Part shown: one piece after another, positions 1 to 64,000 of the stretch | Position numbering within the stretch: position 1 is the first letter of the stretch | Layout: the number at the start of each line of letters is the position of its first letter | Assembly: GCF_024346875.1 (NCBI RefSeq) | Contig: NZ_AP024872.1 | Location: 744,001-808,000 of the forward strand | DNA length: 64,000 nucleotides | Direction of reading: 5' to 3' | Source: Vibrio gallicus | GTDB lineage: Bacteria > Pseudomonadota > Gammaproteobacteria > Enterobacterales > Vibrionaceae | Made by a program: the position numbers and the translations under genes | The notes under the pieces: model-generated | Told to the model about the DNA's origin: nothing | What the model saw: only the letters and a program-made list of their open reading frames with translations | Database searches by the model: none

Positions 1-351
1 CTAGGCGCTGGTGGGTTCCCCTCAATCGATTTTGACAAGGGCGAATGCACTTTTTGTGAAAAATGTGCCGAGGTATGTCCCGAGCCTATCTTTAGGCCAA
101 CAAGCACAATACCTTGGAAAATCAAGGCTACAATTAAACCGTCTTGTCTCGCTATACAGAATGTAGAGTGTCGAACTTGCAGCGATGTTTGTGAGCCTTT
201 CGCAATACAATTTGCTCTTCAGATTGGGCGAGTGGCGCAACCTAAACTAGACTCAAACTTATGTACTGGTTGCGGTGCATGTGTAAGCGCATGCCCAGTA
301 ACCGCCATCTCTATGTCCGACGAAAAAGAGGGTTCAAATGCCGGCCAATGA
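1..351 (+). CDS. napF: NapF, ferredoxin-type protein (5' end outside window)
   Basis: Reading frame 1 is open from the window edge to TGA at 349-351, so only the C-terminal ~116 residues are present. The visible part holds three Cys clusters of the 4Fe-4S ferredoxin type: CTFCEKC...CP, CRTCSDVC and CTGCGACVSAC. NapF is a cytoplasmic iron-sulphur accessory protein thought to help NapA maturation. The last 14 bases overlap the start of napD in another frame, which indicates translational coupling in one operon. The promoter lies upstream of the window. Confidence 0.93.
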   Translation, partial: LGAGGFPSIDFDKGECTFCEKCAEVCPEPIFRPTSTIPWKIKATIKPSCLAIQNVECRTCSDVCEPFAIQFALQIGRVAQPKLDSNLCTGCGACVSACPVTAISMSDEKEGSNAGQ

Positions 352-643
352 AGTACACATCTCCAGCTTCGTAGTTTACTGCTCACCAGAACGCATAGAC
401 TCCGTAAGACAGTTTATTAATCAACTCGAAGGCACAGAAATCTATGCTGAGAGTGAAGATGGCAAATTTGTCGTGGTAATGGAAACTGAAAATCAAGGAT
501 TTATTACTACAGCAATAGACCAAATAAATGAATTTTCCGGAGTGGTTAACACCGCTCTGGTTTATCACCAGATTGAAGCAGACATAACAAAACTAGACGC
601 CGACATTCATGCAACGGTTACTACCGATGCCAGCATCGGTTAA
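338..643 (+). CDS. napD: NapD, NapA-specific Tat proofreading chaperone
   Basis: This is a 101-residue protein with the size and ferredoxin-like alpha/beta fold pattern of NapD. The N-terminal 'EVHISSFVVYC' strand is typical. NapD binds the twin-arginine signal of NapA in the cytoplasm and delays export until the molybdenum cofactor is inserted. The start overlaps napF, and napA follows 24 bases after its stop. It sits in the standard Vibrio order napF-D-A-B-C. Confidence 0.93.
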   Translation: MPANEVHISSFVVYCSPERIDSVRQFINQLEGTEIYAESEDGKFVVVMETENQGFITTAIDQINEFSGVVNTALVYHQIEADITKLDADIHATVTTDASIG

Positions 644-667
644 CTGATTAGTGCAAGAGGATTGACT

Positions 668-3154
668 ATGAAAATGACAAGACGCGAGTTTGTGAAAGCA
701 AACGCAGCTGCTTCGGCAGCAGCGATAGCTGGAATTTCACTTCCCGCCCAAGCAACCAACCTTATCGCAAGCTCTGACCAAACCAAGATTAAGTGGGATA
801 AAGCCCCATGCCGCTTTTGTGGTACTGGATGTTCCGTGCTGGTGGGTACCCAAAATGGTCGAGTAGTTGCTACCCAGGGTGATCCAGAAGCTCCTGTCAA
901 CAAGGGACTTAACTGTATCAAGGGTTACTTCTTATCTAAAATCATGTACGGCGAAGACCGCCTAACCAAGCCCCTACTTCGTATGAAGAATGGGAAATAT
1001 GATAAAGATGGTGACTTTGCTCCTGTTTCTTGGGATGTTGCTTTCGATACCATGGCTGAAAAATGGAAAGCGGCTCTTAAAAAATCAGGCCCTACCAGCG
1101 TCGGCATGTTTGGTTCTGGTCAGTGGACGGTAATGGAAGGTTATGCGGCTTCTAAGTTGATGAAAGCAGGCTTCCGCTCAAATAACATTGACCCGAATGC
1201 ACGCCACTGTATGGCATCAGCGGTTGGTGGCTTTATGCGTACCTTCGGTATCGATGAGCCAATGGGTTGCTATGATGACTTCGAACACGCAGATACGTTT
1301 GTGCTTTGGGGCTCGAACATGGCTGAAATGCACCCAGTACTATGGACTCGCATTGCAGACCGCCGTCTAAGCCATCCTCACGTGCGCGTCAATGTACTCT
1401 CAACCTATCACCATCGCTCATTCGAATTGGCTGATCATGGCTACATTTTCCATCCTCAATCTGACTTGGCGATTGCGAACTTTATCGCAAACTACATTAT
1501 TCAAAACAACAAAGTAAACCAAGACTTTGTTAATAAGCATACTCACTTCAAGCAGGCTACAACTGATATTGGCTATGGCTTGCGTGATGATGACCCTCTT
1601 CAAATGGAAGCTGCAAACCCTAACTCAGGGGCAATGAGCTCTATATCTTTTAAAGAGTATGCTAAATCGGTTGAACCTTATACCGTTGAGAAAGCCAGTG
1701 AGATCTCTGGAGTAGAAAAAGACAAGCTTATCCATCTTGCTGAGCAATATGCCGATCCTAATATCAAGATCATGTCGCTATGGACTATGGGTATGAACCA
1801 GCACACCCGTGGGGTATGGATGAATAGCTTGGTTTATAACATCCACTTGTTAACCGGTAAGATTTCTACCCCGGGTAACTCTCCGTTCTCATTGACCGGC
1901 CAACCGTCGGCATGTGGTACTGCACGTGAAGTAGGTACCTTCTCTCACCGTCTGCCTGCAGATTTGGTGGTTGCGAATCCGAAGCACCGTGCGATTGCAG
2001 AGAAGATATGGAAACTGCCGGAAGGAACCATTCCAGCAAAACCAGGCTTTCATGCTGTTGTACAAGACCGCATGTTGCACGATGGCAAGCTAAACGCTTA
2101 CTGGGTTATGTGTAACAACAACCTGCAAGCCGGTCCAAATATCAATGCGGAACGCCTGCCTGGTTATCGTAATCCTGAAAACTTCATTGTGTGCTCAGAC
2201 CCATACCCAACTGCGACCGCGCAAGCGTCCGACCTTATCCTTCCAACGGCAATGTGGATCGAAAAAGAAGGCGCATACGGTAATGCAGAGCGTCGTACCC
2301 AAGCATGGTATCAACAAGTTGAAACCGTAGGCGAGTCCAAATCTGACCTATGGCAGATTATGGAGTTTTCAAAGCGCTTCAAGGTTGAAGAAATCTGGGG
2401 TGAAGAGTTACTTGCTAAAGCGCCTGAGTATCGCGGAAAAACCATGTACGACATACTGTACAAAAACGGTCACGTTGATAAATATCCGCTATCAGAAGCG
2501 CAAGAACTCAACGATGACGCACACGACCAAGGCTTCTATGTACAAAAAGGCTTGTTTGAAGAGTACGCCTCATTTGGTCGCGGTCATGGGCACGATCTTG
2601 CGCCATATGACCACTACCATACTGTACGCGGTCTTCGCTGGCCGGTAGTTGACGGCAAAGAAACCCTATGGCGCTTTAAAAACGGTACGGATCCATACGC
2701 TAAACGTGAAGGTTGGGACTTCTATGGCAAACCAGATGGCAAGGCATGGATTATTTCTGCGCCATATGAGGCTCCACCTGAGGTGCCAAATGAAGAGTTT
2801 GATATGTGGCTATGTACCGGCCGTGTGCTAGAGCACTGGCATACAGGTACCATGACCCGTCGCGTTCCTGAATTGTATAAAGCGGTTCCGGATGCCTTGG
2901 TGTACATGCACCCAGATGATGCGAAAGCAAAAGGCTTACGCCGTGGTGAAGAGGCTTTAATTTCCAATAAACGTGGCGAAATTAGAGTTCGTGTCGAGAC
3001 TCGTGGACGAAACCGCCCACCTAAAGGGCTGATATTCATCCCATTCTTCGATGCGCGCATTCTGGTCAATAAATTAATTCTTGATGCTACCGATCCGCTT
3101 TCTAAGCAGACCGACTTCAAGAAGTGTCCAGTTAAAATCACCAAAGTGGCCTAA
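668..3154 (+). CDS. napA: NapA, periplasmic nitrate reductase catalytic subunit
   Basis: An 828-residue molybdopterin oxidoreductase that reduces nitrate to nitrite in the periplasm. ATG at 668 is preferred over the in-frame TTG at 662 because AGAGGA at 656-661 sits at the right spacing and the protein then begins directly with the Tat signal ([10 protein letters not shown], ending ...PAQA). The N-terminal CRFCGTGC motif plus a later Cys (GLNCIKG) ligate a 4Fe-4S cluster. The Cys in 'ARHCMASA' is the expected Mo ligand. The length matches the family. Electrons arrive from NapC through NapB. Confidence 0.97.
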
Positions 3155-3218
3155 GGCCTTTAGTCAATTGGGGTCAGTTAGTATGGCCCTTACAACTTGC
3201 CATGTGGCGGAGAAAAAA

Positions 3219-3683
3219 ATGATGAAGAAGCTACTGCTTGCTCTATTATCGATTGGTGTTTTAGGTGCCGGGATCGCAAAAGCAGAACTCAATAACCCTG
3301 GGGGCATCGGGGGAGTTGAGTCTCTACGCGGTACTGCCGAGCTTGAAGACACACGTCCTGCAGACGAATTTAAAAAGTTCCCTCGCGAACAATCTCTTCC
3401 TGATAGCAACTATGTGTATCAACCTCCAATGGTTCCACATAATGTTCGCTCGTATGAAGTAGATCTAAACGCAAACAAATGCCTGTCTTGTCATAGCTGG
3501 AAGAATGCTAAAGAAATGGGTGCAACCAAAATCAGTGTTACGCACTACGTGAACCGAGAAGATGCAGTATTGGCCGACGTATCCCCGCGTCGCTACTTCT
3601 GCTTACAATGTCACGTACCACAAGCAAACGCTAAGCCTCTAGTAGAGAACAAATTTGAAAGCGTTGACTCGCTTAAAGACTAA
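3219..3683 (+). CDS. napB: NapB, dihaem cytochrome c subunit of nitrate reductase
   Basis: A 154-residue periplasmic electron-transfer subunit. The frame is open further upstream into napA, but the ATG at 3219 follows GGAG at 3209-3212 and opens a clean signal peptide (MMKKLLLALLS... ending IAKA). The ATG at 3222 is an equally possible start. Two haem c motifs, CLSCH and CLQCH, bind the two haems. It passes electrons from NapC to NapA and lies between them in the operon. Confidence 0.96.
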   Translation: MMKKLLLALLSIGVLGAGIAKAELNNPGGIGGVESLRGTAELEDTRPADEFKKFPREQSLPDSNYVYQPPMVPHNVRSYEVDLNANKCLSCHSWKNAKEMGATKISVTHYVNREDAVLADVSPRRYFCLQCHVPQANAKPLVENKFESVDSLKD

Positions 3684-3714
3684 CCTTGCTAGTAGTTAAT
3701 AGAAGAGGCTATTT

Positions 3715-4287
3715 ATGAAATTATTAAAAGCGTTTTGGAAGAGGCTAACAAAGCCAAGTAAAGCTGCGGTAGGTGTCGTGCTTTTCTTGGGATTTGCTGG
3801 TGGTCTTCTATTCTGGGGCGCACTCCACACCGGCCTAGAAGCGACAAATACCGAAGAATTTTGTTCAGGCTGTCACGCCCCTATTGTAAAAGAGATCAAA
3901 GAAACGATTCACTATTCGAATCGATCTGGGGTACGCGCAATCTGTTCAGATTGCCACGTACCTCACAATTGGACGGATAAGATCGTGCGTAAAGTGCAGG
4001 CATCTAAAGAGATTGTGTATCACTTTCTTGGTACCATCGATACTGAAGAAAAGTTCCAAGCTCGACGTGGTCACTTAGCTGAGCGTGAGTGGGCTCGTAT
4101 GAAAGATAACGACTCATTAGAGTGCCGAAACTGCCATAAATTTGAGTATATGGACTTCTCTGAGCAGAGCTCTCGAAGCGCACAGCAGCACTCCACAGCG
4201 CTTGCTTCTGGCGAAAAGACGTGTGTAGATTGCCACAAAGGTATCGCACATAAATTACCTGATATGCATGGCGTAAAAGGTTGGTAA
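3715..4287 (+). CDS. napC: NapC, membrane-anchored tetrahaem quinol dehydrogenase
   Basis: A 190-residue NapC/NirT-family cytochrome. One N-terminal membrane segment (about residues 18-38) is followed by four haem motifs: CSGCH, CSDCH, CRNCH and CVDCH. It oxidises menaquinol or ubiquinol and reduces NapB. The gene is 31 bases after napB. napG and napH are absent, so NapC is the only visible quinol route for this operon. Confidence 0.96.
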   Translation: MKLLKAFWKRLTKPSKAAVGVVLFLGFAGGLLFWGALHTGLEATNTEEFCSGCHAPIVKEIKETIHYSNRSGVRAICSDCHVPHNWTDKIVRKVQASKEIVYHFLGTIDTEEKFQARRGHLAEREWARMKDNDSLECRNCHKFEYMDFSEQSSRSAQQHSTALASGEKTCVDCHKGIAHKLPDMHGVKGW

Positions 4288-4296
4288 GGAAAAGTT

Positions 4297-4434
4297 ATGA
4301 GTCGATTAGAATACATAATTTGGCATATACTAGGCTATAGCGCGATGCCTTTCATTATACTCACTGGATTTGCAGCGGTTGCGGTTATTTGTGTTTGGCT
4401 TCTGTCTATCACCTCAGATAAAGAACCTAGCTAA
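4297..4434 (+). CDS. Tiny single-pass membrane protein, TIGR02808-like, of the nap operon
   Basis: A 45-residue ORF that begins MSRLEYIIWHILGYSAM and ends TSDKEPS. AAGGAAAA at 4286-4293 is a good ribosome site, and the start is 9 bases after the napC stop. It is almost entirely one hydrophobic helix. Its size, position directly after napC and Vibrio context fit the short TIGR02808 family known near Vibrio and Photobacterium nap genes. The function is unknown. By analogy with other small Nap proteins it may tune or anchor NapC, but that is inference. Confidence 0.8.
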   Translation: MSRLEYIIWHILGYSAMPFIILTGFAAVAVICVWLLSITSDKEPS

Positions 4435-4452
4435 CGCGAAGCATCAGATCAT

Positions 4453-4490
4453 AAAAGGCTCAATACGCACCTGCGTATTGAGCCTTTTTT
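4453..4490 (+). terminator. Terminator of the nap operon
   Basis: A perfect inverted repeat (arms AAAAGGCTCAATACGC and its complement, short loop) runs directly into a T tract, 18 bases after the last nap-operon gene. The insertion sequence that follows starts two bases after the T tract and duplicated part of it. Confidence 0.9.
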
Positions 4491-4492
4491 AT

Positions 4493-5783
4493 GGTTCATC
4501 GCGGCTTTCCGGGGAAGGCCGCTTTTATCTTCATAAAGAAGTAATCCGTATCTCGGTACCCATAGCCCATTCTTTTGATTAGCTTGATCTTGTTATTAAT
4601 CCCTTCCAAGGTGCATGTATTTAAATGATACAAAGCTGAAGACACTATCCCATGAAGGTACGGTTTCAGCTTTTTAGCGAAGTTTATGAGCGGTTTTACT
4701 CCGCTTTCATGGACTTGCTGCCACCATATTTCCCAAAGGTCTTTGGCTTGTTTTTCCGAGTCGCAGTACCAGAGCTCCTTGAGCTGAGCACCAAGTAAAT
4801 GGGTCACCATTAAGTCACGGTTAACCGCAAGTATTTCATCCAGGTAACTTTGTTGCTTAGTATTTAAGTTCTCTCTATTTTTCAGTAATACCCAACGTGA
4901 GCGCTTGACCCAACGCCGTGCACTTTTGTCATCTTTAAGTTGGTTGGCTTGATCTACTCGAACTCTATCCATAACTTCTCGACCAAACTTAGCGACGACA
5001 TGAAAAAGGTCATAGACAATACAAGCCTTTGGACAATGAGCTTGAACCTCTAGGTCAAAAGCGGTGTTCATATCCATTGCCACAACTTCGATATTTTGAG
5101 CATGCTCTCCAAGCATTTCAAAGAACGGACGTATATCTTTACGACTTCTACCTAGACCAATCCAAAGTACTTGATGCGTTTGTGCATCGGCGATAACAGT
5201 GGCGTAACGATGCCCCTTGAATATGGCAAACTCATCCATGACCAGTTGACGCAAACAACCCCAAGGAACCTCAGGTACGACACGCTTCAGACGTTGCTTA
5301 TCTATTTCTTTGATGGTGTGCCAGTGCACCCCAGTAAGCTCTGAAATGTGTTTGATGGGTAGCAATGGTAATAGATTCTCAATGTAATCAATCAGCCGAT
5401 TGGTAAGGCGAGAATATGGCTTAACCCAAGAAATAGACTCAGTCTTGATACCACAATTTGAACACCTGATGCGCCGAGTTTGAACGAGTAATTCGACGGG
5501 TGTGCCTAGCATCATCGCATCCTTAAGCGTTCGCCACTGAGTGTCATGAATAGAGTCAGAAACTTGACCACAAGAACAGTATGCAGGGGTATCAGGAATT
5601 AAGGTGATAGAGATTAATGAATCAGTTTTATAAGACTTTACGATCTGAAAGCCTTCCCAGAACGACGATAGGAAAGTATTATTCGGCATGAAAACGGTAG
5701 TTTGTGAAAGGTTGTGTTTGGCGATGTAACCTTACCACTAACTACCGTTTTTGTTTTCAGTTCCCACTAATCCGCGATGAACC
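4493..5783. mobile_element. ISL3-family insertion sequence, complete
   Basis: A 1291-bp element bounded by inverted ends: GGTTCATCGCGG at 4493-4504 and its complement at 5772-5783, with weaker matching for about 12 more bases inward. The 8-bp sequence TTTTTTAT occurs immediately outside both ends (4485-4492 and 5784-5791), which is the target duplication size known for ISL3. One intact transposase gene fills it. Intact ends, gene and duplication suggest a recent, possibly active insertion. It landed in the T tract of the nap terminator without breaking a gene. Confidence 0.93.
4496..5689 (-). CDS. ISL3-family DDE transposase
   Basis: A 397-residue transposase. The N-terminal zinc-finger-like Cys pairs (CSCG near residue 38 and CSNC near residue 75) precede a helix-turn-helix-like region (ISELTGVHWHTIKEID). 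The catalytic core shows the likely DDE residues in VMDEFAIFKG, AMDMN and TLEGINNKIK. The stop codon lies inside the left terminal repeat, so the gene fills the IS nearly end to end. No frameshift or premature stop is present. Confidence 0.95.
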   Translation of the reverse strand: MPNNTFLSSFWEGFQIVKSYKTDSLISITLIPDTPAYCSCGQVSDSIHDTQWRTLKDAMMLGTPVELLVQTRRIRCSNCGIKTESISWVKPYSRLTNRLIDYIENLLPLLPIKHISELTGVHWHTIKEIDKQRLKRVVPEVPWGCLRQLVMDEFAIFKGHRYATVIADAQTHQVLWIGLGRSRKDIRPFFEMLGEHAQNIEVVAMDMNTAFDLEVQAHCPKACIVYDLFHVVAKFGREVMDRVRVDQANQLKDDKSARRWVKRSRWVLLKNRENLNTKQQSYLDEILAVNRDLMVTHLLGAQLKELWYCDSEKQAKDLWEIWWQQVHESGVKPLINFAKKLKPYLHGIVSSALYHLNTCTLEGINNKIKLIKRMGYGYRDTDYFFMKIKAAFPGKPR

Positions 5784-6044
5784 TTTTTTATTCTATAACA
5801 TTACATTTTCAGTCTAAACTTATCCTAAGGCATCTAATCTTGGGTGAAGAAAGCGATTAAATGTAACCAAGCTATGCAACCTGTATTATAATGTACCAAA
5901 GTTTAAATTTCGTACAAACTGTGGGCGGTATCATAGATTATCAACCCCCAATAAACACAGCTCAAACTTTTAGCCCTACGGCGATGATTTATACTAATAA
6001 AGGCGTAAAGTTAACCCATATTCAATCACTCATGAGGTGCTACC

Positions 6045-6197
6045 ATGATATATAGCCAACATGCAGAAGAGATCAACCGTTCTACCAAAAAAGGCATTTT
6101 GCCTCTAATTGGCATTGTTATTGCGGTTAAATTACTTCTTGTCGCAGTCCCTGCGTTAATAGCTTCTATGCACAGTTTAGGTCATTTCTTCTTTTAA
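6045..6197 (+). CDS. Small single-pass membrane protein, unknown
   Basis: A 50-residue ORF with GAGGTG at 6034-6039 as ribosome site. It has a charged N-terminus (MIYSQHAEEINRSTKKG) followed by one membrane helix (about residues 18-41) and a short tail ending GHFFF. A terminator follows at once, so it looks like a single-gene transcript. Before the IS arrived it stood a few hundred bases downstream of the nap operon. I do not recognise the family and assign no function. Confidence 0.65.
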   Translation: MIYSQHAEEINRSTKKGILPLIGIVIAVKLLLVAVPALIASMHSLGHFFF

Positions 6198-6227
6198 TTT
6201 TACCAATTTGATGTACTAAACAAAGCC

Positions 6228-6256
6228 AAAAGCGCACTCTATCGGTGCGCTTTTTT
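6228..6256 (+). terminator. Rho-independent terminator
   Basis: Arms AAAAGCGCAC and GTGCGCTTTT with an 8-base loop, followed by T's. It ends the small membrane-protein gene. The reverse strand also has T's, so it may serve the opposite-facing gene region too. Confidence 0.85.
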
Positions 6257-6288
6257 ATTCCTCATTGCGAATTTGCACAAGCCAAAAA

Positions 6289-7461
6289 CTAAAAAACTTC
6301 GTTTACATTAAAATAAAATAGGGTTTCATCTTCACCTACGCCCAGATCGGCTCGTAGATTAATTCGTCCCTTAAGTCGATACCTAAGCCCCGCTCCATAG
6401 GTGCTCATTACATCATCATTAAGCTGATGTAACTGCTCACCAATCGAGCCTACTCCAACCCAAAATACACTCCCCCAGCGACGGTATATTGGTAAACGAT
6501 ATTCAGCTTGCATCATTGCCATCTGCTCATCTCGGTAACGCCCTAAAATATAACCACGCATAGCGTATGCGCCGCCAAGATCGGGTAGACGATTCCATGG
6601 TACATCTCCGGAGGTGAGGTTTGCTTGTCCTTGCATAGCCAGCACTCCAGGAAACGGCTCTAAGTCAATGAAATGCGCTGCCTCAATCTCATATTGACCA
6701 AACGATGCCGAATCTAAGGTGCTGTAATGCGCCCCCACATCAACTTGTAACAAGGTGCCTTGTTGGGTATTTTCAACATAGTCACGGCTGTCGTAGCGAG
6801 CACTAATAAACGCACCAAATGAGGTATTTGATTCAAGGTCAGCAAAAAGGATTGGATTACCATTTATGACTTCATCACCAATCTCTGGGTTTCGCGTATC
6901 AACAAACGTGACATTCCCTCCGACCCCCACAAACCAGGCGTCTGCAATACGCTGATACCAGCGTGGGGTCGCTTCAATCAAGGTCTCGGTATAAAGAACC
7001 TTATTGTCACGATTACTTGCCGATTGATAACCTCGACCATAATAAACCACAGGTTCATCATGAACCTCCGACTCAAGTTCAAAGCGGTTGTCACCATTAT
7101 TCAAAAAAGTGGTGTTATCGAACGTGACCCCAATAGATAAGTTGGTCGAGATATAAGAATTTATTACAAATGACGAAGGCTGCTCCATGCCTTGCGCTGA
7201 ATCGGTCTTATACAAGCCGATAATCAGAGCGCCACCTCCAAACTCCTGCTCAGGGTTATAAAATACCGAGGGAATGTAGCTCATATCGACCCCTTTGCTG
7301 GGATCAAACCCGCCATCTGCTCCCACAAAATCAAAGGCATTATCTAGCCATGTGGGTTGTGCATCAGCAGGGGTGGCAAACAGTGGCTCGACCGCAACAC
7401 TGATCGGGCTCAATAGAAGACAGGTACTCACACTAAGGCAAGTTAGGTATTTTGATGACAT
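6289..7461 (-). CDS. Outer-membrane beta-barrel protein, BamA/TamA (surface antigen D15) type
   Basis: A 390-residue protein. ATG at 7461 is preferred over an upstream in-frame GTG because AAGGAG lies 7 bases before it. It has a signal peptide ending near SVAVEP. The body shows alternating beta strands and ends with Phe, as barrels do. The C-terminal segment 'GGAYAMRGYILGRYRD' matches the conserved RGY region of the Omp85 barrel domain. No POTRA repeats are evident, so it resembles the short barrel-only members. The substrate or role is unknown. It is divergent from the lipoprotein gene at 7576. Confidence 0.8.
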   Translation of the reverse strand: MSSKYLTCLSVSTCLLLSPISVAVEPLFATPADAQPTWLDNAFDFVGADGGFDPSKGVDMSYIPSVFYNPEQEFGGGALIIGLYKTDSAQGMEQPSSFVINSYISTNLSIGVTFDNTTFLNNGDNRFELESEVHDEPVVYYGRGYQSASNRDNKVLYTETLIEATPRWYQRIADAWFVGVGGNVTFVDTRNPEIGDEVINGNPILFADLESNTSFGAFISARYDSRDYVENTQQGTLLQVDVGAHYSTLDSASFGQYEIEAAHFIDLEPFPGVLAMQGQANLTSGDVPWNRLPDLGGAYAMRGYILGRYRDEQMAMMQAEYRLPIYRRWGSVFWVGVGSIGEQLHQLNDDVMSTYGAGLRYRLKGRINLRADLGVGEDETLFYFNVNEVF

Positions 7462-7575
7462 TAGCACTCCTTGCTAGACAAATGAGCGGTATGTGTCGGT
7501 TTTAACTAGACTTTTTCAAACGCTCTCGACTATTCTAACCAATGAAACATTTAATTAACAACACTAGAGACCTAT

Positions 7576-8130
7576 ATGAAGTGGATTTCAACACTGATCG
7601 CAACCTTAACGCTGACCGCCTGTGTCACGAGCACGCCTGAACATGAAAATAATTTTTCTATCGGTGTGGTTATAAGTGGTGATTTTCAGTTTATTCCGAC
7701 CCATGCAAAAACCTACGCGTGGCATCCAGATTCAGGTAAAACCTATATCAACAAAGATATGAACCAAGATGAACTTAGAAAGGTATTTAACCACGCCATT
7801 GAGAAAACACTTGCTGATAAAGGCTATATTCGAGTGGACATTGCTAATACCCCGCAATTTATTGTGGGTTATGGGCTCGCTATTGAATCACAGCTTTCAG
7901 ATGATGAGCTCTTTGCTAAGACTCAGCTGAGCACTGGTATTCCAGCACAAGACTTTAAGGGAAGTGACGAGAAAGGCACCCTATTTATCGCTTTGTTTGA
8001 TTACCCTATGCTGACCCCAAAATGGAAGGCTCTCGCTCAAAGTGGAGCGGCATCAGGCAAAAGTGGCCAGAAACAGCGAATAGAGGATTATGTGACCACT
8101 GTTTTAAGAGACTTACCAGCGGCGCGCTAA
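7576..8130 (+). CDS. DUF4136-type lipoprotein
   Basis: A 184-residue protein. The signal peptide ends in a lipobox (LTLTAC, Cys at about residue 16), so it is a probable lipoprotein. The following sequence (strand 'FQFIPTHAKTYAWHP', then a helix with an FNHAIEKTLADKGY pattern) fits the DUF4136 domain. The function of that family is unknown. It stands alone between a divergent barrel gene and a convergent ABC exporter, with a shared terminator downstream. Confidence 0.75.
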   Translation: MKWISTLIATLTLTACVTSTPEHENNFSIGVVISGDFQFIPTHAKTYAWHPDSGKTYINKDMNQDELRKVFNHAIEKTLADKGYIRVDIANTPQFIVGYGLAIESQLSDDELFAKTQLSTGIPAQDFKGSDEKGTLFIALFDYPMLTPKWKALAQSGAASGKSGQKQRIEDYVTTVLRDLPAAR

Positions 8131-8143
8131 GTTAGTAATAAAG

Positions 8144-8172
8144 TAAACAGCCTCCAAACAGGAGGCTGTTTA
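8144..8172. terminator. Bidirectional terminator
   Basis: A perfect 12-bp stem (TAAACAGCCTCC and complement) with a 5-base loop lies between the convergent lipoprotein and ABC exporter genes. It is A/T-rich on both outer sides. Confidence 0.8.
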
Positions 8173-8177
8173 CACAT

Positions 8178-9986
8178 TTAGCCAGCCTGTAAGCTGCCAT
8201 AGAGCGTTTGATACAAGCCATCGATTGCAATCAAGTCAAGGTGAGTTCCTGATTGAATAACCTTGCCATCTTCTAATACATAGATGAGGTCAGCTTGCTT
8301 CACTGCCGACAAGCGATGCGCCACGATTAAGGTAGTTCTATTTTTCAAAAATCGATTTAGAGCTAGATGCAATTTTGCTTCAGTAGCGGTATCAAGAGCC
8401 GATGTCGCTTCATCCAGAATCACTAATTCTGGGTCAGCTAATACCATACGCGCAATAGCCAGACGTTGCCTTTGCCCCCCTGATAACCGAACTCCTTGCC
8501 TCCCGATATGCGATTCAAGACCTTGGTTTAAGGTATGGCGCAGATCACCCAGTTGAGCAACCTCCAACGCATGCCATAGTATCTCTTCAGGATAGTCTTG
8601 ACCTAAGGTTAGGTTTTGACGCAGGGTATCATTGAAAATCATAGGCTGTTGCAAAACGACCGCGAGCTTCTTGCGTAATGCCTCATAACTCACCGATTCA
8701 ATACTATGCCCGTTAACTAAGATATTCCCGCTGTCTTTTTGATAGATACCAAGCAACAGCTGGATTAACGTCGATTTACCACCACCGGATGCGCCAACCA
8801 AGGCAACACGTTTCCCCTTGGGGATCTTAAGGGATAAATCATTCAATACCGTGCGATCCGCATCGTAAGAGAAACTGACGTTTTCAAACTCAACCTCTAT
8901 CGGTTCACCTTTCTCAAACGGGTGTACACTTGCAACAGGGCGATGCTCTTCTGGCATATCCAAGATCCCATTTAGGCGTTTCATTGCCGCCGATGCGCTG
9001 TACCATGAGTATTGAATACTCAATAGCTCTTGAACTGGTGATAACATAAACCATAAGTAACCAAACACGGCAAAGATCTGACCGATAGACAAATCACTAA
9101 ACAGCACCATTAGCATTGCTGCCGCTCTAAAGATCTCAAATCCAATTAAGAACATCAAAAATGACAAGCGGTTAGCCGCATCTGATTGCCATGCATACTT
9201 GTCTGCATCCCTACGAATCGCTTCGGCATCTCCCTTTAAGCGGTCTAAATAATCGTGTTCACGATTAGCTGCGCGTAATTGATAAATACCATCAAGGGTC
9301 TCAACAAGGCGCTGCTGAAAACGCTCAAAAGAGTGGTTCTCTTTTTTCTTGAGGTCTTTAACCCTACGCCCAAGGGCTCTTGAAAGAAAAATTACAACCG
9401 GATTCATCAAGATAATAAATAAACCCAGTTGCCAATTTAACCATAATAAAATAGCCCCAATACCAATAACGCTTAGGATACTTATCACAAAACGGCTAAG
9501 GGTAGTGCCAATGAACTTATCTATGGTTTCTATATCAGTCACCAAATGTGAGGTGAGCCCGCCACTGCCTTTCTCTTCATATTGCTGCATCGAGACTCGG
9601 CCGAGTTTGTCCAAAATCCATTGCCGTAGATAACAGGTAAGCTGTTTCGATATCAGGGTAAACTGGCGCGTTTGAACAATGTTTAATGCCTGGCTACCAA
9701 TACGCATCAAGATAATGGCAATCAGTACAGTCACAATATATGCAGTAGGAGTGTGCAAAGAGCTTGGCAATAAGCGATGCAACATATCAATGCCACCAGC
9801 GGGCTTATCGAGTAACACCTCGTCTACCATTAAAGGCAACAATAATGGAATTGGCACACTGATGAGGGTCGCAAAGAAAGCCACCACATTTGCTATAAGC
9901 AGCTTTTTTTTATGACGCATGGCTTGTTGATACAACCACTGCTTATTGAGTCGTGGCATCTGGTTAGGGGTGGTATTGATAGGCAC
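8178..9986 (-). CDS. ABC exporter, fused membrane and ATPase domains
   Basis: A protein of about 602 residues. Five to six membrane segments (residues about 30-320) are followed by an ATPase domain with Walker A GASGGGKST, Q-loop, signature LSGGQRQR, Walker B LVILDEATSALD and an H-loop His (VAHRLS). GTG at 9986 is chosen because AAGGA lies 5-6 bases upstream. The in-frame ATG at 9992 would touch that site with no spacing. This is the half-transporter type that works as a homodimer (MsbA/LapB-like families). The substrate is unknown. Its placement beside the haem receptor hints at a link, but it is a separate transcript. Confidence 0.88.
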   Translation of the reverse strand: MPINTTPNQMPRLNKQWLYQQAMRHKKKLLIANVVAFFATLISVPIPLLLPLMVDEVLLDKPAGGIDMLHRLLPSSLHTPTAYIVTVLIAIILMRIGSQALNIVQTRQFTLISKQLTCYLRQWILDKLGRVSMQQYEEKGSGGLTSHLVTDIETIDKFIGTTLSRFVISILSVIGIGAILLWLNWQLGLFIILMNPVVIFLSRALGRRVKDLKKKENHSFERFQQRLVETLDGIYQLRAANREHDYLDRLKGDAEAIRRDADKYAWQSDAANRLSFLMFLIGFEIFRAAAMLMVLFSDLSIGQIFAVFGYLWFMLSPVQELLSIQYSWYSASAAMKRLNGILDMPEEHRPVASVHPFEKGEPIEVEFENVSFSYDADRTVLNDLSLKIPKGKRVALVGASGGGKSTLIQLLLGIYQKDSGNILVNGHSIESVSYEALRKKLAVVLQQPMIFNDTLRQNLTLGQDYPEEILWHALEVAQLGDLRHTLNQGLESHIGRQGVRLSGGQRQRLAIARMVLADPELVILDEATSALDTATEAKLHLALNRFLKNRTTLIVAHRLSAVKQADLIYVLEDGKVIQSGTHLDLIAIDGLYQTLYGSLQAG

Positions 9987-10020
9987 GCACATTCCTTTCG
10001 TTTCTTGCTAGCGTATATGA

Positions 10021-10063
10021 AAAAATCGAAAGGGTCAGAGGCAATATTTGCGACTCTGACCCT
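10021..10063 (-). terminator. Terminator of the haem receptor gene
   Basis: On the minus strand, arms GGGTCAGAG and CTCTGACCC with a 13-base loop are followed by TTTCGATTTTTT. It lies 42 bases after the receptor stop. Confidence 0.8.
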
Positions 10064-10104
10064 AAAATGAAGCTTAATAAGGCCAACAGACCTTAGTCGT
10101 TATT

Positions 10105-12249
10105 TTAGAAGAAGTATTCCGCACTTACTCCCCAGTTACGACCCGCTTGCGTATCAAAATCAGTTCTATCGTCCTTACCACTTAGGTCTTCAAACAACCA
10201 GTATTTCTCATCTAGTGCGTTGAACAGACCCGCACGCAGAGTCAGATCCTGTACTGGGCGGTAATAAGCAGTAATATCAAGCAGGCTATACGATGGTGCA
10301 TCAATGTTGTCTACTTCGGTCCACTTGTCTTTGCTTGCTACCATAGTGTAGTTCACCAGCGCACCTAGGGTTTGATCTTGGTTGTCATAACCTAGCCCAA
10401 TTACTCCAGAAAGAGGTGCTACAGAGTCCAGTTCACGTCCTGTTTTTACATCCTCGCCATAGGCATACGCGATGCTCAGTTTAGTGTAAGTACCCATTGG
10501 GCCTAATACAGTGCCTGATGCCTCAGCCCCGTAGATCTTAGCCTCATCGATGTTAACCATAGTGATCACATCTTGCTGACCTGACTGACCAACCACTTGA
10601 CTGGTGATAAAGTCGTCATACTCATTGTAGAAAGTACTTACTTCATACTGATAGATGCTTCCCTTACCACGGAAACCGACCTCATATGATAGGCTCTTTT
10701 CTGCGTCTAGATCTGGGTTGCCATAGAAGATGGCGCCAGTATCGTAGACATAATACAAGTCATATACCGTTGGAGCCTTAAAGCCTTGGCTGATTTGAGC
10801 GTATGGACTAAACCAATCTGCGACGTGGTAAACCGCGCCAATACGACCAGTAAAGGCATCGTTGTCGTTGCTCTCATGTTTAACATCATAGCCATCGGTA
10901 GTTTCAGGATCGGTTGAGAAAGAGTCATAACGAATACCAGCTGAAAGTATCAGTTTCTCATCCATTAAGAATACTTGGTCTTGGGCAAACACACCCCATT
11001 GCTGTACCTTGGCGTTGGGCAATCCAGTACTGCCGGGCGCCGAACTTGGTGGCGCACCTGTGCCACTTTGAATAAAGTGATCGGTGTTTTCAAGCGCGAA
11101 ATCGTTGTACAAATAGCTCGCACCATAGGTAAGCTCATGATAGTGATTTTCAGCCATTAATAACTTAGTAAACTGCATATCCAATTGATATGAGTCGTCT
11201 TGAGCAATTCGTTGGCGATTACGCTTGCGGTCTGTATAGATAGGGAACCAGTTGGTGGTGTCGTAGTTATTCGACTCGCTTTCGGTTGTCTGGTAAGAGA
11301 CCTTCCACGCAAAATTATCTGCCATTAGGCTATTCATCGCCCATTCATGCTCAAACCCAACCCGCATACGCTTGTTATGGTCCTCAATAGACGAATCTGT
11401 ATAGGCAAAGCCTGGCATGATCTCATAGCCCTCTTCTGAGGCTAAGAAAGAATCATATTGATAATCAAAGTATTCAAAGGTCACACCGACGCGATGATTG
11501 TCGTTGGCCTGATAAAACACCTTAGCTAAACCATTGTAGAGCTTAGTGTCAGCAGGATCAGCCGCACCGCGGTCTGGTCCTAGAATATCGGCACCATCGC
11601 CATGAGTTTGGTACTCTTCTCCGTCAGCGTAAGTAAACATGGTAATGGTTTCCCATTTACCACTACGCATCGCCCAAGTCGCGGTATTTTTAAACTCACT
11701 ATTCACTGAAGAATACGCTGATTTAATCCCAAAACGGTGCTCATCACCATCAGTAATTAATACATCTTCAGGATTCTTGGTGCGCATTAATACCACACCA
11801 CCCAACGCATCCGAGCCATACAAGCTAGAAGATGCACCTTTGTTTACCTCAATACCTGCCAAGGTATCCGTTTCAATGGTATTTGAATACTTACGTTGCT
11901 GGGTTGCGCCAGGGTTGTACGGTACAGGCTGCTGAACCCCATCCACCATAACCTTAACTCGGCTATCTTCCATACCACGGATATTAAATCCAGAGACACC
12001 AAAGCGACCACTGCCTTGAACTTGAACACCTGGAGTGTAGTTTAAGGTATCTTTTAGGCTGCTGTTCATTTGCGCGTCGAGGTCGTCACGATTTACCGTT
12101 TCAACCGACGAGGAAACATCGCTCTTGTTTTGTTGCGTGCGAGTAGCAGAAACCACTACTTCATCAAAGGTATAGGTTTGTTCGGCAAATACCGCTGTGG
12201 ATGCGCATATTGTACCAATAGCAAGTGCTAGGGCTGTTTTGTTATACAT
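10105..12249 (-). CDS. hutA: TonB-dependent haem/haemoglobin outer-membrane receptor
   Basis: A 714-residue receptor. The signal peptide ends ...STAVFA and is followed by a TonB box (DEVVVSA). The plug domain (about 40-170) and 22-strand barrel end in the aromatic EYFF. The pattern GFKAP...GNPDL matches the FRAP/NPDL region of haem receptors. Its neighbours hutZXW and tonB-exbBD-hutBCD confirm haem uptake. Related Vibrio genes are named hutA, huvA or hupA, so the symbol is approximate. No clear Fur box was found just upstream. Confidence 0.9.
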   Translation of the reverse strand: MYNKTALALAIGTICASTAVFAEQTYTFDEVVVSATRTQQNKSDVSSSVETVNRDDLDAQMNSSLKDTLNYTPGVQVQGSGRFGVSGFNIRGMEDSRVKVMVDGVQQPVPYNPGATQQRKYSNTIETDTLAGIEVNKGASSSLYGSDALGGVVLMRTKNPEDVLITDGDEHRFGIKSAYSSVNSEFKNTATWAMRSGKWETITMFTYADGEEYQTHGDGADILGPDRGAADPADTKLYNGLAKVFYQANDNHRVGVTFEYFDYQYDSFLASEEGYEIMPGFAYTDSSIEDHNKRMRVGFEHEWAMNSLMADNFAWKVSYQTTESESNNYDTTNWFPIYTDRKRNRQRIAQDDSYQLDMQFTKLLMAENHYHELTYGASYLYNDFALENTDHFIQSGTGAPPSSAPGSTGLPNAKVQQWGVFAQDQVFLMDEKLILSAGIRYDSFSTDPETTDGYDVKHESNDNDAFTGRIGAVYHVADWFSPYAQISQGFKAPTVYDLYYVYDTGAIFYGNPDLDAEKSLSYEVGFRGKGSIYQYEVSTFYNEYDDFITSQVVGQSGQQDVITMVNIDEAKIYGAEASGTVLGPMGTYTKLSIAYAYGEDVKTGRELDSVAPLSGVIGLGYDNQDQTLGALVNYTMVASKDKWTEVDNIDAPSYSLLDITAYYRPVQDLTLRAGLFNALDEKYWLFEDLSGKDDRTDFDTQAGRNWGVSAEYFF

Positions 12250-12370
12250 GATTTGACCTAAAATTTGTTTTTAAAGGTTGTAAAAACCCTGCCTACCGGC
12301 CAGATAATGCCCGTCAGCATGACTCTATTTTTATATTTATGGTCCTCGATAAAACGAGGTTGAGAATTTT

Positions 12371-12952
12371 TTACTCGGCGCTTAGTTCTGAGATACGCTG
12401 TTTCTCTTGGTTAACATGACCTTCATCTAGGTGTAGGAAATCAACTAGGTCATTTCCTGAAACGTTAAACGCTTTACCAAATCCCTTCACGTAACGTCCA
12501 TTGCTTGGGGTAAGCTTATAGAGATGGAAATCCCCTAGCTGTGCAAGGTTATGAGCCATATCACCAAAGCGTTCAAATAGCGCTTCAACGCCCGCTTTAC
12601 CCAACTCAGATTGTTTGTCGATATGCTCAGCCGTGGTATCGAAGGTCAAACGCTTACGAGCATGGATACTCTTCGCCTGAGACTCGTCTTGAACCATCAT
12701 TATCGACACATTCTTATTCTGTTTTAGGTTTTGACCATGCACCGCCAAATCACTGACCAAGATGTAGTAACCTGCCTTATCAAAAGCAAAAGGGGTGTAA
12801 CTAACGTGTGGTAGTCCATCTTGAGTAATTGTGGCCAATTGAAGGCTTTGGCACGCATCCCGAAATTCTTGAACCTCAGGGCCTAAACGCCCTTGAAGGC
12901 GCTGCTGCTTTATCTGTGTGCGGTCTTGGCTATCCCTATTTTGAGTGTTCAT
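12371..12952 (-). CDS. hutZ: HutZ, haem-utilisation / haem-degrading protein
   Basis: A 193-residue protein of the FMN-binding split-barrel fold. Core signatures include 'ATITQDGLPHVSYTPFAF' and the His-containing stretch 'FGDMAHNLAQLGDFHLYKL'. HutZ binds haem in the cytoplasm and opens the ring to release iron. Its start codon shares one base with the hutX stop (TAATG), so the two are translationally coupled. It is the last gene of the hutW-hutX-hutZ operon. Confidence 0.95.
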   Translation of the reverse strand: MNTQNRDSQDRTQIKQQRLQGRLGPEVQEFRDACQSLQLATITQDGLPHVSYTPFAFDKAGYYILVSDLAVHGQNLKQNKNVSIMMVQDESQAKSIHARKRLTFDTTAEHIDKQSELGKAGVEALFERFGDMAHNLAQLGDFHLYKLTPSNGRYVKGFGKAFNVSGNDLVDFLHLDEGHVNQEKQRISELSAE

Positions 12953-13470
12953 TATGCAAATTCCATTTTTAATTTACTGAGTTTGTCTAATTGTTCCGGG
13001 AACAGTTGACGCTTCTTATCGCGGCCTAGATATACCTTAAAAACACACTCTCCAGATTCATCATAAAAGCCAATATAGTGGCTTTCCATTTTATGAAAAG
13101 GCTTAGACACTATTGCAATATGCTTGATCAGATCTAACTTAAGGTGACCATGTAACTCACCCTCCCGCCCCATCAAATTGTAATAGCCGTGTGCAACCTT
13201 ACCCTTTGGAAAAGGCGCTTTGTATTCAAAGATTGAACCAAATGAGTTGACGATAGTGGTGACTTTACCCCATTGTGGCAGGTCTTCTAGAATGGCTTGT
13301 GCCTGCTCACCCGCAATCGCTGTTACCATAGTGGAAGGCAGGACGAAGGTTATCTCACCTTCTGTAAGGTTTGACTCTATCGCCATTTGCGATATCGGTG
13401 CAGAGTCGTCTTTTTCCATCATGGTTGCGACAGCTTCTAGTACCTGTTGTTTGGTTTGAGATGTGTACAT
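12952..13470 (-). CDS. hutX: HutX, cytoplasmic haem carrier
   Basis: A 172-residue protein of the HutX/ChuX type. These bind imported haem and pass it to HutZ. The characteristic central segment (FGSIFEYKAPFPKGKVAHGYYNL, residues about 95-117) and C-terminal 'VFKVYLGRDKKRQL' are visible. It lies 14 bases after hutW and overlaps hutZ by one base, consistent with a single Fur-controlled operon. Confidence 0.95.
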   Translation of the reverse strand: MYTSQTKQQVLEAVATMMEKDDSAPISQMAIESNLTEGEITFVLPSTMVTAIAGEQAQAILEDLPQWGKVTTIVNSFGSIFEYKAPFPKGKVAHGYYNLMGREGELHGHLKLDLIKHIAIVSKPFHKMESHYIGFYDESGECVFKVYLGRDKKRQLFPEQLDKLSKLKMEFA

Positions 13471-13484
13471 GTTTGTCCTTAAGA

Positions 13485-14825
13485 TTACGCAGCTTTAATG
13501 ATTGTATTTGGGTTGTTAGAGATAACTTGAATAAGATTTTGCGCCAGTGTCACTGACCAGAATTGTCCCGCGAGGGTCAAAGAAAGATAGCCATGATTAA
13601 CGTCAACTAAACCATGACGTTGCCATATTTCAAATAGAGGCATTAGCGCATTAAATAGTCCGTTAGGTAATACTCGGTCACTCAATACGCCACGGTCAAA
13701 AGCGGCCTTAATGGTATTAGTCAGACCTGCGTTCTCAGCGCTAATAAACGCCATTCCCGCAGCAAATTGTTTACTATTCACCGCTTCTATATATTGGTCC
13801 ATATCACGGTACTGCATAGAGCTAACACCGTTAATATTGCCCCCAGCACCCGCGCCCAATGGCATTACCTGAGCTGAAGTCTTCGCCAAGCTGTTATAAA
13901 TTGAGCGCTCACGGTTATCACAACTCCAATGGTTCACACTAAGACGGCGCTGATGATGCTTAGCCATAAACTCAACACCCATCTGATACATGCTGGCTTT
14001 AGTTTGTGTATTTGCAGGCTGTGGTAGCTTGCCCTGCTCGACCAATCGTCCCATAGGCAGGTTTTGCATCTCTATTAACTGATAGAGGTCAACACCATGT
14101 GCTCCGCTTTCTAAGTAGAGTGCTAAGTCTTTCTGCCAAATATCAAGGGTCTGATATGGCAGTCCGTACAAAAGGTCAATAACGATAGGAGCACTGTCGT
14201 AGCTTACAAAATGCTGTAATCGCGACAGGACTTCATCACCATCATTCAAACGCTTGGCACTGCGACGCACCTTACTATCAAAGCTCTGTACTCCAAATGA
14301 AAAGCGATTGATACCGCCTTCTAGAGCAGACTCAAATTTCTGGTCATCAAAACGATTAATACGCCCTTCTAGAGTGATTTCGCAATCTGGCGTTAACGGG
14401 AAATGTCGTCGGATTAGCTGGCCAAGTTCTTTAATTTGAGCCGCACTGAGATCGGTAGGTGTTCCGCCGCCGATATAAACAGCTTGAAATGGAAATGCCT
14501 GAGTCCATGTCATTTCCGCCTTCCAACGTAATTCTTGCTTTAATGCCTCGAAATATTGGTCAATGAGCTTCTGGCTTGATGCGTACTGAAAAAAGTTGCA
14601 ATAGGTGCAGCGCACTCGACAAAAGGGGATGTGAATATAGAGGCACCGAGCTCCCTTCTCCCCACCATTTGCCAAAGCTTGTTGCAGTTTCAATTGAGCT
14701 TCTGCGGCAGATACTGGCTTAGACATACCACCAGCATGGGGGCCCTTTTTCTTGTCAAAAGCGAAGCGTAAAGGGTCAGGAGTATGCTTTCCTGTGATAT
14801 CAGTATTGTTCAATTCAAGGTTCAT
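13485..14825 (-). CDS. hutW: HutW, radical-SAM anaerobic haem-degradation enzyme
   Basis: A 446-residue HemN-like radical-SAM protein. The CRVRCTYC motif (CxxxCxxC, about residue 92-100) binds the 4Fe-4S cluster, and 'YIGGGTPT' is the SAM-binding glycine motif. ChuW/HutW proteins open haem without oxygen by radical methyl transfer. This suits a host that also respires nitrate and tetrathionate. It is divergent from tonB across a region with Fur-like boxes. Confidence 0.93.
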   Translation of the reverse strand: MNLELNNTDITGKHTPDPLRFAFDKKKGPHAGGMSKPVSAAEAQLKLQQALANGGEKGARCLYIHIPFCRVRCTYCNFFQYASSQKLIDQYFEALKQELRWKAEMTWTQAFPFQAVYIGGGTPTDLSAAQIKELGQLIRRHFPLTPDCEITLEGRINRFDDQKFESALEGGINRFSFGVQSFDSKVRRSAKRLNDGDEVLSRLQHFVSYDSAPIVIDLLYGLPYQTLDIWQKDLALYLESGAHGVDLYQLIEMQNLPMGRLVEQGKLPQPANTQTKASMYQMGVEFMAKHHQRRLSVNHWSCDNRERSIYNSLAKTSAQVMPLGAGAGGNINGVSSMQYRDMDQYIEAVNSKQFAAGMAFISAENAGLTNTIKAAFDRGVLSDRVLPNGLFNALMPLFEIWQRHGLVDVNHGYLSLTLAGQFWSVTLAQNLIQVISNNPNTIIKAA

Positions 14826-14883
14826 AATAACGACTTCAAAATCTATTGATGTTGCGAATTGATTACATTGTTACTCATATTTT

Positions 14884-14962
14884 AATGCGAATGAATCTCA
14901 TTTATAGCGCATTGTGAACGAGATCCCAGATCTAAATAAAAACGATAATGAGAATTGATTTC
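14884..14962. promoter_or_regulatory. Two Fur-box-like sites between hutW and tonB
   Basis: TGCGAATGAATCTCA (about 14886-14900) and TGAGAATTGATTTCA (about 14949-14963) each match the 7-1-7 Fur consensus (TGATAAT-N-ATTATCA) at about 10 of 14 positions. The second is preceded by GATAA. They lie between divergent hutWXZ and tonB-exbBD-hutBCD, where iron repression of both arms is expected. The assignment is by eye and not scored. Confidence 0.7.
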
Positions 14963-15022
14963 ATTTCGATTGGATGGATAATGCGGATTATTCTTTATAT
15001 TTTCTAAACATGTGGGTCACTA

Positions 15023-15727
15023 GTGAAGCACTACAGATATTTAGTCGCAGGCGGAATTTCACTTTTAATTCATATAGTTGCACTGGCATATTCTAAACCG
15101 GCACCAGAAATTAAGATGGCGAGCGATACGTCAGGTCAAGCAATGAGCATGCAATTTATCTCTGCAGTACAATCAGCAGAGCCTGAAATTGAGGCCAAAA
15201 CGCCCGTTGAGAAAAAAATCGCACCAGCTAAAAAGATTGAGCATGCCCCGAAACCGAAACCGAAACCGAAACCGAAACCGAAACCGAAACCAGTAAAGGC
15301 AGCAAAACCGCCACCTGTAAATAAAGCTGAGCCAGTTAAGCCTAAAAAAGTAGCCACACCAAAACCGAAGATTGAAAAGCCAAGCCCAGAGAAAACACTG
15401 GCACCAAAAACAGAGCCCATAACTAATACGGCAAGTACGAGCCTGCCGAAATTGGTGAAAAAACCGAGCTTTTCAGCAAAGCCTACTCCGGTTGGGTATC
15501 CGAGGCTGGCGCAAAAAAAGGGGTGGCATGGCAAAACCCTAGTAGAGGTTTGGATCAACCCGTTGGGCAAGCAGACTAAACAACAAATTGTTCAATCCTC
15601 GGGACACAAAATATTAGACAAGGCGGCACTAAAGGCGATCGCCCAGTGGCAATTCCAACGCCGCAGTGAAGATGGACAGCATATTGCTTATCGAGTGCAA
15701 GTCCCAATTAATTTCAAACTTAAGTAA
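15023..15727 (+). CDS. tonB: TonB energy transducer (TonB1 type)
   Basis: A 234-residue protein with a GTG start. One N-terminal membrane anchor (about residues 8-24) is followed by a long Pro/Lys-rich periplasmic spacer and a C-terminal TonB domain (YPRLAQKKGWHGKTLVEVWI...). It couples the proton motive force to the haem receptor together with ExbB and ExbD directly downstream. The spacer contains a pure run of seven Lys-Pro pairs encoded by a hexanucleotide repeat. Confidence 0.95.
   Translation: MKHYRYLVAGGISLLIHIVALAYSKPAPEIKMASDTSGQAMSMQFISAVQSAEPEIEAKTPVEKKIAPAKKIEHAPKPKPKPKPKPKPKPVKAAKPPPVNKAEPVKPKKVATPKPKIEKPSPEKTLAPKTEPITNTASTSLPKLVKKPSFSAKPTPVGYPRLAQKKGWHGKTLVEVWINPLGKQTKQQIVQSSGHKILDKAALKAIAQWQFQRRSEDGQHIAYRVQVPINFKLK
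15248..15289 (+). repeat. In-frame CCGAAA tandem repeat (7 units) in tonB
   Basis: Seven perfect CCGAAA units encode Pro-Lys pairs in the periplasm-spanning part of TonB. Because the unit is six bases, slippage would change spacer length by two residues without breaking the frame. Confidence 0.95.
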
Positions 15728-15737
15728 TGAGTAAACT

Positions 15738-16409
15738 ATGCAAACCCTAACCGTACTCTATAGCCAATTAGGAATGATGACTATTCCATTAACTCTAATG
15801 TCGGCATTGACCTTGATGCTTATTATCGAGCGCACCGTGTACATGCTGATAAATGGCCGTACCTACACAACTCAAATCCTATCTAAGGTTCATCACATCA
15901 ATTTCTCATGTTCGTCACAGGTTGAGCGTTTTATAGAGAATGACCTACAAGGAAAAGCGCTAATTTTTCAAGCCATGCGGATGTTATTAGGACATAGAAG
16001 CTTCAATAAAGCTCTGCGCGAAGAAGCGGTCAGTATCTGGCTGTTTAAAAAGCGTCAACAATACAAATCGGGGATTCGAATTCTATCAATCATTGGTGTT
16101 ATCAGTCCGTTGATTGGGCTGCTAGGCACCGTATTGGGGCTGATTGATATGTTCAAAGGGTTGGCATTGACCTCAGGTTCCATTACACCCGCTGTACTTG
16201 CCGATGGACTTGGGCTGGCAATGTCGACCACTGCCGCCGGATTAATCATTGCATTGCCAGCCATTACTGGTGCGCAACTGCTGGGTATGTGGGTAGAAAA
16301 AACGCTGGCAAAAATCGAATATACCCTTAATCACAGCAACCTACATATAGAAGGGATCTCTATTGAGTGCCCTGAAAACGCCAAGTCTTGTGACGAGGTC
16401 CCAGCATGA
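15738..16409 (+). CDS. exbB: ExbB, TonB-complex proton channel subunit
   Basis: A 223-residue MotA/TolQ/ExbB-family protein with three membrane segments (about residues 15-35, 110-135 and 155-180). The conserved region 'GLLGTVLGLIDMFKGLALT' is visible. It lies 10 bases after tonB, and its end overlaps exbD by four bases. With ExbD it powers TonB1 in haem uptake. Confidence 0.95.
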   Translation: MQTLTVLYSQLGMMTIPLTLMSALTLMLIIERTVYMLINGRTYTTQILSKVHHINFSCSSQVERFIENDLQGKALIFQAMRMLLGHRSFNKALREEAVSIWLFKKRQQYKSGIRILSIIGVISPLIGLLGTVLGLIDMFKGLALTSGSITPAVLADGLGLAMSTTAAGLIIALPAITGAQLLGMWVEKTLAKIEYTLNHSNLHIEGISIECPENAKSCDEVPA

Positions 16410-16825
16410 TCAAGTCCCAATCAACACTGTTTGATGAAGAGTTCAAGCCGGATCTAACACCGCTACTGGATATTATCTTTATTGTGATGGTGTTTTTGCT
16501 ACTTACAGCCAATATCAGCATCAAGACCATGGATGTGACGATCCCTCAAACTGACGATAGTCAGGTGTTGAGCTCACAGGACAAGTCTGCCATCACCGTA
16601 AACATACTTGCTAGCGAGCCCAAATGGGCTATTGATGGTAAACCGTACCAAGATTGGGAAACCTTCACTCAGGCTCTTAACCTTCAGGTTCACTCTCAGC
16701 CTAAGCGCAACCTAATCATATCCCCAGATAAATCTGCCGATGTTGAGTCCATGCTAAAGGTTCTGGCATGGCTTCAAAACCACAATATCTCCGCAACCAA
16801 TATCGTTATGGAAGAGAAAAAATAA
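16406..16825 (+). CDS. exbD: ExbD, TonB-complex subunit
   Basis: A 139-residue protein with one membrane helix. The key Asp lies in 'PDLTPLLDIIFIVMVFLLL', the proton-path motif of ExbD/TolR. A periplasmic domain follows. It starts inside the end of exbB (ATGA overlap), and its stop shares a base with the hutB start (TAATG). Confidence 0.95.
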   Translation: MIKSQSTLFDEEFKPDLTPLLDIIFIVMVFLLLTANISIKTMDVTIPQTDDSQVLSSQDKSAITVNILASEPKWAIDGKPYQDWETFTQALNLQVHSQPKRNLIISPDKSADVESMLKVLAWLQNHNISATNIVMEEKK

Positions 16826-17655
16826 TGAAACGACTGCTGTTACTCCTAATCACTGCCGTAGCTTGCAATGCAAATGCTGAAAACCGAATCATTAGTGTCG
16901 GTTCGAGCATTACCGAGCTTATGTATGCCTTAGATGCCAAAGAGCAATTGGTTGCCATCGATGTGACCAGCCGCAATTTTGACCCTCAACACACGCTCCC
17001 TCAAGTGGGTTATCATCGCCAACTGTCTGCTGAAGGACTTATGGCGCAAAACCCGACTCATTTGATTGGGTCACATGAAATGGGGCCTGATTCAACTCTT
17101 GAGCTATTAAAGTCAGCAGGCATTAAAGTCATCACGGTACCGTCAGGTGATAGCGAGCAAGATCTTATCGCTCGAATTGATACTATTGCTCAGATCACCC
17201 ATACCCAAAACAAGGCAACCCAGCTTAAACACGATTTGCATGCCAAGATAGAGACCCTTGAGCATCAGAGTTTAGACGCGCAGCCTAAAGCAATGTTTGC
17301 TATGTTGAGCGAAGGACGCCCCGCGACCATTGCCGGCTCCCAAACTACGATTGACAAAATTATACGTCTTGCAGGCGGGCAAAACCCCGCCAACAAAGAG
17401 TTTAGCTCTTATAAGTCTATGTCACTAGAAGCTATCGTGGGTATCCAGCCCGATTACCTATTAGTGAGCCAACGCGCATGGGATGAACTCGGGGGAGCGC
17501 AAGGTATAATCAACAAGTTTCCATTGCTTGCTGCAACCCCTGCGGCAACACAAGCGCGAATTATCCCGATCCCAAGTAGCGCCATAATCGGCGGCTTTGG
17601 GATTGAAAGTATTGAGCTCAGTGAATCCCTTCATCAACAATTTGAGCGTAACTAA
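16825..17655 (+). CDS. hutB: HutB, periplasmic haem-binding protein
   Basis: A 276-residue substrate-binding protein of the BtuF/ChuT type. The frame is open to 16768, but ATG at 16825 overlaps the exbD stop and begins a proper signal peptide (MKRLLLLLITAVACNANA). Signatures include 'RIISVGSSITELMYAL' and 'GFGIESIELSESLHQQF'. It carries haem from the outer-membrane receptor to HutCD. Confidence 0.94.
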   Translation: MKRLLLLLITAVACNANAENRIISVGSSITELMYALDAKEQLVAIDVTSRNFDPQHTLPQVGYHRQLSAEGLMAQNPTHLIGSHEMGPDSTLELLKSAGIKVITVPSGDSEQDLIARIDTIAQITHTQNKATQLKHDLHAKIETLEHQSLDAQPKAMFAMLSEGRPATIAGSQTTIDKIIRLAGGQNPANKEFSSYKSMSLEAIVGIQPDYLLVSQRAWDELGGAQGIINKFPLLAATPAATQARIIPIPSSAIIGGFGIESIELSESLHQQFERN

Positions 17656-17657
17656 CC

Positions 17658-18707
17658 ATGAATTTTGCCGCTTCACTCAAACTGCCAACCCCAGTTTTAA
17701 TGGCAGGATCGTTAGCTATTGTTTATATGGCGAGTATTCTATCCATCAGCGTTGGCCCTATGGATATCAGCTTTAAGCAAAGCCTTAGTGCGCTCATGCC
17801 ATGGGTGAATAATTCGGAACTGCCCGCTCATATCAATATGATAGTGCAGCAGGTTCGTTTGCCAAGAACCCTACTCGCCATCGCGATTGGCGGCATATTG
17901 GCAATATGCGGTACCGTGATGCAAGGCTTATTCCGCAACCCATTGGCTGACCCTGGGATTATAGGCGTTTCTGCTGGCGCCGCCCTTGGCGCAGCGCTTG
18001 CTATTGTGGTATTTGGCTCCCTGGCGCAGAGCTACCCACAACTGCTGATGTTCGGCACTGTGCCTATGTTCTCATTTCTTGGCGGCGCGATTACCACCTT
18101 GCTTGTCTATCAACTCGGCACCTCACCATCTGGGACTTCAGTGACCATGATGCTGTTGGCTGGGGTCGCCATTGGGGCCTTATCGGGCGCAATGTTGGGA
18201 CTACTCAATTACTACGCCGACGATCAAGCACTGCGCGACCTCTCGCTCTGGACCATGGGCTCTTTGGCTGGGGCTAATTTTTCCAGTGTGTTATTTGGTT
18301 CTATCGTATTAGCTATTCTGGGTGTGCTTTTTTATCGCGATGCGGCAAACCTCAACGCACTGTTATTGGGAGAAGCCGAAGCCAGCCACCTTGGAATTAA
18401 TGTGCAAAGACTTAAACGTCGCCTGATCCTTCTTACCGCAGCTGGTGTAGGGGTCACCGTATCTCTTGCCGGTATGATTGGCTTTATCGGGCTTATCGTG
18501 CCCCACTTAGGGAGAATGATAGCCGGTCCAAATCACAAGGTGTTGATCCCGCTCGCAACGGTATTAGGTGCGCTATTGCTACTTGTCTCAGATATGTTGT
18601 CGCGCGTTCTGGTAGCACCATTAGAGATACCCGTCGGCATTATTACCGCAGTATTGGGCGCACCTTTCTTCTTATGGCTACTCATTTCTCAAAAGGGGCG
18701 AATCTAA
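17658..18707 (+). CDS. hutC: HutC, haem ABC permease
   Basis: A 349-residue FecCD-family permease with about ten membrane helices. The family motifs 'RLPRTLLAIAIGG', 'GTVMQGLFRNPLADPGIIG' and 'GMIGFIGLIVPHLGRM' are clear. It starts two bases after hutB and its stop shares a base with hutD. It imports haem across the inner membrane. Confidence 0.95.
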   Translation: MNFAASLKLPTPVLMAGSLAIVYMASILSISVGPMDISFKQSLSALMPWVNNSELPAHINMIVQQVRLPRTLLAIAIGGILAICGTVMQGLFRNPLADPGIIGVSAGAALGAALAIVVFGSLAQSYPQLLMFGTVPMFSFLGGAITTLLVYQLGTSPSGTSVTMMLLAGVAIGALSGAMLGLLNYYADDQALRDLSLWTMGSLAGANFSSVLFGSIVLAILGVLFYRDAANLNALLLGEAEASHLGINVQRLKRRLILLTAAGVGVTVSLAGMIGFIGLIVPHLGRMIAGPNHKVLIPLATVLGALLLLVSDMLSRVLVAPLEIPVGIITAVLGAPFFLWLLISQKGRI

Positions 18708-19486
18708 TGAATGCACCACTTGTTCGATGCACTGATATCTCGGTTAAGATTGGCTCTAAAGTTATCCTAGATAAGGTCAATATCCAATTTAACTCCGGGG
18801 AGTTTACGGTATTACTCGGTCCCAACGGAACCGGGAAAAGCACGTTGCTTAAGACCCTTAGTAATGAGATACCCTACGAAGGGCAACACTATTTATTCGG
18901 CAAACCAAGCCAAGAATGGGATAAAAAGCTGCTCGCAAGGCAATTTGGTGTGTTGCCTCAATCTAGCTCGCTCACCTTTAATTTTACCGCGCAAGAGGTG
19001 GTCGAATTGGGTGGTCTCACCTTAAATGGTGGCCAAAAAGAGATCACCCGCGTGGCCAAAGACAAGATGTGCCAAACAGGGATCTCTCACCTTGCACAGC
19101 GGCTCTACCCTACACTATCAGGCGGTGAGAAGCAGCGCGTGCACTTTGCTCGGGTACTCACTCAGCTCAGTGCCATTGAACACAGCAAGATACTGTTTTT
19201 GGACGAACCGACCTCTGCACTAGACCTAAGTCACCAGCACAACACCATTCAATTAGCTAAAGCACAAGCGGAATCTGGAGCATGCGTAGTCGCGGTATTA
19301 CACGACTTAAACCTTGCCGCGCAATATGCAGACCGCATCGTGGTATTAAATAAGGGCAATATCGCCGCTGATGGTACCCCATGGGAGGTGCTTACCCCTG
19401 AGATTCTTGAGCAAGTATACCAGTGGAAAACACAGGTACTGCCCCACCCTCAATCACAGCGACCAGTAGTTTTATCAGCGGCCTAA
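18707..19486 (+). CDS. hutD: HutD, haem ABC ATPase
   Basis: A 259-residue ATPase. ATG at 18707 overlaps the hutC stop (TAATG) and is chosen over an earlier in-frame ATG inside hutC. Walker A is GPNGTGKST, the signature is LSGGEKQR, Walker B is ILFLDEPTSALD and the switch His is in AVLHDLN. It powers HutC. Its 3' end overlaps by four bases the convergent transporter gene, leaving no room for a terminator between them. Confidence 0.95.
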   Translation: MNAPLVRCTDISVKIGSKVILDKVNIQFNSGEFTVLLGPNGTGKSTLLKTLSNEIPYEGQHYLFGKPSQEWDKKLLARQFGVLPQSSSLTFNFTAQEVVELGGLTLNGGQKEITRVAKDKMCQTGISHLAQRLYPTLSGGEKQRVHFARVLTQLSAIEHSKILFLDEPTSALDLSHQHNTIQLAKAQAESGACVVAVLHDLNLAAQYADRIVVLNKGNIAADGTPWEVLTPEILEQVYQWKTQVLPHPQSQRPVVLSAA

Positions 19487-20484
19487 TGATTAGGGCTTGT
19501 TGCAGACGGTAACTCGACCTTAGCGTAGCGATTTGCCAAAACGGCACAGTAAAAGATCTGTATCGGATGGTAGAGCATAATCGGCAGCAAAATCATGCCC
19601 AGATTTGGGTTGTGATCAAAGATAACCTTGGCCATGGGAATACCTGCGGCTAAGGTTTTCTTAGTGCCACAAAAAACCGCCGCCACCTCATCTTGGTGAT
19701 TAAACCCAACCCGACGCGCACCCCACTGAATGCCATGCACCATAACGAGTAATACAATGAAGCAGATTAGAGTTGAAGTAATCAGCAACGACGTAGAAAA
19801 ATCGCGCCAGATCCCATGTTCAATGGAGTCACAAAAAGCGCTATAAACAATCAGCAAGATCACATACTTATCGAGCTTACCTACCACAGCCTTATGGCGC
19901 TGTGCCCACTCAAACAATAACGGTCGCATTAACTGACCTAAAACCATTGGTAGTAACAACATCTTGGCAATAGAAAGTACGGATTCAACAAGGTTTAGCT
20001 CTGCCCCCTCCATTCCCATAAAAAACTGAACCAGTAAGGGGGTAATAACAACGCCAATGATACTTGACAATGAAGCATTAAATATCGCGCCGGGTAGGTT
20101 TCCCTTACCGATAGCGGTCATTGCAACAGAAGATGAGATAGTACTAGGCAGCACGAAAAGATAGCAAAATCCAAATGCGAGAGCTGCCGGCATAAAGCTT
20201 AAAAAGCCATGTCCGAATATAACCCACAACATGGGATAAACCACAAAGGTGGCGCATTGCACAAACAGGTGCAACTTCCAGTTGGACACCCCCTCAACAA
20301 TCGCTTTTGGTGATAAACCAAGGCCATGTAAAAAGAACACCAGCGCAATACCAAACACAGTAATCGTGTCTAAGTGCAGTATTCCTTCTGATTTCCCCCA
20401 ATCGGGAGTCACTATCGCCAAGGCCATCGCCGCGACCATACCGACCAAAAACCATTCTTGCTTTAATTTGTTGATTAGATTCAT
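19483..20484 (-). CDS. Bile acid:sodium symporter-family transporter (YfeH-like)
   Basis: A 333-residue, roughly ten-helix protein of the SBF-like type. It shows the family segments 'FFLHGLGLSPKAI' near residue 52 and 'VFCGTKKTLAAGIPMAKVI' near residue 265. The natural substrate of this branch is not known, despite the family name. It is convergent with, and overlaps, hutD. Confidence 0.82.
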   Translation of the reverse strand: MNLINKLKQEWFLVGMVAAMALAIVTPDWGKSEGILHLDTITVFGIALVFFLHGLGLSPKAIVEGVSNWKLHLFVQCATFVVYPMLWVIFGHGFLSFMPAALAFGFCYLFVLPSTISSSVAMTAIGKGNLPGAIFNASLSSIIGVVITPLLVQFFMGMEGAELNLVESVLSIAKMLLLPMVLGQLMRPLLFEWAQRHKAVVGKLDKYVILLIVYSAFCDSIEHGIWRDFSTSLLITSTLICFIVLLVMVHGIQWGARRVGFNHQDEVAAVFCGTKKTLAAGIPMAKVIFDHNPNLGMILLPIMLYHPIQIFYCAVLANRYAKVELPSATSPNH

Positions 20485-20556
20485 ATTGGGTACACGATTG
20501 CGTTTATGTTAACGCGACTGTACCCAAAAACTCGTTTAAAGCCAACTTACAACGGC

Positions 20557-20904
20557 CTAATTAATGCGGTGTTCGTATTCCACTATTACCTGATTACCTT
20601 CTACATAGACGTTGCGAATATCACCATCGACCGTCATTCGAGAGCACAGGGTCACGCGACTATTTTCAATCACTACATTCGAACGAAAAGCAGGCAGTAC
20701 ATAGGCTGGGTCAATCTTCAACATCTCACAAAAGCGGGTAACAAAAGGATATGTGAGGGTTGCTTTACCACGAAGAAGCTCACCGAATTCAGCTTGACTA
20801 ACACCCAGCTTGCGAGCAACTTCCATCTGTGTAAGTCTCATTTTCGCCTTTTGAGACATCCAAGTATTGTATAAAGCGCCACGATCTTTCTCAGTAAACT
20901 CCAT
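20557..20904 (-). CDS. XRE-type helix-turn-helix regulator
   Basis: A 115-residue protein. Residues about 22-65 form a Cro/C1-type HTH (RLTQMEVARKLGVSQAEFGELLRGKATL). The C-terminal part is a short beta-rich segment that may bind a ligand or dimerise. It is a stand-alone gene. Targets are unknown. Confidence 0.75.
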   Translation of the reverse strand: MEFTEKDRGALYNTWMSQKAKMRLTQMEVARKLGVSQAEFGELLRGKATLTYPFVTRFCEMLKIDPAYVLPAFRSNVVIENSRVTLCSRMTVDGDIRNVYVEGNQVIVEYEHRIN

Positions 20905-21037
20905 AGGAAAACTCTTTAAATTAATAGAAAATCACAACCAAAGAGTGTCGCGATTCTAGGCAAGGTGATTGTCAGCAATGAGTGAAGTTGCGGTAGGCTA
21001 AGCGCAAGTTAGGATAGTTTTATGTAAATAGATATGA

Positions 21038-21445
21038 CTAGTGCCTTGGTTTCAACTCCAGCACGTTGTTTTCAGGATCGTGAACGTATATTGACCAGCT
21101 AAAACCCGAAGCACCATAGCGAATTGCATCCGGCAACACTTCAACCCCACGTTCTTGTAAGAATAAAATCAATGCTTGCGGCTCACAGGCGTTTATTTGC
21201 AAACAAAAATGGTCTAGATTGCGCCCATTTTGCTGTGGCGGTTTACCCCCCATCATACCCAAGGGGCTATCAACTACTACCAAGTCAATAAGCGCATTGC
21301 CTGCTCTAAGTTGGGTTAAGCCTTGTTGTGGAAGTTCCCTTTCAAGCTTACAGCTTAATATCCCCGCATAAAACAGCAACATCGCCTCAAGATTACTGGT
21401 CCGCAGCACTATATGGTCAATGCCCAGTACCTCCATTTTATCCAT
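21038..21445 (-). CDS. VOC-family (glyoxalase/bleomycin-resistance fold) protein
   Basis: A 135-residue single-domain VOC protein. It starts 'GIDHIVLRTSNLEAML' and ends 'YVHDPENNVLELKPRH', with His and Glu in metal-ligand positions. AAGGAG precedes the start. The substrate cannot be told from sequence. Members include lyases, dioxygenases and binding proteins. Confidence 0.85.
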   Translation of the reverse strand: MDKMEVLGIDHIVLRTSNLEAMLLFYAGILSCKLERELPQQGLTQLRAGNALIDLVVVDSPLGMMGGKPPQQNGRNLDHFCLQINACEPQALILFLQERGVEVLPDAIRYGASGFSWSIYVHDPENNVLELKPRH

Positions 21446-21584
21446 TCCAGCTCCTTTTTTAACCCAAATTTGGCATATTTAGACAAATTTCTTTATTAAC
21501 TAAGTCAAAAACTTAGCCCGTTATACCCCTAACAAATAGCCATCATATCTTTACCTTATCGGCAATCATCTATAATTCAATTAA

Positions 21585-21711
21585 GCCTAGACAAAAACCT
21601 AGGCGGTTGTCCATGGAGTCGGACTGATGGTCAATATGGAATAGTTTTGATAAGTTGAACCCATTACCGAAACCACTCGTAAACTAAGATAAATCGAGTG
21701 GAGGAGGAAAT
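21585..21711 (+). promoter_or_regulatory. Structured leader of a small-protein gene
   Basis: Two inverted repeats precede the start at 21717: GCCTAG...CTAGGC (about 21585-21606) and a perfect CCACTCG...CGAGTGG (21673-21679 with 21705-21711). The second stem ends in the first bases of the strong ribosome site GGAGGAGG, so folding could affect initiation. This is a sequence observation. Regulation is inference. Confidence 0.45.
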
Positions 21712-21716
21712 CCGTT

Positions 21717-21902
21717 ATGATAACCGTACGAGATAAAATTGAAGATCTGGAGCAGCAAATCTATATCGCCTGCTCGGAAGGAGACTTTGAGTGCATGAAC
21801 CAACTCGAGCAGCAGCTCGAAACCCTAAGAGGAAAGGCAAATCACGTATTTGAAGACGACCCATACGCAATAGAAGGACGCTTTCAAGAACATGACCTTT
21901 AA
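21717..21902 (+). CDS. Small acidic helical protein, unknown
   Basis: A 61-residue, Glu/Gln-rich protein, probably one long coiled-coil helix (IEDLEQQIYIACSEGDFECM then NQLEQQLETLRGKA). A very strong ribosome site (GGAGGAGG) precedes it and a terminator follows, so it is a genuine monocistronic gene. I do not recognise a characterised family. Confidence 0.75.
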   Translation: MITVRDKIEDLEQQIYIACSEGDFECMNQLEQQLETLRGKANHVFEDDPYAIEGRFQEHDL

Positions 21903-21919
21903 CCAACTACTCTCTTCTT

Positions 21920-21952
21920 AAAGGCGCGTCAGTAAATTGATGCGCTTTTTCT
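21920..21952 (+). terminator. Terminator of the small-protein gene
   Basis: A stem of about 11 bp (AAGGCGCGTCA pairing with TGATGCGCTTTT, with a wobble and a mismatch) and a 6-base loop runs into T's, 17 bases after the stop. Confidence 0.75.
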
Positions 21953-21983
21953 TTGTCCCCATGCCGTCAAAAATATCTAGCGG

Positions 21984-22013
21984 ACAAAAAAAAGGGTGCT
22001 CACTGAGCACCCT
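21984..22013 (-). terminator. Terminator of the M42 peptidase gene
   Basis: On the minus strand, GGGTGCTCA with its complement forms a tight hairpin followed by eight T's, just after the stop at 22035. Confidence 0.88.
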
Positions 22014-22034
22014 AGATAGCATAAACCTAAATAA

Positions 22035-23255
22035 TTATAGGTTGTCTAAGCGGATGTGGCTATTTTTCAGGTCATCACGACAGATGCCTGTTCCGTCATT
22101 CATAGTGTTGAAATGACGAAGTAACGCAGTGATCGCTTCAATCGAGGCTAATAGGTCACCCGTATGAGCAGACTCAGAAGAAGTGTGCATATTACGGATA
22201 GGATAACCAATCGTAATTGCCGCGCAATCTACAGCTGCAAGAGCACCTGCCATACCATCGGTACCCATATCACGACCAGAGAAGTCTAATTGATAAGGGA
22301 TATCTTTTTCGCGACATACATTTTCTAATGTTTGTACAAGATACTCAGATGCAACTGAACCACGGCCAATAGTAAAGCCTGCGCCCATTGCAAGAGGGTT
22401 CATGTTACGTGCACCAATACCTGGAGCCGCTTCATAATCATGATTCACATCCGTTGCAATCAGTACATCAGGCTTAAGCTCACCCACAACTTGAGTTGAG
22501 CCAAAACGACCAATCTCTTCATGCGTTGCGATAGTATAAAGAACACGTACATTATCTAAGCCTTCTTTCGCCAGAGTACGTGCAATTTCAACCGCAGAGA
22601 AACAACCTAAGCCGTTATCAAGATATGCACCATAGAAGGTGTCAGCTGCCACACCACGTTTGATTGGGCGATCAAGCAAGATAGGGTCGCCTACACGTAG
22701 ACCAAGTGCTTCTACTTGTGCCTTACGGTCTTCGCCATGCATCTGCAGTTCAAGGTAGATAGAAGTTGGCTTAATGCCTTGCTCACCTGAACGCTGACCT
22801 GGGGTAGAGAAGTGAATTGCACCAAGAGCCTCTACGGTACCGCCTTTAATTGATTTGTACGCGCCTTTATTTTCAGGGTCTTGGCAGAAAACCTGCACTT
22901 CATGGCCGATAAGCGTTGTAGGTAGGAAAGAGTCAGTGTTGATCCAAACCTTACCATCGTTATCAATTTTACGTACTTGCATGCGAATTTTATCCGCGTG
23001 ACCTACGATCATAACGCTAGTTAGATCGTCACGTCCTGGATGAGAATCAAATACGATACTCGCAGTGCCTTTAAATTGATGAATAGCCCAATCTTGTGGC
23101 ATAAAAGATTCAACCTCAGGCTTTATCACACCGTAGCTCATAGCGGCTTCAAAGCCAATTGGCGATGGTGCAGCTACAACCTTTGACATAAATTCAAACT
23201 GCTGTTGAGGCATAGGTTGAGTCCAAGGTTGGCCTTTATTGCTTTCTGTAGTCAT
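22035..23255 (-). CDS. M42-family metallo-aminopeptidase
   Basis: A 406-residue cytoplasmic peptidase of the FrvX/PepA-like M42 clan. Expected metal-site residues are seen in order: VGHADKI (His), AYLDNGLG (Asp), ATHEEIGRFG (catalytic Glu and ligand Glu), TDVNHD (Asp) and NMHTSSE (His). The length is slightly above the family norm because of an N-terminal extension. It is divergent from the split IclR-type regulator, which may once have controlled it (inference). Confidence 0.9.
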   Translation of the reverse strand: MTTESNKGQPWTQPMPQQQFEFMSKVVAAPSPIGFEAAMSYGVIKPEVESFMPQDWAIHQFKGTASIVFDSHPGRDDLTSVMIVGHADKIRMQVRKIDNDGKVWINTDSFLPTTLIGHEVQVFCQDPENKGAYKSIKGGTVEALGAIHFSTPGQRSGEQGIKPTSIYLELQMHGEDRKAQVEALGLRVGDPILLDRPIKRGVAADTFYGAYLDNGLGCFSAVEIARTLAKEGLDNVRVLYTIATHEEIGRFGSTQVVGELKPDVLIATDVNHDYEAAPGIGARNMNPLAMGAGFTIGRGSVASEYLVQTLENVCREKDIPYQLDFSGRDMGTDGMAGALAAVDCAAITIGYPIRNMHTSSESAHTGDLLASIEAITALLRHFNTMNDGTGICRDDLKNSHIRLDNL

Positions 23256-23538
23256 GATTCACTCGTATATCCATTTAATATGCGGGCTAAATTAATAGTT
23301 ATAGTCATCAAATTCAAGTGATTTGATATTATTTACCCCTTTACGATGAACCTTTATGCATAAAAAACCGCATAATTGCAGTATTTATCACTAAGTTTAA
23401 AATTAAATGCAGAATAATAACCCGGCGTATTATCTAAAGCGTTTCACCATATATTGGATTGTTGTAAGGCACTGATATAAGCTTTGCTACAACATAGTAT
23501 TCACTGTCAAAATACGGATATAGGTAATAGATTGTCCA

Positions 23539-23607
23539 ATGCACCGAAGAGAATCCAATCTATTGAGCGCACATTCGCAATTGGAGGAGTCACCTTTAGA
23601 CAACCTT
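23539..23607 (+). pseudogene. 5' fragment of an IclR-family regulator, cut by element insertion
   Basis: ATG at 23539 opens 23 codons (MHRRESNLLSAHSQLEESPL then DNL) and hits TAA at 23608-23610, the first bases of the inserted element. The last codon CTT is in the same phase as CTT at 36829-36831 on the far side. Joining 23539-23607 to 36832-37512 gives an uninterrupted 249-residue protein, the usual IclR length. The exact native start is uncertain because no strong ribosome site precedes the ATG. Confidence 0.7.
23604..23607. other. attL core (CCTT)
   Basis: CCTT is the only sequence shared in phase between the left junction (CAACCTTTAAA) and the right junction (TATCCTTATAC). Large serine recombinases use very short identical cores, so this is consistent. 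The precise crossover dinucleotide cannot be resolved from one copy. Confidence 0.6.
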
Positions 23608-23614
23608 TAAATTA

Positions 23615-24547
23615 TTACTTCAAGCCTTGGGTGAATTTGCTATGCTCATCTCGATAGATAGCCATTAACCCATCTATGTCACAGTCACTAGCGCCATTAC
23701 CTTTCATAGATTTTAGAGTATCTTCTACTTGTTCAGGGCTTCTCAAATCACCATCTTTATAGTTATCTTTACTAAACAAATTAAATGATTCTCTTACCCA
23801 TTGGCTACATAAGCTAGTGCCTTCAATTCTTGCTGAACCACTTTCTTTGTCACTTGCTATGTCTTCTACTTCACTAGAATGATTTTCATAGCTTGAAGCC
23901 TCTAATGATTGTGAAAAAGTAGGGGTGACAATACTCATAGTTATGTTAAGGCCGTCTTGAATATCGGTATTTCGGTCAAAGCTCAGATTAGTGATAATTC
24001 CATAAATATAACCGTTCTCATTTGGAGTATAGGTACTCGCGCTAGCTTGACCGCTTACCGCTGAAATGTCTGGTAAATGCAGGTATACAGGTAATCCCAT
24101 ATTCCAAGCCTCTTTTAGGAGGTCAGCCGTGACACTCACGTTATGAGTACTCATTCTAGCCGTATTTGACACTTTAGCGGTGAGTTGGTATTCAACGTTA
24201 CTCTTTTTGAAACCATCAGCGACAGTGTCACCATTAAACATTCTATGCTCAGTTAAAGAGCCTGAGTATTGTACTTGGTAGCCTGTAACGGTATCAAATT
24301 CTACACGTGTTTCTACTAGGTTTTTGAGTACCTCTTCTTCAATTTCAAAGTAATTATCTACCCATGCGAGATGACCATTTACTAGCTCTTCATCGGTTTG
24401 CTTACTGTCTTGCTTCTGAGGCTTGTTGCCGTACTTACCGACAGATTTAATTACTAGGTATGGATTCTTATCTGACAAATTCATCTTGTCGTATAGCAAC
24501 GTTGTAACTAGCTTTTGAGCTAGCATCTTGCCAAGGTTATCATTCAT
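23615..24547 (-). CDS. Unknown protein paired with the tape-measure gene; possible tail/baseplate protein
   Basis: A 310-residue protein encoded 5 bases after the tape-measure gene and ending next to attL. Residues about 30-210 are beta-rich (VEFDTVTGYQVQYSGSLTEH..., then VTADLLKEAWNMGLPVYLHL). The C-terminal quarter is helical and acidic. Position after a tape measure is where distal-tail or baseplate-hub proteins are often encoded, so a tail role is plausible. I do not recognise a specific family. It is the last gene of the left operon. Confidence 0.6.
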   Translation of the reverse strand: MNDNLGKMLAQKLVTTLLYDKMNLSDKNPYLVIKSVGKYGNKPQKQDSKQTDEELVNGHLAWVDNYFEIEEEVLKNLVETRVEFDTVTGYQVQYSGSLTEHRMFNGDTVADGFKKSNVEYQLTAKVSNTARMSTHNVSVTADLLKEAWNMGLPVYLHLPDISAVSGQASASTYTPNENGYIYGIITNLSFDRNTDIQDGLNITMSIVTPTFSQSLEASSYENHSSEVEDIASDKESGSARIEGTSLCSQWVRESFNLFSKDNYKDGDLRSPEQVEDTLKSMKGNGASDCDIDGLMAIYRDEHSKFTQGLK

Positions 24548-24552
24548 AATGT

Positions 24553-26007
24553 TTATTCCTCGTCTAATTCTGTAAAACCATTTTCGTGTATTATAAGCGT
24601 AGGGTTGAAATCAATGTTGTATCTGCCTGAATCTTTTGCGGCAAATGGTGCGGGTTGGAATATGCTATTGTTTGCAGAAGGGTTAGTTTGATGCAGTTTC
24701 GTATGTTCCCGCTCAGGTAACTCACTGATTAAATCAATTGCTGTCAGCAATCCACCCAATACAGGCAACGCTCTGACACCTAGCTTTACCGTACCTTTAC
24801 TTATAGCTTTTCCCACTCCCTTGGTAGGAGTCTTACCACCTGAAGAAGGCTTGCCACCTTTACCTACTCCTAGCATCTCACGAAGAGCTTTTACTGTAGA
24901 TAGCACTTTCATTGCTGTTAAATGCCCAAGGATTACCCCGAAAATCTTCTCAGTAATCGATAATTGCTCATTGAAATCTTTTACTCCGTCACCGTCAAAA
25001 AAGCCCCAACCCATAAGCAAAGCCTTGAACTCGATTATCTTCAAAGTTATCTCTGTGATACCGTCGCTCATGGTGGTTACTACAGCATAGAAAATGCGGC
25101 CTATAGTGTTGAAAACGGGGGCTAACTGTTGAGCTAAACCTCCAACACTAGCGATGAGCTTGTTAGTTCCTTCAATGAAGCCCTGAAACATTTCATCGCC
25201 ACCTGCGCCCATAAATTGGCCGCTTTCTTCAGTGATTGTATTCTTTAGCTTGCCTAGAGATACTCGACTATTATCAAAAGCGTCTGACATATTGCCGTTA
25301 GCTTTAGCAACTCGTTCAAAGAATTTAGGTAAGGCACTAGCAGAAATTAGCTCACCTTTCTCTAACATAGTGTTAAGCTGTTGTGTTGTAACTCCCAACC
25401 CCTCTGCAAAGAGCTTGGTTGCGCCTGACATTCTTTCGCCTAACTGACCACGTAATTCTTCTGCTGAGATTTTGCCTTTCGATAACATCTGTGTAATGGC
25501 ACGGGTTACCCCTTTAATATCGTCTTGGGTCGCGCCCATAGCAGAAGAGCGTCTTACGACAGCGCCATAGCCCATTTGCATTTGCTCTTCACTCATACCG
25601 CCTGCATCAGGGTTAGAGGCTACAAAGTTAGCGTAGTCTTTACCAAGCGAGGCAAGGTTAGCCCCTGTTTGGTTTGCTAGGTCACGGGTAAATGCCAACC
25701 TCGAATTTAGTTGTGCTGTGGAATCTGACACCATCGCCATAGATTTCTGCATGGCTAAATAGTTGTTGCCTTCATTGAAGACAGTACTCGCTGTCTGAGC
25801 GATAGCAGTTAAGGCTATACTTACTTTTAGAGCACTCTTTGCCATGTTAGAGAAAGAGCTGTTTACACCTTTCTCCATACCTTTTACGTGACGTTCAACT
25901 TTATCAGCGTCTCTCGGCACATCCTTATTTACAAATTTATTCCACGAATCAGCGTCTATGCCAATTCCTATGGTTACACCATTTTGAATGTAATTATCTG
26001 TACTCAT
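24553..26007 (-). CDS. Phage tail tape-measure protein
   Basis: A 484-residue protein. Residues about 60-260 match the tape-measure domain of tailed phages. Key segments are 'LGKDYANFVASNPDAGGMS', 'GKISAEELRGQLGERMSGA' and 'LGVTTQQLNTMLEKGEL'. Hydrophobic segments near residues 290-340 and 365-390 and a Gly/Lys-rich linker follow. Tape-measure proteins set tail length and help DNA injection. Here no major tail, capsid or terminase gene accompanies it, which is unusual. It is short for a tape measure and intact. Confidence 0.85.
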   Translation of the reverse strand: MSTDNYIQNGVTIGIGIDADSWNKFVNKDVPRDADKVERHVKGMEKGVNSSFSNMAKSALKVSIALTAIAQTASTVFNEGNNYLAMQKSMAMVSDSTAQLNSRLAFTRDLANQTGANLASLGKDYANFVASNPDAGGMSEEQMQMGYGAVVRRSSAMGATQDDIKGVTRAITQMLSKGKISAEELRGQLGERMSGATKLFAEGLGVTTQQLNTMLEKGELISASALPKFFERVAKANGNMSDAFDNSRVSLGKLKNTITEESGQFMGAGGDEMFQGFIEGTNKLIASVGGLAQQLAPVFNTIGRIFYAVVTTMSDGITEITLKIIEFKALLMGWGFFDGDGVKDFNEQLSITEKIFGVILGHLTAMKVLSTVKALREMLGVGKGGKPSSGGKTPTKGVGKAISKGTVKLGVRALPVLGGLLTAIDLISELPEREHTKLHQTNPSANNSIFQPAPFAAKDSGRYNIDFNPTLIIHENGFTELDEE

Positions 26008-26017
26008 AACTTACCCC

Positions 26018-26389
26018 TTATAGAAATCTGTATTCTGGCTTAGATATAAAACGTTCTTGGTAGCACTTCTGAAAAGTACCTTGCATAAGTAAGCATGTGA
26101 TTGTGTCGTGCTCGAATAACTTCTCTAATACTATCCAAAACTTTTGAGCACAGAGTGCTAGCTCTTCGTCTAAGCTTTCTGGTTGAATAAGCATCTGGCA
26201 GAAACGCTCTAGTAATACTTCTTGGTGGCCTTCTGGTAATTCAATAACCAATTCTGTAAACAATCCAAATAGGAAAGCGTCTTTAGGGGTAGCCATAATC
26301 TCTAAGAATTGCTTTGTGGTTTCATGGTTAGCTTTTAATAGAGCTGTAATTTCTTCTGTTTTTTGTTTTGCTAATACTTCGTTAATCAT
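26018..26389 (-). CDS. Small helical protein upstream of the tape measure
   Basis: A 123-residue, mostly helical acidic protein (residues 1-30 predicted helix, then 'FLFGLFTELVIELPEGHQEVLLERF'). It lies 10 bases before the tape-measure gene and 5 bases after a 48-residue ORF. In tailed phages two small proteins, often frameshift-linked tail-assembly chaperones, precede the tape measure. This and the 48-residue ORF occupy that position, but I see no sequence match, so the role is a guess. Confidence 0.55.
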   Translation of the reverse strand: MINEVLAKQKTEEITALLKANHETTKQFLEIMATPKDAFLFGLFTELVIELPEGHQEVLLERFCQMLIQPESLDEELALCAQKFWIVLEKLFEHDTITCLLMQGTFQKCYQERFISKPEYRFL

Positions 26390-26393
26390 ATTC

Positions 26394-26540
26394 TTATAAT
26401 CCTTGTAATTCTTCTTCTACGTCATTTCGTAGATTCATTAATACGAATGCTTCAGATAAACGCTTCATTGTTAAAGCGTCACTGATAGCGTTTTCTAATT
26501 CTTGTAATTTATTTTCTAGCTTCTGCTTCTGGTTCATCAT
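26394..26540 (-). CDS. 48-residue coiled-coil protein, unknown
   Basis: ATG at 26540 overlaps the upstream gene's stop (ATGA). The product is a single amphipathic helix rich in Glu, Leu and Lys (KLENKLQELENAISDALTMK). Tight coupling on both sides supports a real gene. No family is recognised. Confidence 0.55.
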   Translation of the reverse strand: MMNQKQKLENKLQELENAISDALTMKRLSEAFVLMNLRNDVEEELQGL

Positions 26541-26902
26541 TTATTACCATCTAGTACTTGTTGGTATTTGTGTGCCATTCCTAGCATTTTCTTTAAATAC
26601 TTATCGCTATATTGGTGCGACACTGCATTGTGTAGTAACTTATCAACCGCGTCATTCACAGTAAGCGATAATCCTTCGTCTTTAATACGTTGCTTTATAA
26701 TATTTATCACTGTATTGGTGAGAATGATATCTTCAGATTTACCGTTAATTTTTGGTGAAGCCTGTTTACCTAAAATCTTAGTAGGCTTGTTTAGCAATGC
26801 GTCTATAATAATCGTCTCGATGTATGACTTAATTCTTATTGGTCTTTTATCTAAGTCAGTATAATGAGCTAGAGCTTCATAGCTCTGTAAATTAATCTTC
26901 AT
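26537..26902 (-). CDS. 121-residue element protein, unknown
   Basis: The frame is open from 26941, but ATG at 26902 (MKINLQSYEALAHYTDLDKR) is chosen because it overlaps the previous gene's end and a GAGGC sits upstream. Lys-rich, helical C-terminal half ('DAVDKLLHNAVSHQYSDKYL'). It is possibly a small DNA-binding or assembly protein. No domain is recognised. Confidence 0.5.
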   Translation of the reverse strand: MKINLQSYEALAHYTDLDKRPIRIKSYIETIIIDALLNKPTKILGKQASPKINGKSEDIILTNTVINIIKQRIKDEGLSLTVNDAVDKLLHNAVSHQYSDKYLKKMLGMAHKYQQVLDGNK

Positions 26903-27128
26903 TCGTAAAGCCTCTACCGCCCATAATAAGGCTCTCAACATGCACAGGGGCTGTGTTATACTGGATACCCAGCTTTTCTAAGAATAACTTCACAGGGGCG
27001 AAATTGTTTGTTCTCCTGTAGAGTTGATACCAGCGTAATAAATTTTCACGTTCGGATTGTGTAATAGTTGCTTTTGTATAAGGGATATTAAATTCTTTTA
27101 GCGGGGTAGTTAAATCGTAATGAGTCAT
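26892..27128 (-). CDS. 78-residue element protein, unknown
   Basis: First gene of the left operon, after a terminator at 27162-27191. The sequence 'ITQSERENLLRWYQLYRRTNNFAPVKLFLEK' is helical and basic. It is coupled by overlap to the following gene. No family is recognised. Confidence 0.5.
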   Translation of the reverse strand: MTHYDLTTPLKEFNIPYTKATITQSERENLLRWYQLYRRTNNFAPVKLFLEKLGIQYNTAPVHVESLIMGGRGFTNED

Positions 27129-27161
27129 TTTTTTGTCTCCTATTTTTGTTTTTCAGATAAT

Positions 27162-27191
27162 AAAAAAAGGCCACCCCCTAGAGAGATGACC
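27162..27191 (-). terminator. Terminator separating two element operons
   Basis: On the minus strand GGTCATCT pairs with GGGTGGCC (several G-T wobbles) and is followed by seven T's. It falls between the gene ending at 27211 and the one starting at 27128, so the tail-like operon probably has its own promoter. Confidence 0.7.
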
Positions 27192-27210
27192 AATTTAGAA
27201 GGGGGATAAA

Positions 27211-27558
27211 TTATTTTAATCTTTCTTGGAAAGCTTTTTTTCTAGCTTCTGTAGAGGCTTTAGATTTCTGCATACGCTCTTTCAGCGTGGTAGCTTTTTT
27301 CTCTTCTTCTAGCTCGATATCTTCATAACCGTTTACCGCGTTTATGTCTCTAAGCATTTGTTCGAAATCAGCAACACCATCTTTAATTTCAGCTTTAGAT
27401 TTTTCAATAGAATCTTGTGAAGCCTTGATAGAAAGCTTTGAAGCTTTGATATTGTTAATACCTTTTAAAAGCTGAGCTAAATTGTCACCTTCAACCTTTT
27501 GCTTAGGTTGCAGATATAAGCCTACATCTGATTTATTAATGTTTGTAATGTAAGCCAT
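27211..27558 (-). CDS. Coiled-coil protein, unknown
   Basis: A 115-residue protein starting at MAYITNINKSDVGLYLQPKQ; the longer reading to 27588 has no advantage. Residues about 35-115 are a charged heptad-like coiled coil ('SIKASQDSIEKSKAEIKDGV'). It starts one base after the 55-residue RHH-like gene ends. It could be a scaffold or structural partner. No family match is recognised. Confidence 0.5.
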   Translation of the reverse strand: MAYITNINKSDVGLYLQPKQKVEGDNLAQLLKGINNIKASKLSIKASQDSIEKSKAEIKDGVADFEQMLRDINAVNGYEDIELEEEKKATTLKERMQKSKASTEARKKAFQERLK

Positions 27559-27559
27559 A

Positions 27560-27727
27560 TTATTGCACCGCTTGTTTAACGATAGCACTTAGAAGACGTG
27601 GTAGAGCTACACCTTCAGCTTTAGCGACAGCTTCTAGCTTTTCTAAATCACTACGTTCAACCGTCACATGCTTGCTTACAGTTGGAGATTTTGCAGATTT
27701 AACAGCTTTTAATAGAGATTGATTCAT
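27560..27727 (-). CDS. 55-residue ribbon-helix-helix-like protein
   Basis: ATG at 27727 overlaps the upstream gene's TGA (ATGA). The segment 'VSKHVTVERSDLEKLEAVAK' followed by 'GVALPRLLSAIVKQAV' has the strand-helix-helix pattern of Arc/CopG-type DNA-binding proteins. It could be a small repressor of the element. The call rests on pattern only. Confidence 0.55.
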   Translation of the reverse strand: MNQSLLKAVKSAKSPTVSKHVTVERSDLEKLEAVAKAEGVALPRLLSAIVKQAVQ

Positions 27728-28074
27728 AATTGATTTTCCTTGTGTTGATATCCCAACTCACTGAGCGTATTAAGCCAGTTGTCAGGTAAAAATGAGTAGT
27801 TAATGCAGTGTCCATTATCAAAGTATGGAATCACCTTTACGTATACGAAGCCTGAAAAGTTAGCTTTATCAGCAAATACTATTTTATTTACTTTCTCTTC
27901 TAGAGTTAATTCAGTAGAAAGCTCTATCTCTTCTTCTGGCTCTTCAAATGATTCACCTAGAAATAAAAGCTCTTTAGTACTTATGCCTAGCTTTTTAGCT
28001 TTAGCTTGAAATGCTTTCTTTTCTTCTGAAGTCATCCTTACAGATAATACAGTCGAGGTATTCGAATCAGTCAT
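27724..28074 (-). CDS. Protein with N-terminal ribbon-helix-helix-like segment
   Basis: A 116-residue protein. Residues about 8-42 ('VLSVRMTSEEKKAFQAKAKK' then 'LGISTKELLFLG') resemble an RHH DNA-binding unit. An acidic linker and a beta-rich C-terminal part (FSGFVYVKVIPYFDNG) follow. It overlaps both neighbours, so it belongs to the 28342-27211 operon. The role is unknown, perhaps regulatory. Confidence 0.5.
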   Translation of the reverse strand: MTDSNTSTVLSVRMTSEEKKAFQAKAKKLGISTKELLFLGESFEEPEEEIELSTELTLEEKVNKIVFADKANFSGFVYVKVIPYFDNGHCINYSFLPDNWLNTLSELGYQHKENQL

Positions 28075-28342
28075 AACAATGAGCCGTTAATACTGTGAAG
28101 ATATTCAGAGTATGCTCTCTAGAATACTTTTTCATATTCTTAAGCATCTTAATAAAGCGTTCACGCTCTTCTAGGTCAGATTCATATTCAAAATGGTCTA
28201 TACAAATAGCCGCCATAACTTCTAAGATTTGAGCGTACTCCACTAAATCTGATTCTGTCAGGTATTCGTTATTCTTTAGTGACTCTTTCCAACCGCTGTA
28301 TTTATCTTTCACAGGGCTGAATAATTTATTTTCGTAATCCAT
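28067..28342 (-). CDS. 91-residue acidic protein, unknown
   Basis: First gene of the operon running 28342 to 27211. The product is acidic and helical (LVEYAQILEVMAAICIDHFE). A gene-free leader of about 540 bases with a promoter-like signal at 28890-28918 lies upstream. The last 8 bases overlap the next gene. No family is recognised. Confidence 0.5.
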   Translation of the reverse strand: MDYENKLFSPVKDKYSGWKESLKNNEYLTESDLVEYAQILEVMAAICIDHFEYESDLEERERFIKMLKNMKKYSREHTLNIFTVLTAHCYD

Positions 28343-28965
28343 AGGGTTACCCTCTCGGTTGGTAGTAGAAATAAGAAAAAGCTTATCTAGTTAACAGAAG
28401 AGGTAAGAAATCTGCTAGATAAACTTTGTATTATTTCAACTTAAATAAAGGAATAAGTAACGCTTCTAAAATAGTAAAGTAAGAACAATAAGGAGATGAA
28501 AAAACCTTTTACTAATAACTGGCGTTGTTAGGTAACTAACCTAGTTTTTTTATTGCTAACCATTGGAGTGGTATATATTCAACTTAAATGTATTACCCTT
28601 AAAACTTAAAGACTACTAAACCGATAAGATAAACAGGGTAATATTGAAATAACATATGATAAGTAAGTTATTCCGTTTATTTTTGAAGCCTTATGACTAA
28701 TAATGCTTAATGATAGAGACTAGGATGAGATAATCTCTATAAATTAAGTACTATCAAAGATATATATTGAGCTAGATTTGTAGAAGTACCTTCCAAGGAA
28801 TTTCCACTACCATTTTTAATAAATGATGCGGTGCAATACCGCTGTAGTATGTGAAAGAAGCTTTTTTACTTTCTTCTCCCACTATTAGTATTGTACCATA
28901 CTGTTACGGACTTGTAAAGCCCTGAATACAATTATTTTACATTTCTTTAACATTTATGCAACATT
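28343..28965. other. Gene-free stretch with a minus-strand promoter
   Basis: No coding frame is supported in these ~620 bases. On the minus strand TTTACA (28918-28913), 17 bases, then TACAAT (28895-28890) form a good sigma-70 promoter. A transcript from there would have a leader of about 540 nt before the gene at 28342. A small hairpin GCGGT...ACCGC lies near 28830. It could hold a regulatory leader or small RNA (inference). Confidence 0.55.
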
Positions 28966-29256
28966 TTAATTGTTGCTGTATTTTTGTAGCGTCTTCTTAG
29001 TATTTTCAGTGATATTCTTTACGAAAGTGAAGTCCTTCATGAATTGTTCTTTGCTGATTTCCCGTCCTGCTACTGTTACCGTATCTGTGTCAATCTTCTC
29101 TAGCTTAACCTTACTCATGAACGCATAAGATTCAGGTACAATGCAGGTATAGTTTTTACGTTTATCGAATTTAAAGTGTCTCTGAAATTTTATGGATTGT
29201 ATTTTCTCTCTACTTGTTACTGCTTTTCGATGTTGCTTAGGGGTATGTAAATTCAT
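28966..29256 (-). CDS. 96-residue basic protein, unknown
   Basis: Preceded by AGGAG about 9 bases upstream. The N-terminus is strongly basic (HTPKQHRKAVTSREKIQSIK) and the rest is Lys-rich with a beta core ('VTVAGREISKEQFMKDF'). It could bind nucleic acid. It stands alone, upstream of a gene-free stretch. Confidence 0.5.
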   Translation of the reverse strand: MNLHTPKQHRKAVTSREKIQSIKFQRHFKFDKRKNYTCIVPESYAFMSKVKLEKIDTDTVTVAGREISKEQFMKDFTFVKNITENTKKTLQKYSNN

Positions 29257-29445
29257 TTAATTATCTCCTGTTTGTAGGGGTTATGTAGCGTTTCACTTAT
29301 TGATGATGATATTCGGGGCTATTGTGCGCCCCTCAGGGGGTATAGGAGGCTCTATAACCGTGCTGTGAGCCGTCTTAGGGGTTAACTTGATAGATTGCTA
29401 AGGGTGACGCTGTAGGGGGCTAATTTAGGGGGTATTACTGAGCAT

Positions 29446-29619
29446 CTAATACATTGCGTAATCAGATTGTTTGTAGCCTATTAAAGCCTTTTGAGCTGTA
29501 GCGTAATCTTTCTTCTTCTGAGCCTTAAGCTTCTTAACTAAAGGTTTGTATTTTTCAATCATATCTTTTGTTGGCTTACAGGTTAGCTCTCCTAGTTTAT
29601 GTTTTTGTTGGTAGTTCAA
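29446..29619 (-). CDS. 57-residue Lys-rich protein with TTG start
   Basis: TTG at 29619 lies 6 bases after AGGAG (29630-29626). The same AGGAGAAGAATTT...TTGAA arrangement precedes the next gene upstream (TTG at 29890), which supports both starts. The product is very basic ('YKPLVKKLKAQKKKDYATAQ'). No family is recognised. Confidence 0.5.
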   Translation of the reverse strand: MNYQQKHKLGELTCKPTKDMIEKYKPLVKKLKAQKKKDYATAQKALIGYKQSDYAMY

Positions 29620-29635
29620 ATTCTTCTCCTTCTGT

Positions 29636-29890
29636 TTAGATTTCTGGTTGTAGGTTTAAGGTAATGAGTAGGTCTTTGTTTGGTTTAACTCCCATTCGCT
29701 TAGGTGTGTCTTCTGCAAGCATGTAATGCCCATTCACTGACAGCTCATCTTTACGTAAGAACTCTCTTAACGCCTGTAGAGGGTGAGGTAAATCTAGTTT
29801 GCGTATGTAGTCGAACGGGTATAAACCTTTCTTCTCTTCACCCGTAGGGCTTGTGGCTGTGTATCGTTTAAGGCTATTTGAAATATTCAA
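29636..29890 (-). CDS. 84-residue protein, unknown, TTG start
   Basis: TTG start with a near-ideal AGGAG site. The product begins NISNSLKRYTATSPTGEEKK and ends 'NKDLLITLNLQPEI'. It lies between the RepA_N-like gene and the 57-residue gene, possibly in the same transcript. No recognised domain. Confidence 0.45.
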   Translation of the reverse strand: MNISNSLKRYTATSPTGEEKKGLYPFDYIRKLDLPHPLQALREFLRKDELSVNGHYMLAEDTPKRMGVKPNKDLLITLNLQPEI

Positions 29891-29962
29891 AAATTCTTCT
29901 CCTATAGTTAGTAGTTAGGTAAGTAGATATCTGTTAGACAACCTACAGTTAAATAAAAAGGG

Positions 29963-30337
29963 TTATTCCCAATCGTAAGAGGTCTCAGCTACAAGAATGT
30001 TACTATCGTTGTACTCTCTCACTTTAGATACTAAAGGCATAACATAAAGGAGTTGGTTCTTTGTTGTACCTTCTAGACGAACTAGATTGCGCTTCTCCAG
30101 CGTTTTAATAGAATTGCTGATAGTCTTAAGGGAAATGCCTAGAAGCTTCTCCATGTCTCTCTGAGAGACTCTAACAGGGGTAGCTATCCTCTTATCTAGG
30201 TTGCCGTTTAAATTCTGGAAAGCTTGTTCTTTAGAAGCTTCAGACGCTAGGTATTGATATAGAAACTTGGTTGCAAAACTTAAGCCGTCTAAATGCTCGT
30301 GTGTTAGTAATGCAGTATTGAATTGAAATGTACTCAT
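29963..30337 (-). CDS. Winged-helix protein resembling the RepA_N replication-initiator domain
   Basis: A 124-residue protein. The layout follows RepA_N: a start 'FQFNTALL', then 'LDGLSFATKFLYQYLASEAS', a loop, then the HTH 'VSQRDMEKLLGISLKTISNS' and 'IKTLEKRNLVRLEG', ending in a wing strand (LLYVMPL). It borders the 2.2-kb gene-free region and has its own promoter there. A replication initiator or origin-binding regulator is the best guess. It lacks the long C-terminal part of plasmid RepA proteins. The family match is by eye. Confidence 0.55.
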   Translation of the reverse strand: MSTFQFNTALLTHEHLDGLSFATKFLYQYLASEASKEQAFQNLNGNLDKRIATPVRVSQRDMEKLLGISLKTISNSIKTLEKRNLVRLEGTTKNQLLYVMPLVSKVREYNDSNILVAETSYDWE

Positions 30338-30382
30338 GATTTGTAATCCTTAAAGTTAGTTTGAGTTATCACCATGTATACT

Positions 30383-30411
30383 ATTGTACACTTTTCTAAC
30401 ATCCACGTCAA
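30383..30411 (-). promoter_or_regulatory. Sigma-70 promoter of the RepA_N-like gene with overlapping dyad
   Basis: On the minus strand TTGACG (30411-30406), 17-base spacer, TACAAT (30388-30383), about 50 bases before the start. The -10 lies inside GTGTACAATAGTATAC, a dyad-like pair of GTRTAC half-sites that could be an operator. Confidence 0.7.
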
Positions 30412-30599
30412 GCTTTTTGTTGTACTTTTTACTACAATAAAGAAATAATTACTACAATAACCAAAGGAGTTACACTAAGAACCAAGCCCAAACGACACGA
30501 AATAACTACAAAGTAAGCTATTTTTAGCTAGAAAGTAGTGCTATAAGTAATTGAAATAGAAGGGAAATAAAATTAAATATTAAATAAATGAAAATAAAT

Positions 30600-30628
30600 T
30601 TGACAGATACTGAAAAAGACGTTATACT
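30600..30628 (+). promoter_or_regulatory. Near-consensus sigma-70 promoter firing into gene-free DNA
   Basis: TTGACA (30600-30605), a 17-base spacer and TATACT (30623-30628). It is the best promoter seen in the element and points away from every gene, into the 2.15-kb gene-free region. A transcript would start near 30635. Confidence 0.8.
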
Positions 30629-32150
30629 AAGAGCTATCGACCCCACTCTAGAGGCTATAGGAAAAGTAACTATGTCGGTCTCTGGTTTATCCCTCCTCTC
30701 TCCATTCGTAAACCTATAACGATATCCATACAGCTAACCTAGGTAGCTACATGATACCTACAACCATACAGTACCCACACAAACACATAAGAGAATCTAA
30801 CTACCTCACCTACTGTATAGCTGTCTATGTAGTTCTATCTGTATGGGGGGATGATTCTCATCTGGTTACCCCCTACTAGGGTTACAGCTTTATCTATGAA
30901 TCTATACGGGGTAGGTACATTAGGTAGGTATACTGTGTAGCTGTTACATAGATGATAAAGCATAACCTCATAGAAGAGAGAAGCATAACCATATCAACTA
31001 AATGACTACCTGTAACAGGGGACTATAGAGATAGAAGTATTATGCCCCACTAGATAGTGAGAACTGTATAGGCTCTATAGCACTACTATAAAGATAGATA
31101 TCCCTCTACAGCTATACTAGTCATCTATCTAGCTAGCTATAACCAAGTAAGTGAATAGAAGGTAATCCACATAAACATATTCATTATAGATAACTCTATC
31201 TATCTATACAGTATCTATCCATCTATACAGTATCTATCTATACCCACCCCTATAGTTATAGAAGAGTATGCCCCATTGTATAACAATCTATACAACATCT
31301 TTAACCCTCCTCTATAGAAGCCTCTGTAAGCCCTTCTATACCGTAAGCCTACCTAATACTCCACTTACCACCTAACACCTCTAATAACCCCCTCTATACT
31401 CCTTGTATACCCCCTCCCGCTATACAGTTAAACCGTTGTAGTAGCTGTGTAGTGTAGCTGTGTAGAAATACTGTATAGATATCTGGCTGTATAAGTAAGT
31501 ACTGTATAGATTCTTACTTGTATACTTCTCTGTATACGCCTAGGTGCTAAACACTCCCCTACAGCCCCACATCTAAATCTACATAAAAATGAAATACAGA
31601 TACCTATTTAGAACTCTCCTAATATGGCTATGTAGTAATCTATGTAACATTTCTGTAACAGTGTCTGTGTAGTTGGTGTAGTAGTTATAACCCCTTAGAG
31701 TATGCCCACTATAGTAGGGGTAAAGGTTACTATGCAGATATCACTTAGACAACTATGGGGATAACTAAGTAGATAAGAACATAAGTAATTATAAAGGTAG
31801 CTGTATCAATGACTTAGCCTGTGGATAACTAAGTAGGGTAACTGCATAGGTTGGTTGTGGGGGTTGGTTGTAGGTGGGTATAGTAGGTTGGCTGTATCGT
31901 TTTATGTTTTATTGGTATGTGTAGTAAGCTGTTTAGGTTTTCTAAAAAGGTAAATGTTACAGGTATGTTAACTAAAAAGATATCAAGGAGTTATCAAGGG
32001 GCTTTGTAACATTTTGTATACATTTTATAACAATTGAGGTGACAGGGTTACACTGTAGACCGCTAGGTCAAAGTTAGCCCTGTTTGTGCGGTCGATTATC
32101 TTATATCAAGATGAGCACACTAGCAATACCAAGTAAATGTATTGTGATAG

Positions 32151-32258
32151 AGCTACAGATAGCTACCTGAGACGCTGTAGGAGGGCTGTTGCAGGGTATA
32201 GCGGTACATTGCCCTACCTAATGGTGCTATCGTTTAATCTAGGTAGGCTGTGAGAGCT
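32151..32258. repeat. Direct repeat, copy 1 (~108 bp)
   Basis: Shares long identical blocks with 32270-32375: GATAGCTACCTG, ACGCTGTAGGAGGGCTGTTG and the block from GTGCTATCG through AGGCTGTGAGAGCT. In this copy CCTACCTA (32213-32220) and TAGGTAGG (32240-32247) form a perfect inverted repeat around the conserved GTGCTATCGTTTAA. Confidence 0.9.
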
Positions 32259-32269
32259 TCTAGGGATAA

Positions 32270-32375
32270 AGCTATAGATAGCTACCTGTGACGCTGTAGG
32301 AGGGCTGTTGCGCTTTACTGGTACATTGCCTTGCCTAATAGTGCTATCGTTTAATCTAGGTAGGCTGTGAGAGCT
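32270..32375. repeat. Direct repeat, copy 2 (~106 bp)
   Basis: Second copy of the 32151-32258 unit, 119 bases away, differing by a few substitutions and a 2-base loss in the middle. The left inverted arm is degraded here (TTGCCTAA), while the GTGCTATCGTTTAA core and right arm are kept. Confidence 0.9.
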
Positions 32376-32565
32376 AATAGGGGTAGTTATCGACTCCCAT
32401 TGATAAGAGAGAACAATCACAAAGTAGCTCATCTGTGTATTATGGGTACAGTAAGCCCACAGAGTGCTATAGCACTACGTGAGACGTGTTTAATCTGATA
32501 GGGGTACAATTGGGTTAAGCTATGACGGTAAGCGTCACAGGGACGCTCTGAAGAGGTGCTAGGCT

Positions 32566-33495
32566 TTATTTCCTCCTCTTTTTATTAATTAAATCTCTAG
32601 CCGTGTTGATAGCTATCATATTAGTGTTGTTACCATTAAATTTATCAGGGTGATATCTTACCGCATAACTTTTGTATATCTTTTGAAACGCTTTTAGTGT
32701 TATCTGCCCTGATAATGCTTCCTCTTTTGTTATACCAAATAGATGGAAAGCTTCTAGAAGAGTAGTAGGTTTCTTTAAGTCAGGTAGATATTCTTTCTTA
32801 GTGCCAGTGAAAGCTTTCTCTAAGATATCAAAGTAAGTGTTAACTTTTAGCATTAAAATATCATCTCCTTTATTTTTATCAGGGTGGTACTTTATAGCTA
32901 ACTTCTTCTTACGTTTGCATACTTCTTTCCATGTGATAGTTGCCTCCTCTTCTTCTGTGATTGAGAAGAAATTTAAAGCCTCCTGTACTTCACATAAATC
33001 TTCTTCTGGCTCTTCAATTTTCGTATTCTCTTTACGATTAAATCTAAAGGTTAAGTTTTGAAAACGGTCGAACATTTCACTAGTGGTATACTTTTTCGCT
33101 TCTTCATCAAGCCTAGCTCGTTCTTCGTTTAACTTCTTCTGAGTCTCAGCTTGGGATTTCTTCAGCTTCTCTAGCAATTCTTCGAAGGTTGGCTCTGGTT
33201 CTGGCTCAATCGTTGGCTCTTCTTCTGGCTCAATCGTTGGCTCTTCAGCTTTACCGAACACCTCAGTAAACAGTGCCTTAATAATTCTCCATCGTTTACG
33301 GCTATTGTCGAATGCTTCTTTATTGCTTGGGTAATCAATGCTAGCCATCTCACCGTTGATAGTGAAGGTAATGTGCTTGCTAGCTTTATCGTAATCGACT
33401 GTGATTGCGTAAACGCTTTTGTTTGTTACTTTGTTGTACTGTTTGATTGCTGTCAGTAGGTAATCTTGGCGGGTTGGTCGCTTGGCTTTAGGCAT
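32566..33495 (-). CDS. Twin J-domain (DnaJ-like) protein
   Basis: A 309-residue protein. Residues about 170-230 and 245-305 are two J-domains, each with the HPD tripeptide (KKLAIKYHPDKNKG and KSYAVRYHPDKFNG) and the flanking helices. Upstream lie a novel N-terminal domain (1-85), an acidic run with repeated EEPTIEPE, and a coiled coil (about 115-150). J-domains stimulate DnaK/Hsp70. The Gly/Phe and zinc-finger parts of true DnaJ are missing. Encoded by a satellite-like element, it may recruit host DnaK for replication or particle assembly (inference). Confidence 0.82.
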   Translation of the reverse strand: MPKAKRPTRQDYLLTAIKQYNKVTNKSVYAITVDYDKASKHITFTINGEMASIDYPSNKEAFDNSRKRWRIIKALFTEVFGKAEEPTIEPEEEPTIEPEPEPTFEELLEKLKKSQAETQKKLNEERARLDEEAKKYTTSEMFDRFQNLTFRFNRKENTKIEEPEEDLCEVQEALNFFSITEEEEATITWKEVCKRKKKLAIKYHPDKNKGDDILMLKVNTYFDILEKAFTGTKKEYLPDLKKPTTLLEAFHLFGITKEEALSGQITLKAFQKIYKSYAVRYHPDKFNGNNTNMIAINTARDLINKKRRK

Positions 33496-33574
33496 TTCAT
33501 TATCTCCTCATTGTTGTTGTTGGTACACCTCCTCGGTGCGTAATTTTGGGTTAGCCTCTTGGCTTGTGTTGGGT

Positions 33575-33603
33575 ATTATGTAGGAATCACTTAGACAAGT
33601 CAA
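33575..33603 (-). promoter_or_regulatory. Promoter of the twin J-domain gene
   Basis: On the minus strand TTGACT (33603-33598), 17-base spacer, CATAAT (33580-33575), about 80 bases before the start. GAGGAG then precedes the ATG. Confidence 0.65.
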
Positions 33604-33646
33604 GATAAAAGTGTTGCATCAAGGGATGTAATGGGGTAGCACATAC

Positions 33647-33672
33647 AAAAAAACCCCACTATCAAGTGAGGA
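33647..33672 (-). terminator. Terminator after the 93-residue gene
   Basis: On the minus strand CCTCACT pairs with AGTGGGG (one wobble) around TGAT and is followed by seven T's. Confidence 0.8.
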
Positions 33673-33726
33673 TATGCAGAAAGGTTAATCCTTTATTCTA
33701 CTAATGTGATACCCAGCTCTAAAGGC

Positions 33727-34008
33727 TCAGTAAGAAAGTTGCTCGTAAGCTTCTTTAACCATATCCTTAATGGTATGCTCGTAGAAATCTGAAATGATAA
33801 ACACGGCACTATTATCGCAATAACCTAAATCAAAATAAGCTTTATTTTCTTCATGGCAAACAGATAAAGAATTAATGTGTAGCTTAGTGTCCGTCTTAAA
33901 TATAACGGTCTCTGTGATGTACCATAGTAAATCAGAAAGTGAATCTGTCTTAATAGTAATGCTCATCTCGCCTAGGTCGGTTACATTTTTGTTCAGTGTA
34001 GTATTCAT
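33727..34008 (-). CDS. 93-residue acidic protein, unknown
   Basis: AGGAG precedes the ATG. The product is acidic with alternating strands and helices (MSITIKTDSLSDLLWYITET and ENKAYFDLGYCDNSAVFIIS). It has terminators on both sides, so it is probably its own transcript. Small acidic phage proteins are often inhibitors or DNA mimics, but nothing specific is visible. Confidence 0.55.
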   Translation of the reverse strand: MNTTLNKNVTDLGEMSITIKTDSLSDLLWYITETVIFKTDTKLHINSLSVCHEENKAYFDLGYCDNSAVFIISDFYEHTIKDMVKEAYEQLSY

Positions 34009-34145
34009 AATTATTTTCTCCTGTGTTATTAATAAAGTTTGTATCGTTTGTCGATGTAGCTATAGTACGTATTAACCTGTAACAGTGCCAATGACTCATA
34101 TCTATACCTGTTATGTCTGAAGCGTATAACACTATGTAGTAGGTA

Positions 34146-34170
34146 TAAAAAAGCCCCCTATGAAGGAGGC
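34146..34170 (-). terminator. Terminator of the integrase gene
   Basis: On the minus strand GCCTCC pairs with GGGGGC (one wobble) around a 6-base loop, followed by six T's, just after the integrase stop. Confidence 0.8.
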
Positions 34171-34183
34171 TAGACAGCATTGG

Positions 34184-35767
34184 TTAATCATTTATGAAAT
34201 CGTCTATTACAGGCTCATCCACCCTGTTAACTTCTTCGTACAGCTCACTCATTGAACCACCATCCATTGATAGCTTGCTTATCACTTCGCCATTCTTGAA
34301 ATAAATGCTGTAGGTGCGCTTTGTAGAGTTAATAACAACCTTGGTAAGTACTGACAGTAATTTATTATTAACGTCCTCTCTTGCCTTGGCTGTATTCAGT
34401 GCCATTCCTTCAAGGTTGGTGAGAGTGTTATCACTGGCTAGCTTTGCCTTATAATTAAGGGCTGTAAGCCTCTCTACCACGTTATCGAGTTGTTCCTGCT
34501 TAGTTGCTACATTACTCAGCATCTGCCCTTGTAGGTTGCTTGGTAGCTTTCCTAGAGCGTCTAAGCTGTTTTGTATCTCTTCTTCAATGGATGTCCTCAA
34601 TAAGTGAAGCTGTTGTAAATCATCTTCATCTATGCCCGTATCGCTAAATTTAACGTGCGCTATTGAGCGTAGTAGCACGTCTGTGAATTCAAACATCCTG
34701 AAGGTAGGCTCACTGCAACGGTTACTATCTAGTACTCGTACAGTACAAAGTCCACGTACATGCCCTTTACCTGCCACTGATTTAACACTGATAGCTTTTC
34801 CACAGTTAGAGCATATCGCTAATCCACGTAGAGGATTGTTGAATTGTTTAGTACGTCCACCTTTGATTACTCGCTTACTAGATATCTTTTGCAGTAGCTC
34901 AAAAGTGTCTTTATCGGTTAAAGGTGGAAAGAAATTCTCAACCTCAGTAAACGGCCTGCTGTAGTGTCCTACTGGTAAACCTTGGGCTTGTCTTATTTCC
35001 TTCTCTTGAAGGGTAAACGGCCTTGTCATCTTGTAAGAGCCGTACATAGAAATGTTAGTAAAAAATATCCTAACATTAGCAGTATCAAAAGTAGCAATAC
35101 TTGGTGGTGTCTCTGTGAATTCTTCTCGTATGGTGTCAGTGATGGTGTTTTGCCCCATACCTTGTAGACGTAAAGCAATAATACGTCTAGCTATATCTGC
35201 ATAACGGTTAAGTACGTATTTATCACCTTGCACATCAATCCACCAAGGTAAATAACGGCTCTGTATCATCTCTTCACCGTTAACTATGGCCTGCTTCTTC
35301 TTCTTAAAAGTGGAGGTTATACGCTCACTCTTCTGCTTAGATTCATCATTACTCAATTTAAGAGCAATCATCAGTTGGATATCTGCACCGAAATCGTACT
35401 CGCCTTTGTTCGAGAATGTAGCGTTTAACTTAACTATGTGAATGTCTACATGCTCTAAAATCTCTCCTATTACCTTACGAGCTTGTCTAGGGTCTAACCG
35501 ACTTAATCGGTCAGTTTCAGCAATAACTAGTACTGTCCCTTCTGGATAATGGCTTTTCTTAAGATTAGATATCAACTCACCTAACTCACCGTCAAGGTGT
35601 GTACCCTTAAAGGCACTTTGCCCTAGGTCGTTATAGTGGTCGATTATTTCCCAACCGTGTTTAGTGCAAGCCTCTTGTATTAGCGCATCTTGTCGCCTCT
35701 CACTATCACCCATAGATTGACGCTTTGTAGAGAATCGTATGTAACTTATTGCCTTGGTATTACTCAT
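34184..35767 (-). CDS. Large serine recombinase (integrase)
   Basis: A 527-residue protein from ATG at 35767. A GGAG lies upstream, and an in-frame codon at 35818 would add 17 atypical residues. The resolvase domain (1-150) holds the catalytic Ser in 'SYIRFSTKRQSMGDSERRQ' and Arg in 'AETDRLSRLDPRQARKV'. The recombinase domain (about 165-270), zinc ribbon (CSNCG...C) and a coiled coil follow. It is expected to integrate and excise the element at a short core, consistent with the CCTT junctions. Excision needs a separate directionality factor, not identified here. Confidence 0.93.
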   Translation of the reverse strand: MSNTKAISYIRFSTKRQSMGDSERRQDALIQEACTKHGWEIIDHYNDLGQSAFKGTHLDGELGELISNLKKSHYPEGTVLVIAETDRLSRLDPRQARKVIGEILEHVDIHIVKLNATFSNKGEYDFGADIQLMIALKLSNDESKQKSERITSTFKKKKQAIVNGEEMIQSRYLPWWIDVQGDKYVLNRYADIARRIIALRLQGMGQNTITDTIREEFTETPPSIATFDTANVRIFFTNISMYGSYKMTRPFTLQEKEIRQAQGLPVGHYSRPFTEVENFFPPLTDKDTFELLQKISSKRVIKGGRTKQFNNPLRGLAICSNCGKAISVKSVAGKGHVRGLCTVRVLDSNRCSEPTFRMFEFTDVLLRSIAHVKFSDTGIDEDDLQQLHLLRTSIEEEIQNSLDALGKLPSNLQGQMLSNVATKQEQLDNVVERLTALNYKAKLASDNTLTNLEGMALNTAKAREDVNNKLLSVLTKVVINSTKRTYSIYFKNGEVISKLSMDGGSMSELYEEVNRVDEPVIDDFIND

Positions 35768-35904
35768 AATAAAAAACTCCGAAATAGACTTATCTATCAC
35801 GGAGTATTGAATATTCATCTATGGAGGTCAACCTTAAACAACCATCACCAACTAGAAATAGTTTGTTGTACGAAACGTAAACGAGTCGGCCACACGGAGT
35901 ACTT

Positions 35905-36285
35905 TTAGGCTTGAGGCTCGATACCTTGATAGTGTTTTCTGTAGAACTTCTCTTTAGCTGAGAGAGATGTATACCGTCTAGCACTAGCTTCTATATCAGC
36001 GTCTTGAGGTAGAGGTGAAGGGTTGCCGTATACGTCTGTACGATTGTTGTTGAAGTTGATATTAAAATCTCTTTCCCATACTGCGCTACCATCTTCTACC
36101 TTTGCTTCAATGATAATTTGTAGCTCTTCTGGTAAGGTTGGTAGCTCAGTAAGGTTGTAAGTGGTATACATGTAATTGAAGCCGTTCACTTTACCGTAAA
36201 GCATATCGTAATCTGTACCTAGCTTGTAATCGTGCCAGCGTTGTTTACGTGCTAGTACTGGCTTAAAATCTTGGTTATATCTCAT
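35905..36285 (-). CDS. 126-residue protein, unknown
   Basis: Third of three coupled genes between the integrase and attR, overlapping the previous gene by four bases. Tyr- and Asn-rich start ('KLGTDYDMLYGKVNGFNYMY'). The C-terminal 'YTSLSAKEKFYRKHYQGI' is basic. No domain is recognised. Its position next to the integrase makes an excision or regulatory role conceivable. Confidence 0.5.
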   Translation of the reverse strand: MRYNQDFKPVLARKQRWHDYKLGTDYDMLYGKVNGFNYMYTTYNLTELPTLPEELQIIIEAKVEDGSAVWERDFNINFNNNRTDVYGNPSPLPQDADIEASARRYTSLSAKEKFYRKHYQGIEPQA

Positions 36286-36662
36286 AGAAAAAATCTCTCT
36301 ACCTGCTTGAGAGTCATCTTAGTAAATGCTTCTCGTTGTCTAGGGCTAACATTCCAAGCTTTCAGGATTTGTGTCTCTGCATAATCTAGCGTCATCCCTT
36401 GCCATAGCTTGTAAGATAGTGACGGCTCTAATAACTCTACATCAAGGAATACGTTGTTAGATATATCGTAAACGCTCATAGAAGGGGTTAAACGTTGCTC
36501 TGCTAGGCGCTGTAGCTCTATCGTCATAGCGCTTACATAGTTAGGGTTATTGCTTGCTACGTTAATACTGATAGTGTCATGAGAGGGGTGAAAGTTGCTA
36601 GGTTGTATAACTCTGAAATTGAATGTACCCATTGTAGTTGTAAAGGAGTGGGGGCTACTCAT
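36282..36662 (-). CDS. 126-residue protein, unknown
   Basis: Overlaps both neighbours (8 bases upstream, 4 downstream). Mixed alpha/beta, with 'AMTIELQRLAEQRLTPSMSV' and a C-terminal 'NVSPRQREAFTKMTLKQVER' that looks like a helix-turn-helix-sized unit. No family is recognised. Confidence 0.5.
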   Translation of the reverse strand: MSSPHSFTTTMGTFNFRVIQPSNFHPSHDTISINVASNNPNYVSAMTIELQRLAEQRLTPSMSVYDISNNVFLDVELLEPSLSYKLWQGMTLDYAETQILKAWNVSPRQREAFTKMTLKQVERFFL

Positions 36663-36816
36663 CTAAAAATCTCCTCACTGTATTGTAATCTTTACCAATA
36701 AATACGCTTAATGCTACTTGTTTGATGCCTACGCTTTCTAGAAAGTGAAGCTCTTCAGTAGTGATAACACTACCCTTTGTAATAAGCTTGCTAGCTAATT
36801 CATCTTTATTAATCAT
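36655..36816 (-). CDS. 53-residue HTH-like protein at the right end
   Basis: ATG at 36816 follows AAGGA (about 36827-36831 on the minus strand). The longer reading to 36846 would start in host DNA. The sequence 'LESVGIKQVALSVFIGKDYN' plus TVRRFLDE has a helix-turn-helix look, so it could be a small regulator or recombination directionality factor. Its ribosome site lies at the attR junction. Excision would therefore change the DNA immediately upstream of it. Confidence 0.5.
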   Translation of the reverse strand: MINKDELASKLITKGSVITTEELHFLESVGIKQVALSVFIGKDYNTVRRFLDE

Positions 36817-36827
36817 TGTTTGTTTAT

Positions 36828-36831
36828 CCTT
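36828..36831. other. attR core (CCTT)
   Basis: Right-hand copy of the CCTT shared with the left junction. The reconstructed empty site has CACCTT at 23591-23596 and AAGGTG at 36847-36852, an imperfect dyad of about 38 bp around the junction as expected for a serine-integrase attB. Confidence 0.6.
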
Positions 36832-37512
36832 ATACTTGGTCGGCATAAGGTGATACCCACAATACTAGAAATACTGTCTCGCAGTAACCTGCCCCTATCA
36901 CTGCACAGTATTAGTTGTGCTGTTGAATTAAACAAAACCACAGTGCATGGTTTATTAGCGACCTTACATGCATTGGGTTACGTCACAAAAGAGCAGCACG
37001 GATACAGCCTAGGATTGAGATTTCGTGAACTATCTAAACCGCTAGAGCAGAAAGATGAAAAGATCCGTCAACAATTCAATCCATTACTCCAAAAAATGGC
37101 TCAATTAAGTAACAATACCGCGTACTTAGCCGTGCAAAGTGGTATTCAAGAATACTTATATATCGACGCTATCGAGCAATCCAACCCGCTGACTATCCAT
37201 AGCCCTCGTGGAAACAGAGAAGGACTCACAACCTCAGCCATAGGTAAGGTTTTCTTAGCCCTTAATGACGATTTAAAGCGCACCCTTCGCCGCTTAGATA
37301 AAATGCCTGATTCACTAGAAAATGAACTTAAAATCGTCAAACAACAGGGTTTCGCCCTCGATCTTGAGCGAGCAGAGCGGGGATTAAATTGCCTAGCTAT
37401 CCCTTTGTATGCTGATGGAAAATTAGCCGCAGTTGCTGGAATAAGTGGTTCCGCAACACAACTGACTCCAGCCAAATTACGTCATTTTGCCCAGCTATTC
37501 CTACGTAGCTGA
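36832..37512 (+). pseudogene. 3' part of the split IclR-family regulator
   Basis: 226 codons follow the right junction, and the frame is open from TTG at 36820 inside the element. The fragment retains the winged HTH ('LHSISCAVELNKTTVHGLLA', then TLHALGYV) and the whole IclR ligand domain (IDAIEQSNPLTIHSPRGNRE ... GLNCLAIPLYADGKLAAVAG). It lacks the native first 23 residues and promoter. If translated from TTG 36820 it could still make a nearly complete protein with 4 element-derived codons, but no ribosome site is evident. It is divergent from the M42 peptidase and just upstream of an SDR gene. Confidence 0.75.
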
Positions 37513-37631
37513 CAATAGAATATTCGACATTATCGAATGCTAAGGAGTTATTTAGGTGATCTCTTTATATCTACAAGCAATCAGATAAGCTCAGTCTCAA
37601 TATTAAATACACAAATTTATGTGAGGTATAC

Positions 37632-38321
37632 ATGTCTGTCGCGCTTATTACCGGTGCTAATCGTGGTCTAGGGCTAGAGTTTGTTCAACAATATCTTAGC
37701 AAGGGGTGGCGCGTATTAGCCGCTTGCCGAGACCCTGAAAATGCGACTTCCCTAAACAAGCTTGCTCAAAATGGCAACGTTGAAATACTGCAACTTGATG
37801 TAACAGATGAGACCAGTATCAATCAATTAGGCGCCGTACTTACAGGGCAAGCCATTGACCATCTAGTCCTTAACGCTGGTGTGCTGGGTACGGAATGTTC
37901 CACTTTGGGAAATATGACACAAGTGAACTGGTTAGAGGTACTAAACATTAATACTGTTGCTCCTGCCCTGCTTATTCAAATGCTGTACAACAACGTTGCC
38001 AGCAGCGAGCACAAAACTATCGTGGGTATCTCAAGTCGCGTTGCTAGCATTGGTGACAATGGCTCAGGCAATATGTATAGCTATCGCACCTCAAAAGCCG
38101 CGCTTAATCAGATCTTAGTATCGGCAGCGCGCAACCTGAGCCAGTACGGGATAAAAACCCTTGCGGTCCATCCGGGCTGGGTAAAAACAGATATGGGTGG
38201 AGAAGATGCGACCTTCACCCCGCAACAAAGTGTCAGTGGTATCATCCATCAAGCGCAGAGCTTAACCCTAGAGCAATCAGGCAGTTTCAAGGTATTTGAT
38301 GGCTCTAACATTGAATGGTAA
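37632..38321 (+). CDS. Short-chain dehydrogenase/reductase
   Basis: A 229-residue classical SDR. The NAD(P) motif TGANRGLG is at residues 8-15, NAG is in 'LVLNAGVLG', the catalytic Ser in 'GISSRVASIG', and YRTSK is the Tyr-x-x-x-Lys pair. The C-terminal 'HPGWVKTDMGG' is typical of the CsgA/YciK-like branch. The substrate is unknown. It follows the split regulator by 119 bases in the same direction and may have been its target. Confidence 0.88.
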   Translation: MSVALITGANRGLGLEFVQQYLSKGWRVLAACRDPENATSLNKLAQNGNVEILQLDVTDETSINQLGAVLTGQAIDHLVLNAGVLGTECSTLGNMTQVNWLEVLNINTVAPALLIQMLYNNVASSEHKTIVGISSRVASIGDNGSGNMYSYRTSKAALNQILVSAARNLSQYGIKTLAVHPGWVKTDMGGEDATFTPQQSVSGIIHQAQSLTLEQSGSFKVFDGSNIEW

Positions 38322-38379
38322 TCAATCCGTTGTGGCAAGTCGTTAACCGCTTTAACCATCACTAATACATCTATCCTAG

Positions 38380-38404
38380 CACCCTATTCCAAGGGTGTTT
38401 TTTT
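38380..38404 (+). terminator. Terminator of the SDR gene
   Basis: CACCCT and AGGGTG arms with a short loop, then seven T's, 58 bases after the stop. Confidence 0.8.
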
Positions 38405-38654
38405 ATGCCTTCACTTATCTTCGAGCAGGTTAGCGCGTCACTAAACCGCGAAATTATAAAGATTAAAAGTGTGCGATTGATCGCTCAAAAGGAGTGTAAC
38501 AGCTTGTTTCATGTATCTTTGGGTATTAGGTAAGTATAAAAGTGAGTACGCGGTAAGGTGTGTTATCCATTTTATTAACACCCTACAACTCACGGTTCGA
38601 TAAACTAAAATGGAAGTTTATTACTTTTCGAACCGATTCTTAGGTTCGGGTAAT
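38405..38654. other. Intergenic stretch, nothing recognised
   Basis: No ORF with a ribosome site and no clear hairpin beyond a short GCGAT...ATCGC dyad. It presumably holds the promoter of the secreted ClpP-like gene. Confidence 0.4.
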
Positions 38655-39275
38655 ATGAAAGCAACAGATTTTTTGAGTACAAGGATTTACAAAATAATCT
38701 TCATTCTAATCGTAGTCTTGATCTCAAATCATGCATTAAGTGCTGAATATCATTCCTATAAGATGAAAGGTAGCAATAGATATACCCTAGTTATTAATGG
38801 TGACATAAATAACCATGAGTATCATAAGTTTAAAAAATATATATCTACTACTAACCTCGATATCTCTACTGTTGTTTTGCAATCTAATGGTGGTTATTTT
38901 GAAGAAGCGTTAAAAATATCTGATTTTATCCACAAAAAACACTGGCATACACTAGTAGAAACCTATTGTAACTCCAGCTGCGTCTATTTATTTTTAGCTG
39001 GTAAGCAACCAACCATGCGAAAAATAGCGAACATTAATATTCATAGCCCTTATACCGGAACACTGGGCGTAAATCACAAGCAGGATAAAAAACACTCCAA
39101 GTTTTATATTCATCTCTTAACAAAGTTAACCAATTATATAAAAAATAAGAAATTAGCTAAGTTAGTACTCGAAAAGATGTATGACACCCCATCGACCAGC
39201 AAATTCGCACTAAACAGTATCAACCAGAAAAATAACCACTGGCATGTTATCAATCATAGCCTTCTCTTTGGATAA
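38655..39275 (+). CDS. Secreted ClpP/crotonase-fold protein (COG3904-like)
   Basis: A 206-residue protein from ATG 38655. An upstream in-frame ATG at 38610 would bury the signal peptide. The hydrophobic signal segment (IIFILIVVLISNHALSAEYH) predicts export. The strand 'TVVLQSNGGYFEEALKISDF' gives the oxyanion-type Gly-Gly of ClpP-like folds. The segment YCNSSCVYLFLAG places a Ser between two Cys, where this family has its presumed nucleophile, and 'INIHSPYTG' provides a His. The role is unknown. A periplasmic protease is possible. Confidence 0.65.
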   Translation: MKATDFLSTRIYKIIFILIVVLISNHALSAEYHSYKMKGSNRYTLVINGDINNHEYHKFKKYISTTNLDISTVVLQSNGGYFEEALKISDFIHKKHWHTLVETYCNSSCVYLFLAGKQPTMRKIANINIHSPYTGTLGVNHKQDKKHSKFYIHLLTKLTNYIKNKKLAKLVLEKMYDTPSTSKFALNSINQKNNHWHVINHSLLFG

Positions 39276-39276
39276 A

Positions 39277-40116
39277 CTAGATTAGTGTTATAGCAGAGGA
39301 TTTAACTTTCTCGATAATCCATTGCAGGATATCCTTATTGACTAGGTTTCTATTGGCGACAATCAAGTACAGATCGACACTACCCATAACATCTGACACG
39401 TAAAATTCATTCTCATCTAGGCTTGCAGCACGCTCTTTTGACACAATGCCTACATACTTAGAGTTTCTAATAATTTCATAAAATGAAATCACGCTATCAA
39501 TAAGATAATCGCCACTTTTGGGGTTAGCTACGAATTTTTCGTTGTAATCATCTAGCCACTTTAGCTTGACCAATCTTTCATCGCTAATATTAATGTTAGA
39601 TGTATGGTGTTTTTTAGAATAAACAAACACTAACTCAAATGAAGATAACTTCTGACAGGTATAGCGTCTATCTTTTATTGGTACCTTATCAATAAATAGG
39701 TCGAGTTCTCCAATCAACAAGTCCGAATAGACTTTCTCTCTTGCTGGGTAGTTGTTCACCTCTCTAAAAGAAAAGTTTTCTCCAAGCAGTTCTTCATCAT
39801 GTAATAATTTGAAAAATATATCACTATGCAATTGAATTGGCTTCAATAACTTAACTTGAGGGGAGCTTTTCCTAAATAACTCATACTCATGGTTAATATT
39901 AAATAGATTATCTACAATACTATAATATAGAGCGCGACCTTCAGTTGTAGGTGTGTTTTTTATACCATCTTTAATGAATAGCTTTTTACCACAATCTTCT
40001 TCAAGGGCGGTAATTGCTCTAGAGAGCGTAGCAATAGAAGTTCCTGCCTTTTGGGCTGAATCTCTAAAGCTGTCACCCTCATAAATATATTTAAATAGAA
40101 CGAGTTCTTTTAACAT
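39277..40116 (-). CDS. LysR-type transcriptional regulator
   Basis: A 279-residue protein. The N-terminal winged HTH (residues 5-60: 'FRDSAQKAGTSIATLSRAIT', 'ALEEDCGKKLFIKDG') is of LysR type. The C-terminal effector domain is divergent and shorter than usual. It converges with the secreted ClpP-like gene with almost no gap. Its target is unknown. Low-GC codon use in this pair suggests they may have been acquired together (inference). Confidence 0.75.
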   Translation of the reverse strand: MLKELVLFKYIYEGDSFRDSAQKAGTSIATLSRAITALEEDCGKKLFIKDGIKNTPTTEGRALYYSIVDNLFNINHEYELFRKSSPQVKLLKPIQLHSDIFFKLLHDEELLGENFSFREVNNYPAREKVYSDLLIGELDLFIDKVPIKDRRYTCQKLSSFELVFVYSKKHHTSNINISDERLVKLKWLDDYNEKFVANPKSGDYLIDSVISFYEIIRNSKYVGIVSKERAASLDENEFYVSDVMGSVDLYLIVANRNLVNKDILQWIIEKVKSSAITLI

Positions 40117-40271
40117 AATGGTAATAATACCGTTTAATATAATCTATTAATTAGAATACCATCACTCATGTGCCTTAATTTCACTAAATATCATAAAAAA
40201 GTGGTAAGTAGCGAAAGCAATGAACTTTGGTTTACGTATAAATAAAATGCATGTTAGTTCAGAAACAATAA

Positions 40272-40297
40272 ACGCCCTATAAATAAATATAGGGCGT
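40272..40297 (-). terminator. Hairpin downstream of queC
   Basis: ACGCCCTATA and TATAGGGCGT arms around AATAAA. The T run after it on the minus strand is weak, so termination may be partial. Confidence 0.6.
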
Positions 40298-40324
40298 CAA
40301 TATCAAGTTAATTATGGACGGTAT

Positions 40325-41008
40325 TTACGCTTTGTTAAGGTAATCGTCCATTATCTTAGATTTATTATCTAGATAGTCTTTGAGACCATTGGCGCGAAGC
40401 AAACATGCAGGGCAGTCTCCGCAACCCGCACCAACAATGCCGTTATAACAGGTTAAACTTTCATTTTTTACTAGCTCAAGAGACGCATAGTGATCAGCCA
40501 TTGCCCACGTTTCAGCCTTGTTTAACCACATCAATGGCGTTTTGATCTCTAATTGATAATCCATACCCAGAGCTAAAGCCGAGTTCATCGACTTAACAAA
40601 CTCATCACGACAATCGGGATAACCAGAAAAGTCTGTTTCGCATACGCCTGTAATCAAGGTCTTAGCCCCAACTTGATATGCGTAGATACCGGCCAAAGTA
40701 AGAAACAAGATATTGCGCCCTGGAACAAAAGAATTTGGTAATCCGTTATCCTGCAATTCATGGGACACCGCAATATCATCACGAGTTAGTGAACTGGCAG
40801 CCAACTCATTTAGCAGTGTCACATCCATCACTTTATGTGCTTTTACACCCAGTTTTTTAGCAACAGCCTTAGCAACTTCAATCTCTTGGCGATGGCGCTG
40901 ACCATAATCATAAGTAATCGCATGTACTTCATCGTACTGTTGCAAGGCCTGAACCAGGCATGTAGTCGAATCTTGACCACCGCTGAAAATCACGACAGCT
41001 TTATTCAT
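40325..41008 (-). CDS. queC: QueC, 7-cyano-7-deazaguanine synthase
   Basis: A 227-residue enzyme of queuosine biosynthesis that converts 7-carboxy-7-deazaguanine to preQ0 using ATP and ammonia. The PP-loop SGGQDSTT is at residues 9-16. The zinc-binding Cys cluster [10 protein letters not shown] is near the C-terminus. Length and motifs are standard. It is a monocistronic gene between a LysR regulator and clcA. Confidence 0.96.
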
Positions 41009-41070
41009 TAGTTAATCCTGTTATCTTTGATGTGGCAAATGTAGCAAAAGTCACCAGCTTATTCGAGAAG

Positions 41071-42468
41071 CTAATTGTTTCCTGGGAGGTCTTTTTGCTG
41101 CAACTTGGCATTTTTTAATGTTCTATGTAGCAGTTGACTATAGATTGGTTGACCACCCAACATTTGGGCTACCATTACAGCCCCTAGGCAAGTAATAATC
41201 AAAGGCAATATCAAATAATAGTTATTGGTCATCTCTATAACCAACAGGATACCCGTTATCGGTGCGCGAACGGTAGCTGCGAACAGCGCCCCCATACCAG
41301 CAATCGCGAACATACCCGGCTCTAAGCCTGGGATTGGGAAATAGCTTTGGATAATCAAACCAAAGCTATATCCGAATAAGGTGCCTAGCGCCAACATCGG
41401 GGCAAAGATACCGCCTGGCGCACCGGAACCAAAACAGATAAGCGTAGTGATAACTCGGCCAATAAACAGTAGAGCCAGCATTGAAATAGAAAAGCTACCA
41501 TTAGTAATCTCTGGGATAAGCTCAATACCACCACCCGTTAATTCTGGGAGGTAAAGCAACAGCAAGCCAAACGTACCACCAATTACCGAACCGGTAATAA
41601 GATAACGTTTGCGGTCATTCTTATGCAGGGCTGCGAACTTATCTTGTGAAAACGTGATCAATCTATTGAAACAAACACCGATACAACCGAACAATCCACC
41701 GAGCAATAAAAACAACCATAAAGAGTTGAGTTCAGGCGTGCTGTATTGCGGCATTGTGATTACCGCTTCTTGCCCCATAATAGAGCGAAATACAATATTT
41801 GATAAAATAGCCGAGATAATAACAGCGCGGATAGAGATCAAAGAATAACGAAACTGAGGGCGCATCTCTTCAACCACAAACATGATACCGGCAAGGGGTG
41901 CATTAAATGCCGCCGCAAGACCACCGGCTGCGCCAGATGCCAACAATGAATGACGAGTATCATCATCTTTAATTCTGAAAATGTCAGTAACCATACGACC
42001 AACGGCACCGGCCATCTGTACAGTTGGACCTTCTCGGCCTAATACCATACCAGAGCCCAATGCACCCATACCGCCAATAAATTTCACTGGTATCACGCGC
42101 CACCAGCGCACTGGACGGATATTGTCCATTGCACCTTCAATTTCTGGAATACCTGAGCCAGCAGCTTCTTTAGCAAATCTGTTTACTAAGAAGTAACCCA
42201 CAAAAGCAAGACCGCCACTGATAAGGATAGCCGCTAACCATAACGGCAAGGCGCTACTTAATTCGCTCTTCAACCAATCGGTTCGAGTCTCAGAAACAAA
42301 ATGAACAGCAACCTGAAAATAGGTGCCAACAAGCCCAGCAATAATACCGACGATTGCAGCTAAAATAAGTACAGGAAAGCGAGTTGTCCCACGAGCGATA
42401 AACTGATTAATAGCATCTTTCGGTACACGTGATAACGCAGATTTTATCAATACTTCTCGCTTGGTCAT
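41071..42468 (-). CDS. clcA: ClcA, H+/Cl- exchange transporter
   Basis: A 465-residue CLC antiporter. The chloride-site motifs GSGIPEIEGA, GREGPTVQ (gating Glu) and the later proton Glu in 'FVVEEMRPQF' are present, so it is an exchanger rather than a channel. In enteric bacteria and Vibrio it supports acid tolerance. About 17 helical segments are evident. Confidence 0.96.
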   Translation of the reverse strand: MTKREVLIKSALSRVPKDAINQFIARGTTRFPVLILAAIVGIIAGLVGTYFQVAVHFVSETRTDWLKSELSSALPLWLAAILISGGLAFVGYFLVNRFAKEAAGSGIPEIEGAMDNIRPVRWWRVIPVKFIGGMGALGSGMVLGREGPTVQMAGAVGRMVTDIFRIKDDDTRHSLLASGAAGGLAAAFNAPLAGIMFVVEEMRPQFRYSLISIRAVIISAILSNIVFRSIMGQEAVITMPQYSTPELNSLWLFLLLGGLFGCIGVCFNRLITFSQDKFAALHKNDRKRYLITGSVIGGTFGLLLLYLPELTGGGIELIPEITNGSFSISMLALLFIGRVITTLICFGSGAPGGIFAPMLALGTLFGYSFGLIIQSYFPIPGLEPGMFAIAGMGALFAATVRAPITGILLVIEMTNNYYLILPLIITCLGAVMVAQMLGGQPIYSQLLHRTLKNAKLQQKDLPGNN

Positions 42469-43069
42469 TGTTGAACTCTCTTAGATAAACATCTTATATG
42501 AAATAGTAGCGTTGCTGATTGTAACCATCAGATTTTCATTGTCTCTAGCAAGCGAACCGAAACGCTTTTGATGACTTGTTGCTTTATCATCAGTTCCAAT
42601 CGCTATATTTATAGAATAGTCGCTACATATATGATGCGTGCTTTTATTAGTGCAATCACACTTCTCAACATTCGAGTAGCCACTTCAAATTCTATGAATC
42701 ATGACAATTTTTAGGTCAACTTAGGGAAAACAGCAAAGTTATCCATGTAATTTAATGAAGTGATGCATTCAAAAAGAACAACCGGATAAAATTTCGCTCA
42801 GGTTGATTATACGCTTAGGTTGGTGAAGCGCTCATGACTAATCATGCAAATTAGATTTTCATTAATGACGTTCTAGCAAGTTGATCACCCTTGATCTAAA
42901 CCAATAAAACACATCAAAAACAAACACTTACAGACATTCTGATTTATTGACTAAAAATCTCACCTCAGATCGAACGTGCATACAAGCACGATCGTAAATT
43001 GTTATTCAATTTACAAAAAATTATATCTGTCCTCGACAATCTTCCTACATAGAAAACCTAAGTAATCAT
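42469..43069. other. 600-base intergenic region
   Basis: No ORF is supported. It contains the clcA promoter region and a hairpin CGTGC...GCACG near 42974-42990. Nothing else is recognised. Room for a small RNA exists but there is no specific evidence. Confidence 0.4.
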
Positions 43070-43113
43070 AAAAAGGCCACTTAGGGAGAATTTCTCCCTA
43101 AGTGGCCTTTTTA
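43070..43113 (-). terminator. Terminator of the ttrBCA operon
   Basis: A near-perfect 20-bp stem (GGCCACTTAGGGAGAA and complement) with T's on both outer sides. It lies 13 bases past the ttrA stop and may work in both directions. Confidence 0.92.
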
Positions 43114-43125
43114 TTAAGAAACGAC

Positions 43126-46100
43126 TTATGCCTTACGAATTCTCGCAGGTAAAGATTGACGTACTGCCCCACCAACAGCCCAATCTAATACCACGCCTTT
43201 TCCTTTACGGGTAGGGTCTATCAAACCAACGTCATTGATGTTCACACCATCCATGCTTCGCATATTGATCGGCTGTTGCTTATCACCTATCCAGTGTGAA
43301 CGCTGGCCTAACTCAGTGTGTCCAAAACCATGCTCAAATCCAAGGGTACCTCTTTTGATACCATCGACTAACATTGCCACAGCAGTCACGCTAGCGGTTG
43401 GCGTTTCAACCACAAAGCGATCCCCAGTTTCGATTCCCTGAGCCTGCGCATCTTGCGGGTGAATATATACTGGATTCTCACCTTTGATGGAGTTCATTCT
43501 TGGTGATAAATTTGAGATGGAACTATGAATATTGGATTTGAAATTGGTTAGACTAAATGGCCAATTTTGGGAATCAAATTTCTCCTCTAAAGGTGTGCCA
43601 TCCGCTAGGCGCTGTGGATACCAGGTTGGACAGCCACTATATAGCTCACCTGTCATCGTATTTCGTGACGTACCCATTTTCTCGTTCCAGATAGCGACTG
43701 GGCGAGTCCATTTGTGATTAAGCTGATCTTTTTTATAGGCTTGTGTCGCATTCTCAAAACGACCGCCTCTAGATAACACAAACGCAACTCGTGATAGCTC
43801 TTCTGGTGACAATGCTTTCTTCATAGCTGGTAGTAGACGCTCTAAACCAGACCAAGCAATATCCTCCGCGCTAACATCCGGTACTCCGCCTTTAGCAAAC
43901 GCAAGATTTGCGGCAGAACGAAGATAGAAGTCTTCCGCACTGTTCAGGTCATGCCATTGGCCTTTACTGTCTTGGATCGCCTCTTTACCAAAGCCACCAA
44001 GATCCATCTTCTTAGCCACATCAATCAGGAAGTTCTCTAAACAGATCGACCTGCCATCTGCAGTTTTGGCCGTTTTAGGTTCAACAATAGGCCAACGCGC
44101 CGTAATAGTCTTAGTCGGCACATCATGCCATGGCGACGTGGTGCCCCAACTTTCATAGGTCACTGTATCTGGAACAATATAATCAGATAGGGTTGTGGTT
44201 TCATTAATAAAGGCATCAACAGATACAATCAAACCCAACTGCTTAGGATCTTTTAACTTATCTTCAAGCAATGCCTTAAGTCCTGGAACCCCATACATTG
44301 GGTTTGCCATATGATTAATCCATGCCTTAACACGATACGGATAACCATCAATTGCAGCAGAAAGGTGCTCGGTCAGTAAAGGCGCAGATATAGGATACCA
44401 AGGTGCGCGAGTCGGATATGGGGATTCACCTGCGGCAACACGGCGCTTATATTCACTTGATTTTTGATATGGGAATTTGTTTCGAGATAAAAACACACCT
44501 TTTGGTGCAACTTTACCTTTGAATTTAGTGAAATCGTAACGAGGTCCAGCACCAGATGTTGGATAACCACCTGGCTTTGCCATCACGCCACCTTTCATAT
44601 TTATATTACCGATCATCGCATTAAGCATCACGATTGCATAAGTCGTATAGAAACCATTGGTATGCATAGTGCCACCGTGGGTATCAATCGACGCCCGAGT
44701 GCCGTGGCTTGTAAAGCGTGTCGCAAGCTCAATAATTTTCTCAACCGAGATATCGCATTGCGCGCTATAGAAATCTAAATCAAACCGAAACGCCTCTTCT
44801 TTTAGGCGCTGCATTGAACTCTTAACCACAACCTGTTGTGAACCAAGCGTAATTGAACGCTCCACAAACAGCTGCGCTTCATCATTTTGAGTATGCAGAG
44901 AAAATGCATCCGTGTTCGCATTTACAACCACATAAGGGTCAGAGTCAGTATGCGGCTGTCCTACAAACGGCATTTCCATATCTGACGCTCTTAAAAAGCT
45001 ACCATTTCTTGGATGTGATTCGTCGCTGATCACAAGATGCGTAGCATTACACCAATGCGCTGTGCCTGCTTGTTGCATCGCGTTGACACCTGGTTGAGCC
45101 AGGAAGGTTTTATTATACCGCTTCGATTGGATAATCCACTGAATCATCGCCAGTGCTAACGCAGAATCACTGCCAGGCTTAATTGGTAACCAGTGATTGT
45201 TATCGCCCGCAGCTAAGCTAGAAGAACCAGCAGGCAAGCTAGGTGTGATTATCGTATATTCTAATCCACCCTCAGTACGGGCCTTAGCCAGTTGGCGAGC
45301 CTGACGCTTGAATGGATTACCCGCTTGCGCTGGTGACATACCAATAAAGATGGCGTACTCAGTATTAGACAGATCTGGCTTCAAGTGAGCGAATTTGCTC
45401 AGATCATTCATAAATGCACCGCTACCAGCACGGAAAGAATAGCCACAATAAGAACCATGGTGTCCAAAATTGCGCGTACCATAGCTATTAAAGGCAAAGC
45501 GTTTAAACAGGTCATCTCGCCCTTCACTACCGGCGTTGGTCATCAATAACTGGTTTGATTTTGGGCCAAATTCTGGGTTTTGCGGGTCTAATGGCGTGTT
45601 AATATCTCTGATGTCACGTAGCCCTTCAACATGCCCTTCACCAAATAGGTCGCCACCTTCAACTACTTCTTCTAATAGTTGTTCATAGCTAATTGGCTGC
45701 CACTTTCCTTCTCCACGTTTACCCGCTCTTTTTAACGGCTGAGTGATACGATATGGGCTATTTCTTATCTCTAACATCGCATTACCACGCGCACACGCCG
45801 TTGAACGCCCTTCAAGACCTGACTCACCCGCCAGTCCTAAGTAGGCATCTTTAACCGGGGTCTCAAATGGGATCTGCTCAATATGTGATAAAGGGTGGTA
45901 TGGATTACCACTGATACGCAGAATCTCATCACTGCGGTTGTCAATGCGAACCCTTAAACCACATAAAGTCCAACAGCCAAAACACATTGATGGTGCTACG
46001 CGCTGATTAGGATTTGGTATCAAATTACCATTACTATTTACTTTGTATTCTGTTTCTAGAGAATTACCATGATGAATGTGCTTGGTCTTTTCTCCAGATG

Positions 46101-46218
46101 TTCCTTCAGTAACACCTTTAACCATATGCTTGGCTGTATTAGCATAACCTACCGCAAAAGCTCCAACGCCTCCAACAGCAAGACCCGATTTCAAAAGCTG
46201 ACGTCGTTTATTATCCAT
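43126..46218 (-). CDS. ttrA: TtrA, tetrathionate reductase catalytic subunit
   Basis: A 1030-residue molybdopterin enzyme. ATG at 46218 with AGGA upstream is preferred to an in-frame TTG two codons earlier. It starts with a Tat-like signal (MDNKRRQLLKSGLAVGGVGA). The 4Fe-4S ligands are in CFGCWTLC and the later 'GRSTACARGNAM'. The presumed Mo-ligand Cys is in 'HHGSYCGYSFRAG'. It reduces tetrathionate to thiosulphate in the periplasm with TtrB and TtrC. It is last in the ttrB-ttrC-ttrA operon. Confidence 0.93.
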   Translation of the reverse strand: MDNKRRQLLKSGLAVGGVGAFAVGYANTAKHMVKGVTEGTSGEKTKHIHHGNSLETEYKVNSNGNLIPNPNQRVAPSMCFGCWTLCGLRVRIDNRSDEILRISGNPYHPLSHIEQIPFETPVKDAYLGLAGESGLEGRSTACARGNAMLEIRNSPYRITQPLKRAGKRGEGKWQPISYEQLLEEVVEGGDLFGEGHVEGLRDIRDINTPLDPQNPEFGPKSNQLLMTNAGSEGRDDLFKRFAFNSYGTRNFGHHGSYCGYSFRAGSGAFMNDLSKFAHLKPDLSNTEYAIFIGMSPAQAGNPFKRQARQLAKARTEGGLEYTIITPSLPAGSSSLAAGDNNHWLPIKPGSDSALALAMIQWIIQSKRYNKTFLAQPGVNAMQQAGTAHWCNATHLVISDESHPRNGSFLRASDMEMPFVGQPHTDSDPYVVVNANTDAFSLHTQNDEAQLFVERSITLGSQQVVVKSSMQRLKEEAFRFDLDFYSAQCDISVEKIIELATRFTSHGTRASIDTHGGTMHTNGFYTTYAIVMLNAMIGNINMKGGVMAKPGGYPTSGAGPRYDFTKFKGKVAPKGVFLSRNKFPYQKSSEYKRRVAAGESPYPTRAPWYPISAPLLTEHLSAAIDGYPYRVKAWINHMANPMYGVPGLKALLEDKLKDPKQLGLIVSVDAFINETTTLSDYIVPDTVTYESWGTTSPWHDVPTKTITARWPIVEPKTAKTADGRSICLENFLIDVAKKMDLGGFGKEAIQDSKGQWHDLNSAEDFYLRSAANLAFAKGGVPDVSAEDIAWSGLERLLPAMKKALSPEELSRVAFVLSRGGRFENATQAYKKDQLNHKWTRPVAIWNEKMGTSRNTMTGELYSGCPTWYPQRLADGTPLEEKFDSQNWPFSLTNFKSNIHSSISNLSPRMNSIKGENPVYIHPQDAQAQGIETGDRFVVETPTASVTAVAMLVDGIKRGTLGFEHGFGHTELGQRSHWIGDKQQPINMRSMDGVNINDVGLIDPTRKGKGVVLDWAVGGAVRQSLPARIRKA

Positions 46219-46227
46219 GACCAAGTC

Positions 46228-47322
46228 CTATTTATGGTTAATTTTAATGTGAGAAGAAGCCGTTTGAACCAGCGCAGTACTCGCGATCGCAAGCGCTATC
46301 CACAGGCCTAGCATGCCGATAATGCCCAGTAGTCCATTGCTACCCAAAGACAGGCTGTATGGATAAGGCCCAACATCATACTTAGGTATCGTTTGCACCT
46401 CGATTAAGGTTACCCAACGCGTAATCCAGCAAGCTAGCAGTGCCAATAGCGCCAAACATATCACTTTGCTATTGGTAATTTCTCCACGCAATAAGGCGAT
46501 TGATGCCAGTGACATACTAAACAGAGTTAGTCCCCACAAGATGATCCAACCAAGCCATGTTGGGTCTTCAAATAGCGCTAAATTCCCGTTATTTAGTGCC
46601 CAAATAAAGGTCAATACCCCCGCCAATAGACCGCTAGATATCGAGGTGTGCTTTAGCAATCTCACGTCAGTCATAGTCATTGTGTTCTCCTGTTGTGAGC
46701 GAGGAATCAATAACCACATGACTAACGTAAACCCAATTGCGCCCAAAAAGGCAGTAATAAACCACAACATTGGTGAAGCCAACTGATGCCACAAAGGCTG
46801 CGCCGCAACCACTGAAATCTCAGCACCGGTGTAAAGGGCAATAGATAACCCGGCAATACAACTAAAAATCGAAGCCGTTAAAAGTTGGGTGTGAGTCGTT
46901 GCCCATTGGCCAAACGTTAATCTAGAAAGCAACCTTAGTGCTTTACTATTATGCTGTTTGAATTGCATCAAATCATGGCGTAGATAGAGCCAAGCTGTAA
47001 TCACTGCAAGCGCCGAAAAACATGGCAAAAATAGTGATCCTAGGGACATCCATGACCAAGTTGTTAAATGGGTATAGAAATGCCAAGCACGGCCTGGTTG
47101 ATGTAAGTCAGCGGTCAGTGCTAGAGGGCCGACAATCGCACTGATGGCCATAGTCAACACCAATGCTGCGCGCAATCGATGACTGGTATGCTTGTTAAAC
47201 AACAGCGCAATTAAAAACAAGATAGCTGCGGCATACGCTGAGCCAATATAAAGAAAATATTGAGCAGCCCACGGCAGCCAAGCGATAGCCTGTGCTGGTA
47301 CTAGAACTTCGGTGATGTTCAT
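46228..47322 (-). CDS. ttrC: TtrC, quinol-oxidising membrane subunit
   Basis: A 364-residue NrfD/PsrC-type integral membrane protein with about nine helices. The family region 'ALTADLHQPGRAWHFYTHLT' near residue 70 is clear. It passes electrons from quinol to TtrB. Its start overlaps the ttrB stop by four bases, and ttrA starts 9 bases after it. Confidence 0.92.
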   Translation of the reverse strand: MNITEVLVPAQAIAWLPWAAQYFLYIGSAYAAAILFLIALLFNKHTSHRLRAALVLTMAISAIVGPLALTADLHQPGRAWHFYTHLTTWSWMSLGSLFLPCFSALAVITAWLYLRHDLMQFKQHNSKALRLLSRLTFGQWATTHTQLLTASIFSCIAGLSIALYTGAEISVVAAQPLWHQLASPMLWFITAFLGAIGFTLVMWLLIPRSQQENTMTMTDVRLLKHTSISSGLLAGVLTFIWALNNGNLALFEDPTWLGWIILWGLTLFSMSLASIALLRGEITNSKVICLALLALLACWITRWVTLIEVQTIPKYDVGPYPYSLSLGSNGLLGIIGMLGLWIALAIASTALVQTASSHIKINHK

Positions 47323-48086
47323 GCTTTCTCACCTTGCGGAGCGTAGATTGCCGCCTGCCCATCGATATGGCTGGTAAAGCGTTCAGCCATACCAATATAA
47401 AATACATGCGGGATAGTTTTTGCCTCTGGCTTTAGCACCTTGATATCGTGTTGATGCTCTGCCATCAGCTGACTTATGTGACTATTAGGGTCATTAATAT
47501 CACCAATAATGCGCGCCCCACCAGTACAGGTTTCGACACAAGCAGGAAGCAAACCATCTTCTAATCTATGGGCGCAAAACGTGCATTTATCTGCGGTAAG
47601 GGTTTCTTCATTTATAAAGCGAGCATCATACGGACACGCTTGCACACAATAGGCGCACGCTACACAACGCTTGTTATCAACCATCACTATCCCATCATCA
47701 CGCTGAAAGGTCGCTTGTACAGGACAGACTTTTACACAAGGCGGGTTATCACAATGATTACATAAGCGCGGCAACATAAACGATTTAACTTCTTGATGTT
47801 GGGTTGAGCCATCATCTAAAGTCACTTCATATTGTTTGACGGTAGTACGGAATTGACCGATAGGAGTCTGGTTTTCAATACTGCATCCAACAGTGCAGGC
47901 TTGGCACCCAATACATTTACGTAGGTCGATAAGCATCGCATAACGCTTACCCGTTTGGCCTTTACGATCGGGTTGATTGTTATTGCGTACAATCGGGTTA
48001 GCCATTGCAGTGCTCATTCCTGCGACAGGAATAATAGCCGCTCCGGCCACAACCGCATTCAAGAAACGCCGTTTGGTAGTATCCAT
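47319..48086 (-). CDS. ttrB: TtrB, iron-sulphur subunit of tetrathionate reductase
   Basis: A 255-residue protein with a Tat signal (MDTTKRRFLNAVVAGAAIIP). Sixteen Cys in four clusters (CIGCQACTVGC, CNHCDNPPCVKVC, CVACAYCVQAC, CTFCAHRLEDGLLPAC) bind four 4Fe-4S centres, as in DmsB-like subunits. It carries electrons from TtrC to TtrA. It is the first gene of the operon and is divergent from ttrS. Confidence 0.93.
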   Translation of the reverse strand: MDTTKRRFLNAVVAGAAIIPVAGMSTAMANPIVRNNNQPDRKGQTGKRYAMLIDLRKCIGCQACTVGCSIENQTPIGQFRTTVKQYEVTLDDGSTQHQEVKSFMLPRLCNHCDNPPCVKVCPVQATFQRDDGIVMVDNKRCVACAYCVQACPYDARFINEETLTADKCTFCAHRLEDGLLPACVETCTGGARIIGDINDPNSHISQLMAEHQHDIKVLKPEAKTIPHVFYIGMAERFTSHIDGQAAIYAPQGEKA

Positions 48087-48178
48087 TCTTTACCTACTTC
48101 AATTATTGGAATAGGTTATTATTATGGGATTTGCCCTCTCTATCAGATATAGTGGTTTTCCACATACTCAGTGCAATA

Positions 48179-48192
48179 TTGATCTGAAACAA
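48179..48192. promoter_or_regulatory. FNR-like site between ttrB and ttrS
   Basis: TTGAT-CTGA-AACAA matches the FNR consensus TTGAT-N4-ATCAA at 9 of 10 positions. Anaerobic FNR activation together with TtrRS is the known control of ttr in Salmonella. Here the site lies closer to ttrS than to ttrB, so its target is unclear. Confidence 0.55.
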
Positions 48193-48242
48193 TACTGACC
48201 TCAGGCTCTTGCCAAGAGGTTTTGCGCCAAAGAAGCCCTTAA

Positions 48243-50039
48243 ATGAACAGTAAACTCACTCATATTTGCATCAAGACTTTTCTTTTAGTCACCACCATAC
48301 TCGCTTGCTCTATAGCAAGGGCTGACAAGCCCGATGTTGATATTGGCGTACTCACTATCCGTGGCAACCTGCACGCAGAGCACCGCTGGCAACCTACCGT
48401 TGACTACTTAAATAACAAGATACCTGAGGTTAACTTTGTTCTTCATCCGTTGGATCAGTACCAATTGACCAAAGCGGTAAAAGAGAAAACAATGGATTTT
48501 GTGTTAACTAACCCCGGGCAAGCAGTCCGATTAGGACGACAATATGCGTTGTCATGGATAGCGACATTGACCACTCGTCTGCCTAATAAAACCAACTACG
48601 GTATCGGTTCTGCGCTAGTGGTGAGAGCCAATTCCCCTTATAAAACCCTTGCCGATATTGCAGGCAAACCTATAGGCGCCGTATCAGAGCAAGCGTTTGG
48701 TGGCTATCTGACATTGAAGTATCAGCTATTGCAACAACACATCAATCTCGATTACTTTTTTAGCGATGTTCAATTTATAGGCTTTCCAGTTGATACCAGC
48801 TTGTACCAGCTACGAGACGGTATAATTCAAGCCTCAGTCGTTCCGGTCTGCTTACTGGAAAACATGCATAAAGAAGGCCTACTTAATATTGATGATTTTA
48901 GGGTTATCAATAAAAAACCGAATGCGCTGTTCCACTGCCAAGTCTCCACAGAGTTATATCCCAATTGGTCGCTAGCAAAAACAGAGAAAGGCTCGGTAAG
49001 CCTCGCCAAAGCTATCTCAACTGCAATGCTGGCGATGCCCCCTGATTCTCCAGCAGCGATTGCAGCCAGCGCGTCGGGGTGGACCTCGCCCATCAGTCAG
49101 TTATCTGTAGATAAGCTCTATCAAGGGTTATCTATCCACCCTTTACAAGAACCACTATGGAAAGAAACATTGCGTTGGTTAACCTTGAATCAACTCTGGG
49201 CTTGGTCAATATTTCTATTTATCGTGATACTAAATATCTATCATTTCTATCTGGAATATCGATTTAGCAAAAGCAAGGCGGCCCTTGAACAAACCGCAAA
49301 TCGCCTCAAAGAGAAGAGCGAAATGTTAGAGCACTCCCAACGAATGACTATGGTTCAAGAACTTGGAAGTAGCCTAGCACACGAAATAAACCAGCCACTG
49401 GCCGCAATCCGAAACTACAGTGAGGGCGGGTTGATAAGGCTTACTAAAAATAAACCTACTGCAGAAATCATACCTGTATTTGAAAAGATTCAAGCTCAGG
49501 TCGAGCGGGCTGACAGCATCATAAATCGTTTGCGCCGCCTAATTAAAAATAGAGATGTTGAGAAAGAAAACTGCGATATTTCGGCCATAATTCAAGAGAC
49601 TATTGAGTTATTGAACTACCGCTTACAGCGCTCAAATGTCAATCTGACCTTCAGCCAAGCTGGTACCAATACCCCGCTAGTGGGCGACCCTATAGGCCTA
49701 CAACAAGTGCTGGTTAACGTTATTAATAATGCAATCGACAGCTGCCTTGAATACCAAGTTCAGCCTAGCGCTGAATACCAAGCTTTGATTTCAATCCAAC
49801 TCAACTATTTGAACGACCGCGTCCAAATCTATGTGCTCGATAATGGGTGCGGTACTGACCTTAAAGATCCCGTGCAAGCATTTGTCAGTACCAAAAAAAA
49901 TGGACTGGGACTGGGTCTTGCCATCTGCCGTGATGTGATTGAATTCCATCACGGTGAATTGAGCATTAATAACCACCCGCCGCACGGGTGTATAATCCTC
50001 ATTTCTCTGCCACATACTACTTTGACAAAAACTCAATAG
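48243..50039 (+). CDS. ttrS: TtrS, tetrathionate-sensing histidine kinase
   Basis: A 598-residue sensor. The signal peptide is followed by a periplasmic PhnD-like binding domain (about residues 30-290, 'IGVLTIRGNLHAEHRWQPTV'), a membrane helix (about 318-340), a HisKA H-box 'SLAHEINQPLAAIRNYSEGG' and an ATPase with N box (NVINNAIDSC) and G boxes (GLGLGLAIC). It is divergent from ttrBCA and 9 bases before ttrR. Confidence 0.93.
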   Translation: MNSKLTHICIKTFLLVTTILACSIARADKPDVDIGVLTIRGNLHAEHRWQPTVDYLNNKIPEVNFVLHPLDQYQLTKAVKEKTMDFVLTNPGQAVRLGRQYALSWIATLTTRLPNKTNYGIGSALVVRANSPYKTLADIAGKPIGAVSEQAFGGYLTLKYQLLQQHINLDYFFSDVQFIGFPVDTSLYQLRDGIIQASVVPVCLLENMHKEGLLNIDDFRVINKKPNALFHCQVSTELYPNWSLAKTEKGSVSLAKAISTAMLAMPPDSPAAIAASASGWTSPISQLSVDKLYQGLSIHPLQEPLWKETLRWLTLNQLWAWSIFLFIVILNIYHFYLEYRFSKSKAALEQTANRLKEKSEMLEHSQRMTMVQELGSSLAHEINQPLAAIRNYSEGGLIRLTKNKPTAEIIPVFEKIQAQVERADSIINRLRRLIKNRDVEKENCDISAIIQETIELLNYRLQRSNVNLTFSQAGTNTPLVGDPIGLQQVLVNVINNAIDSCLEYQVQPSAEYQALISIQLNYLNDRVQIYVLDNGCGTDLKDPVQAFVSTKKNGLGLGLAICRDVIEFHHGELSINNHPPHGCIILISLPHTTLTKTQ

Positions 50040-50048
50040 GGACATCAC

Positions 50049-50672
50049 ATGTTAAACATCGCACAGACACTCCCGGTGTATGTTGTAGACGATGATGAAT
50101 CGGTTCGTGATTCACTGCTATTTATGTTGGAAGGGCATGATTTTGACGTTAAGAGCTACGCTGATGGGCAGCAGTTTTTGGATTCAGTTGATATCCAAAG
50201 GGCTGGCTGCGTTATTCTCGATAGCCGAATGCCTAAATTACGAGGTCAACAAGTACACCAGGTCCTCAAACAGGCCAATAGTCCACTGGCAGTGATCTTC
50301 CTAACCGGTCACGGTGATGTGCCAATGGCGGTTGATTCACTAAAAGCGGGAGCCGTACATTTTTTCCAAAAACCGGTCAATGGTGCCGCTCTAATTGAAG
50401 CAATCAATGATTGTATTAGGGTATCTCAAGACAACCTTGATGCCCTTATGATCAAAGCGATATTTGATACCCTAACAGCCCGTGAAAGAGATATTCTGCA
50501 GCTCATTGTTGAGGGCAAACGCAATCTAAAAATTGCAGATGAACTCTGCATTGCAACGCGCACCGTTGAGGTACACCGAGCCAGCTTAATGAAAAAGCTC
50601 AACGCCAAAACCGTCGCAGAATTGACATACGCGTATGGACGTTACGTCGCGCACTCCCCCAACAATACATAG
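50049..50672 (+). CDS. ttrR: TtrR, response regulator of tetrathionate respiration
   Basis: A 207-residue FixJ-type regulator. The receiver domain has acidic DDDE near residue 15, the phospho-acceptor Asp in 'VILDSRMPKLRG' and Lys in 'FFQKPVNG'. The LuxR-type HTH (about 140-200, 'LTARERDILQLIVEGKRNLK') binds DNA. It partners TtrS and should activate ttrBCA. Confidence 0.94.
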   Translation: MLNIAQTLPVYVVDDDESVRDSLLFMLEGHDFDVKSYADGQQFLDSVDIQRAGCVILDSRMPKLRGQQVHQVLKQANSPLAVIFLTGHGDVPMAVDSLKAGAVHFFQKPVNGAALIEAINDCIRVSQDNLDALMIKAIFDTLTARERDILQLIVEGKRNLKIADELCIATRTVEVHRASLMKKLNAKTVAELTYAYGRYVAHSPNNT

Positions 50673-50795
50673 CAAAATGTGATAAACCGTATTTTAGCGA
50701 AATTATTCTGTTAAAGTCGCATTATTGGTTGTTGATCTAAGTAATACTGATAGTAATATCGACACTAAATATCCATGTGATCAAGGACCCTATCG

Positions 50796-51251
50796 ATGGA
50801 CAAAACAACACGTACCCTAAAACAAAGTAAACACATCGCACTTGTCGCTCACGACAACTACAAAACCGAGTTGGTGCGATGGACCAACGAAAATAAACAG
50901 ACCCTTCAGCAACATAAACTTTATGCTACCGGAACCACCGGCCACTTGCTTCAAAAACAAACCGGGCTTGATGTATCACCTTTGATTAGTGGTCCAATGG
51001 GTGGAGACCAACAACTTGGTGCGCTTATTGCCGAAGGAAAAATCGATGTACTGGTGTTCTTTTGGGATCCTCTAAATGCCGTACCTCATGACCCTGACGT
51101 AAAAGCACTACTGCGCATTGCCAGCGTGTGGAACATCCCAGTTGCGGCCAACCGTGCTACAGCAAACTTTCTGTTCAACTCGTCATTGATTAATGAAGAA
51201 GTAAAAATCGAAATTCCGGATTATGAGGCATACCTAAAAGAGCGCATCTAA
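50796..51251 (+). CDS. mgsA: MgsA, methylglyoxal synthase
   Basis: A 151-residue enzyme converting dihydroxyacetone phosphate to methylglyoxal, a bypass of lower glycolysis under phosphate limitation. The signatures '[11 protein letters not shown]', '[20 protein letters not shown]' and '[15 protein letters not shown]' include the catalytic Asp and phosphate-binding loop. It is a single gene with a downstream hairpin. Confidence 0.96.
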
Positions 51252-51293
51252 GCCTCTATATCATTTGCCTATCTGTTATAATCGAGAAAAAAC

Positions 51294-51320
51294 AGAGCCA
51301 CCTCCGTGTGGCTCTACTTT
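51294..51320 (+). terminator. Hairpin between mgsA and the glutaredoxin-like gene
   Basis: AGAGCCAC and GTGGCTCT arms with a short loop followed by a weak ACTTTT run. It is probably a terminator of mgsA. Confidence 0.65.
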
Positions 51321-51332
51321 TAGGAAAAGAAG

Positions 51333-51563
51333 ATGAAAAGACTCGTACTATACGTCAAAGACAAATGCCCACACTGTAAAGACGCCCAGCGTTACCTTGA
51401 CTCGAAAGGTTACAAATACAGATTAACCAACGCCAAAATGCAGCGAGGAAGAAAAGAACTGGACGCTATTGGGGCTCGTTCACTGCCTGTATTAAAGGTT
51501 GGTGACCAAATAATGATAGGTTGGAACCCGAAAAACTTTGAAAGAATGTATCAAGATAAATAA
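51333..51563 (+). CDS. Glutaredoxin-like thiol protein
   Basis: A 76-residue single-domain protein with a CPHC dithiol motif at residues 13-16 and the cis-Pro segment 'SLPVLKVGDQIMIGW'. Size and pattern fit a small glutaredoxin/NrdH-like protein. The partner is unknown. Confidence 0.85.
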   Translation: MKRLVLYVKDKCPHCKDAQRYLDSKGYKYRLTNAKMQRGRKELDAIGARSLPVLKVGDQIMIGWNPKNFERMYQDK

Positions 51564-51654
51564 CCCTAAATACATTTCTAATCTCTATTTAACTACTATT
51601 TGTACAAGCTAGCACCAAACTGATCTACGCCTGATTTTCTACCTCTGTGTTGTG

Positions 51655-53028
51655 TTACTGGCTTAAAAGCTGCGGCAAAAATGATGTGCCGGATCTTGGC
51701 ATTTGAGCATCAAAGAAATGACATGCCGTGGCACCTATATCCGCCAAGGTGCCTCGCTCACCAAGGTCAATGCCATTCGCTTGTGAGTAGTGAACTAATA
51801 GTGGTACCTTTTCACGAGTGTGATTCGCATGTCCAATAAAAGGGTCATTACCATGATCCGCAGTCACCACTAAAATATCTTGTGGATTCATGCGCTCCAT
51901 AATCCGCTCAATACCACTATCGGCACACTCTAGCACCTCCCAATACAACTCGGGGTCCTGGCGATGCCCAGAAATGTCTGTCTCTTGCACGTTGATACAG
52001 AAAAAGCCGTGTTGATTACTTTGGATCTGTTCAAGGCTAATATCTAAGATAGTTTGCGTATCCACCAGCTTTTCAAAGCTGTTACCAGTAGCGTTATGTA
52101 CAATATCTGCAACCTTACCTATCAAGGTCGTCGATATACCCACTTCACTCAACATTTGAGGTGTTTGCTGACTATGGTCAACACCAAAACCTAAATGAGC
52201 TACCTGAAACCCATGCTGTTTAAGCAAAGGTACAAACTCTTCAATTAGGTAGCTAAAACCTAAGCCACCATTTGCTTTTAGATGTGAGCGCCGCGTCACA
52301 TCCATCGACAGCATTATCTGGTCTTCATATCCCCTATCGCACAAATATTTGAGCGAGAGTGCACGCTTACTATCTGGGTAGTAACTGTTTTTGCCAACGG
52401 TATCGAATTGCACGTAACAGCCTTGGTCAAGCATCCATAGGATATGATCTATATTGTCTCTTAAGTCACAATGCCCCACCGTCACCTTGCTCATATCTAC
52501 GCCTTGTAACTGCAAAAGCTGTAACTGCTCTTTACCCATTGAGCTCATTGATTGGTGTGTTGAAATTGGGTGCCCCGTTTCAAGATGGGCAATGGCCGCC
52601 GCAACAAATACCTGTTGCTCTGTTTGGCTAAAGAAGTTTTCACTACTGCCTATTTCCCCAATTAGGCTGGCCTTTAAACTGGAACCTTCAATACCCAGCT
52701 CAATCTCGTCAATCATCACCTTGGCTATCTGTTGCGCGCTCATTTGATATAACTGGTTTGGAAAAAATCCTTCTATGTAAAACCCAGTCGACATTAAAAC
52801 GTTGATCCCGGTATCTGAGATTAAACTTTCAATAAATTGAGGATTTCTCCCCATAAAAGAATTAGTCACCTCTACGATATTACGTACCCCATGCGTTTGA
52901 ACCGCACGCATCTCTTCACACAGCAAGTCGTATTGATCTAATCGGCAATCGATATCATTCTTTTGTTGTGATAAGTCAATATGCAAGTGCTCATGGCAAT
53001 AGGTATAACCCGTAGAGTCAATTATCAT
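51655..53028 (-). CDS. Fusion of a Php-type phosphotriesterase homologue and a truncated YhfW-like phosphopentomutase half
   Basis: A 457-residue single frame. Residues 1-275 follow Php/YhfV closely and keep every expected metal residue: HEHLH, Glu in EIGSSE, 'ISTHQS', 'VGHCD' and Asp in 'SMDVTRRS'. From about residue 277 the sequence switches to the C-terminal half of a DeoB/YhfW-type metalloenzyme, with 'INVQETDISGH', 'TADHGNDPFIGHANHTRE' and 'GTSFLPQLLSQ'. That half lacks the N-terminal metal Asp and the phosphorylated Thr of mutases, so it is probably catalytically dead. It may be a deletion product or a stabilised fusion. Confidence 0.8.
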   Translation of the reverse strand: MIIDSTGYTYCHEHLHIDLSQQKNDIDCRLDQYDLLCEEMRAVQTHGVRNIVEVTNSFMGRNPQFIESLISDTGINVLMSTGFYIEGFFPNQLYQMSAQQIAKVMIDEIELGIEGSSLKASLIGEIGSSENFFSQTEQQVFVAAAIAHLETGHPISTHQSMSSMGKEQLQLLQLQGVDMSKVTVGHCDLRDNIDHILWMLDQGCYVQFDTVGKNSYYPDSKRALSLKYLCDRGYEDQIMLSMDVTRRSHLKANGGLGFSYLIEEFVPLLKQHGFQVAHLGFGVDHSQQTPQMLSEVGISTTLIGKVADIVHNATGNSFEKLVDTQTILDISLEQIQSNQHGFFCINVQETDISGHRQDPELYWEVLECADSGIERIMERMNPQDILVVTADHGNDPFIGHANHTREKVPLLVHYSQANGIDLGERGTLADIGATACHFFDAQMPRSGTSFLPQLLSQ

Positions 53029-53399
53029 GCGTAGTGCTCCTCTCCAGAGGCTTGAATCAAGGAGAATATATTTGCCAACATGAAGCTTTCTTCGGTCTGC
53101 GGTACTTCAATAAGCCCCATTCCAGCTAAAGTCTTATGATGCAAAGCAAGGGTTTGGGGGTATTGATAATCCACTACGATTTCATCAATAATGTCTTTGT
53201 CTAAACCCTCATCTACCGCTTGCCCACTCCACACCCTATCGGCTGCACGCGCAAAGTGAGTGATTGCCATCTGATATTGTTCATTATCCCTAGCAATACT
53301 GAGTGCCTCATCAATAATCGCTATCACTTTAAGGCTACCTTGGTAGGCGCGTTGGGTAATGACCCCTGCGGTTAGCAGTATTTCCAATCGTTGTTCCAT
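53025..53399 (-). CDS. yhfY: YhfY-like PRD-type protein
   Basis: A 124-residue protein resembling E. coli YhfY, a lone PTS-regulation-like domain. 'MEQRLEILLTAGVITQRAYQ' opens it, and conserved His residues lie in 'MAITHFARAADR' and 'LALHHKTLAG'. It overlaps the downstream fusion gene by four bases and follows yhfZ. The function is unknown. Confidence 0.75.
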   Translation of the reverse strand: MEQRLEILLTAGVITQRAYQGSLKVIAIIDEALSIARDNEQYQMAITHFARAADRVWSGQAVDEGLDKDIIDEIVVDYQYPQTLALHHKTLAGMGLIEVPQTEESFMLANIFSLIQASGEEHYA

Positions 53400-53491
53400 C
53401 TCTCTACCTTAACTTTAGTTATATGGTCTATGACCTTTTGTGGTTAAGCTTTATTGGTAATAAATCCTGTTAAACATATTTGATGCCTAGT

Positions 53492-54382
53492 CTAATAACT
53501 GGGCACCACATCGCCCCTTACTACAGCCAATTGGTGGTTAAGTAGTGATGTTCTATTTAGCAACTTTCTCAATAACGTTTTAATATGGGCTGCATCCCCG
53601 TTTACTAAAATAACCGCTTCAGAGGCATCTCGACATGCAGGTAAATCAGAAAGCGAACACTCGGCTAATCCATACTTGTCCATATCAATGGCTTCTGGTA
53701 GCCATACCACTGCATCAATATCACCATTCATTAAGTGGGTTAAACTATCGCCGTAATGGATCTCGACAATGTTGACGTTTTTGTGCTTAAAAAATTGGTC
53801 AGTGAGTATTTTTTGATCCGGTGAATCAAGGTCAACACCAACAGATTTAATATCGTTAAACCCACCGACTCTATAGATCAAACGATGCTCATGTGAGTAC
53901 GAACCCGGACCAAGTTCAAGGGCTGTCACCAAGCCTTTGGCCAGCTCTTTTGCCGCTAACTTAGACATGATGGCTAAATCATAGGTGCCGTTGGTCAAAC
54001 ATTCAGCTCGCACACTTGCGCCTCTCATATGCGCAAAATAGATTGGAAGTGGACCAAACTGTGTCTTTAAGGCGCTAGCTAAGCCTTCATAGTGGCGGGT
54101 ATAGGGAAGCGGCATAGCGCATACCAGGTTATTTATACCCGCACATTTAACTAACTCATTGTACTCAAGCTGGCTAATGAACGTGCCGTTTCGACCTTGA
54201 CGAGATAAAGTCACCGCACCTCTATGCTCTATCGTGGTTAGAGCTTTTTGTACGAACCCAACTGAAACTGCCAACTCTTCTGACAAAGAATCGATAGTCC
54301 TCAGGCGATCGCCTTCCACCGTTGTAAGTAGATATTGCGCAATACTCATGATTGCGGAGCCTTCTTTACTAATATATTCCAC
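53492..54382 (-). CDS. yhfZ: YhfZ-like regulator of the yhf cluster
   Basis: A 296-residue protein from GTG 54382, chosen because AAGAG precedes it and the N-terminus (EYISKEG) then aligns with E. coli YhfZ. An in-frame TTG at 54400 has no ribosome site. An N-terminal winged HTH (TIDSLSEELAVSVGFVQKAL) is followed by a periplasmic-binding-like domain starting 'NNLVCAMPLPYTRHYEGLAS'. It presumably controls the genes downstream of it. yhfS, yhfT, yhfU and yhfX are missing here. Confidence 0.8.
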   Translation of the reverse strand: MEYISKEGSAIMSIAQYLLTTVEGDRLRTIDSLSEELAVSVGFVQKALTTIEHRGAVTLSRQGRNGTFISQLEYNELVKCAGINNLVCAMPLPYTRHYEGLASALKTQFGPLPIYFAHMRGASVRAECLTNGTYDLAIMSKLAAKELAKGLVTALELGPGSYSHEHRLIYRVGGFNDIKSVGVDLDSPDQKILTDQFFKHKNVNIVEIHYGDSLTHLMNGDIDAVVWLPEAIDMDKYGLAECSLSDLPACRDASEAVILVNGDAAHIKTLLRKLLNRTSLLNHQLAVVRGDVVPSY

Positions 54383-54723
54383 GACAACTCTTATCTTCAA
54401 AATTCTGAAGATATAATATCATTAAAATATTCTAAGGAAAGTCATAACCACAAAAAGTGTGAGCTTGTTGTAAATTAAAGGGCTCATCTATAGGCAAAGT
54501 TTGCGCTTGGTCACCCTCGCTTTATAGATAATCTACATACAAAAAAAGAGCACGTAGCGGAGGATTTTATCAGTCAGTTTAGGGGAAGAACCATACCGCA
54601 TGCGTTGGGTTGCATAACGTGGGGAGTATCTGAATTAGGCTATGCCTATACCACTTACATTATGATATAGGCATAGCTTTTCAAGAAACAGGTATCGCGC
54701 TTTACCTGCTAAATTTTAACGCG
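54383..54723. other. Intergenic region with a 12-bp perfect inverted repeat
   Basis: No ORF is supported. GCTATGCCTATA (54639-54650) and its exact complement (54666-54677) flank a 15-base loop and are followed on the + strand by TTTT. No + strand gene lies upstream that would need a terminator there, and on the minus strand it sits 47 bases past the helD stop without a T run. Confidence 0.6.
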
Positions 54724-56787
54724 TTACTTTTTCTTGATGGCGTAGTCGCCCTCAAGCAATTCAGTGGCAAATGTTGATGGGTGATGGTCATAACTAATGA
54801 TCACTTCTTGTTTAGCGCGCGTCATTGCCACATAAAAAAGTCGACGCTCTTCTGCAAACGGGAACTCTTCATTGCTTGATTTCAAGGCCGCATCTAAGTG
54901 AGGGGCGCGCTCTTTCATTGGAAATAGGTTTTCATCTACACCAACTATTAATACTACATCTGCTTCCTTACCTTTACTTGCGTGGCAGGTCATAAAGGTA
55001 AATTGAAGATTGCTATATTGCTCTTGCCACTCATCTAATAACTCTGGCTGCTGCTTATGAGTTCGCCCAAGGACCAATACACTCAGTGGCTTGGCTGAAT
55101 TATTTACCCTAGCCAAACACTTCTCTAAGCGTCTTTGAGCAATAACTGTCACCGCCTTTTGTTTCTGCTCATGCTGCGCATGTAGCTCTTTGGCTAACTG
55201 CGCTGGATTCTGAGTAATAAACTCACCGGCAACATCGGCAATCTGAGAGTTAAAACGATAGGTGGTATCCAACACATGGGTGGTGGAAAACGGGAAACGA
55301 CTACCAAACTCAGTGGTCAAGTTTACATCTGAGCCTGCAAACTGGTAGATAGACTGCCAATCATCACCCACGGCAAACAGTGAACGCCTGCCTTTATCGC
55401 TTGATTGATTAACCAAGGCTTCCAAGAGCGTTAGTCTTGCTGGAGAAATGTCTTGATACTCATCAACCATCAAGTAGCGCCACCGTGATTTAAATTTGTT
55501 TTTAACGACATACTGGGTCGCTTTTTCAATCATCAGATGGAAATCCAACTGGTTCTGATCTTTCAGGTACTCCTTCCACGCTAGGTAGCACGGCCACGCC
55601 AGTTGTAGCTCACTATTAAGTCGAGAATATTCAGGGTGATTTATCATCTGCTGTTGAATGGCTTTCTTAGACGTATTCATCACCATCAATTGCTCAATTT
55701 GATGATTCAACCATGCCAGAAGCTTAGGGTTTTCTGACTGATTTAACAGCTCTTCATCACCATGTAGGTAAGCAATCGGCCACATGGATAAATGCTTCTG
55801 CCAACGCTTAAAGTTGGTTGCATTAACCCAGTGCTCTTTTAGCCATACCGAGCACCATTGCTGTTTTTGCTTGTGTTCAGTTGCCAGAGAGCTAATCGTC
55901 GGTGCTTGCCCTTCAACCTCGGTAATAATCTGCATCGCCATTTTGTGGAAGGTACTCACATTTACCTTCTGCGCAGTAATGCCTATTTTGTTGGTTAAAC
56001 GATCAGAGATCTCTTGCGCTGCTTCACGACCAAACGCAAGCAGCGCCATTTCATCCGCTTGTCCTTGGTGACTTTGCAATAAATAGGCTACACGAGCCAT
56101 CAACACACTGGTTTTACCGGTACCCGCGCCAGCTAGTACCAAGTTCTGATCATTGTTAAGCAGTACCGCTTTTTGCTGAGACGTATTTAATGGCGAGCTC
56201 TCTATCTGTGCAAATAGCACCTGCCAGTTTTGCATCTCATTTTGTAGCCAAATATCATTGCGCTCTTCAAGCAGGCTTGGGTTATCTTCTAACCAGTGCT
56301 GAATATCAACCATAGCTTCCGGCATTCTTTGCTTGGCGTCAGCCTCTGAGATCTCCATTTCTTCTAGATCAGCACGCACCATCTGCTGCCAACTCAATAG
56401 GTCAGAATAGGCTAAATAACAAGGTTGGCGGCGCAGTAGATCTAGCTTCTGCTGCCACTTAGGTATATACAAATTGAGCTGACGACACTGTAACCTATGC
56501 CATTTTTCATAATATTGGACTGCTGTACGAGCAAATAAGCGCGCAGACTTCCACGGCAAACCTTGGATTTGCCATGCTGATACAATCTGATCCTGCTCAT
56601 AGCCATAGAAGGTAACACTACCCCATATTAGCCCGCGCTTTACAGATACCTTACCAGTCCATTCCGAGAACGGAATATGCGTCTTGCTCTCTTGGGCAGA
56701 TAAGGTTAATTGATCACGCTCTAATAGAGCGTCGAAGTATTCGTTTTGAAGAAAAAACTTGGCAGCGGTTGTAGCTTGCAACTGCAT
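54724..56787 (-). CDS. helD: DNA helicase IV (HelD)
   Basis: A 687-residue UvrD/Rep-family helicase, close to the E. coli HelD length. Motifs in order are Walker A GAGTGKTSV, 'LLAFGREAAQEI', DEYQD (Walker B), 'AVGDDWQSIYQFAGSD', 'TYRFNSQIADVA', 'MTCHASKGKEAD' and VAMTRAK. It is a 3'-5' helicase with a role in recombination and repair. The N-terminal ~190 residues are the HelD-specific region. Confidence 0.94.
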   Translation of the reverse strand: MQLQATTAAKFFLQNEYFDALLERDQLTLSAQESKTHIPFSEWTGKVSVKRGLIWGSVTFYGYEQDQIVSAWQIQGLPWKSARLFARTAVQYYEKWHRLQCRQLNLYIPKWQQKLDLLRRQPCYLAYSDLLSWQQMVRADLEEMEISEADAKQRMPEAMVDIQHWLEDNPSLLEERNDIWLQNEMQNWQVLFAQIESSPLNTSQQKAVLLNNDQNLVLAGAGTGKTSVLMARVAYLLQSHQGQADEMALLAFGREAAQEISDRLTNKIGITAQKVNVSTFHKMAMQIITEVEGQAPTISSLATEHKQKQQWCSVWLKEHWVNATNFKRWQKHLSMWPIAYLHGDEELLNQSENPKLLAWLNHQIEQLMVMNTSKKAIQQQMINHPEYSRLNSELQLAWPCYLAWKEYLKDQNQLDFHLMIEKATQYVVKNKFKSRWRYLMVDEYQDISPARLTLLEALVNQSSDKGRRSLFAVGDDWQSIYQFAGSDVNLTTEFGSRFPFSTTHVLDTTYRFNSQIADVAGEFITQNPAQLAKELHAQHEQKQKAVTVIAQRRLEKCLARVNNSAKPLSVLVLGRTHKQQPELLDEWQEQYSNLQFTFMTCHASKGKEADVVLIVGVDENLFPMKERAPHLDAALKSSNEEFPFAEERRLFYVAMTRAKQEVIISYDHHPSTFATELLEGDYAIKKK

Positions 56788-56967
56788 AGGAAGTAACTCG
56801 TCCTTAAATTAATATCTCGTAAACCGAAGGTTTACCCAATAAGGTTCTCAGTTTACTACGATTAGCTCCGATTACCCATAATTGAATTTTTTATTCACTT
56901 ACACTCGACAGAGGTGTAAAAGTTCACCACAATGTGCGTAACCGATTAATAAACCGTAATATTTCCA

Positions 56968-59118
56968 TTGTCCATAGCTGCAAATTTTCGCCAATATCGA
57001 ACCAATAAAACCATAAATTATAGTGCTCAAATTTTGATTACTATGCTTGGTGTTGTACTGCCTTGTTGGTATTTCGGTCAATATTCAGTTATCACCCCGC
57101 TGGTATTAGGGGTTATCGCCGCCGCACTTGCCGAAACGGATGACAATTTTTGGGGCCGACTAAAAGCCTTGCTGCTCACCTTTGGCTGTTTTGCATTGGC
57201 TAGCTTTTCAATAGAAATATTATTTCTTTATCCAATACTGTTTGCATTAGGGCTATTTGTATCGACATTTGGCTTTATCATGCTAGGCGCAATTGGAGCA
57301 AGATATGCGAGCATTGCGTTTGGCTCACTTCTGATAGCCATCTATACCATGTTGGGTGCCGACTTAAGCCCTAATATTTGGTATCAACCCGCCTTACTAC
57401 TGACTGGTGCGGCATGGTATTACCTGTTATCCCTCATATGGCAGAGCTTTGTACCATTGCAAGCGATGCAAAATAGTCTTGCTGACACATTTGCTACCTT
57501 AGCCATCTATATTGATAGTAAGAGTCAGTTATTTCACCCAGTACAACGCCTCAACCCACAACCACTGAGAATTGAAGCGGCCAAACTCAACGCAAATACC
57601 GTTGCCGCATTGGAGCGGTGCCGTCAAACCCTATTAAAACGCTCCAATCGAGGTCACCTTGAGGGGACTTATGGACGCTATTTACACATCTATTTTGTGG
57701 TACAAGACATACACGAACGCTTAAGTTCAAGCCACTATCGCTACCAAGAGCTTTCCGACCACTTTGAGCGCTCAGATGTATTATTCCGATTCAAGTATCT
57801 ACTACAAAATTATGCCAATGAATTCCGTAGTATCAGTCAAGCGCTACAACTGGGGGTGGAATATAGCAGAAACCCTGATACCAGCATCGCGCTAGATGAG
57901 CTTTATGTGTCCATTGAAGCCTTGCAAAAACAGAAAAATCCAGTGTGGAAGGAGTCGTTAAATCAGCTGCTATTTCTATTCAATAACCTACGTACTGTCG
58001 ATAAACTATTGAACAACATAGACAAGCCCGAATCCATGCCTGCTGAGAGTTATCTTGACGATCGCTCAGCTCATACCATCAAGCAGATGTGGCACAACAT
58101 TCATTCGTCGCTACGCGTCAAATCGCAACTGTTTCGCCATGCTGTGCGCATGTCCGTAGCTCTGACTGCAGGCTACGGGGTTATTCATATATTCGATATT
58201 GAACATGGATACTGGATACTATTAACTACCCTCTTTGTCTGTCAGCCCAACTTTAGCGCTACTAAGCAAAAGCTATTACATCGAATCGGTGGCACCTTTT
58301 TGGGGCTGATTGTCGGGGTGCTATTGCTTGGTTTGATCCCAGAAGTGGAGGGACAATTGTTTGCCATTGTGGTGAGTAGCGTTCTGTTTTTCGCATTTCG
58401 AATCCAAAACTACGCCTATGCCACCACTTTTATTACCATTTTGGTTCTATTTTTATTTTCCCAACTTGGCATTGGCTACGCGGTAATACTCCCAAGGTTA
58501 TTCGACACCCTAGTGGGAAGTTGCCTTGCTGTGGCGGCGGTTTATTTTATTCTTCCCGACTGGCAGGCAAAGAAAATCCCACAATTTATGGCCGAGGCAA
58601 TCCAAGCCAATAAAGAATATTTAGGTCAAATTATTGTGCAGTACCGACTCGGTAAAAATGATGATCTGGCGTATCGCATTGCGCGCCGCTCCGCACACAA
58701 TAGTGATGCTCAGCTCAGTGTTGCGGTTAGTAGTATGCTAGCAGAACCCGATAAACACCAAGGCTCTAGTGACCTTAGTTTTCGCGTCATAACCCTCAAT
58801 CATGCACTACTTAGTTATATTTCTGCGCTCGGGGCACACCGCACAAAATTGAACGATATAACAACACATAAACTGGTTATTGATGCATATCAGTCGATTC
58901 ATGTTAAGCTCGAAGCTATTGAGCAAGTACTGCACAATGAAACCAATACCGAAACTGAGTTTGAAGAGAACCAAATCAGGCAACGGCTATCGCAATGGCG
59001 AGAAGATGATGGGTATTCCGCGCAGATGATCCTGCAACAGTTGGAGCTAATCCACCGCATGCTACCGGAACTCAAAGTGCTCGCTAAAGAACTATCGACG
59101 ATACAAATAAAAACATAA
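56968..59118 (+). CDS. yccS: YccS-family inner-membrane protein (FUSC type)
   Basis: A 716-residue protein matching E. coli YccS in length and in segments such as 'PLVLGVIAAALAETDD', 'GARYASIAFGSLLIAIYTML' and 'HGYWILLTTLFVCQPNF'. Two blocks of membrane helices (about 15-165 and 395-535) flank cytoplasmic domains. The start TTG at 56968 is the first possible codon after a stop at 56950, and its ribosome site is poor. The function is uncertain. It is related to aromatic-acid efflux proteins. yccT follows 14 bases later. Confidence 0.88.
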   Translation: MSIAANFRQYRTNKTINYSAQILITMLGVVLPCWYFGQYSVITPLVLGVIAAALAETDDNFWGRLKALLLTFGCFALASFSIEILFLYPILFALGLFVSTFGFIMLGAIGARYASIAFGSLLIAIYTMLGADLSPNIWYQPALLLTGAAWYYLLSLIWQSFVPLQAMQNSLADTFATLAIYIDSKSQLFHPVQRLNPQPLRIEAAKLNANTVAALERCRQTLLKRSNRGHLEGTYGRYLHIYFVVQDIHERLSSSHYRYQELSDHFERSDVLFRFKYLLQNYANEFRSISQALQLGVEYSRNPDTSIALDELYVSIEALQKQKNPVWKESLNQLLFLFNNLRTVDKLLNNIDKPESMPAESYLDDRSAHTIKQMWHNIHSSLRVKSQLFRHAVRMSVALTAGYGVIHIFDIEHGYWILLTTLFVCQPNFSATKQKLLHRIGGTFLGLIVGVLLLGLIPEVEGQLFAIVVSSVLFFAFRIQNYAYATTFITILVLFLFSQLGIGYAVILPRLFDTLVGSCLAVAAVYFILPDWQAKKIPQFMAEAIQANKEYLGQIIVQYRLGKNDDLAYRIARRSAHNSDAQLSVAVSSMLAEPDKHQGSSDLSFRVITLNHALLSYISALGAHRTKLNDITTHKLVIDAYQSIHVKLEAIEQVLHNETNTETEFEENQIRQRLSQWREDDGYSAQMILQQLELIHRMLPELKVLAKELSTIQIKT

Positions 59119-59132
59119 GAGTAGAGAAAATT

Positions 59133-59780
59133 ATGTACAAAAAAGTTTTGCTAACCGGACTAGCCCTAACTTTAGCTGCACCTAGCTTTGCAGACGTGAC
59201 ATTAGACTTTTCCGATCATGTAGACCTGCTGCTAGTTAATGGTGAAAAGCCAAACATTGAAGGCGGTTTCTTTTCTTCAGATAAAAAAGTAACCCTGCCC
59301 GATGGTGAAAATCAGATCGTCTTTCGCTATATCCCAACCTTTAAAAATGGCAAAGACCGCGAGCAATATACCTCAAATGTAGTTATCTCTAAGTTCACCG
59401 CCACAGATGCTGAGCTTCAATTTGAGTTCCCGAAATATAGAAACGTAAAAGATGCTGAACGCTTTGATAAAAGCCCAGATTGGAAGCTGATTGACTCTAA
59501 TAAAACCAGCATCAACTTTGTTCAAGATACCCTTGTTCATCATGGTATGCAGATTGGGCGAGATTTCGAAGCTGAGGCTGTGCGGTATAACGCAACCCAA
59601 GGCATTGCCGCAGTAAGTACTGGTGTTGTATTAGCCGCGCCTGAGCAAGCAAGTACCACAGCACCAGCGGTAAAAAATGCCGATGCATCTACCGCTGAAG
59701 AGATGCTTCATTTCTGGTATAGCAAGGCAGACCCTAAGACCCAACAGCGCTTCAAAGACTATATCAATAAACAAAAATAG
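59133..59780 (+). CDS. yccT: YccT/CsgI-like periplasmic protein (DUF2057)
   Basis: A 215-residue protein. The signal peptide ends PSFA, then 'VTLDFSDHVDLLLVNGEK' and 'LPDGENQIVFRYIP' match the DUF2057 family. In E. coli this protein inhibits curli assembly, but the role in Vibrio is not known. Pairing with yccS is conserved. A strong terminator follows. Confidence 0.85.
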   Translation: MYKKVLLTGLALTLAAPSFADVTLDFSDHVDLLLVNGEKPNIEGGFFSSDKKVTLPDGENQIVFRYIPTFKNGKDREQYTSNVVISKFTATDAELQFEFPKYRNVKDAERFDKSPDWKLIDSNKTSINFVQDTLVHHGMQIGRDFEAEAVRYNATQGIAAVSTGVVLAAPEQASTTAPAVKNADASTAEEMLHFWYSKADPKTQQRFKDYINKQK

Positions 59781-59797
59781 CCGATTGCTTTAACCTA

Positions 59798-59833
59798 AAA
59801 ATAGCGATTTCATTAATGAAATCGCTTTTTTTA
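59798..59833. terminator. Terminator between yccT and the TetR gene
   Basis: A perfect 12-bp stem AGCGATTTCATT with its complement and T's on both sides, shared by convergent genes. Confidence 0.88.
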
Positions 59834-60442
59834 TTCTTTAAATACCGATAGCGCGAGCTTAAGAATCGCGGTGACTTGCTGGCTACTTTCTCCTCGAAAA
59901 AGCTGACATTTTGCATAACGTATTTGGGTGTGAATATACTTTGCCACGAAAGCCGACGACATCTCCGTAGTAAGCTCTCCATTCGCCTTAGATTTCACTA
60001 TCCAAGCTTCAAGTGCCGATATTATGTTTTGGTGAGTACGATTGATTTGAGCTAGGGTTAACTCGCCCAAAACTCGACGAGAATCAAGCATATTGGAAAA
60101 TAGACACCCTTTAGGGTCCTGCTGGGTATCGGTTTGCGAGATGACATCCAACACTAGGTTATCCAGCTCTTGGCTAAAAGAGGTCTCGCGTTGTGATATT
60201 CCAAAGATCTTAGCCAAAACTCTCTGCTCATAGACAACCAATGCTTCACTCATTAACCCATCTTCGTTTCCGAATTCACGATATAAAGCCGGTTTTGATA
60301 CTTTTGCCGTTTTACACAACTCATTAATAGAAAAACCTTCGATACCTTTTTGGCGATAATTTTGGATTACCACATCTAAAACGTATTCTCGGTTCAGTAA
60401 CTTAGGCCGACCACGACCTACTTTCTCTACACTCTCGGACAT
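59831..60442 (-). CDS. TetR-family regulator, probably of the adjacent efflux pair
   Basis: A 203-residue protein. ATG at 60442 with GGGAGG upstream is chosen, although the frame stays open to 60583. The N-terminal HTH ('IEGFSINELCKTAKVSKPAL', YREFGNEDGLM) is typical. The C-terminal ligand domain is AcrR-like with 'GCLFSNMLDSR'. Its start lies within 70 bases of two matching dyads, implying autoregulation. It is divergent from emrAB-type genes 411 bases away. Confidence 0.88.
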   Translation of the reverse strand: MSESVEKVGRGRPKLLNREYVLDVVIQNYRQKGIEGFSINELCKTAKVSKPALYREFGNEDGLMSEALVVYEQRVLAKIFGISQRETSFSQELDNLVLDVISQTDTQQDPKGCLFSNMLDSRRVLGELTLAQINRTHQNIISALEAWIVKSKANGELTTEMSSAFVAKYIHTQIRYAKCQLFRGESSQQVTAILKLALSVFKE

Positions 60443-60445
60443 ATT

Positions 60446-60510
60446 CGTACCTCCCGGTACGTTATTGATTGACAGTAGCTCTCTACAGGAATATCGTACC
60501 ACCCGGTATT
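60446..60510. promoter_or_regulatory. Paired operator-like dyads upstream of the TetR gene
   Basis: CGTACCTCCCGGTACG (60446-60461, perfect 6-bp arms) and CGTACCACCCGGTATT (60495-60510, one imperfect arm). The centres are 49 bp apart, close to five helical turns, so two dimers could bind the same face. The first site overlaps the TetR gene's ribosome site. Confidence 0.7.
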
Positions 60511-60853
60511 TAAATGAGCAATAAATTACAAGCCTTGTCGTATACCACGTAGCACCGCTTTGATGTTCTATATTGCATATCAATATCAGTAAAATCGGGA
60601 AAATAGAGCTACGCTTTGTATATTCACAATTTTTTCATCTTCCTTGAGCCACTTTATAGTGGATTAATACCCTAATGTAGGAACTCAACTGGAAGTAAAT
60701 TAGTGGATACATTTAGCCACCAATTTGTGAAATTAAGTGTGCACTTTTTAGCATATGCACTACAGGTTGATATGCTTATAGTTACGCTCGGGTAATCGTT
60801 ACGCGTGGATGCCTATAACTCATCCCATTCACGCCGCTCTAGTTGGATTTTTT
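60511..60853. other. Gene-free promoter region of the efflux operon
   Basis: No ORF is supported. A dyad GTGCA...TGCAC lies near 60739-60764. It presumably holds the promoter for the EmrA-like gene. Confidence 0.4.
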
Positions 60854-61849
60854 ATGAACAAATATTTAAAAGGCTTTATCGTTGCTCTTATAATTTTAGG
60901 AGTTGCTAGCGGTCTAGCTTACTACTGGCATTACAGTGATTTACACCCTTCTACCGAAAACGCTTATGTTCACGGTAATGTCGTTTCTGTCGCACCACTG
61001 GTTAATGGTCGCGTCACCAAAATCTCAGTCGATGACTATCAGTTTGTACATATGGGCGACCACTTGGTAACCATAGACCCTGCCCCATATCAGCTAGCAG
61101 TAAAAGAGGCTCAAGCTGCATATCAAGCGGCTCTACAAACGAATAAATCACAAGAGTCGGGGGTAAACGCAGCTATTGCTTCTCTCAACGAAGCCAAAGC
61201 AAACCTTATCAACGCCCAAAAGAACTACCAGCGCACTCAAACCTTGGTAGCGAAAAAACTGGTACCAATTAAACAAGCAGACACCGATCGTACCCAACTT
61301 GCCGATGCTCAAGCACGTCTGCATGCCGCACAAGCTAATCTTCAACAAGCCATTGACGCCCAAGGCGGCAAAGGTGATGAATCAGCCATGGTTCAACAAG
61401 CTGCAGCAAGACTGGCTCAAGCTGAGCTTAACCTGAGTTATACCGAAATCAGTGCACCATTTGATGGTTATGTGGGCGATGTAAAAATACATTTAGGCAC
61501 CTTTACCGCAACTGGTCAGCCGCTATTTCCTTTAGTGAAACAATACAGCCAGTGGGTTCAAGCAAACTTTAAAGAATCTCAAATGCCTCGCCTGCGTGAA
61601 GGCCAAAGCGTTGAGATTCGAATCGACATGTACCCTGATGAAGTGTGGCACGGTAAATTAGCCAAGATTTCTCCGGCCAGCGGTAGTGCCTTCTCGCTAC
61701 TTCCTCCAGAAAATGCGACTGGCAACTGGGTAAAAATAGGGCAACGCTTCCCGATTAAGATAGAGATCACCGACGACCTATCGACTAAGCCACAACTTCG
61801 TATTGGTGCCAGTACTCAAGTTACTGTTGACACTACTGCTGGAGAATAA
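60854..61849 (+). CDS. EmrA/HlyD-type membrane-fusion protein of an efflux pump
   Basis: A 331-residue protein from ATG 60854, which places the single membrane helix (YLKGFIVALIILGVASGLAY) at the N-terminus. An upstream in-frame ATG at 60809 adds 15 residues and cannot be ruled out. Lipoyl half-motifs flank a long coiled coil (about 80-190), with 'LSYTEISAPFDGYVG' and a barrel domain after. It bridges the MFS pump to an outer-membrane channel. It overlaps the next gene by one base (TAATG). Confidence 0.9.
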   Translation: MNKYLKGFIVALIILGVASGLAYYWHYSDLHPSTENAYVHGNVVSVAPLVNGRVTKISVDDYQFVHMGDHLVTIDPAPYQLAVKEAQAAYQAALQTNKSQESGVNAAIASLNEAKANLINAQKNYQRTQTLVAKKLVPIKQADTDRTQLADAQARLHAAQANLQQAIDAQGGKGDESAMVQQAAARLAQAELNLSYTEISAPFDGYVGDVKIHLGTFTATGQPLFPLVKQYSQWVQANFKESQMPRLREGQSVEIRIDMYPDEVWHGKLAKISPASGSAFSLLPPENATGNWVKIGQRFPIKIEITDDLSTKPQLRIGASTQVTVDTTAGE

Positions 61850-63369
61850 TGGTGCACGAAATCACTCCATTTAAAAGATGGATGATCGTCATCGCGGTCA
61901 TGACATCTGCCATTATGGTACTGTTGGATATGACCATTGCCAACGTTGCCCTACCCCAGATGCGTGGTTCTCTAGGGGCAACGTCGGACACCATTACTTG
62001 GGTATTAACCTCTTATACGATGGCCGAAGCGGTATTCATACCGTTAACCAGTTTCTTTGCCGGTAAATTAGGCGAGCGTAAACTGCTACTCGTCGCCGTG
62101 ACAGGCTTTATCATCGCGTCTACCCTATGTGGTCAAGCCCAATCTATCGAAGCTATGGTGTTTTTCCGCGTAGTACAAGGGGCGTTTGGTGCGGTGGTCA
62201 TCCCACTATCACAGTCACTACTTATTGCGGTATTCCCCCCTAACGAGCGCGCTAAGGCAATGTCAATATTTAGTATTGGTATCTTGCTTGGTCCAATACT
62301 CGGTCCAACGGTTGGAGGAATGATCACCCAAAATATGGATTGGCGTTGGGTTTTCTACGTCAACGTTCCGGTGGGCATTTTTTGTCTGTTAATGATCTAC
62401 TTTTTTGTTCATATATCCAACCGCCAAGTTGCAAAGATAGATTGGCCAACCATTATATCTATGGCGGTAGGTATCGGTTTACTGCAATTGGTGCTTGACC
62501 AAGGTAACCAGAAAGACTGGTTTGAGTCACGCATGATCCAAGCAAGCCTGATTATTGCCTTGAGCGGGATAGCCTATTTTGTTTATCGGAGCTTTAAGAC
62601 CAAAAGCCCCGTTGCCCCCATATGGATGATCAGTAACCGCAACCTTGCTCTCGGATCCACCATGATGGCAGTGTTTGTTAGTGCGTTATTTGGGTTAACG
62701 GCGCAACTACCTATGATGCTTGAGGGCGTTCTAAACTACCCAGTAGATACCACAGGTTTTTTGATGGCACCACGGGGAATTGCAGCGGCGATAACCTTGA
62801 TCATTACCGCTAAGTTTATGAATAACTCTAGGCTCAAGGGTTCTGTGGGGCTTGGTGCGGTTTTATGCGGCATCGCTGGGCTTATGATGTCACAGTACTC
62901 GGAGAACATCGATTTCTTCTGGATTGTGGTGCCTAGTCTTATCCAAGGTTGTGGTATGGGCTTGGTATTTAGTGGATTATCTTCCATTGCATACACCACC
63001 TTAGCCCCAGAGCAAGGTGTAGCGGGGGCGAGTATTTTCAACCTGTTTAGAACCATTGGTAGCTCATTTGGTATCTCAATCGCAACTACCTTCCAGTTCC
63101 GTGATTCCCAACAGCAATGGAATGCGATGAGTCAATCGGTAACGCCATATAACCCTAATCTGCAGCAATGGTTGTCAGATACAGGTCGGACCCTAGGCGA
63201 TCCGACAACCCAAACCCTACTGCAAGAGCAGGTACACAAGCAGTCAGAAATACTGGCATTTGTGCATACTTTCTCATTTATTACGATGTTGTTTCTATTG
63301 ATCATTCCATTGCTATTCTTGGTCAATATCCCCAAAACAGCATCCGCGACTCCGCCCGCTGGGCACTAA
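61849..63369 (+). CDS. EmrB/VceB-type 14-helix drug-efflux transporter
   Basis: A 506-residue DHA2-family MFS protein. The motif 'LDMTIANVALPQM' (D1), 'GKLGERKLLL' (motif A) and 'GPILGPTVGGMI' (motif C) are clear. With the fusion protein upstream it exports hydrophobic toxic compounds using protons. The nearby TetR gene suggests induction by substrate, as in the vce system of V. cholerae. Confidence 0.92.
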   Translation: MVHEITPFKRWMIVIAVMTSAIMVLLDMTIANVALPQMRGSLGATSDTITWVLTSYTMAEAVFIPLTSFFAGKLGERKLLLVAVTGFIIASTLCGQAQSIEAMVFFRVVQGAFGAVVIPLSQSLLIAVFPPNERAKAMSIFSIGILLGPILGPTVGGMITQNMDWRWVFYVNVPVGIFCLLMIYFFVHISNRQVAKIDWPTIISMAVGIGLLQLVLDQGNQKDWFESRMIQASLIIALSGIAYFVYRSFKTKSPVAPIWMISNRNLALGSTMMAVFVSALFGLTAQLPMMLEGVLNYPVDTTGFLMAPRGIAAAITLIITAKFMNNSRLKGSVGLGAVLCGIAGLMMSQYSENIDFFWIVVPSLIQGCGMGLVFSGLSSIAYTTLAPEQGVAGASIFNLFRTIGSSFGISIATTFQFRDSQQQWNAMSQSVTPYNPNLQQWLSDTGRTLGDPTTQTLLQEQVHKQSEILAFVHTFSFITMLFLLIIPLLFLVNIPKTASATPPAGH

Positions 63370-63383
63370 ACCGTCGTCGTCAC

Positions 63384-63424
63384 AAAAAAGCGCAGCATAT
63401 CTCAGATATGCTGCGCTTTTTATT
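63384..63424. terminator. Terminator of the efflux operon
   Basis: A long perfect stem (AAGCGCAGCATATC and complement) with A's before and T's after. It can serve both converging genes. Confidence 0.92.
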
Positions 63425-63446
63425 CGAATCTTTACCGCCTTGGCGG

Positions 63447-63764
63447 TTATCCCAGTCGCGTATTATTTAATGCGTAATTACAAATACGATAAAAATAGAA
63501 GAAATAACCGATACCAAAGGTCAATATAGTGATGAAAAACCACAGAATCACATGGCCTAGATTACCAAACAGGTCAATATCACACACCATTTTTTGCTCT
63601 GTACCATCGGCATTCACCACATAAGTACGATTAATCACAAACTTTGCAAATGAATAAGGGAAAAATAACAGCGCAATCCCAAAGGTAATAATGGTCGCAA
63701 AAATCCACAAAATCATGTGCCCTAAAATATCCATCACTGCTATATCGGCTCGTAACTTCATCAT
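63447..63764 (-). CDS. Small membrane protein with an internal duplication
   Basis: A 105-residue protein built of two similar halves: 'DILGHMILWIFATIITFGIA' (residues about 12-31) and 'FGNLGHVILWFFITILTFGI' (about 65-84). Each is followed by a Phe/Tyr-rich stretch and an Asn-x-Thr. It probably has two membrane hairpins or helices. It resembles short DUF898/YjgN-like or DUF6693-like proteins. The function is unknown. Confidence 0.65.
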   Translation of the reverse strand: MMKLRADIAVMDILGHMILWIFATIITFGIALLFFPYSFAKFVINRTYVVNADGTEQKMVCDIDLFGNLGHVILWFFITILTFGIGYFFYFYRICNYALNNTRLG

Positions 63765-63800
63765 CGCCTCTTAAAAATAAAATCAAATAAGTTCAATACG

Positions 63801-64000
63801 TTAGTTAGCATCTAATAATTCTGCCCACAACCGCTGATTAGGGTCTTGTGACTGAACCCACTTAGCATCTACACGTGCATTCAAATACACCTGCAGTCCA
63901 TCAAATGCTTGAAACGCAGCAATGCCACCTAGATGTTGGTGTTGCTCAAAAAACGCATCTTCGCTCTGTTCAAGTTTGGTTAGGTTATCAATTCCGCGCG
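63801..64000 (-). CDS. C-terminal end of an unidentified gene (5' part outside window)
   Basis: The minus-strand frame is open from the window edge to TAA at 63801-63803, giving at least 65 residues: it ends 'SQDPNQRLWAELLDAN' and contains 'HLGGIAAFQAFDGLQVYLNA'. The composition looks like a normal coding region. I do not recognise the family. Confidence 0.6.
   Translation of the reverse strand, partial: RGIDNLTKLEQSEDAFFEQHQHLGGIAAFQAFDGLQVYLNARVDAKWVQSQDPNQRLWAELLDAN

Follow-up and report, generated by a model that had tools for sequence, protein, structure and literature searches.

A block of some 13 kb interrupts a regulator gene of the IclR family in Vibrio gallicus, within the 64,000-nucleotide stretch of DNA that was analysed (the window), and raises the question whether it is a satellite that exploits a phage, the remains of a prophage, or a mobile element of some other kind. 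We think it likely that it is a divergent integrated phage satellite, which works on a contractile phage in the manner of the V. cholerae PLE and makes particles with a shorter, chimeric tail. Its features are collected in Table 1.

Table 1. Features of the integrated element, in window coordinates
Feature	Coordinates	Strand	Basis or remark
Whole integrated element	23578..36859	-	13,282 bp; CAAT core at both ends, second copy 36860-36863; att reconstruction
Left attachment site	23568..23594	.	CAAT core 23578-23581; att reconstruction
Dit-like baseplate/tail-tip protein, 310 aa	23615..24547	-	PF21821, phrog_817, local profile
Short tape-measure protein (TMP), 484 aa	24553..26007	-	PF20155, phrog_2335, local TMP profile
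123-aa ORF, tail-chaperone position	26018..26389	-	Directly upstream of TMP; position only
Seven small ORFs (48, 134, 78, 125, 55, 116, 91 aa)	26394..28342	-	Two ribbon-helix-helix-like
Three small ORFs (96, 57, 84 aa)	28966..29890	-	Without functional assignment
124-aa winged-helix protein, presumed replication initiator	29963..30337	-	DnaD/RepL/MarR-like, not demonstrably RepA_N
Gene-free region, presumed origin	30338..32565	.	2,228 bp; repeats, tandem duplication
309-aa protein, two J-domains	32566..33495	-	PF00226 3.4e-8 in 2 stretches
93-aa ORF	33727..34008	-	Without functional assignment
Large serine recombinase (LSR), 544 aa	34184..35818	-	PF00239, PF07508, phrog_95
Three small ORFs (126, 126, 63 aa)	35905..36846	-	Without functional assignment
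Right attachment site	36849..36876	.	CAAT core 36860-36863; att reconstruction

The element splits the IclR-family gene at a 4-bp CAAT core, leaving the first codons in the left flank and the remainder in the right flank (PF01614 3.7e-20, PF09339 1.8e-7). When the flanks are joined at the common CAAT (23,578 and 36,860), a single open frame results, reading ...RIQSIERTFAI up to the junction and LEILSRS... beyond it. Around the core, the attP as reconstructed forms an imperfect inverted repeat (AAGGTGA...TCACCTT). A DNA search of 40 relatives gave no match to an empty site, and the question was afterwards answered by a protein search of 99 sampled genomes of the genus. Eight of these, the own genome included, have a homologue of the IclR gene at E<=1e-20, and in all seven others the homologue is uninterrupted at the insertion point. 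The restored frame and the unbroken homologues bear out the clean insertion that had been claimed. Exact, CAAT-bounded ends also exist, but those given originally, 23,608 and 36,831, fall short of them by 30 and 28 bp. The names M42 and short-chain dehydrogenase, like IclR, were taken from Pfam matches.

All 20 ORFs of the element are open and lie on the minus strand, as had been read from the DNA. A Shine-Dalgarno-like tetramer stands at most 18 bases from the chosen start in 14 of them, and three use GTG or TTG as start codon. The large serine recombinase is confirmed by matches to PF00239 (7.6e-15), PF07508 (1.2e-5) and the PHROG integrase family phrog_95 (1.3e-49). Searched against Pfam and PHROGs, none of the 20 proteins matched a head, packaging or lysis family at E<=0.001, and the same holds for ten of them in NCBIfam. 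Across all 20, nothing in the PHROG head-and-packaging category fell below E 0.29, and the Pfam matches listed include no family of that kind. Below threshold, the TMP and the Dit-like protein each match an 'endolysin' family (phrog_1768 at 0.0028 and phrog_1517 at 0.057, respectively), the J-domain protein matches phrog_4297 'spanin' (0.12) as well as NCBIfam DarA 'phage head protein' (0.023), and the 126-aa ORF at 36,282 matches phrog_37994 'virion structural protein' (0.29). The predicted absence of capsid, portal, terminase and lysis genes, the set by which a complete prophage would be recognised, therefore holds at E<=0.001 for all 20 proteins. Tail tube and sheath genes were likewise not recognised among them (Pfam, PHROGs).

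Such a gene content could also be the outcome of decay, in which a larger prophage kept its integrase and a few tail and replication genes and lost the modules for head, packaging and lysis. Complete phages ordinarily carry TMP and Dit-like genes, and among 394 genomes of the order the TMP finds, apart from its own genome, matches in 9 of the 393 others; these lie in long open frames (851-1200 aa, 20-38% identity) and are presumably prophage genes. However, neither attachment half-site is damaged, the two are in register, and none of the 20 ORFs is broken. Moreover, local profiles detect no TMP, Dit or TAC at E<=0.01 in 41 stretches around related recombinases, which reach at most about 10 kb per side (8 of the 41 are shorter than 19 kb). 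A prophage fragment, already the lesser alternative when the locus was first described, is disfavoured by the intact half-sites and open ORFs, and we consider it unlikely.

The satellite reading draws its particular character from the tail genes. The tape-measure assignment is upheld by PF20155 (9.2e-21) and phrog_2335 (1.9e-40), and among the 20 proteins a local profile of four contractile-phage TMPs finds it at 2e-44. The protein is 171-327 aa shorter than these four in alignment (655-811 aa), chiefly through 140-246 missing N-terminal residues. The element had been credited with one tail gene of its own; the TMP is indeed present, but the count is two, the second encoding the Dit-like protein. 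The latter matches PF21821 (5.5e-8), phrog_817 (4.5e-6) and, again with only the 20 proteins searched, a local five-phage profile (3.6e-6). It has both families in common with ICP1 gp78 (BhuB), which matches PF21821 at 1.2e-17 and phrog_817 at 2.1e-11. The neighbour of the TMP gene matches PF21821 in all five contractile phages examined and in neither of two Casjensviridae phages (59-kb genomes), whose TMP scores are similar. The tail-gene pair points to a helper whose tail module is of the Felix O1/rV5/ICP1 kind. TMP matches occur in a mixed set of phages, among them some of about 59 kb whose tail modules differ and two of 38-40 kb, so that the type of helper rests mainly on the Dit-like gene. 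The own genome contains a single TMP_3 match, that of the element, and since no second gene of this one family is present in the host genome, the helper is probably a phage that comes from outside. For the 123-aa ORF, which has the position of a TAC gene, comparisons with a five-phage TAC profile, by hhalign, with the PLE1 ORF19 fragment and with PDB sequences were negative and do not support the TAC label; its predicted model is weak (pLDDT 52.5), which makes the lack of a Foldseek match uninformative.

In the account of a 2026 Nature paper, tmp and tac are encoded in all PLEs, which make chimeric tails, and some V. cholerae PLEs also encode a baseplate hub; PLEs are presented there as the first satellite family known for chimeric tails (PMC12987554). 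PLE11 is described as replacing the baseplate hub BhuB (ICP1 gp78) and as incorporating its TMP and BhuB into virions; a TMP differing by 95 aa accompanies 10-nm shorter tails, and deletion of tmp lowers transduction by about 99.9% (PMC12987554). By this account the original prediction erred in taking the tail gene as a departure from PLE. Since the present element has its own TMP and Dit-like protein, its particles would, by analogy with PLE11, carry chimeric, shorter tails, and a quantitative prediction follows, namely tails roughly 20-50 nm shorter than those of the helper. The same two proteins might instead be decoys of a satellite or defence island, poisoning tail assembly of the helper and forming no part of a particle of its own. 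A TMP shortened relative to the phage versions would suit such a role, and phage tail assembly is a known target of defence (Rta, PMC12987554), but the closest studied parallel, PLE11, places both proteins in virions. We therefore find decoys quite improbable and retain the satellite with a chimeric tail.

For replication of such a satellite, the candidates are the winged-helix protein and the gene-free region beside it. The former had been called RepA_N-like, a label that is rejected at the sequence level: there is no PF06970 match at E<=1, hhalign to Odn and PLE1 RepA-NTD (4ro3) gives 0.1% probability, and its PHROG matches do not overlap with those of PLE1 RepA-NTD/Odn. The matches obtained are phrog_22534 (unknown, 3.1e-6), phrog_186 (DnaD-like helicase loader, 5.4e-5) and phrog_270 (replication initiation protein, 0.0017), together with MarR_2, HTH_36 and RepL, all under cut-off. 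The predicted model is poor (pLDDT 38.9), and PDB sequences yield an AsnC-type regulator at 0.62 and nothing else. A distant, structural relation to PLE RepA may exist, both being winged-helix proteins with DnaD resemblance. The gene-free region, put originally at about 2.15 kb, is present and measures 2,228 bp; its longest ORF is 72 aa, compared with a simulated mean of 62 (5-95%: 45-95). It contains seven iteron-like CTATACAG sites (30813, 31064, 31204, 31223, 31420, 31471 and 31502), where 0.36 occurrences of this 8-mer are expected, and the most frequent 8-mer reached seven in 4 of 500 simulations. A 117-bp tandem duplication lies at 32146-32382. The presumed origin is adjoined by the protein with two J-domains, each carrying HPD (residues 204 and 282). 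We know of no PLE counterpart of this protein, and the limited literature searched (phage satellite plus DnaJ) contained no case of co-chaperone recruitment by a phage satellite. The placement of a J-domain co-chaperone beside a presumed satellite origin is a point of interest in itself.

How close the element stands to PLE can be judged from these features. It resembles the V. cholerae PLE (helper ICP1) in having an LSR with precise attachment sites, an own TMP with no recognised head genes, and a winged-helix initiator candidate, by predicted function, beside a long non-coding region with repeats; PLE for its part uses RepA and a non-coding origin (PMC7145576). The resemblance to PLE11 extends to a tail-tip protein of the Dit/BhuB family, as judged against ICP1 gp78. 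Unlike PLE, the element has a presumed initiator that is not RepA_N by sequence and, at 124 aa, is too short to include the C-terminal domain that PLE RepA has; it has no recognisable TAC, sits in an IclR-family gene and encodes a double J-domain protein. The PLE gene repertoire includes the capsid modifier TcaP, CapR, NixI, LidI and SviR. A PLE-style architecture in a self-contained, precise element is supported, as had been proposed, while membership in PLE is not established.

Other satellites are less similar. The cf-PICIs (capsid-forming PICIs) make their own capsid and carry their own packaging genes, whereas no capsid or packaging gene was recognised among the 20 proteins of the element. 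They share with it the tmp gene, present as a putative gene in sampled cf-PICIs (PMC12987554, Extended Data Fig. 10b). PICMI are described as small Vibrionaceae satellites of virulent phages with reduced gene content, located next to fis and having AlpA (PMC10803314). The element is like them in its Vibrionaceae host and presumed satellite character, but it lies in the IclR-family gene and not next to fis, and AlpA is not among the Pfam matches listed for its proteins. For other Vibrio species, PMC12987554 (Extended Data Fig. 10a, after LeGault et al., 2022) reports PLE-like elements as putative satellites in which tmp genes are predicted, and a kinship of the present element with one of them is conceivable.

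The same block was sought in Vibrio genomes and phage DNA, where a recurrence had been envisaged, and no second copy or close relative was found. The whole element gave no related element among phages and plasmids. The contig scans (viral_contigs and genome_contigs) rely on exact peptide words and pick up none but close relatives; within this scope there was no relative of the TMP in either set, and none of the LSR, the 123-aa ORF or one 126-aa ORF in viral_contigs. Distant relatives of the LSR occur in plasmids (15 records) and in phages (18 records). The TMP found its own genome only among 227 of the genus, as did the Dit-like protein among 369 of the class and the winged-helix protein among 329 of the family. 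No related element emerged through the Dit-like or J-domain protein from viral_contigs or phages, or through the winged-helix protein from viral_contigs or plasmids. Odn, used as bait for a PLE-like RepA, found nothing in 227 genomes. The PLE1 RepA domain found nothing in genome_contigs or viral_contigs, one weak match in plasmids (E 0.003) and 201 records in phages, headed by ICP1 isolates at 42%; neither search yielded a PLE for comparison. A new or divergent satellite family, as first suggested, fits the absence of a related element, but PLE genomes and the PLE-like elements of other Vibrio species enter the comparison by description only.

The satellite would operate as follows. On infection by a contractile-tailed phage, the LSR would excise the element at the observed attachment sites, and the winged-helix protein would, with helper machinery, fire an origin formed by the gene-free region with its repeats. 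The DNA would be packaged into helper capsids, and the element would supply its short TMP and Dit/BhuB-type tail-tip protein, both assigned by homology, to particles with chimeric tails. A divergent element that has a TMP and a Dit-like protein of its own, but neither RepA_N nor TAC in recognisable form, would speak for the redirection of tail assembly as a strategy of satellites in general. It is conceivable, though we rather doubt it, that the lineage stands apart from PLE and arrived independently at a 'bring your own ruler' strategy, with a strongly shortened TMP and matching tail-tip protein giving short chimeric contractile tails, and with a DnaD-like initiator at one flank of the origin and, at the other, a double J-domain protein that recruits host DnaK so that replication of the satellite can begin.

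The remaining small ORFs bear on a last reading. That the element is IME-like, moving by itself or by conjugation with the tail genes as passengers and a NikA-like ribbon-helix-helix protein as mobilisation factor, is very improbable: the 116-aa ORF matches NikA-like PF21983 (9.7e-6, under its cut-off) and NCBIfam MobA appears at 0.002, far under cut-off, but no relaxase, T4SS or coupling protein was found among the 20 proteins (Pfam, PHROGs; ten also NCBIfam), and ribbon-helix-helix proteins are widespread as regulators. Two Rfam matches under gathering score were taken as chance, and PADLOC, run on ten proteins, returned a weak AbiN match only. The 55-aa ORF matches RHH_5 at 0.021, and the 134-aa ORF matches phrog_3364, a family of unknown function, at 7.9e-4.

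The inserted block (hereafter the element) is a candidate phage satellite, real, intact and precisely bounded, and apparently similar in its working to PLE, the V. cholerae satellite whose helper is phage ICP1. PLEs have RepA_N and a tail assembly chaperone (TAC), whereas neither is recognisable in the element. Because the RepA_N test failed and TAC was unrecognised, the element is not filed as a PLE. The original prediction saw novelty over PLE in the possession of its own tail gene, which had in fact been described in kind for PLEs (PMC12987554). What is new is the particular element, its strongly shortened tape-measure protein (TMP), the lack of a recognisable RepA_N or TAC, and a double J-domain protein.

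Features of the element and related loci (window positions unless another sequence is named)
Feature	Positions	Remark
Element	23,578-36,859	13,282 bp
Dit-like protein gene	23615..24547	
TMP gene	24553..26007	
ORF preceding the TMP gene	26018..26389	123 aa
ORF with AbiN match	28067-28342	91 aa
Second gene-free gap	28343-28965	623 bp
Winged-helix protein gene	29963..30337	124 aa
Paired motif copies	31,204 and 31,223	19 bp apart
Tandem duplication	32,146-32,382	117 bp
Double J-domain protein gene	32566..33495	
Acidic E/P-rich repeat	33188-33246	24-bp units
Large serine recombinase gene	34184..35818	
ORF with phmmer match	35,905-36,285	126 aa
Interrupted regulator and neighbours	22035-38321	
Gene annotated 'endolysin', Vibrio phage F93 tail region (L088)	7344-7961	phrog_1517
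Gene annotated 'endolysin', ICP1 tail region (L089)	4449-5063	phrog_1517

The host genome comprises 3.52 Mb in two contigs, with the window in contig 2. The element has a GC content of 38.1%, against 43.9% in the remaining window, and its 20 ORFs (9.6 kb in total) all lie on one strand, as predicted, namely the minus strand. A host IclR-family regulator is interrupted by the element, its first codons being in the left flank and the rest in the right (Pfam IclR_C, 3.7e-20). CAAT is found at both junctions, and joining the flanks there restores the frame, reading ...APKRIQSIERTFAILEILSRSNLPLSLHSIS..., in keeping with the clean insertion and precise ends originally proposed. The restored frame resembles homologues in seven other genomes (eight with the gene, including its own, in a sample of 99; E<=1e-20), and the regulator would be restored upon excision. 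The joined ends of the element read AAGGTGATACCCACAATTGGAGGAGTCACCTT, an imperfect inverted repeat, which is the form expected for the attP of a serine integrase. The regulator is neighboured by an M42-type peptidase gene on one side and a short-chain dehydrogenase gene on the other.

The profile scans covered all 20 proteins in Pfam and PHROGs, ten in NCBIfam and ten in PADLOC. The large serine recombinase (LSR) and the TMP, both anticipated, were clear, as were the Dit-like and double J-domain proteins. A NikA-like ribbon-helix-helix protein (9.7e-6, slightly below cut-off) is graded suggestive. In fourteen further proteins no match in these scans revealed a function; the 91-aa ORF has a weak AbiN match (PADLOC PDLC02349, E 0.0021). 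At E<=0.001 the scans brought up no head, packaging, sheath, tube or lysis gene, which upholds the prediction regarding capsid, portal, terminase and lysis genes. Two 'endolysin' families were touched: phrog_1768 (1,577 positions) along TMP residues 141-328 (E 0.0028), and phrog_1517 by the Dit-like protein (E 0.057). ICP1 gp78, a member of phrog_1517 (3.4e-66), is described as the baseplate hub BhuB (PMC12987554). The phrog_1517 'endolysin' genes of F93 and ICP1 both adjoin the TMP gene and match PF21821, a family of Dit-like tail proteins. The label on these genes is probably a propagated misannotation.

The element's tail module was set against those of CR9, SUSP2, Vibrio phages 1.121.O and F93, and ICP1, all contractile phages. 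All five have an annotated sheath, a TMP and a chaperone (annotated, except in 1.121.O, where PF21822 identifies it), and the order ORF-TMP-Dit is common to them and the element. The controls were two Casjensviridae phages of 59 kb with about equally good TMP scores; their TMPs exceed 1,400 aa and are followed by proteins of 941 and 562 aa. The protein adjoining the TMP matches PF21821 in 5/5 contractile phages and 0/2 controls. A TMP match by itself is thus not specific to contractile phages, whereas the combination of TMP and Dit points to such phages. The element's TMP matches a profile built from four phage TMPs, with the split TMP of ICP1 excluded, at 2e-44 (searching 20 proteins); the match spans positions 257-573 of the 757 in the profile. 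In pairwise alignment the element's TMP, with 484 aa against 655-811 aa in the four phages, starts 140-246 residues later. The two exon ORFs of the ICP1 TMP align weakly (1e-6 and 0.001). With a TMP ruler of about 0.15 nm per residue, the element's tails would be up to about 50 nm shorter. The PLE tail calibration, 95 aa to about 10 nm (PMC12987554), would make this about 20-35 nm. The ORF preceding the TMP gene is a candidate chaperone by its position and a low-confidence, all-helical model, with no further support from profile or sequence comparison.

The predicted 2.15-kb gene-free region beside a RepA_N-like protein proved real, measuring 2,228 bp between the winged-helix and J-domain genes, but the adjoining winged-helix protein is not RepA_N by sequence, as PLE RepA is. 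The region contains the tandem duplication and seven copies of CTATACAG, both strands counted, five followed by TA; 0.36 were expected, and the maximum in 2000 first-order Markov simulations was three. Because the motif was chosen after the fact, a fairer figure is that the commonest 8-mer reached seven in 4/500 simulations. Two copies form a close pair, and others face them. The PLE origin is likewise described as non-coding, with semi-palindromic iterons bound by RepA (PMC7145576, PMC8263062), which the element parallels with repeated CTATACAG sites in a presumed, gene-free origin. The winged-helix protein matches DnaD-like helicase-loader profiles (5e-5 to 1e-4, graded suggestive) and, near 0.002, replication-initiation profiles. 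Its identity as RepA_N was rejected at the sequence level, with no match to 4ro3 or Odn. From its match to ICP1 Odn (42% identity) and the papers, we infer that 4ro3 is the N-terminal domain of PLE1 RepA. A deep relation to RepA_N is possible, as the N-termini of DnaD and RepA_N are reported to be structurally alike (PMC7145576). The second gene-free gap, which had no Rfam match, might accommodate a promoter or a regulatory RNA.

Both J-domains of the double J-domain protein contain HPD, and the acidic repeat precedes them. Remodelling of initiators by DnaJ/DnaK has precedent in phage lambda and plasmid P1; action in particle assembly is equally possible.

Distantly related LSRs are not rare in the genus: besides the element's own genome, 50 more (51/227 altogether) have a recombinase with 24-33% identity. 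In 41 stretches (40 LSR places in the genus, with about 10 kb per side where the contig allowed, and one gut phage scaffold) tblastn (E<=0.1) detected no relatives for any of the element's 19 remaining proteins. The one phmmer match there was weak (126-aa ORF, E 0.013), and local profiles of TMP, Dit and TAC found none (E<=0.01). Relatives were confined to its own genome for the TMP (227 genomes, 1e-6), the winged-helix protein (329 genomes, 1e-3) and the Dit-like protein (369 genomes, 1e-4). These own-genome matches and the lack of relatives at the LSR places indicate that, on sequence comparison, the element is an orphan within searchable collections. In the order, TMP matches in 9/393 other genomes lie in open frames of 851-1200 aa throughout, presumably belonging to prophages. 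At the level of distant homology, 1,183 phage records contain a TMP match, with identity always <60% and coverage in no case reaching 80%. A related LSR also lies close to one end of an unannotated 'phage' scaffold from human faeces (MT836130.1, L034; 12,681 bp), which may represent a further element of satellite size.
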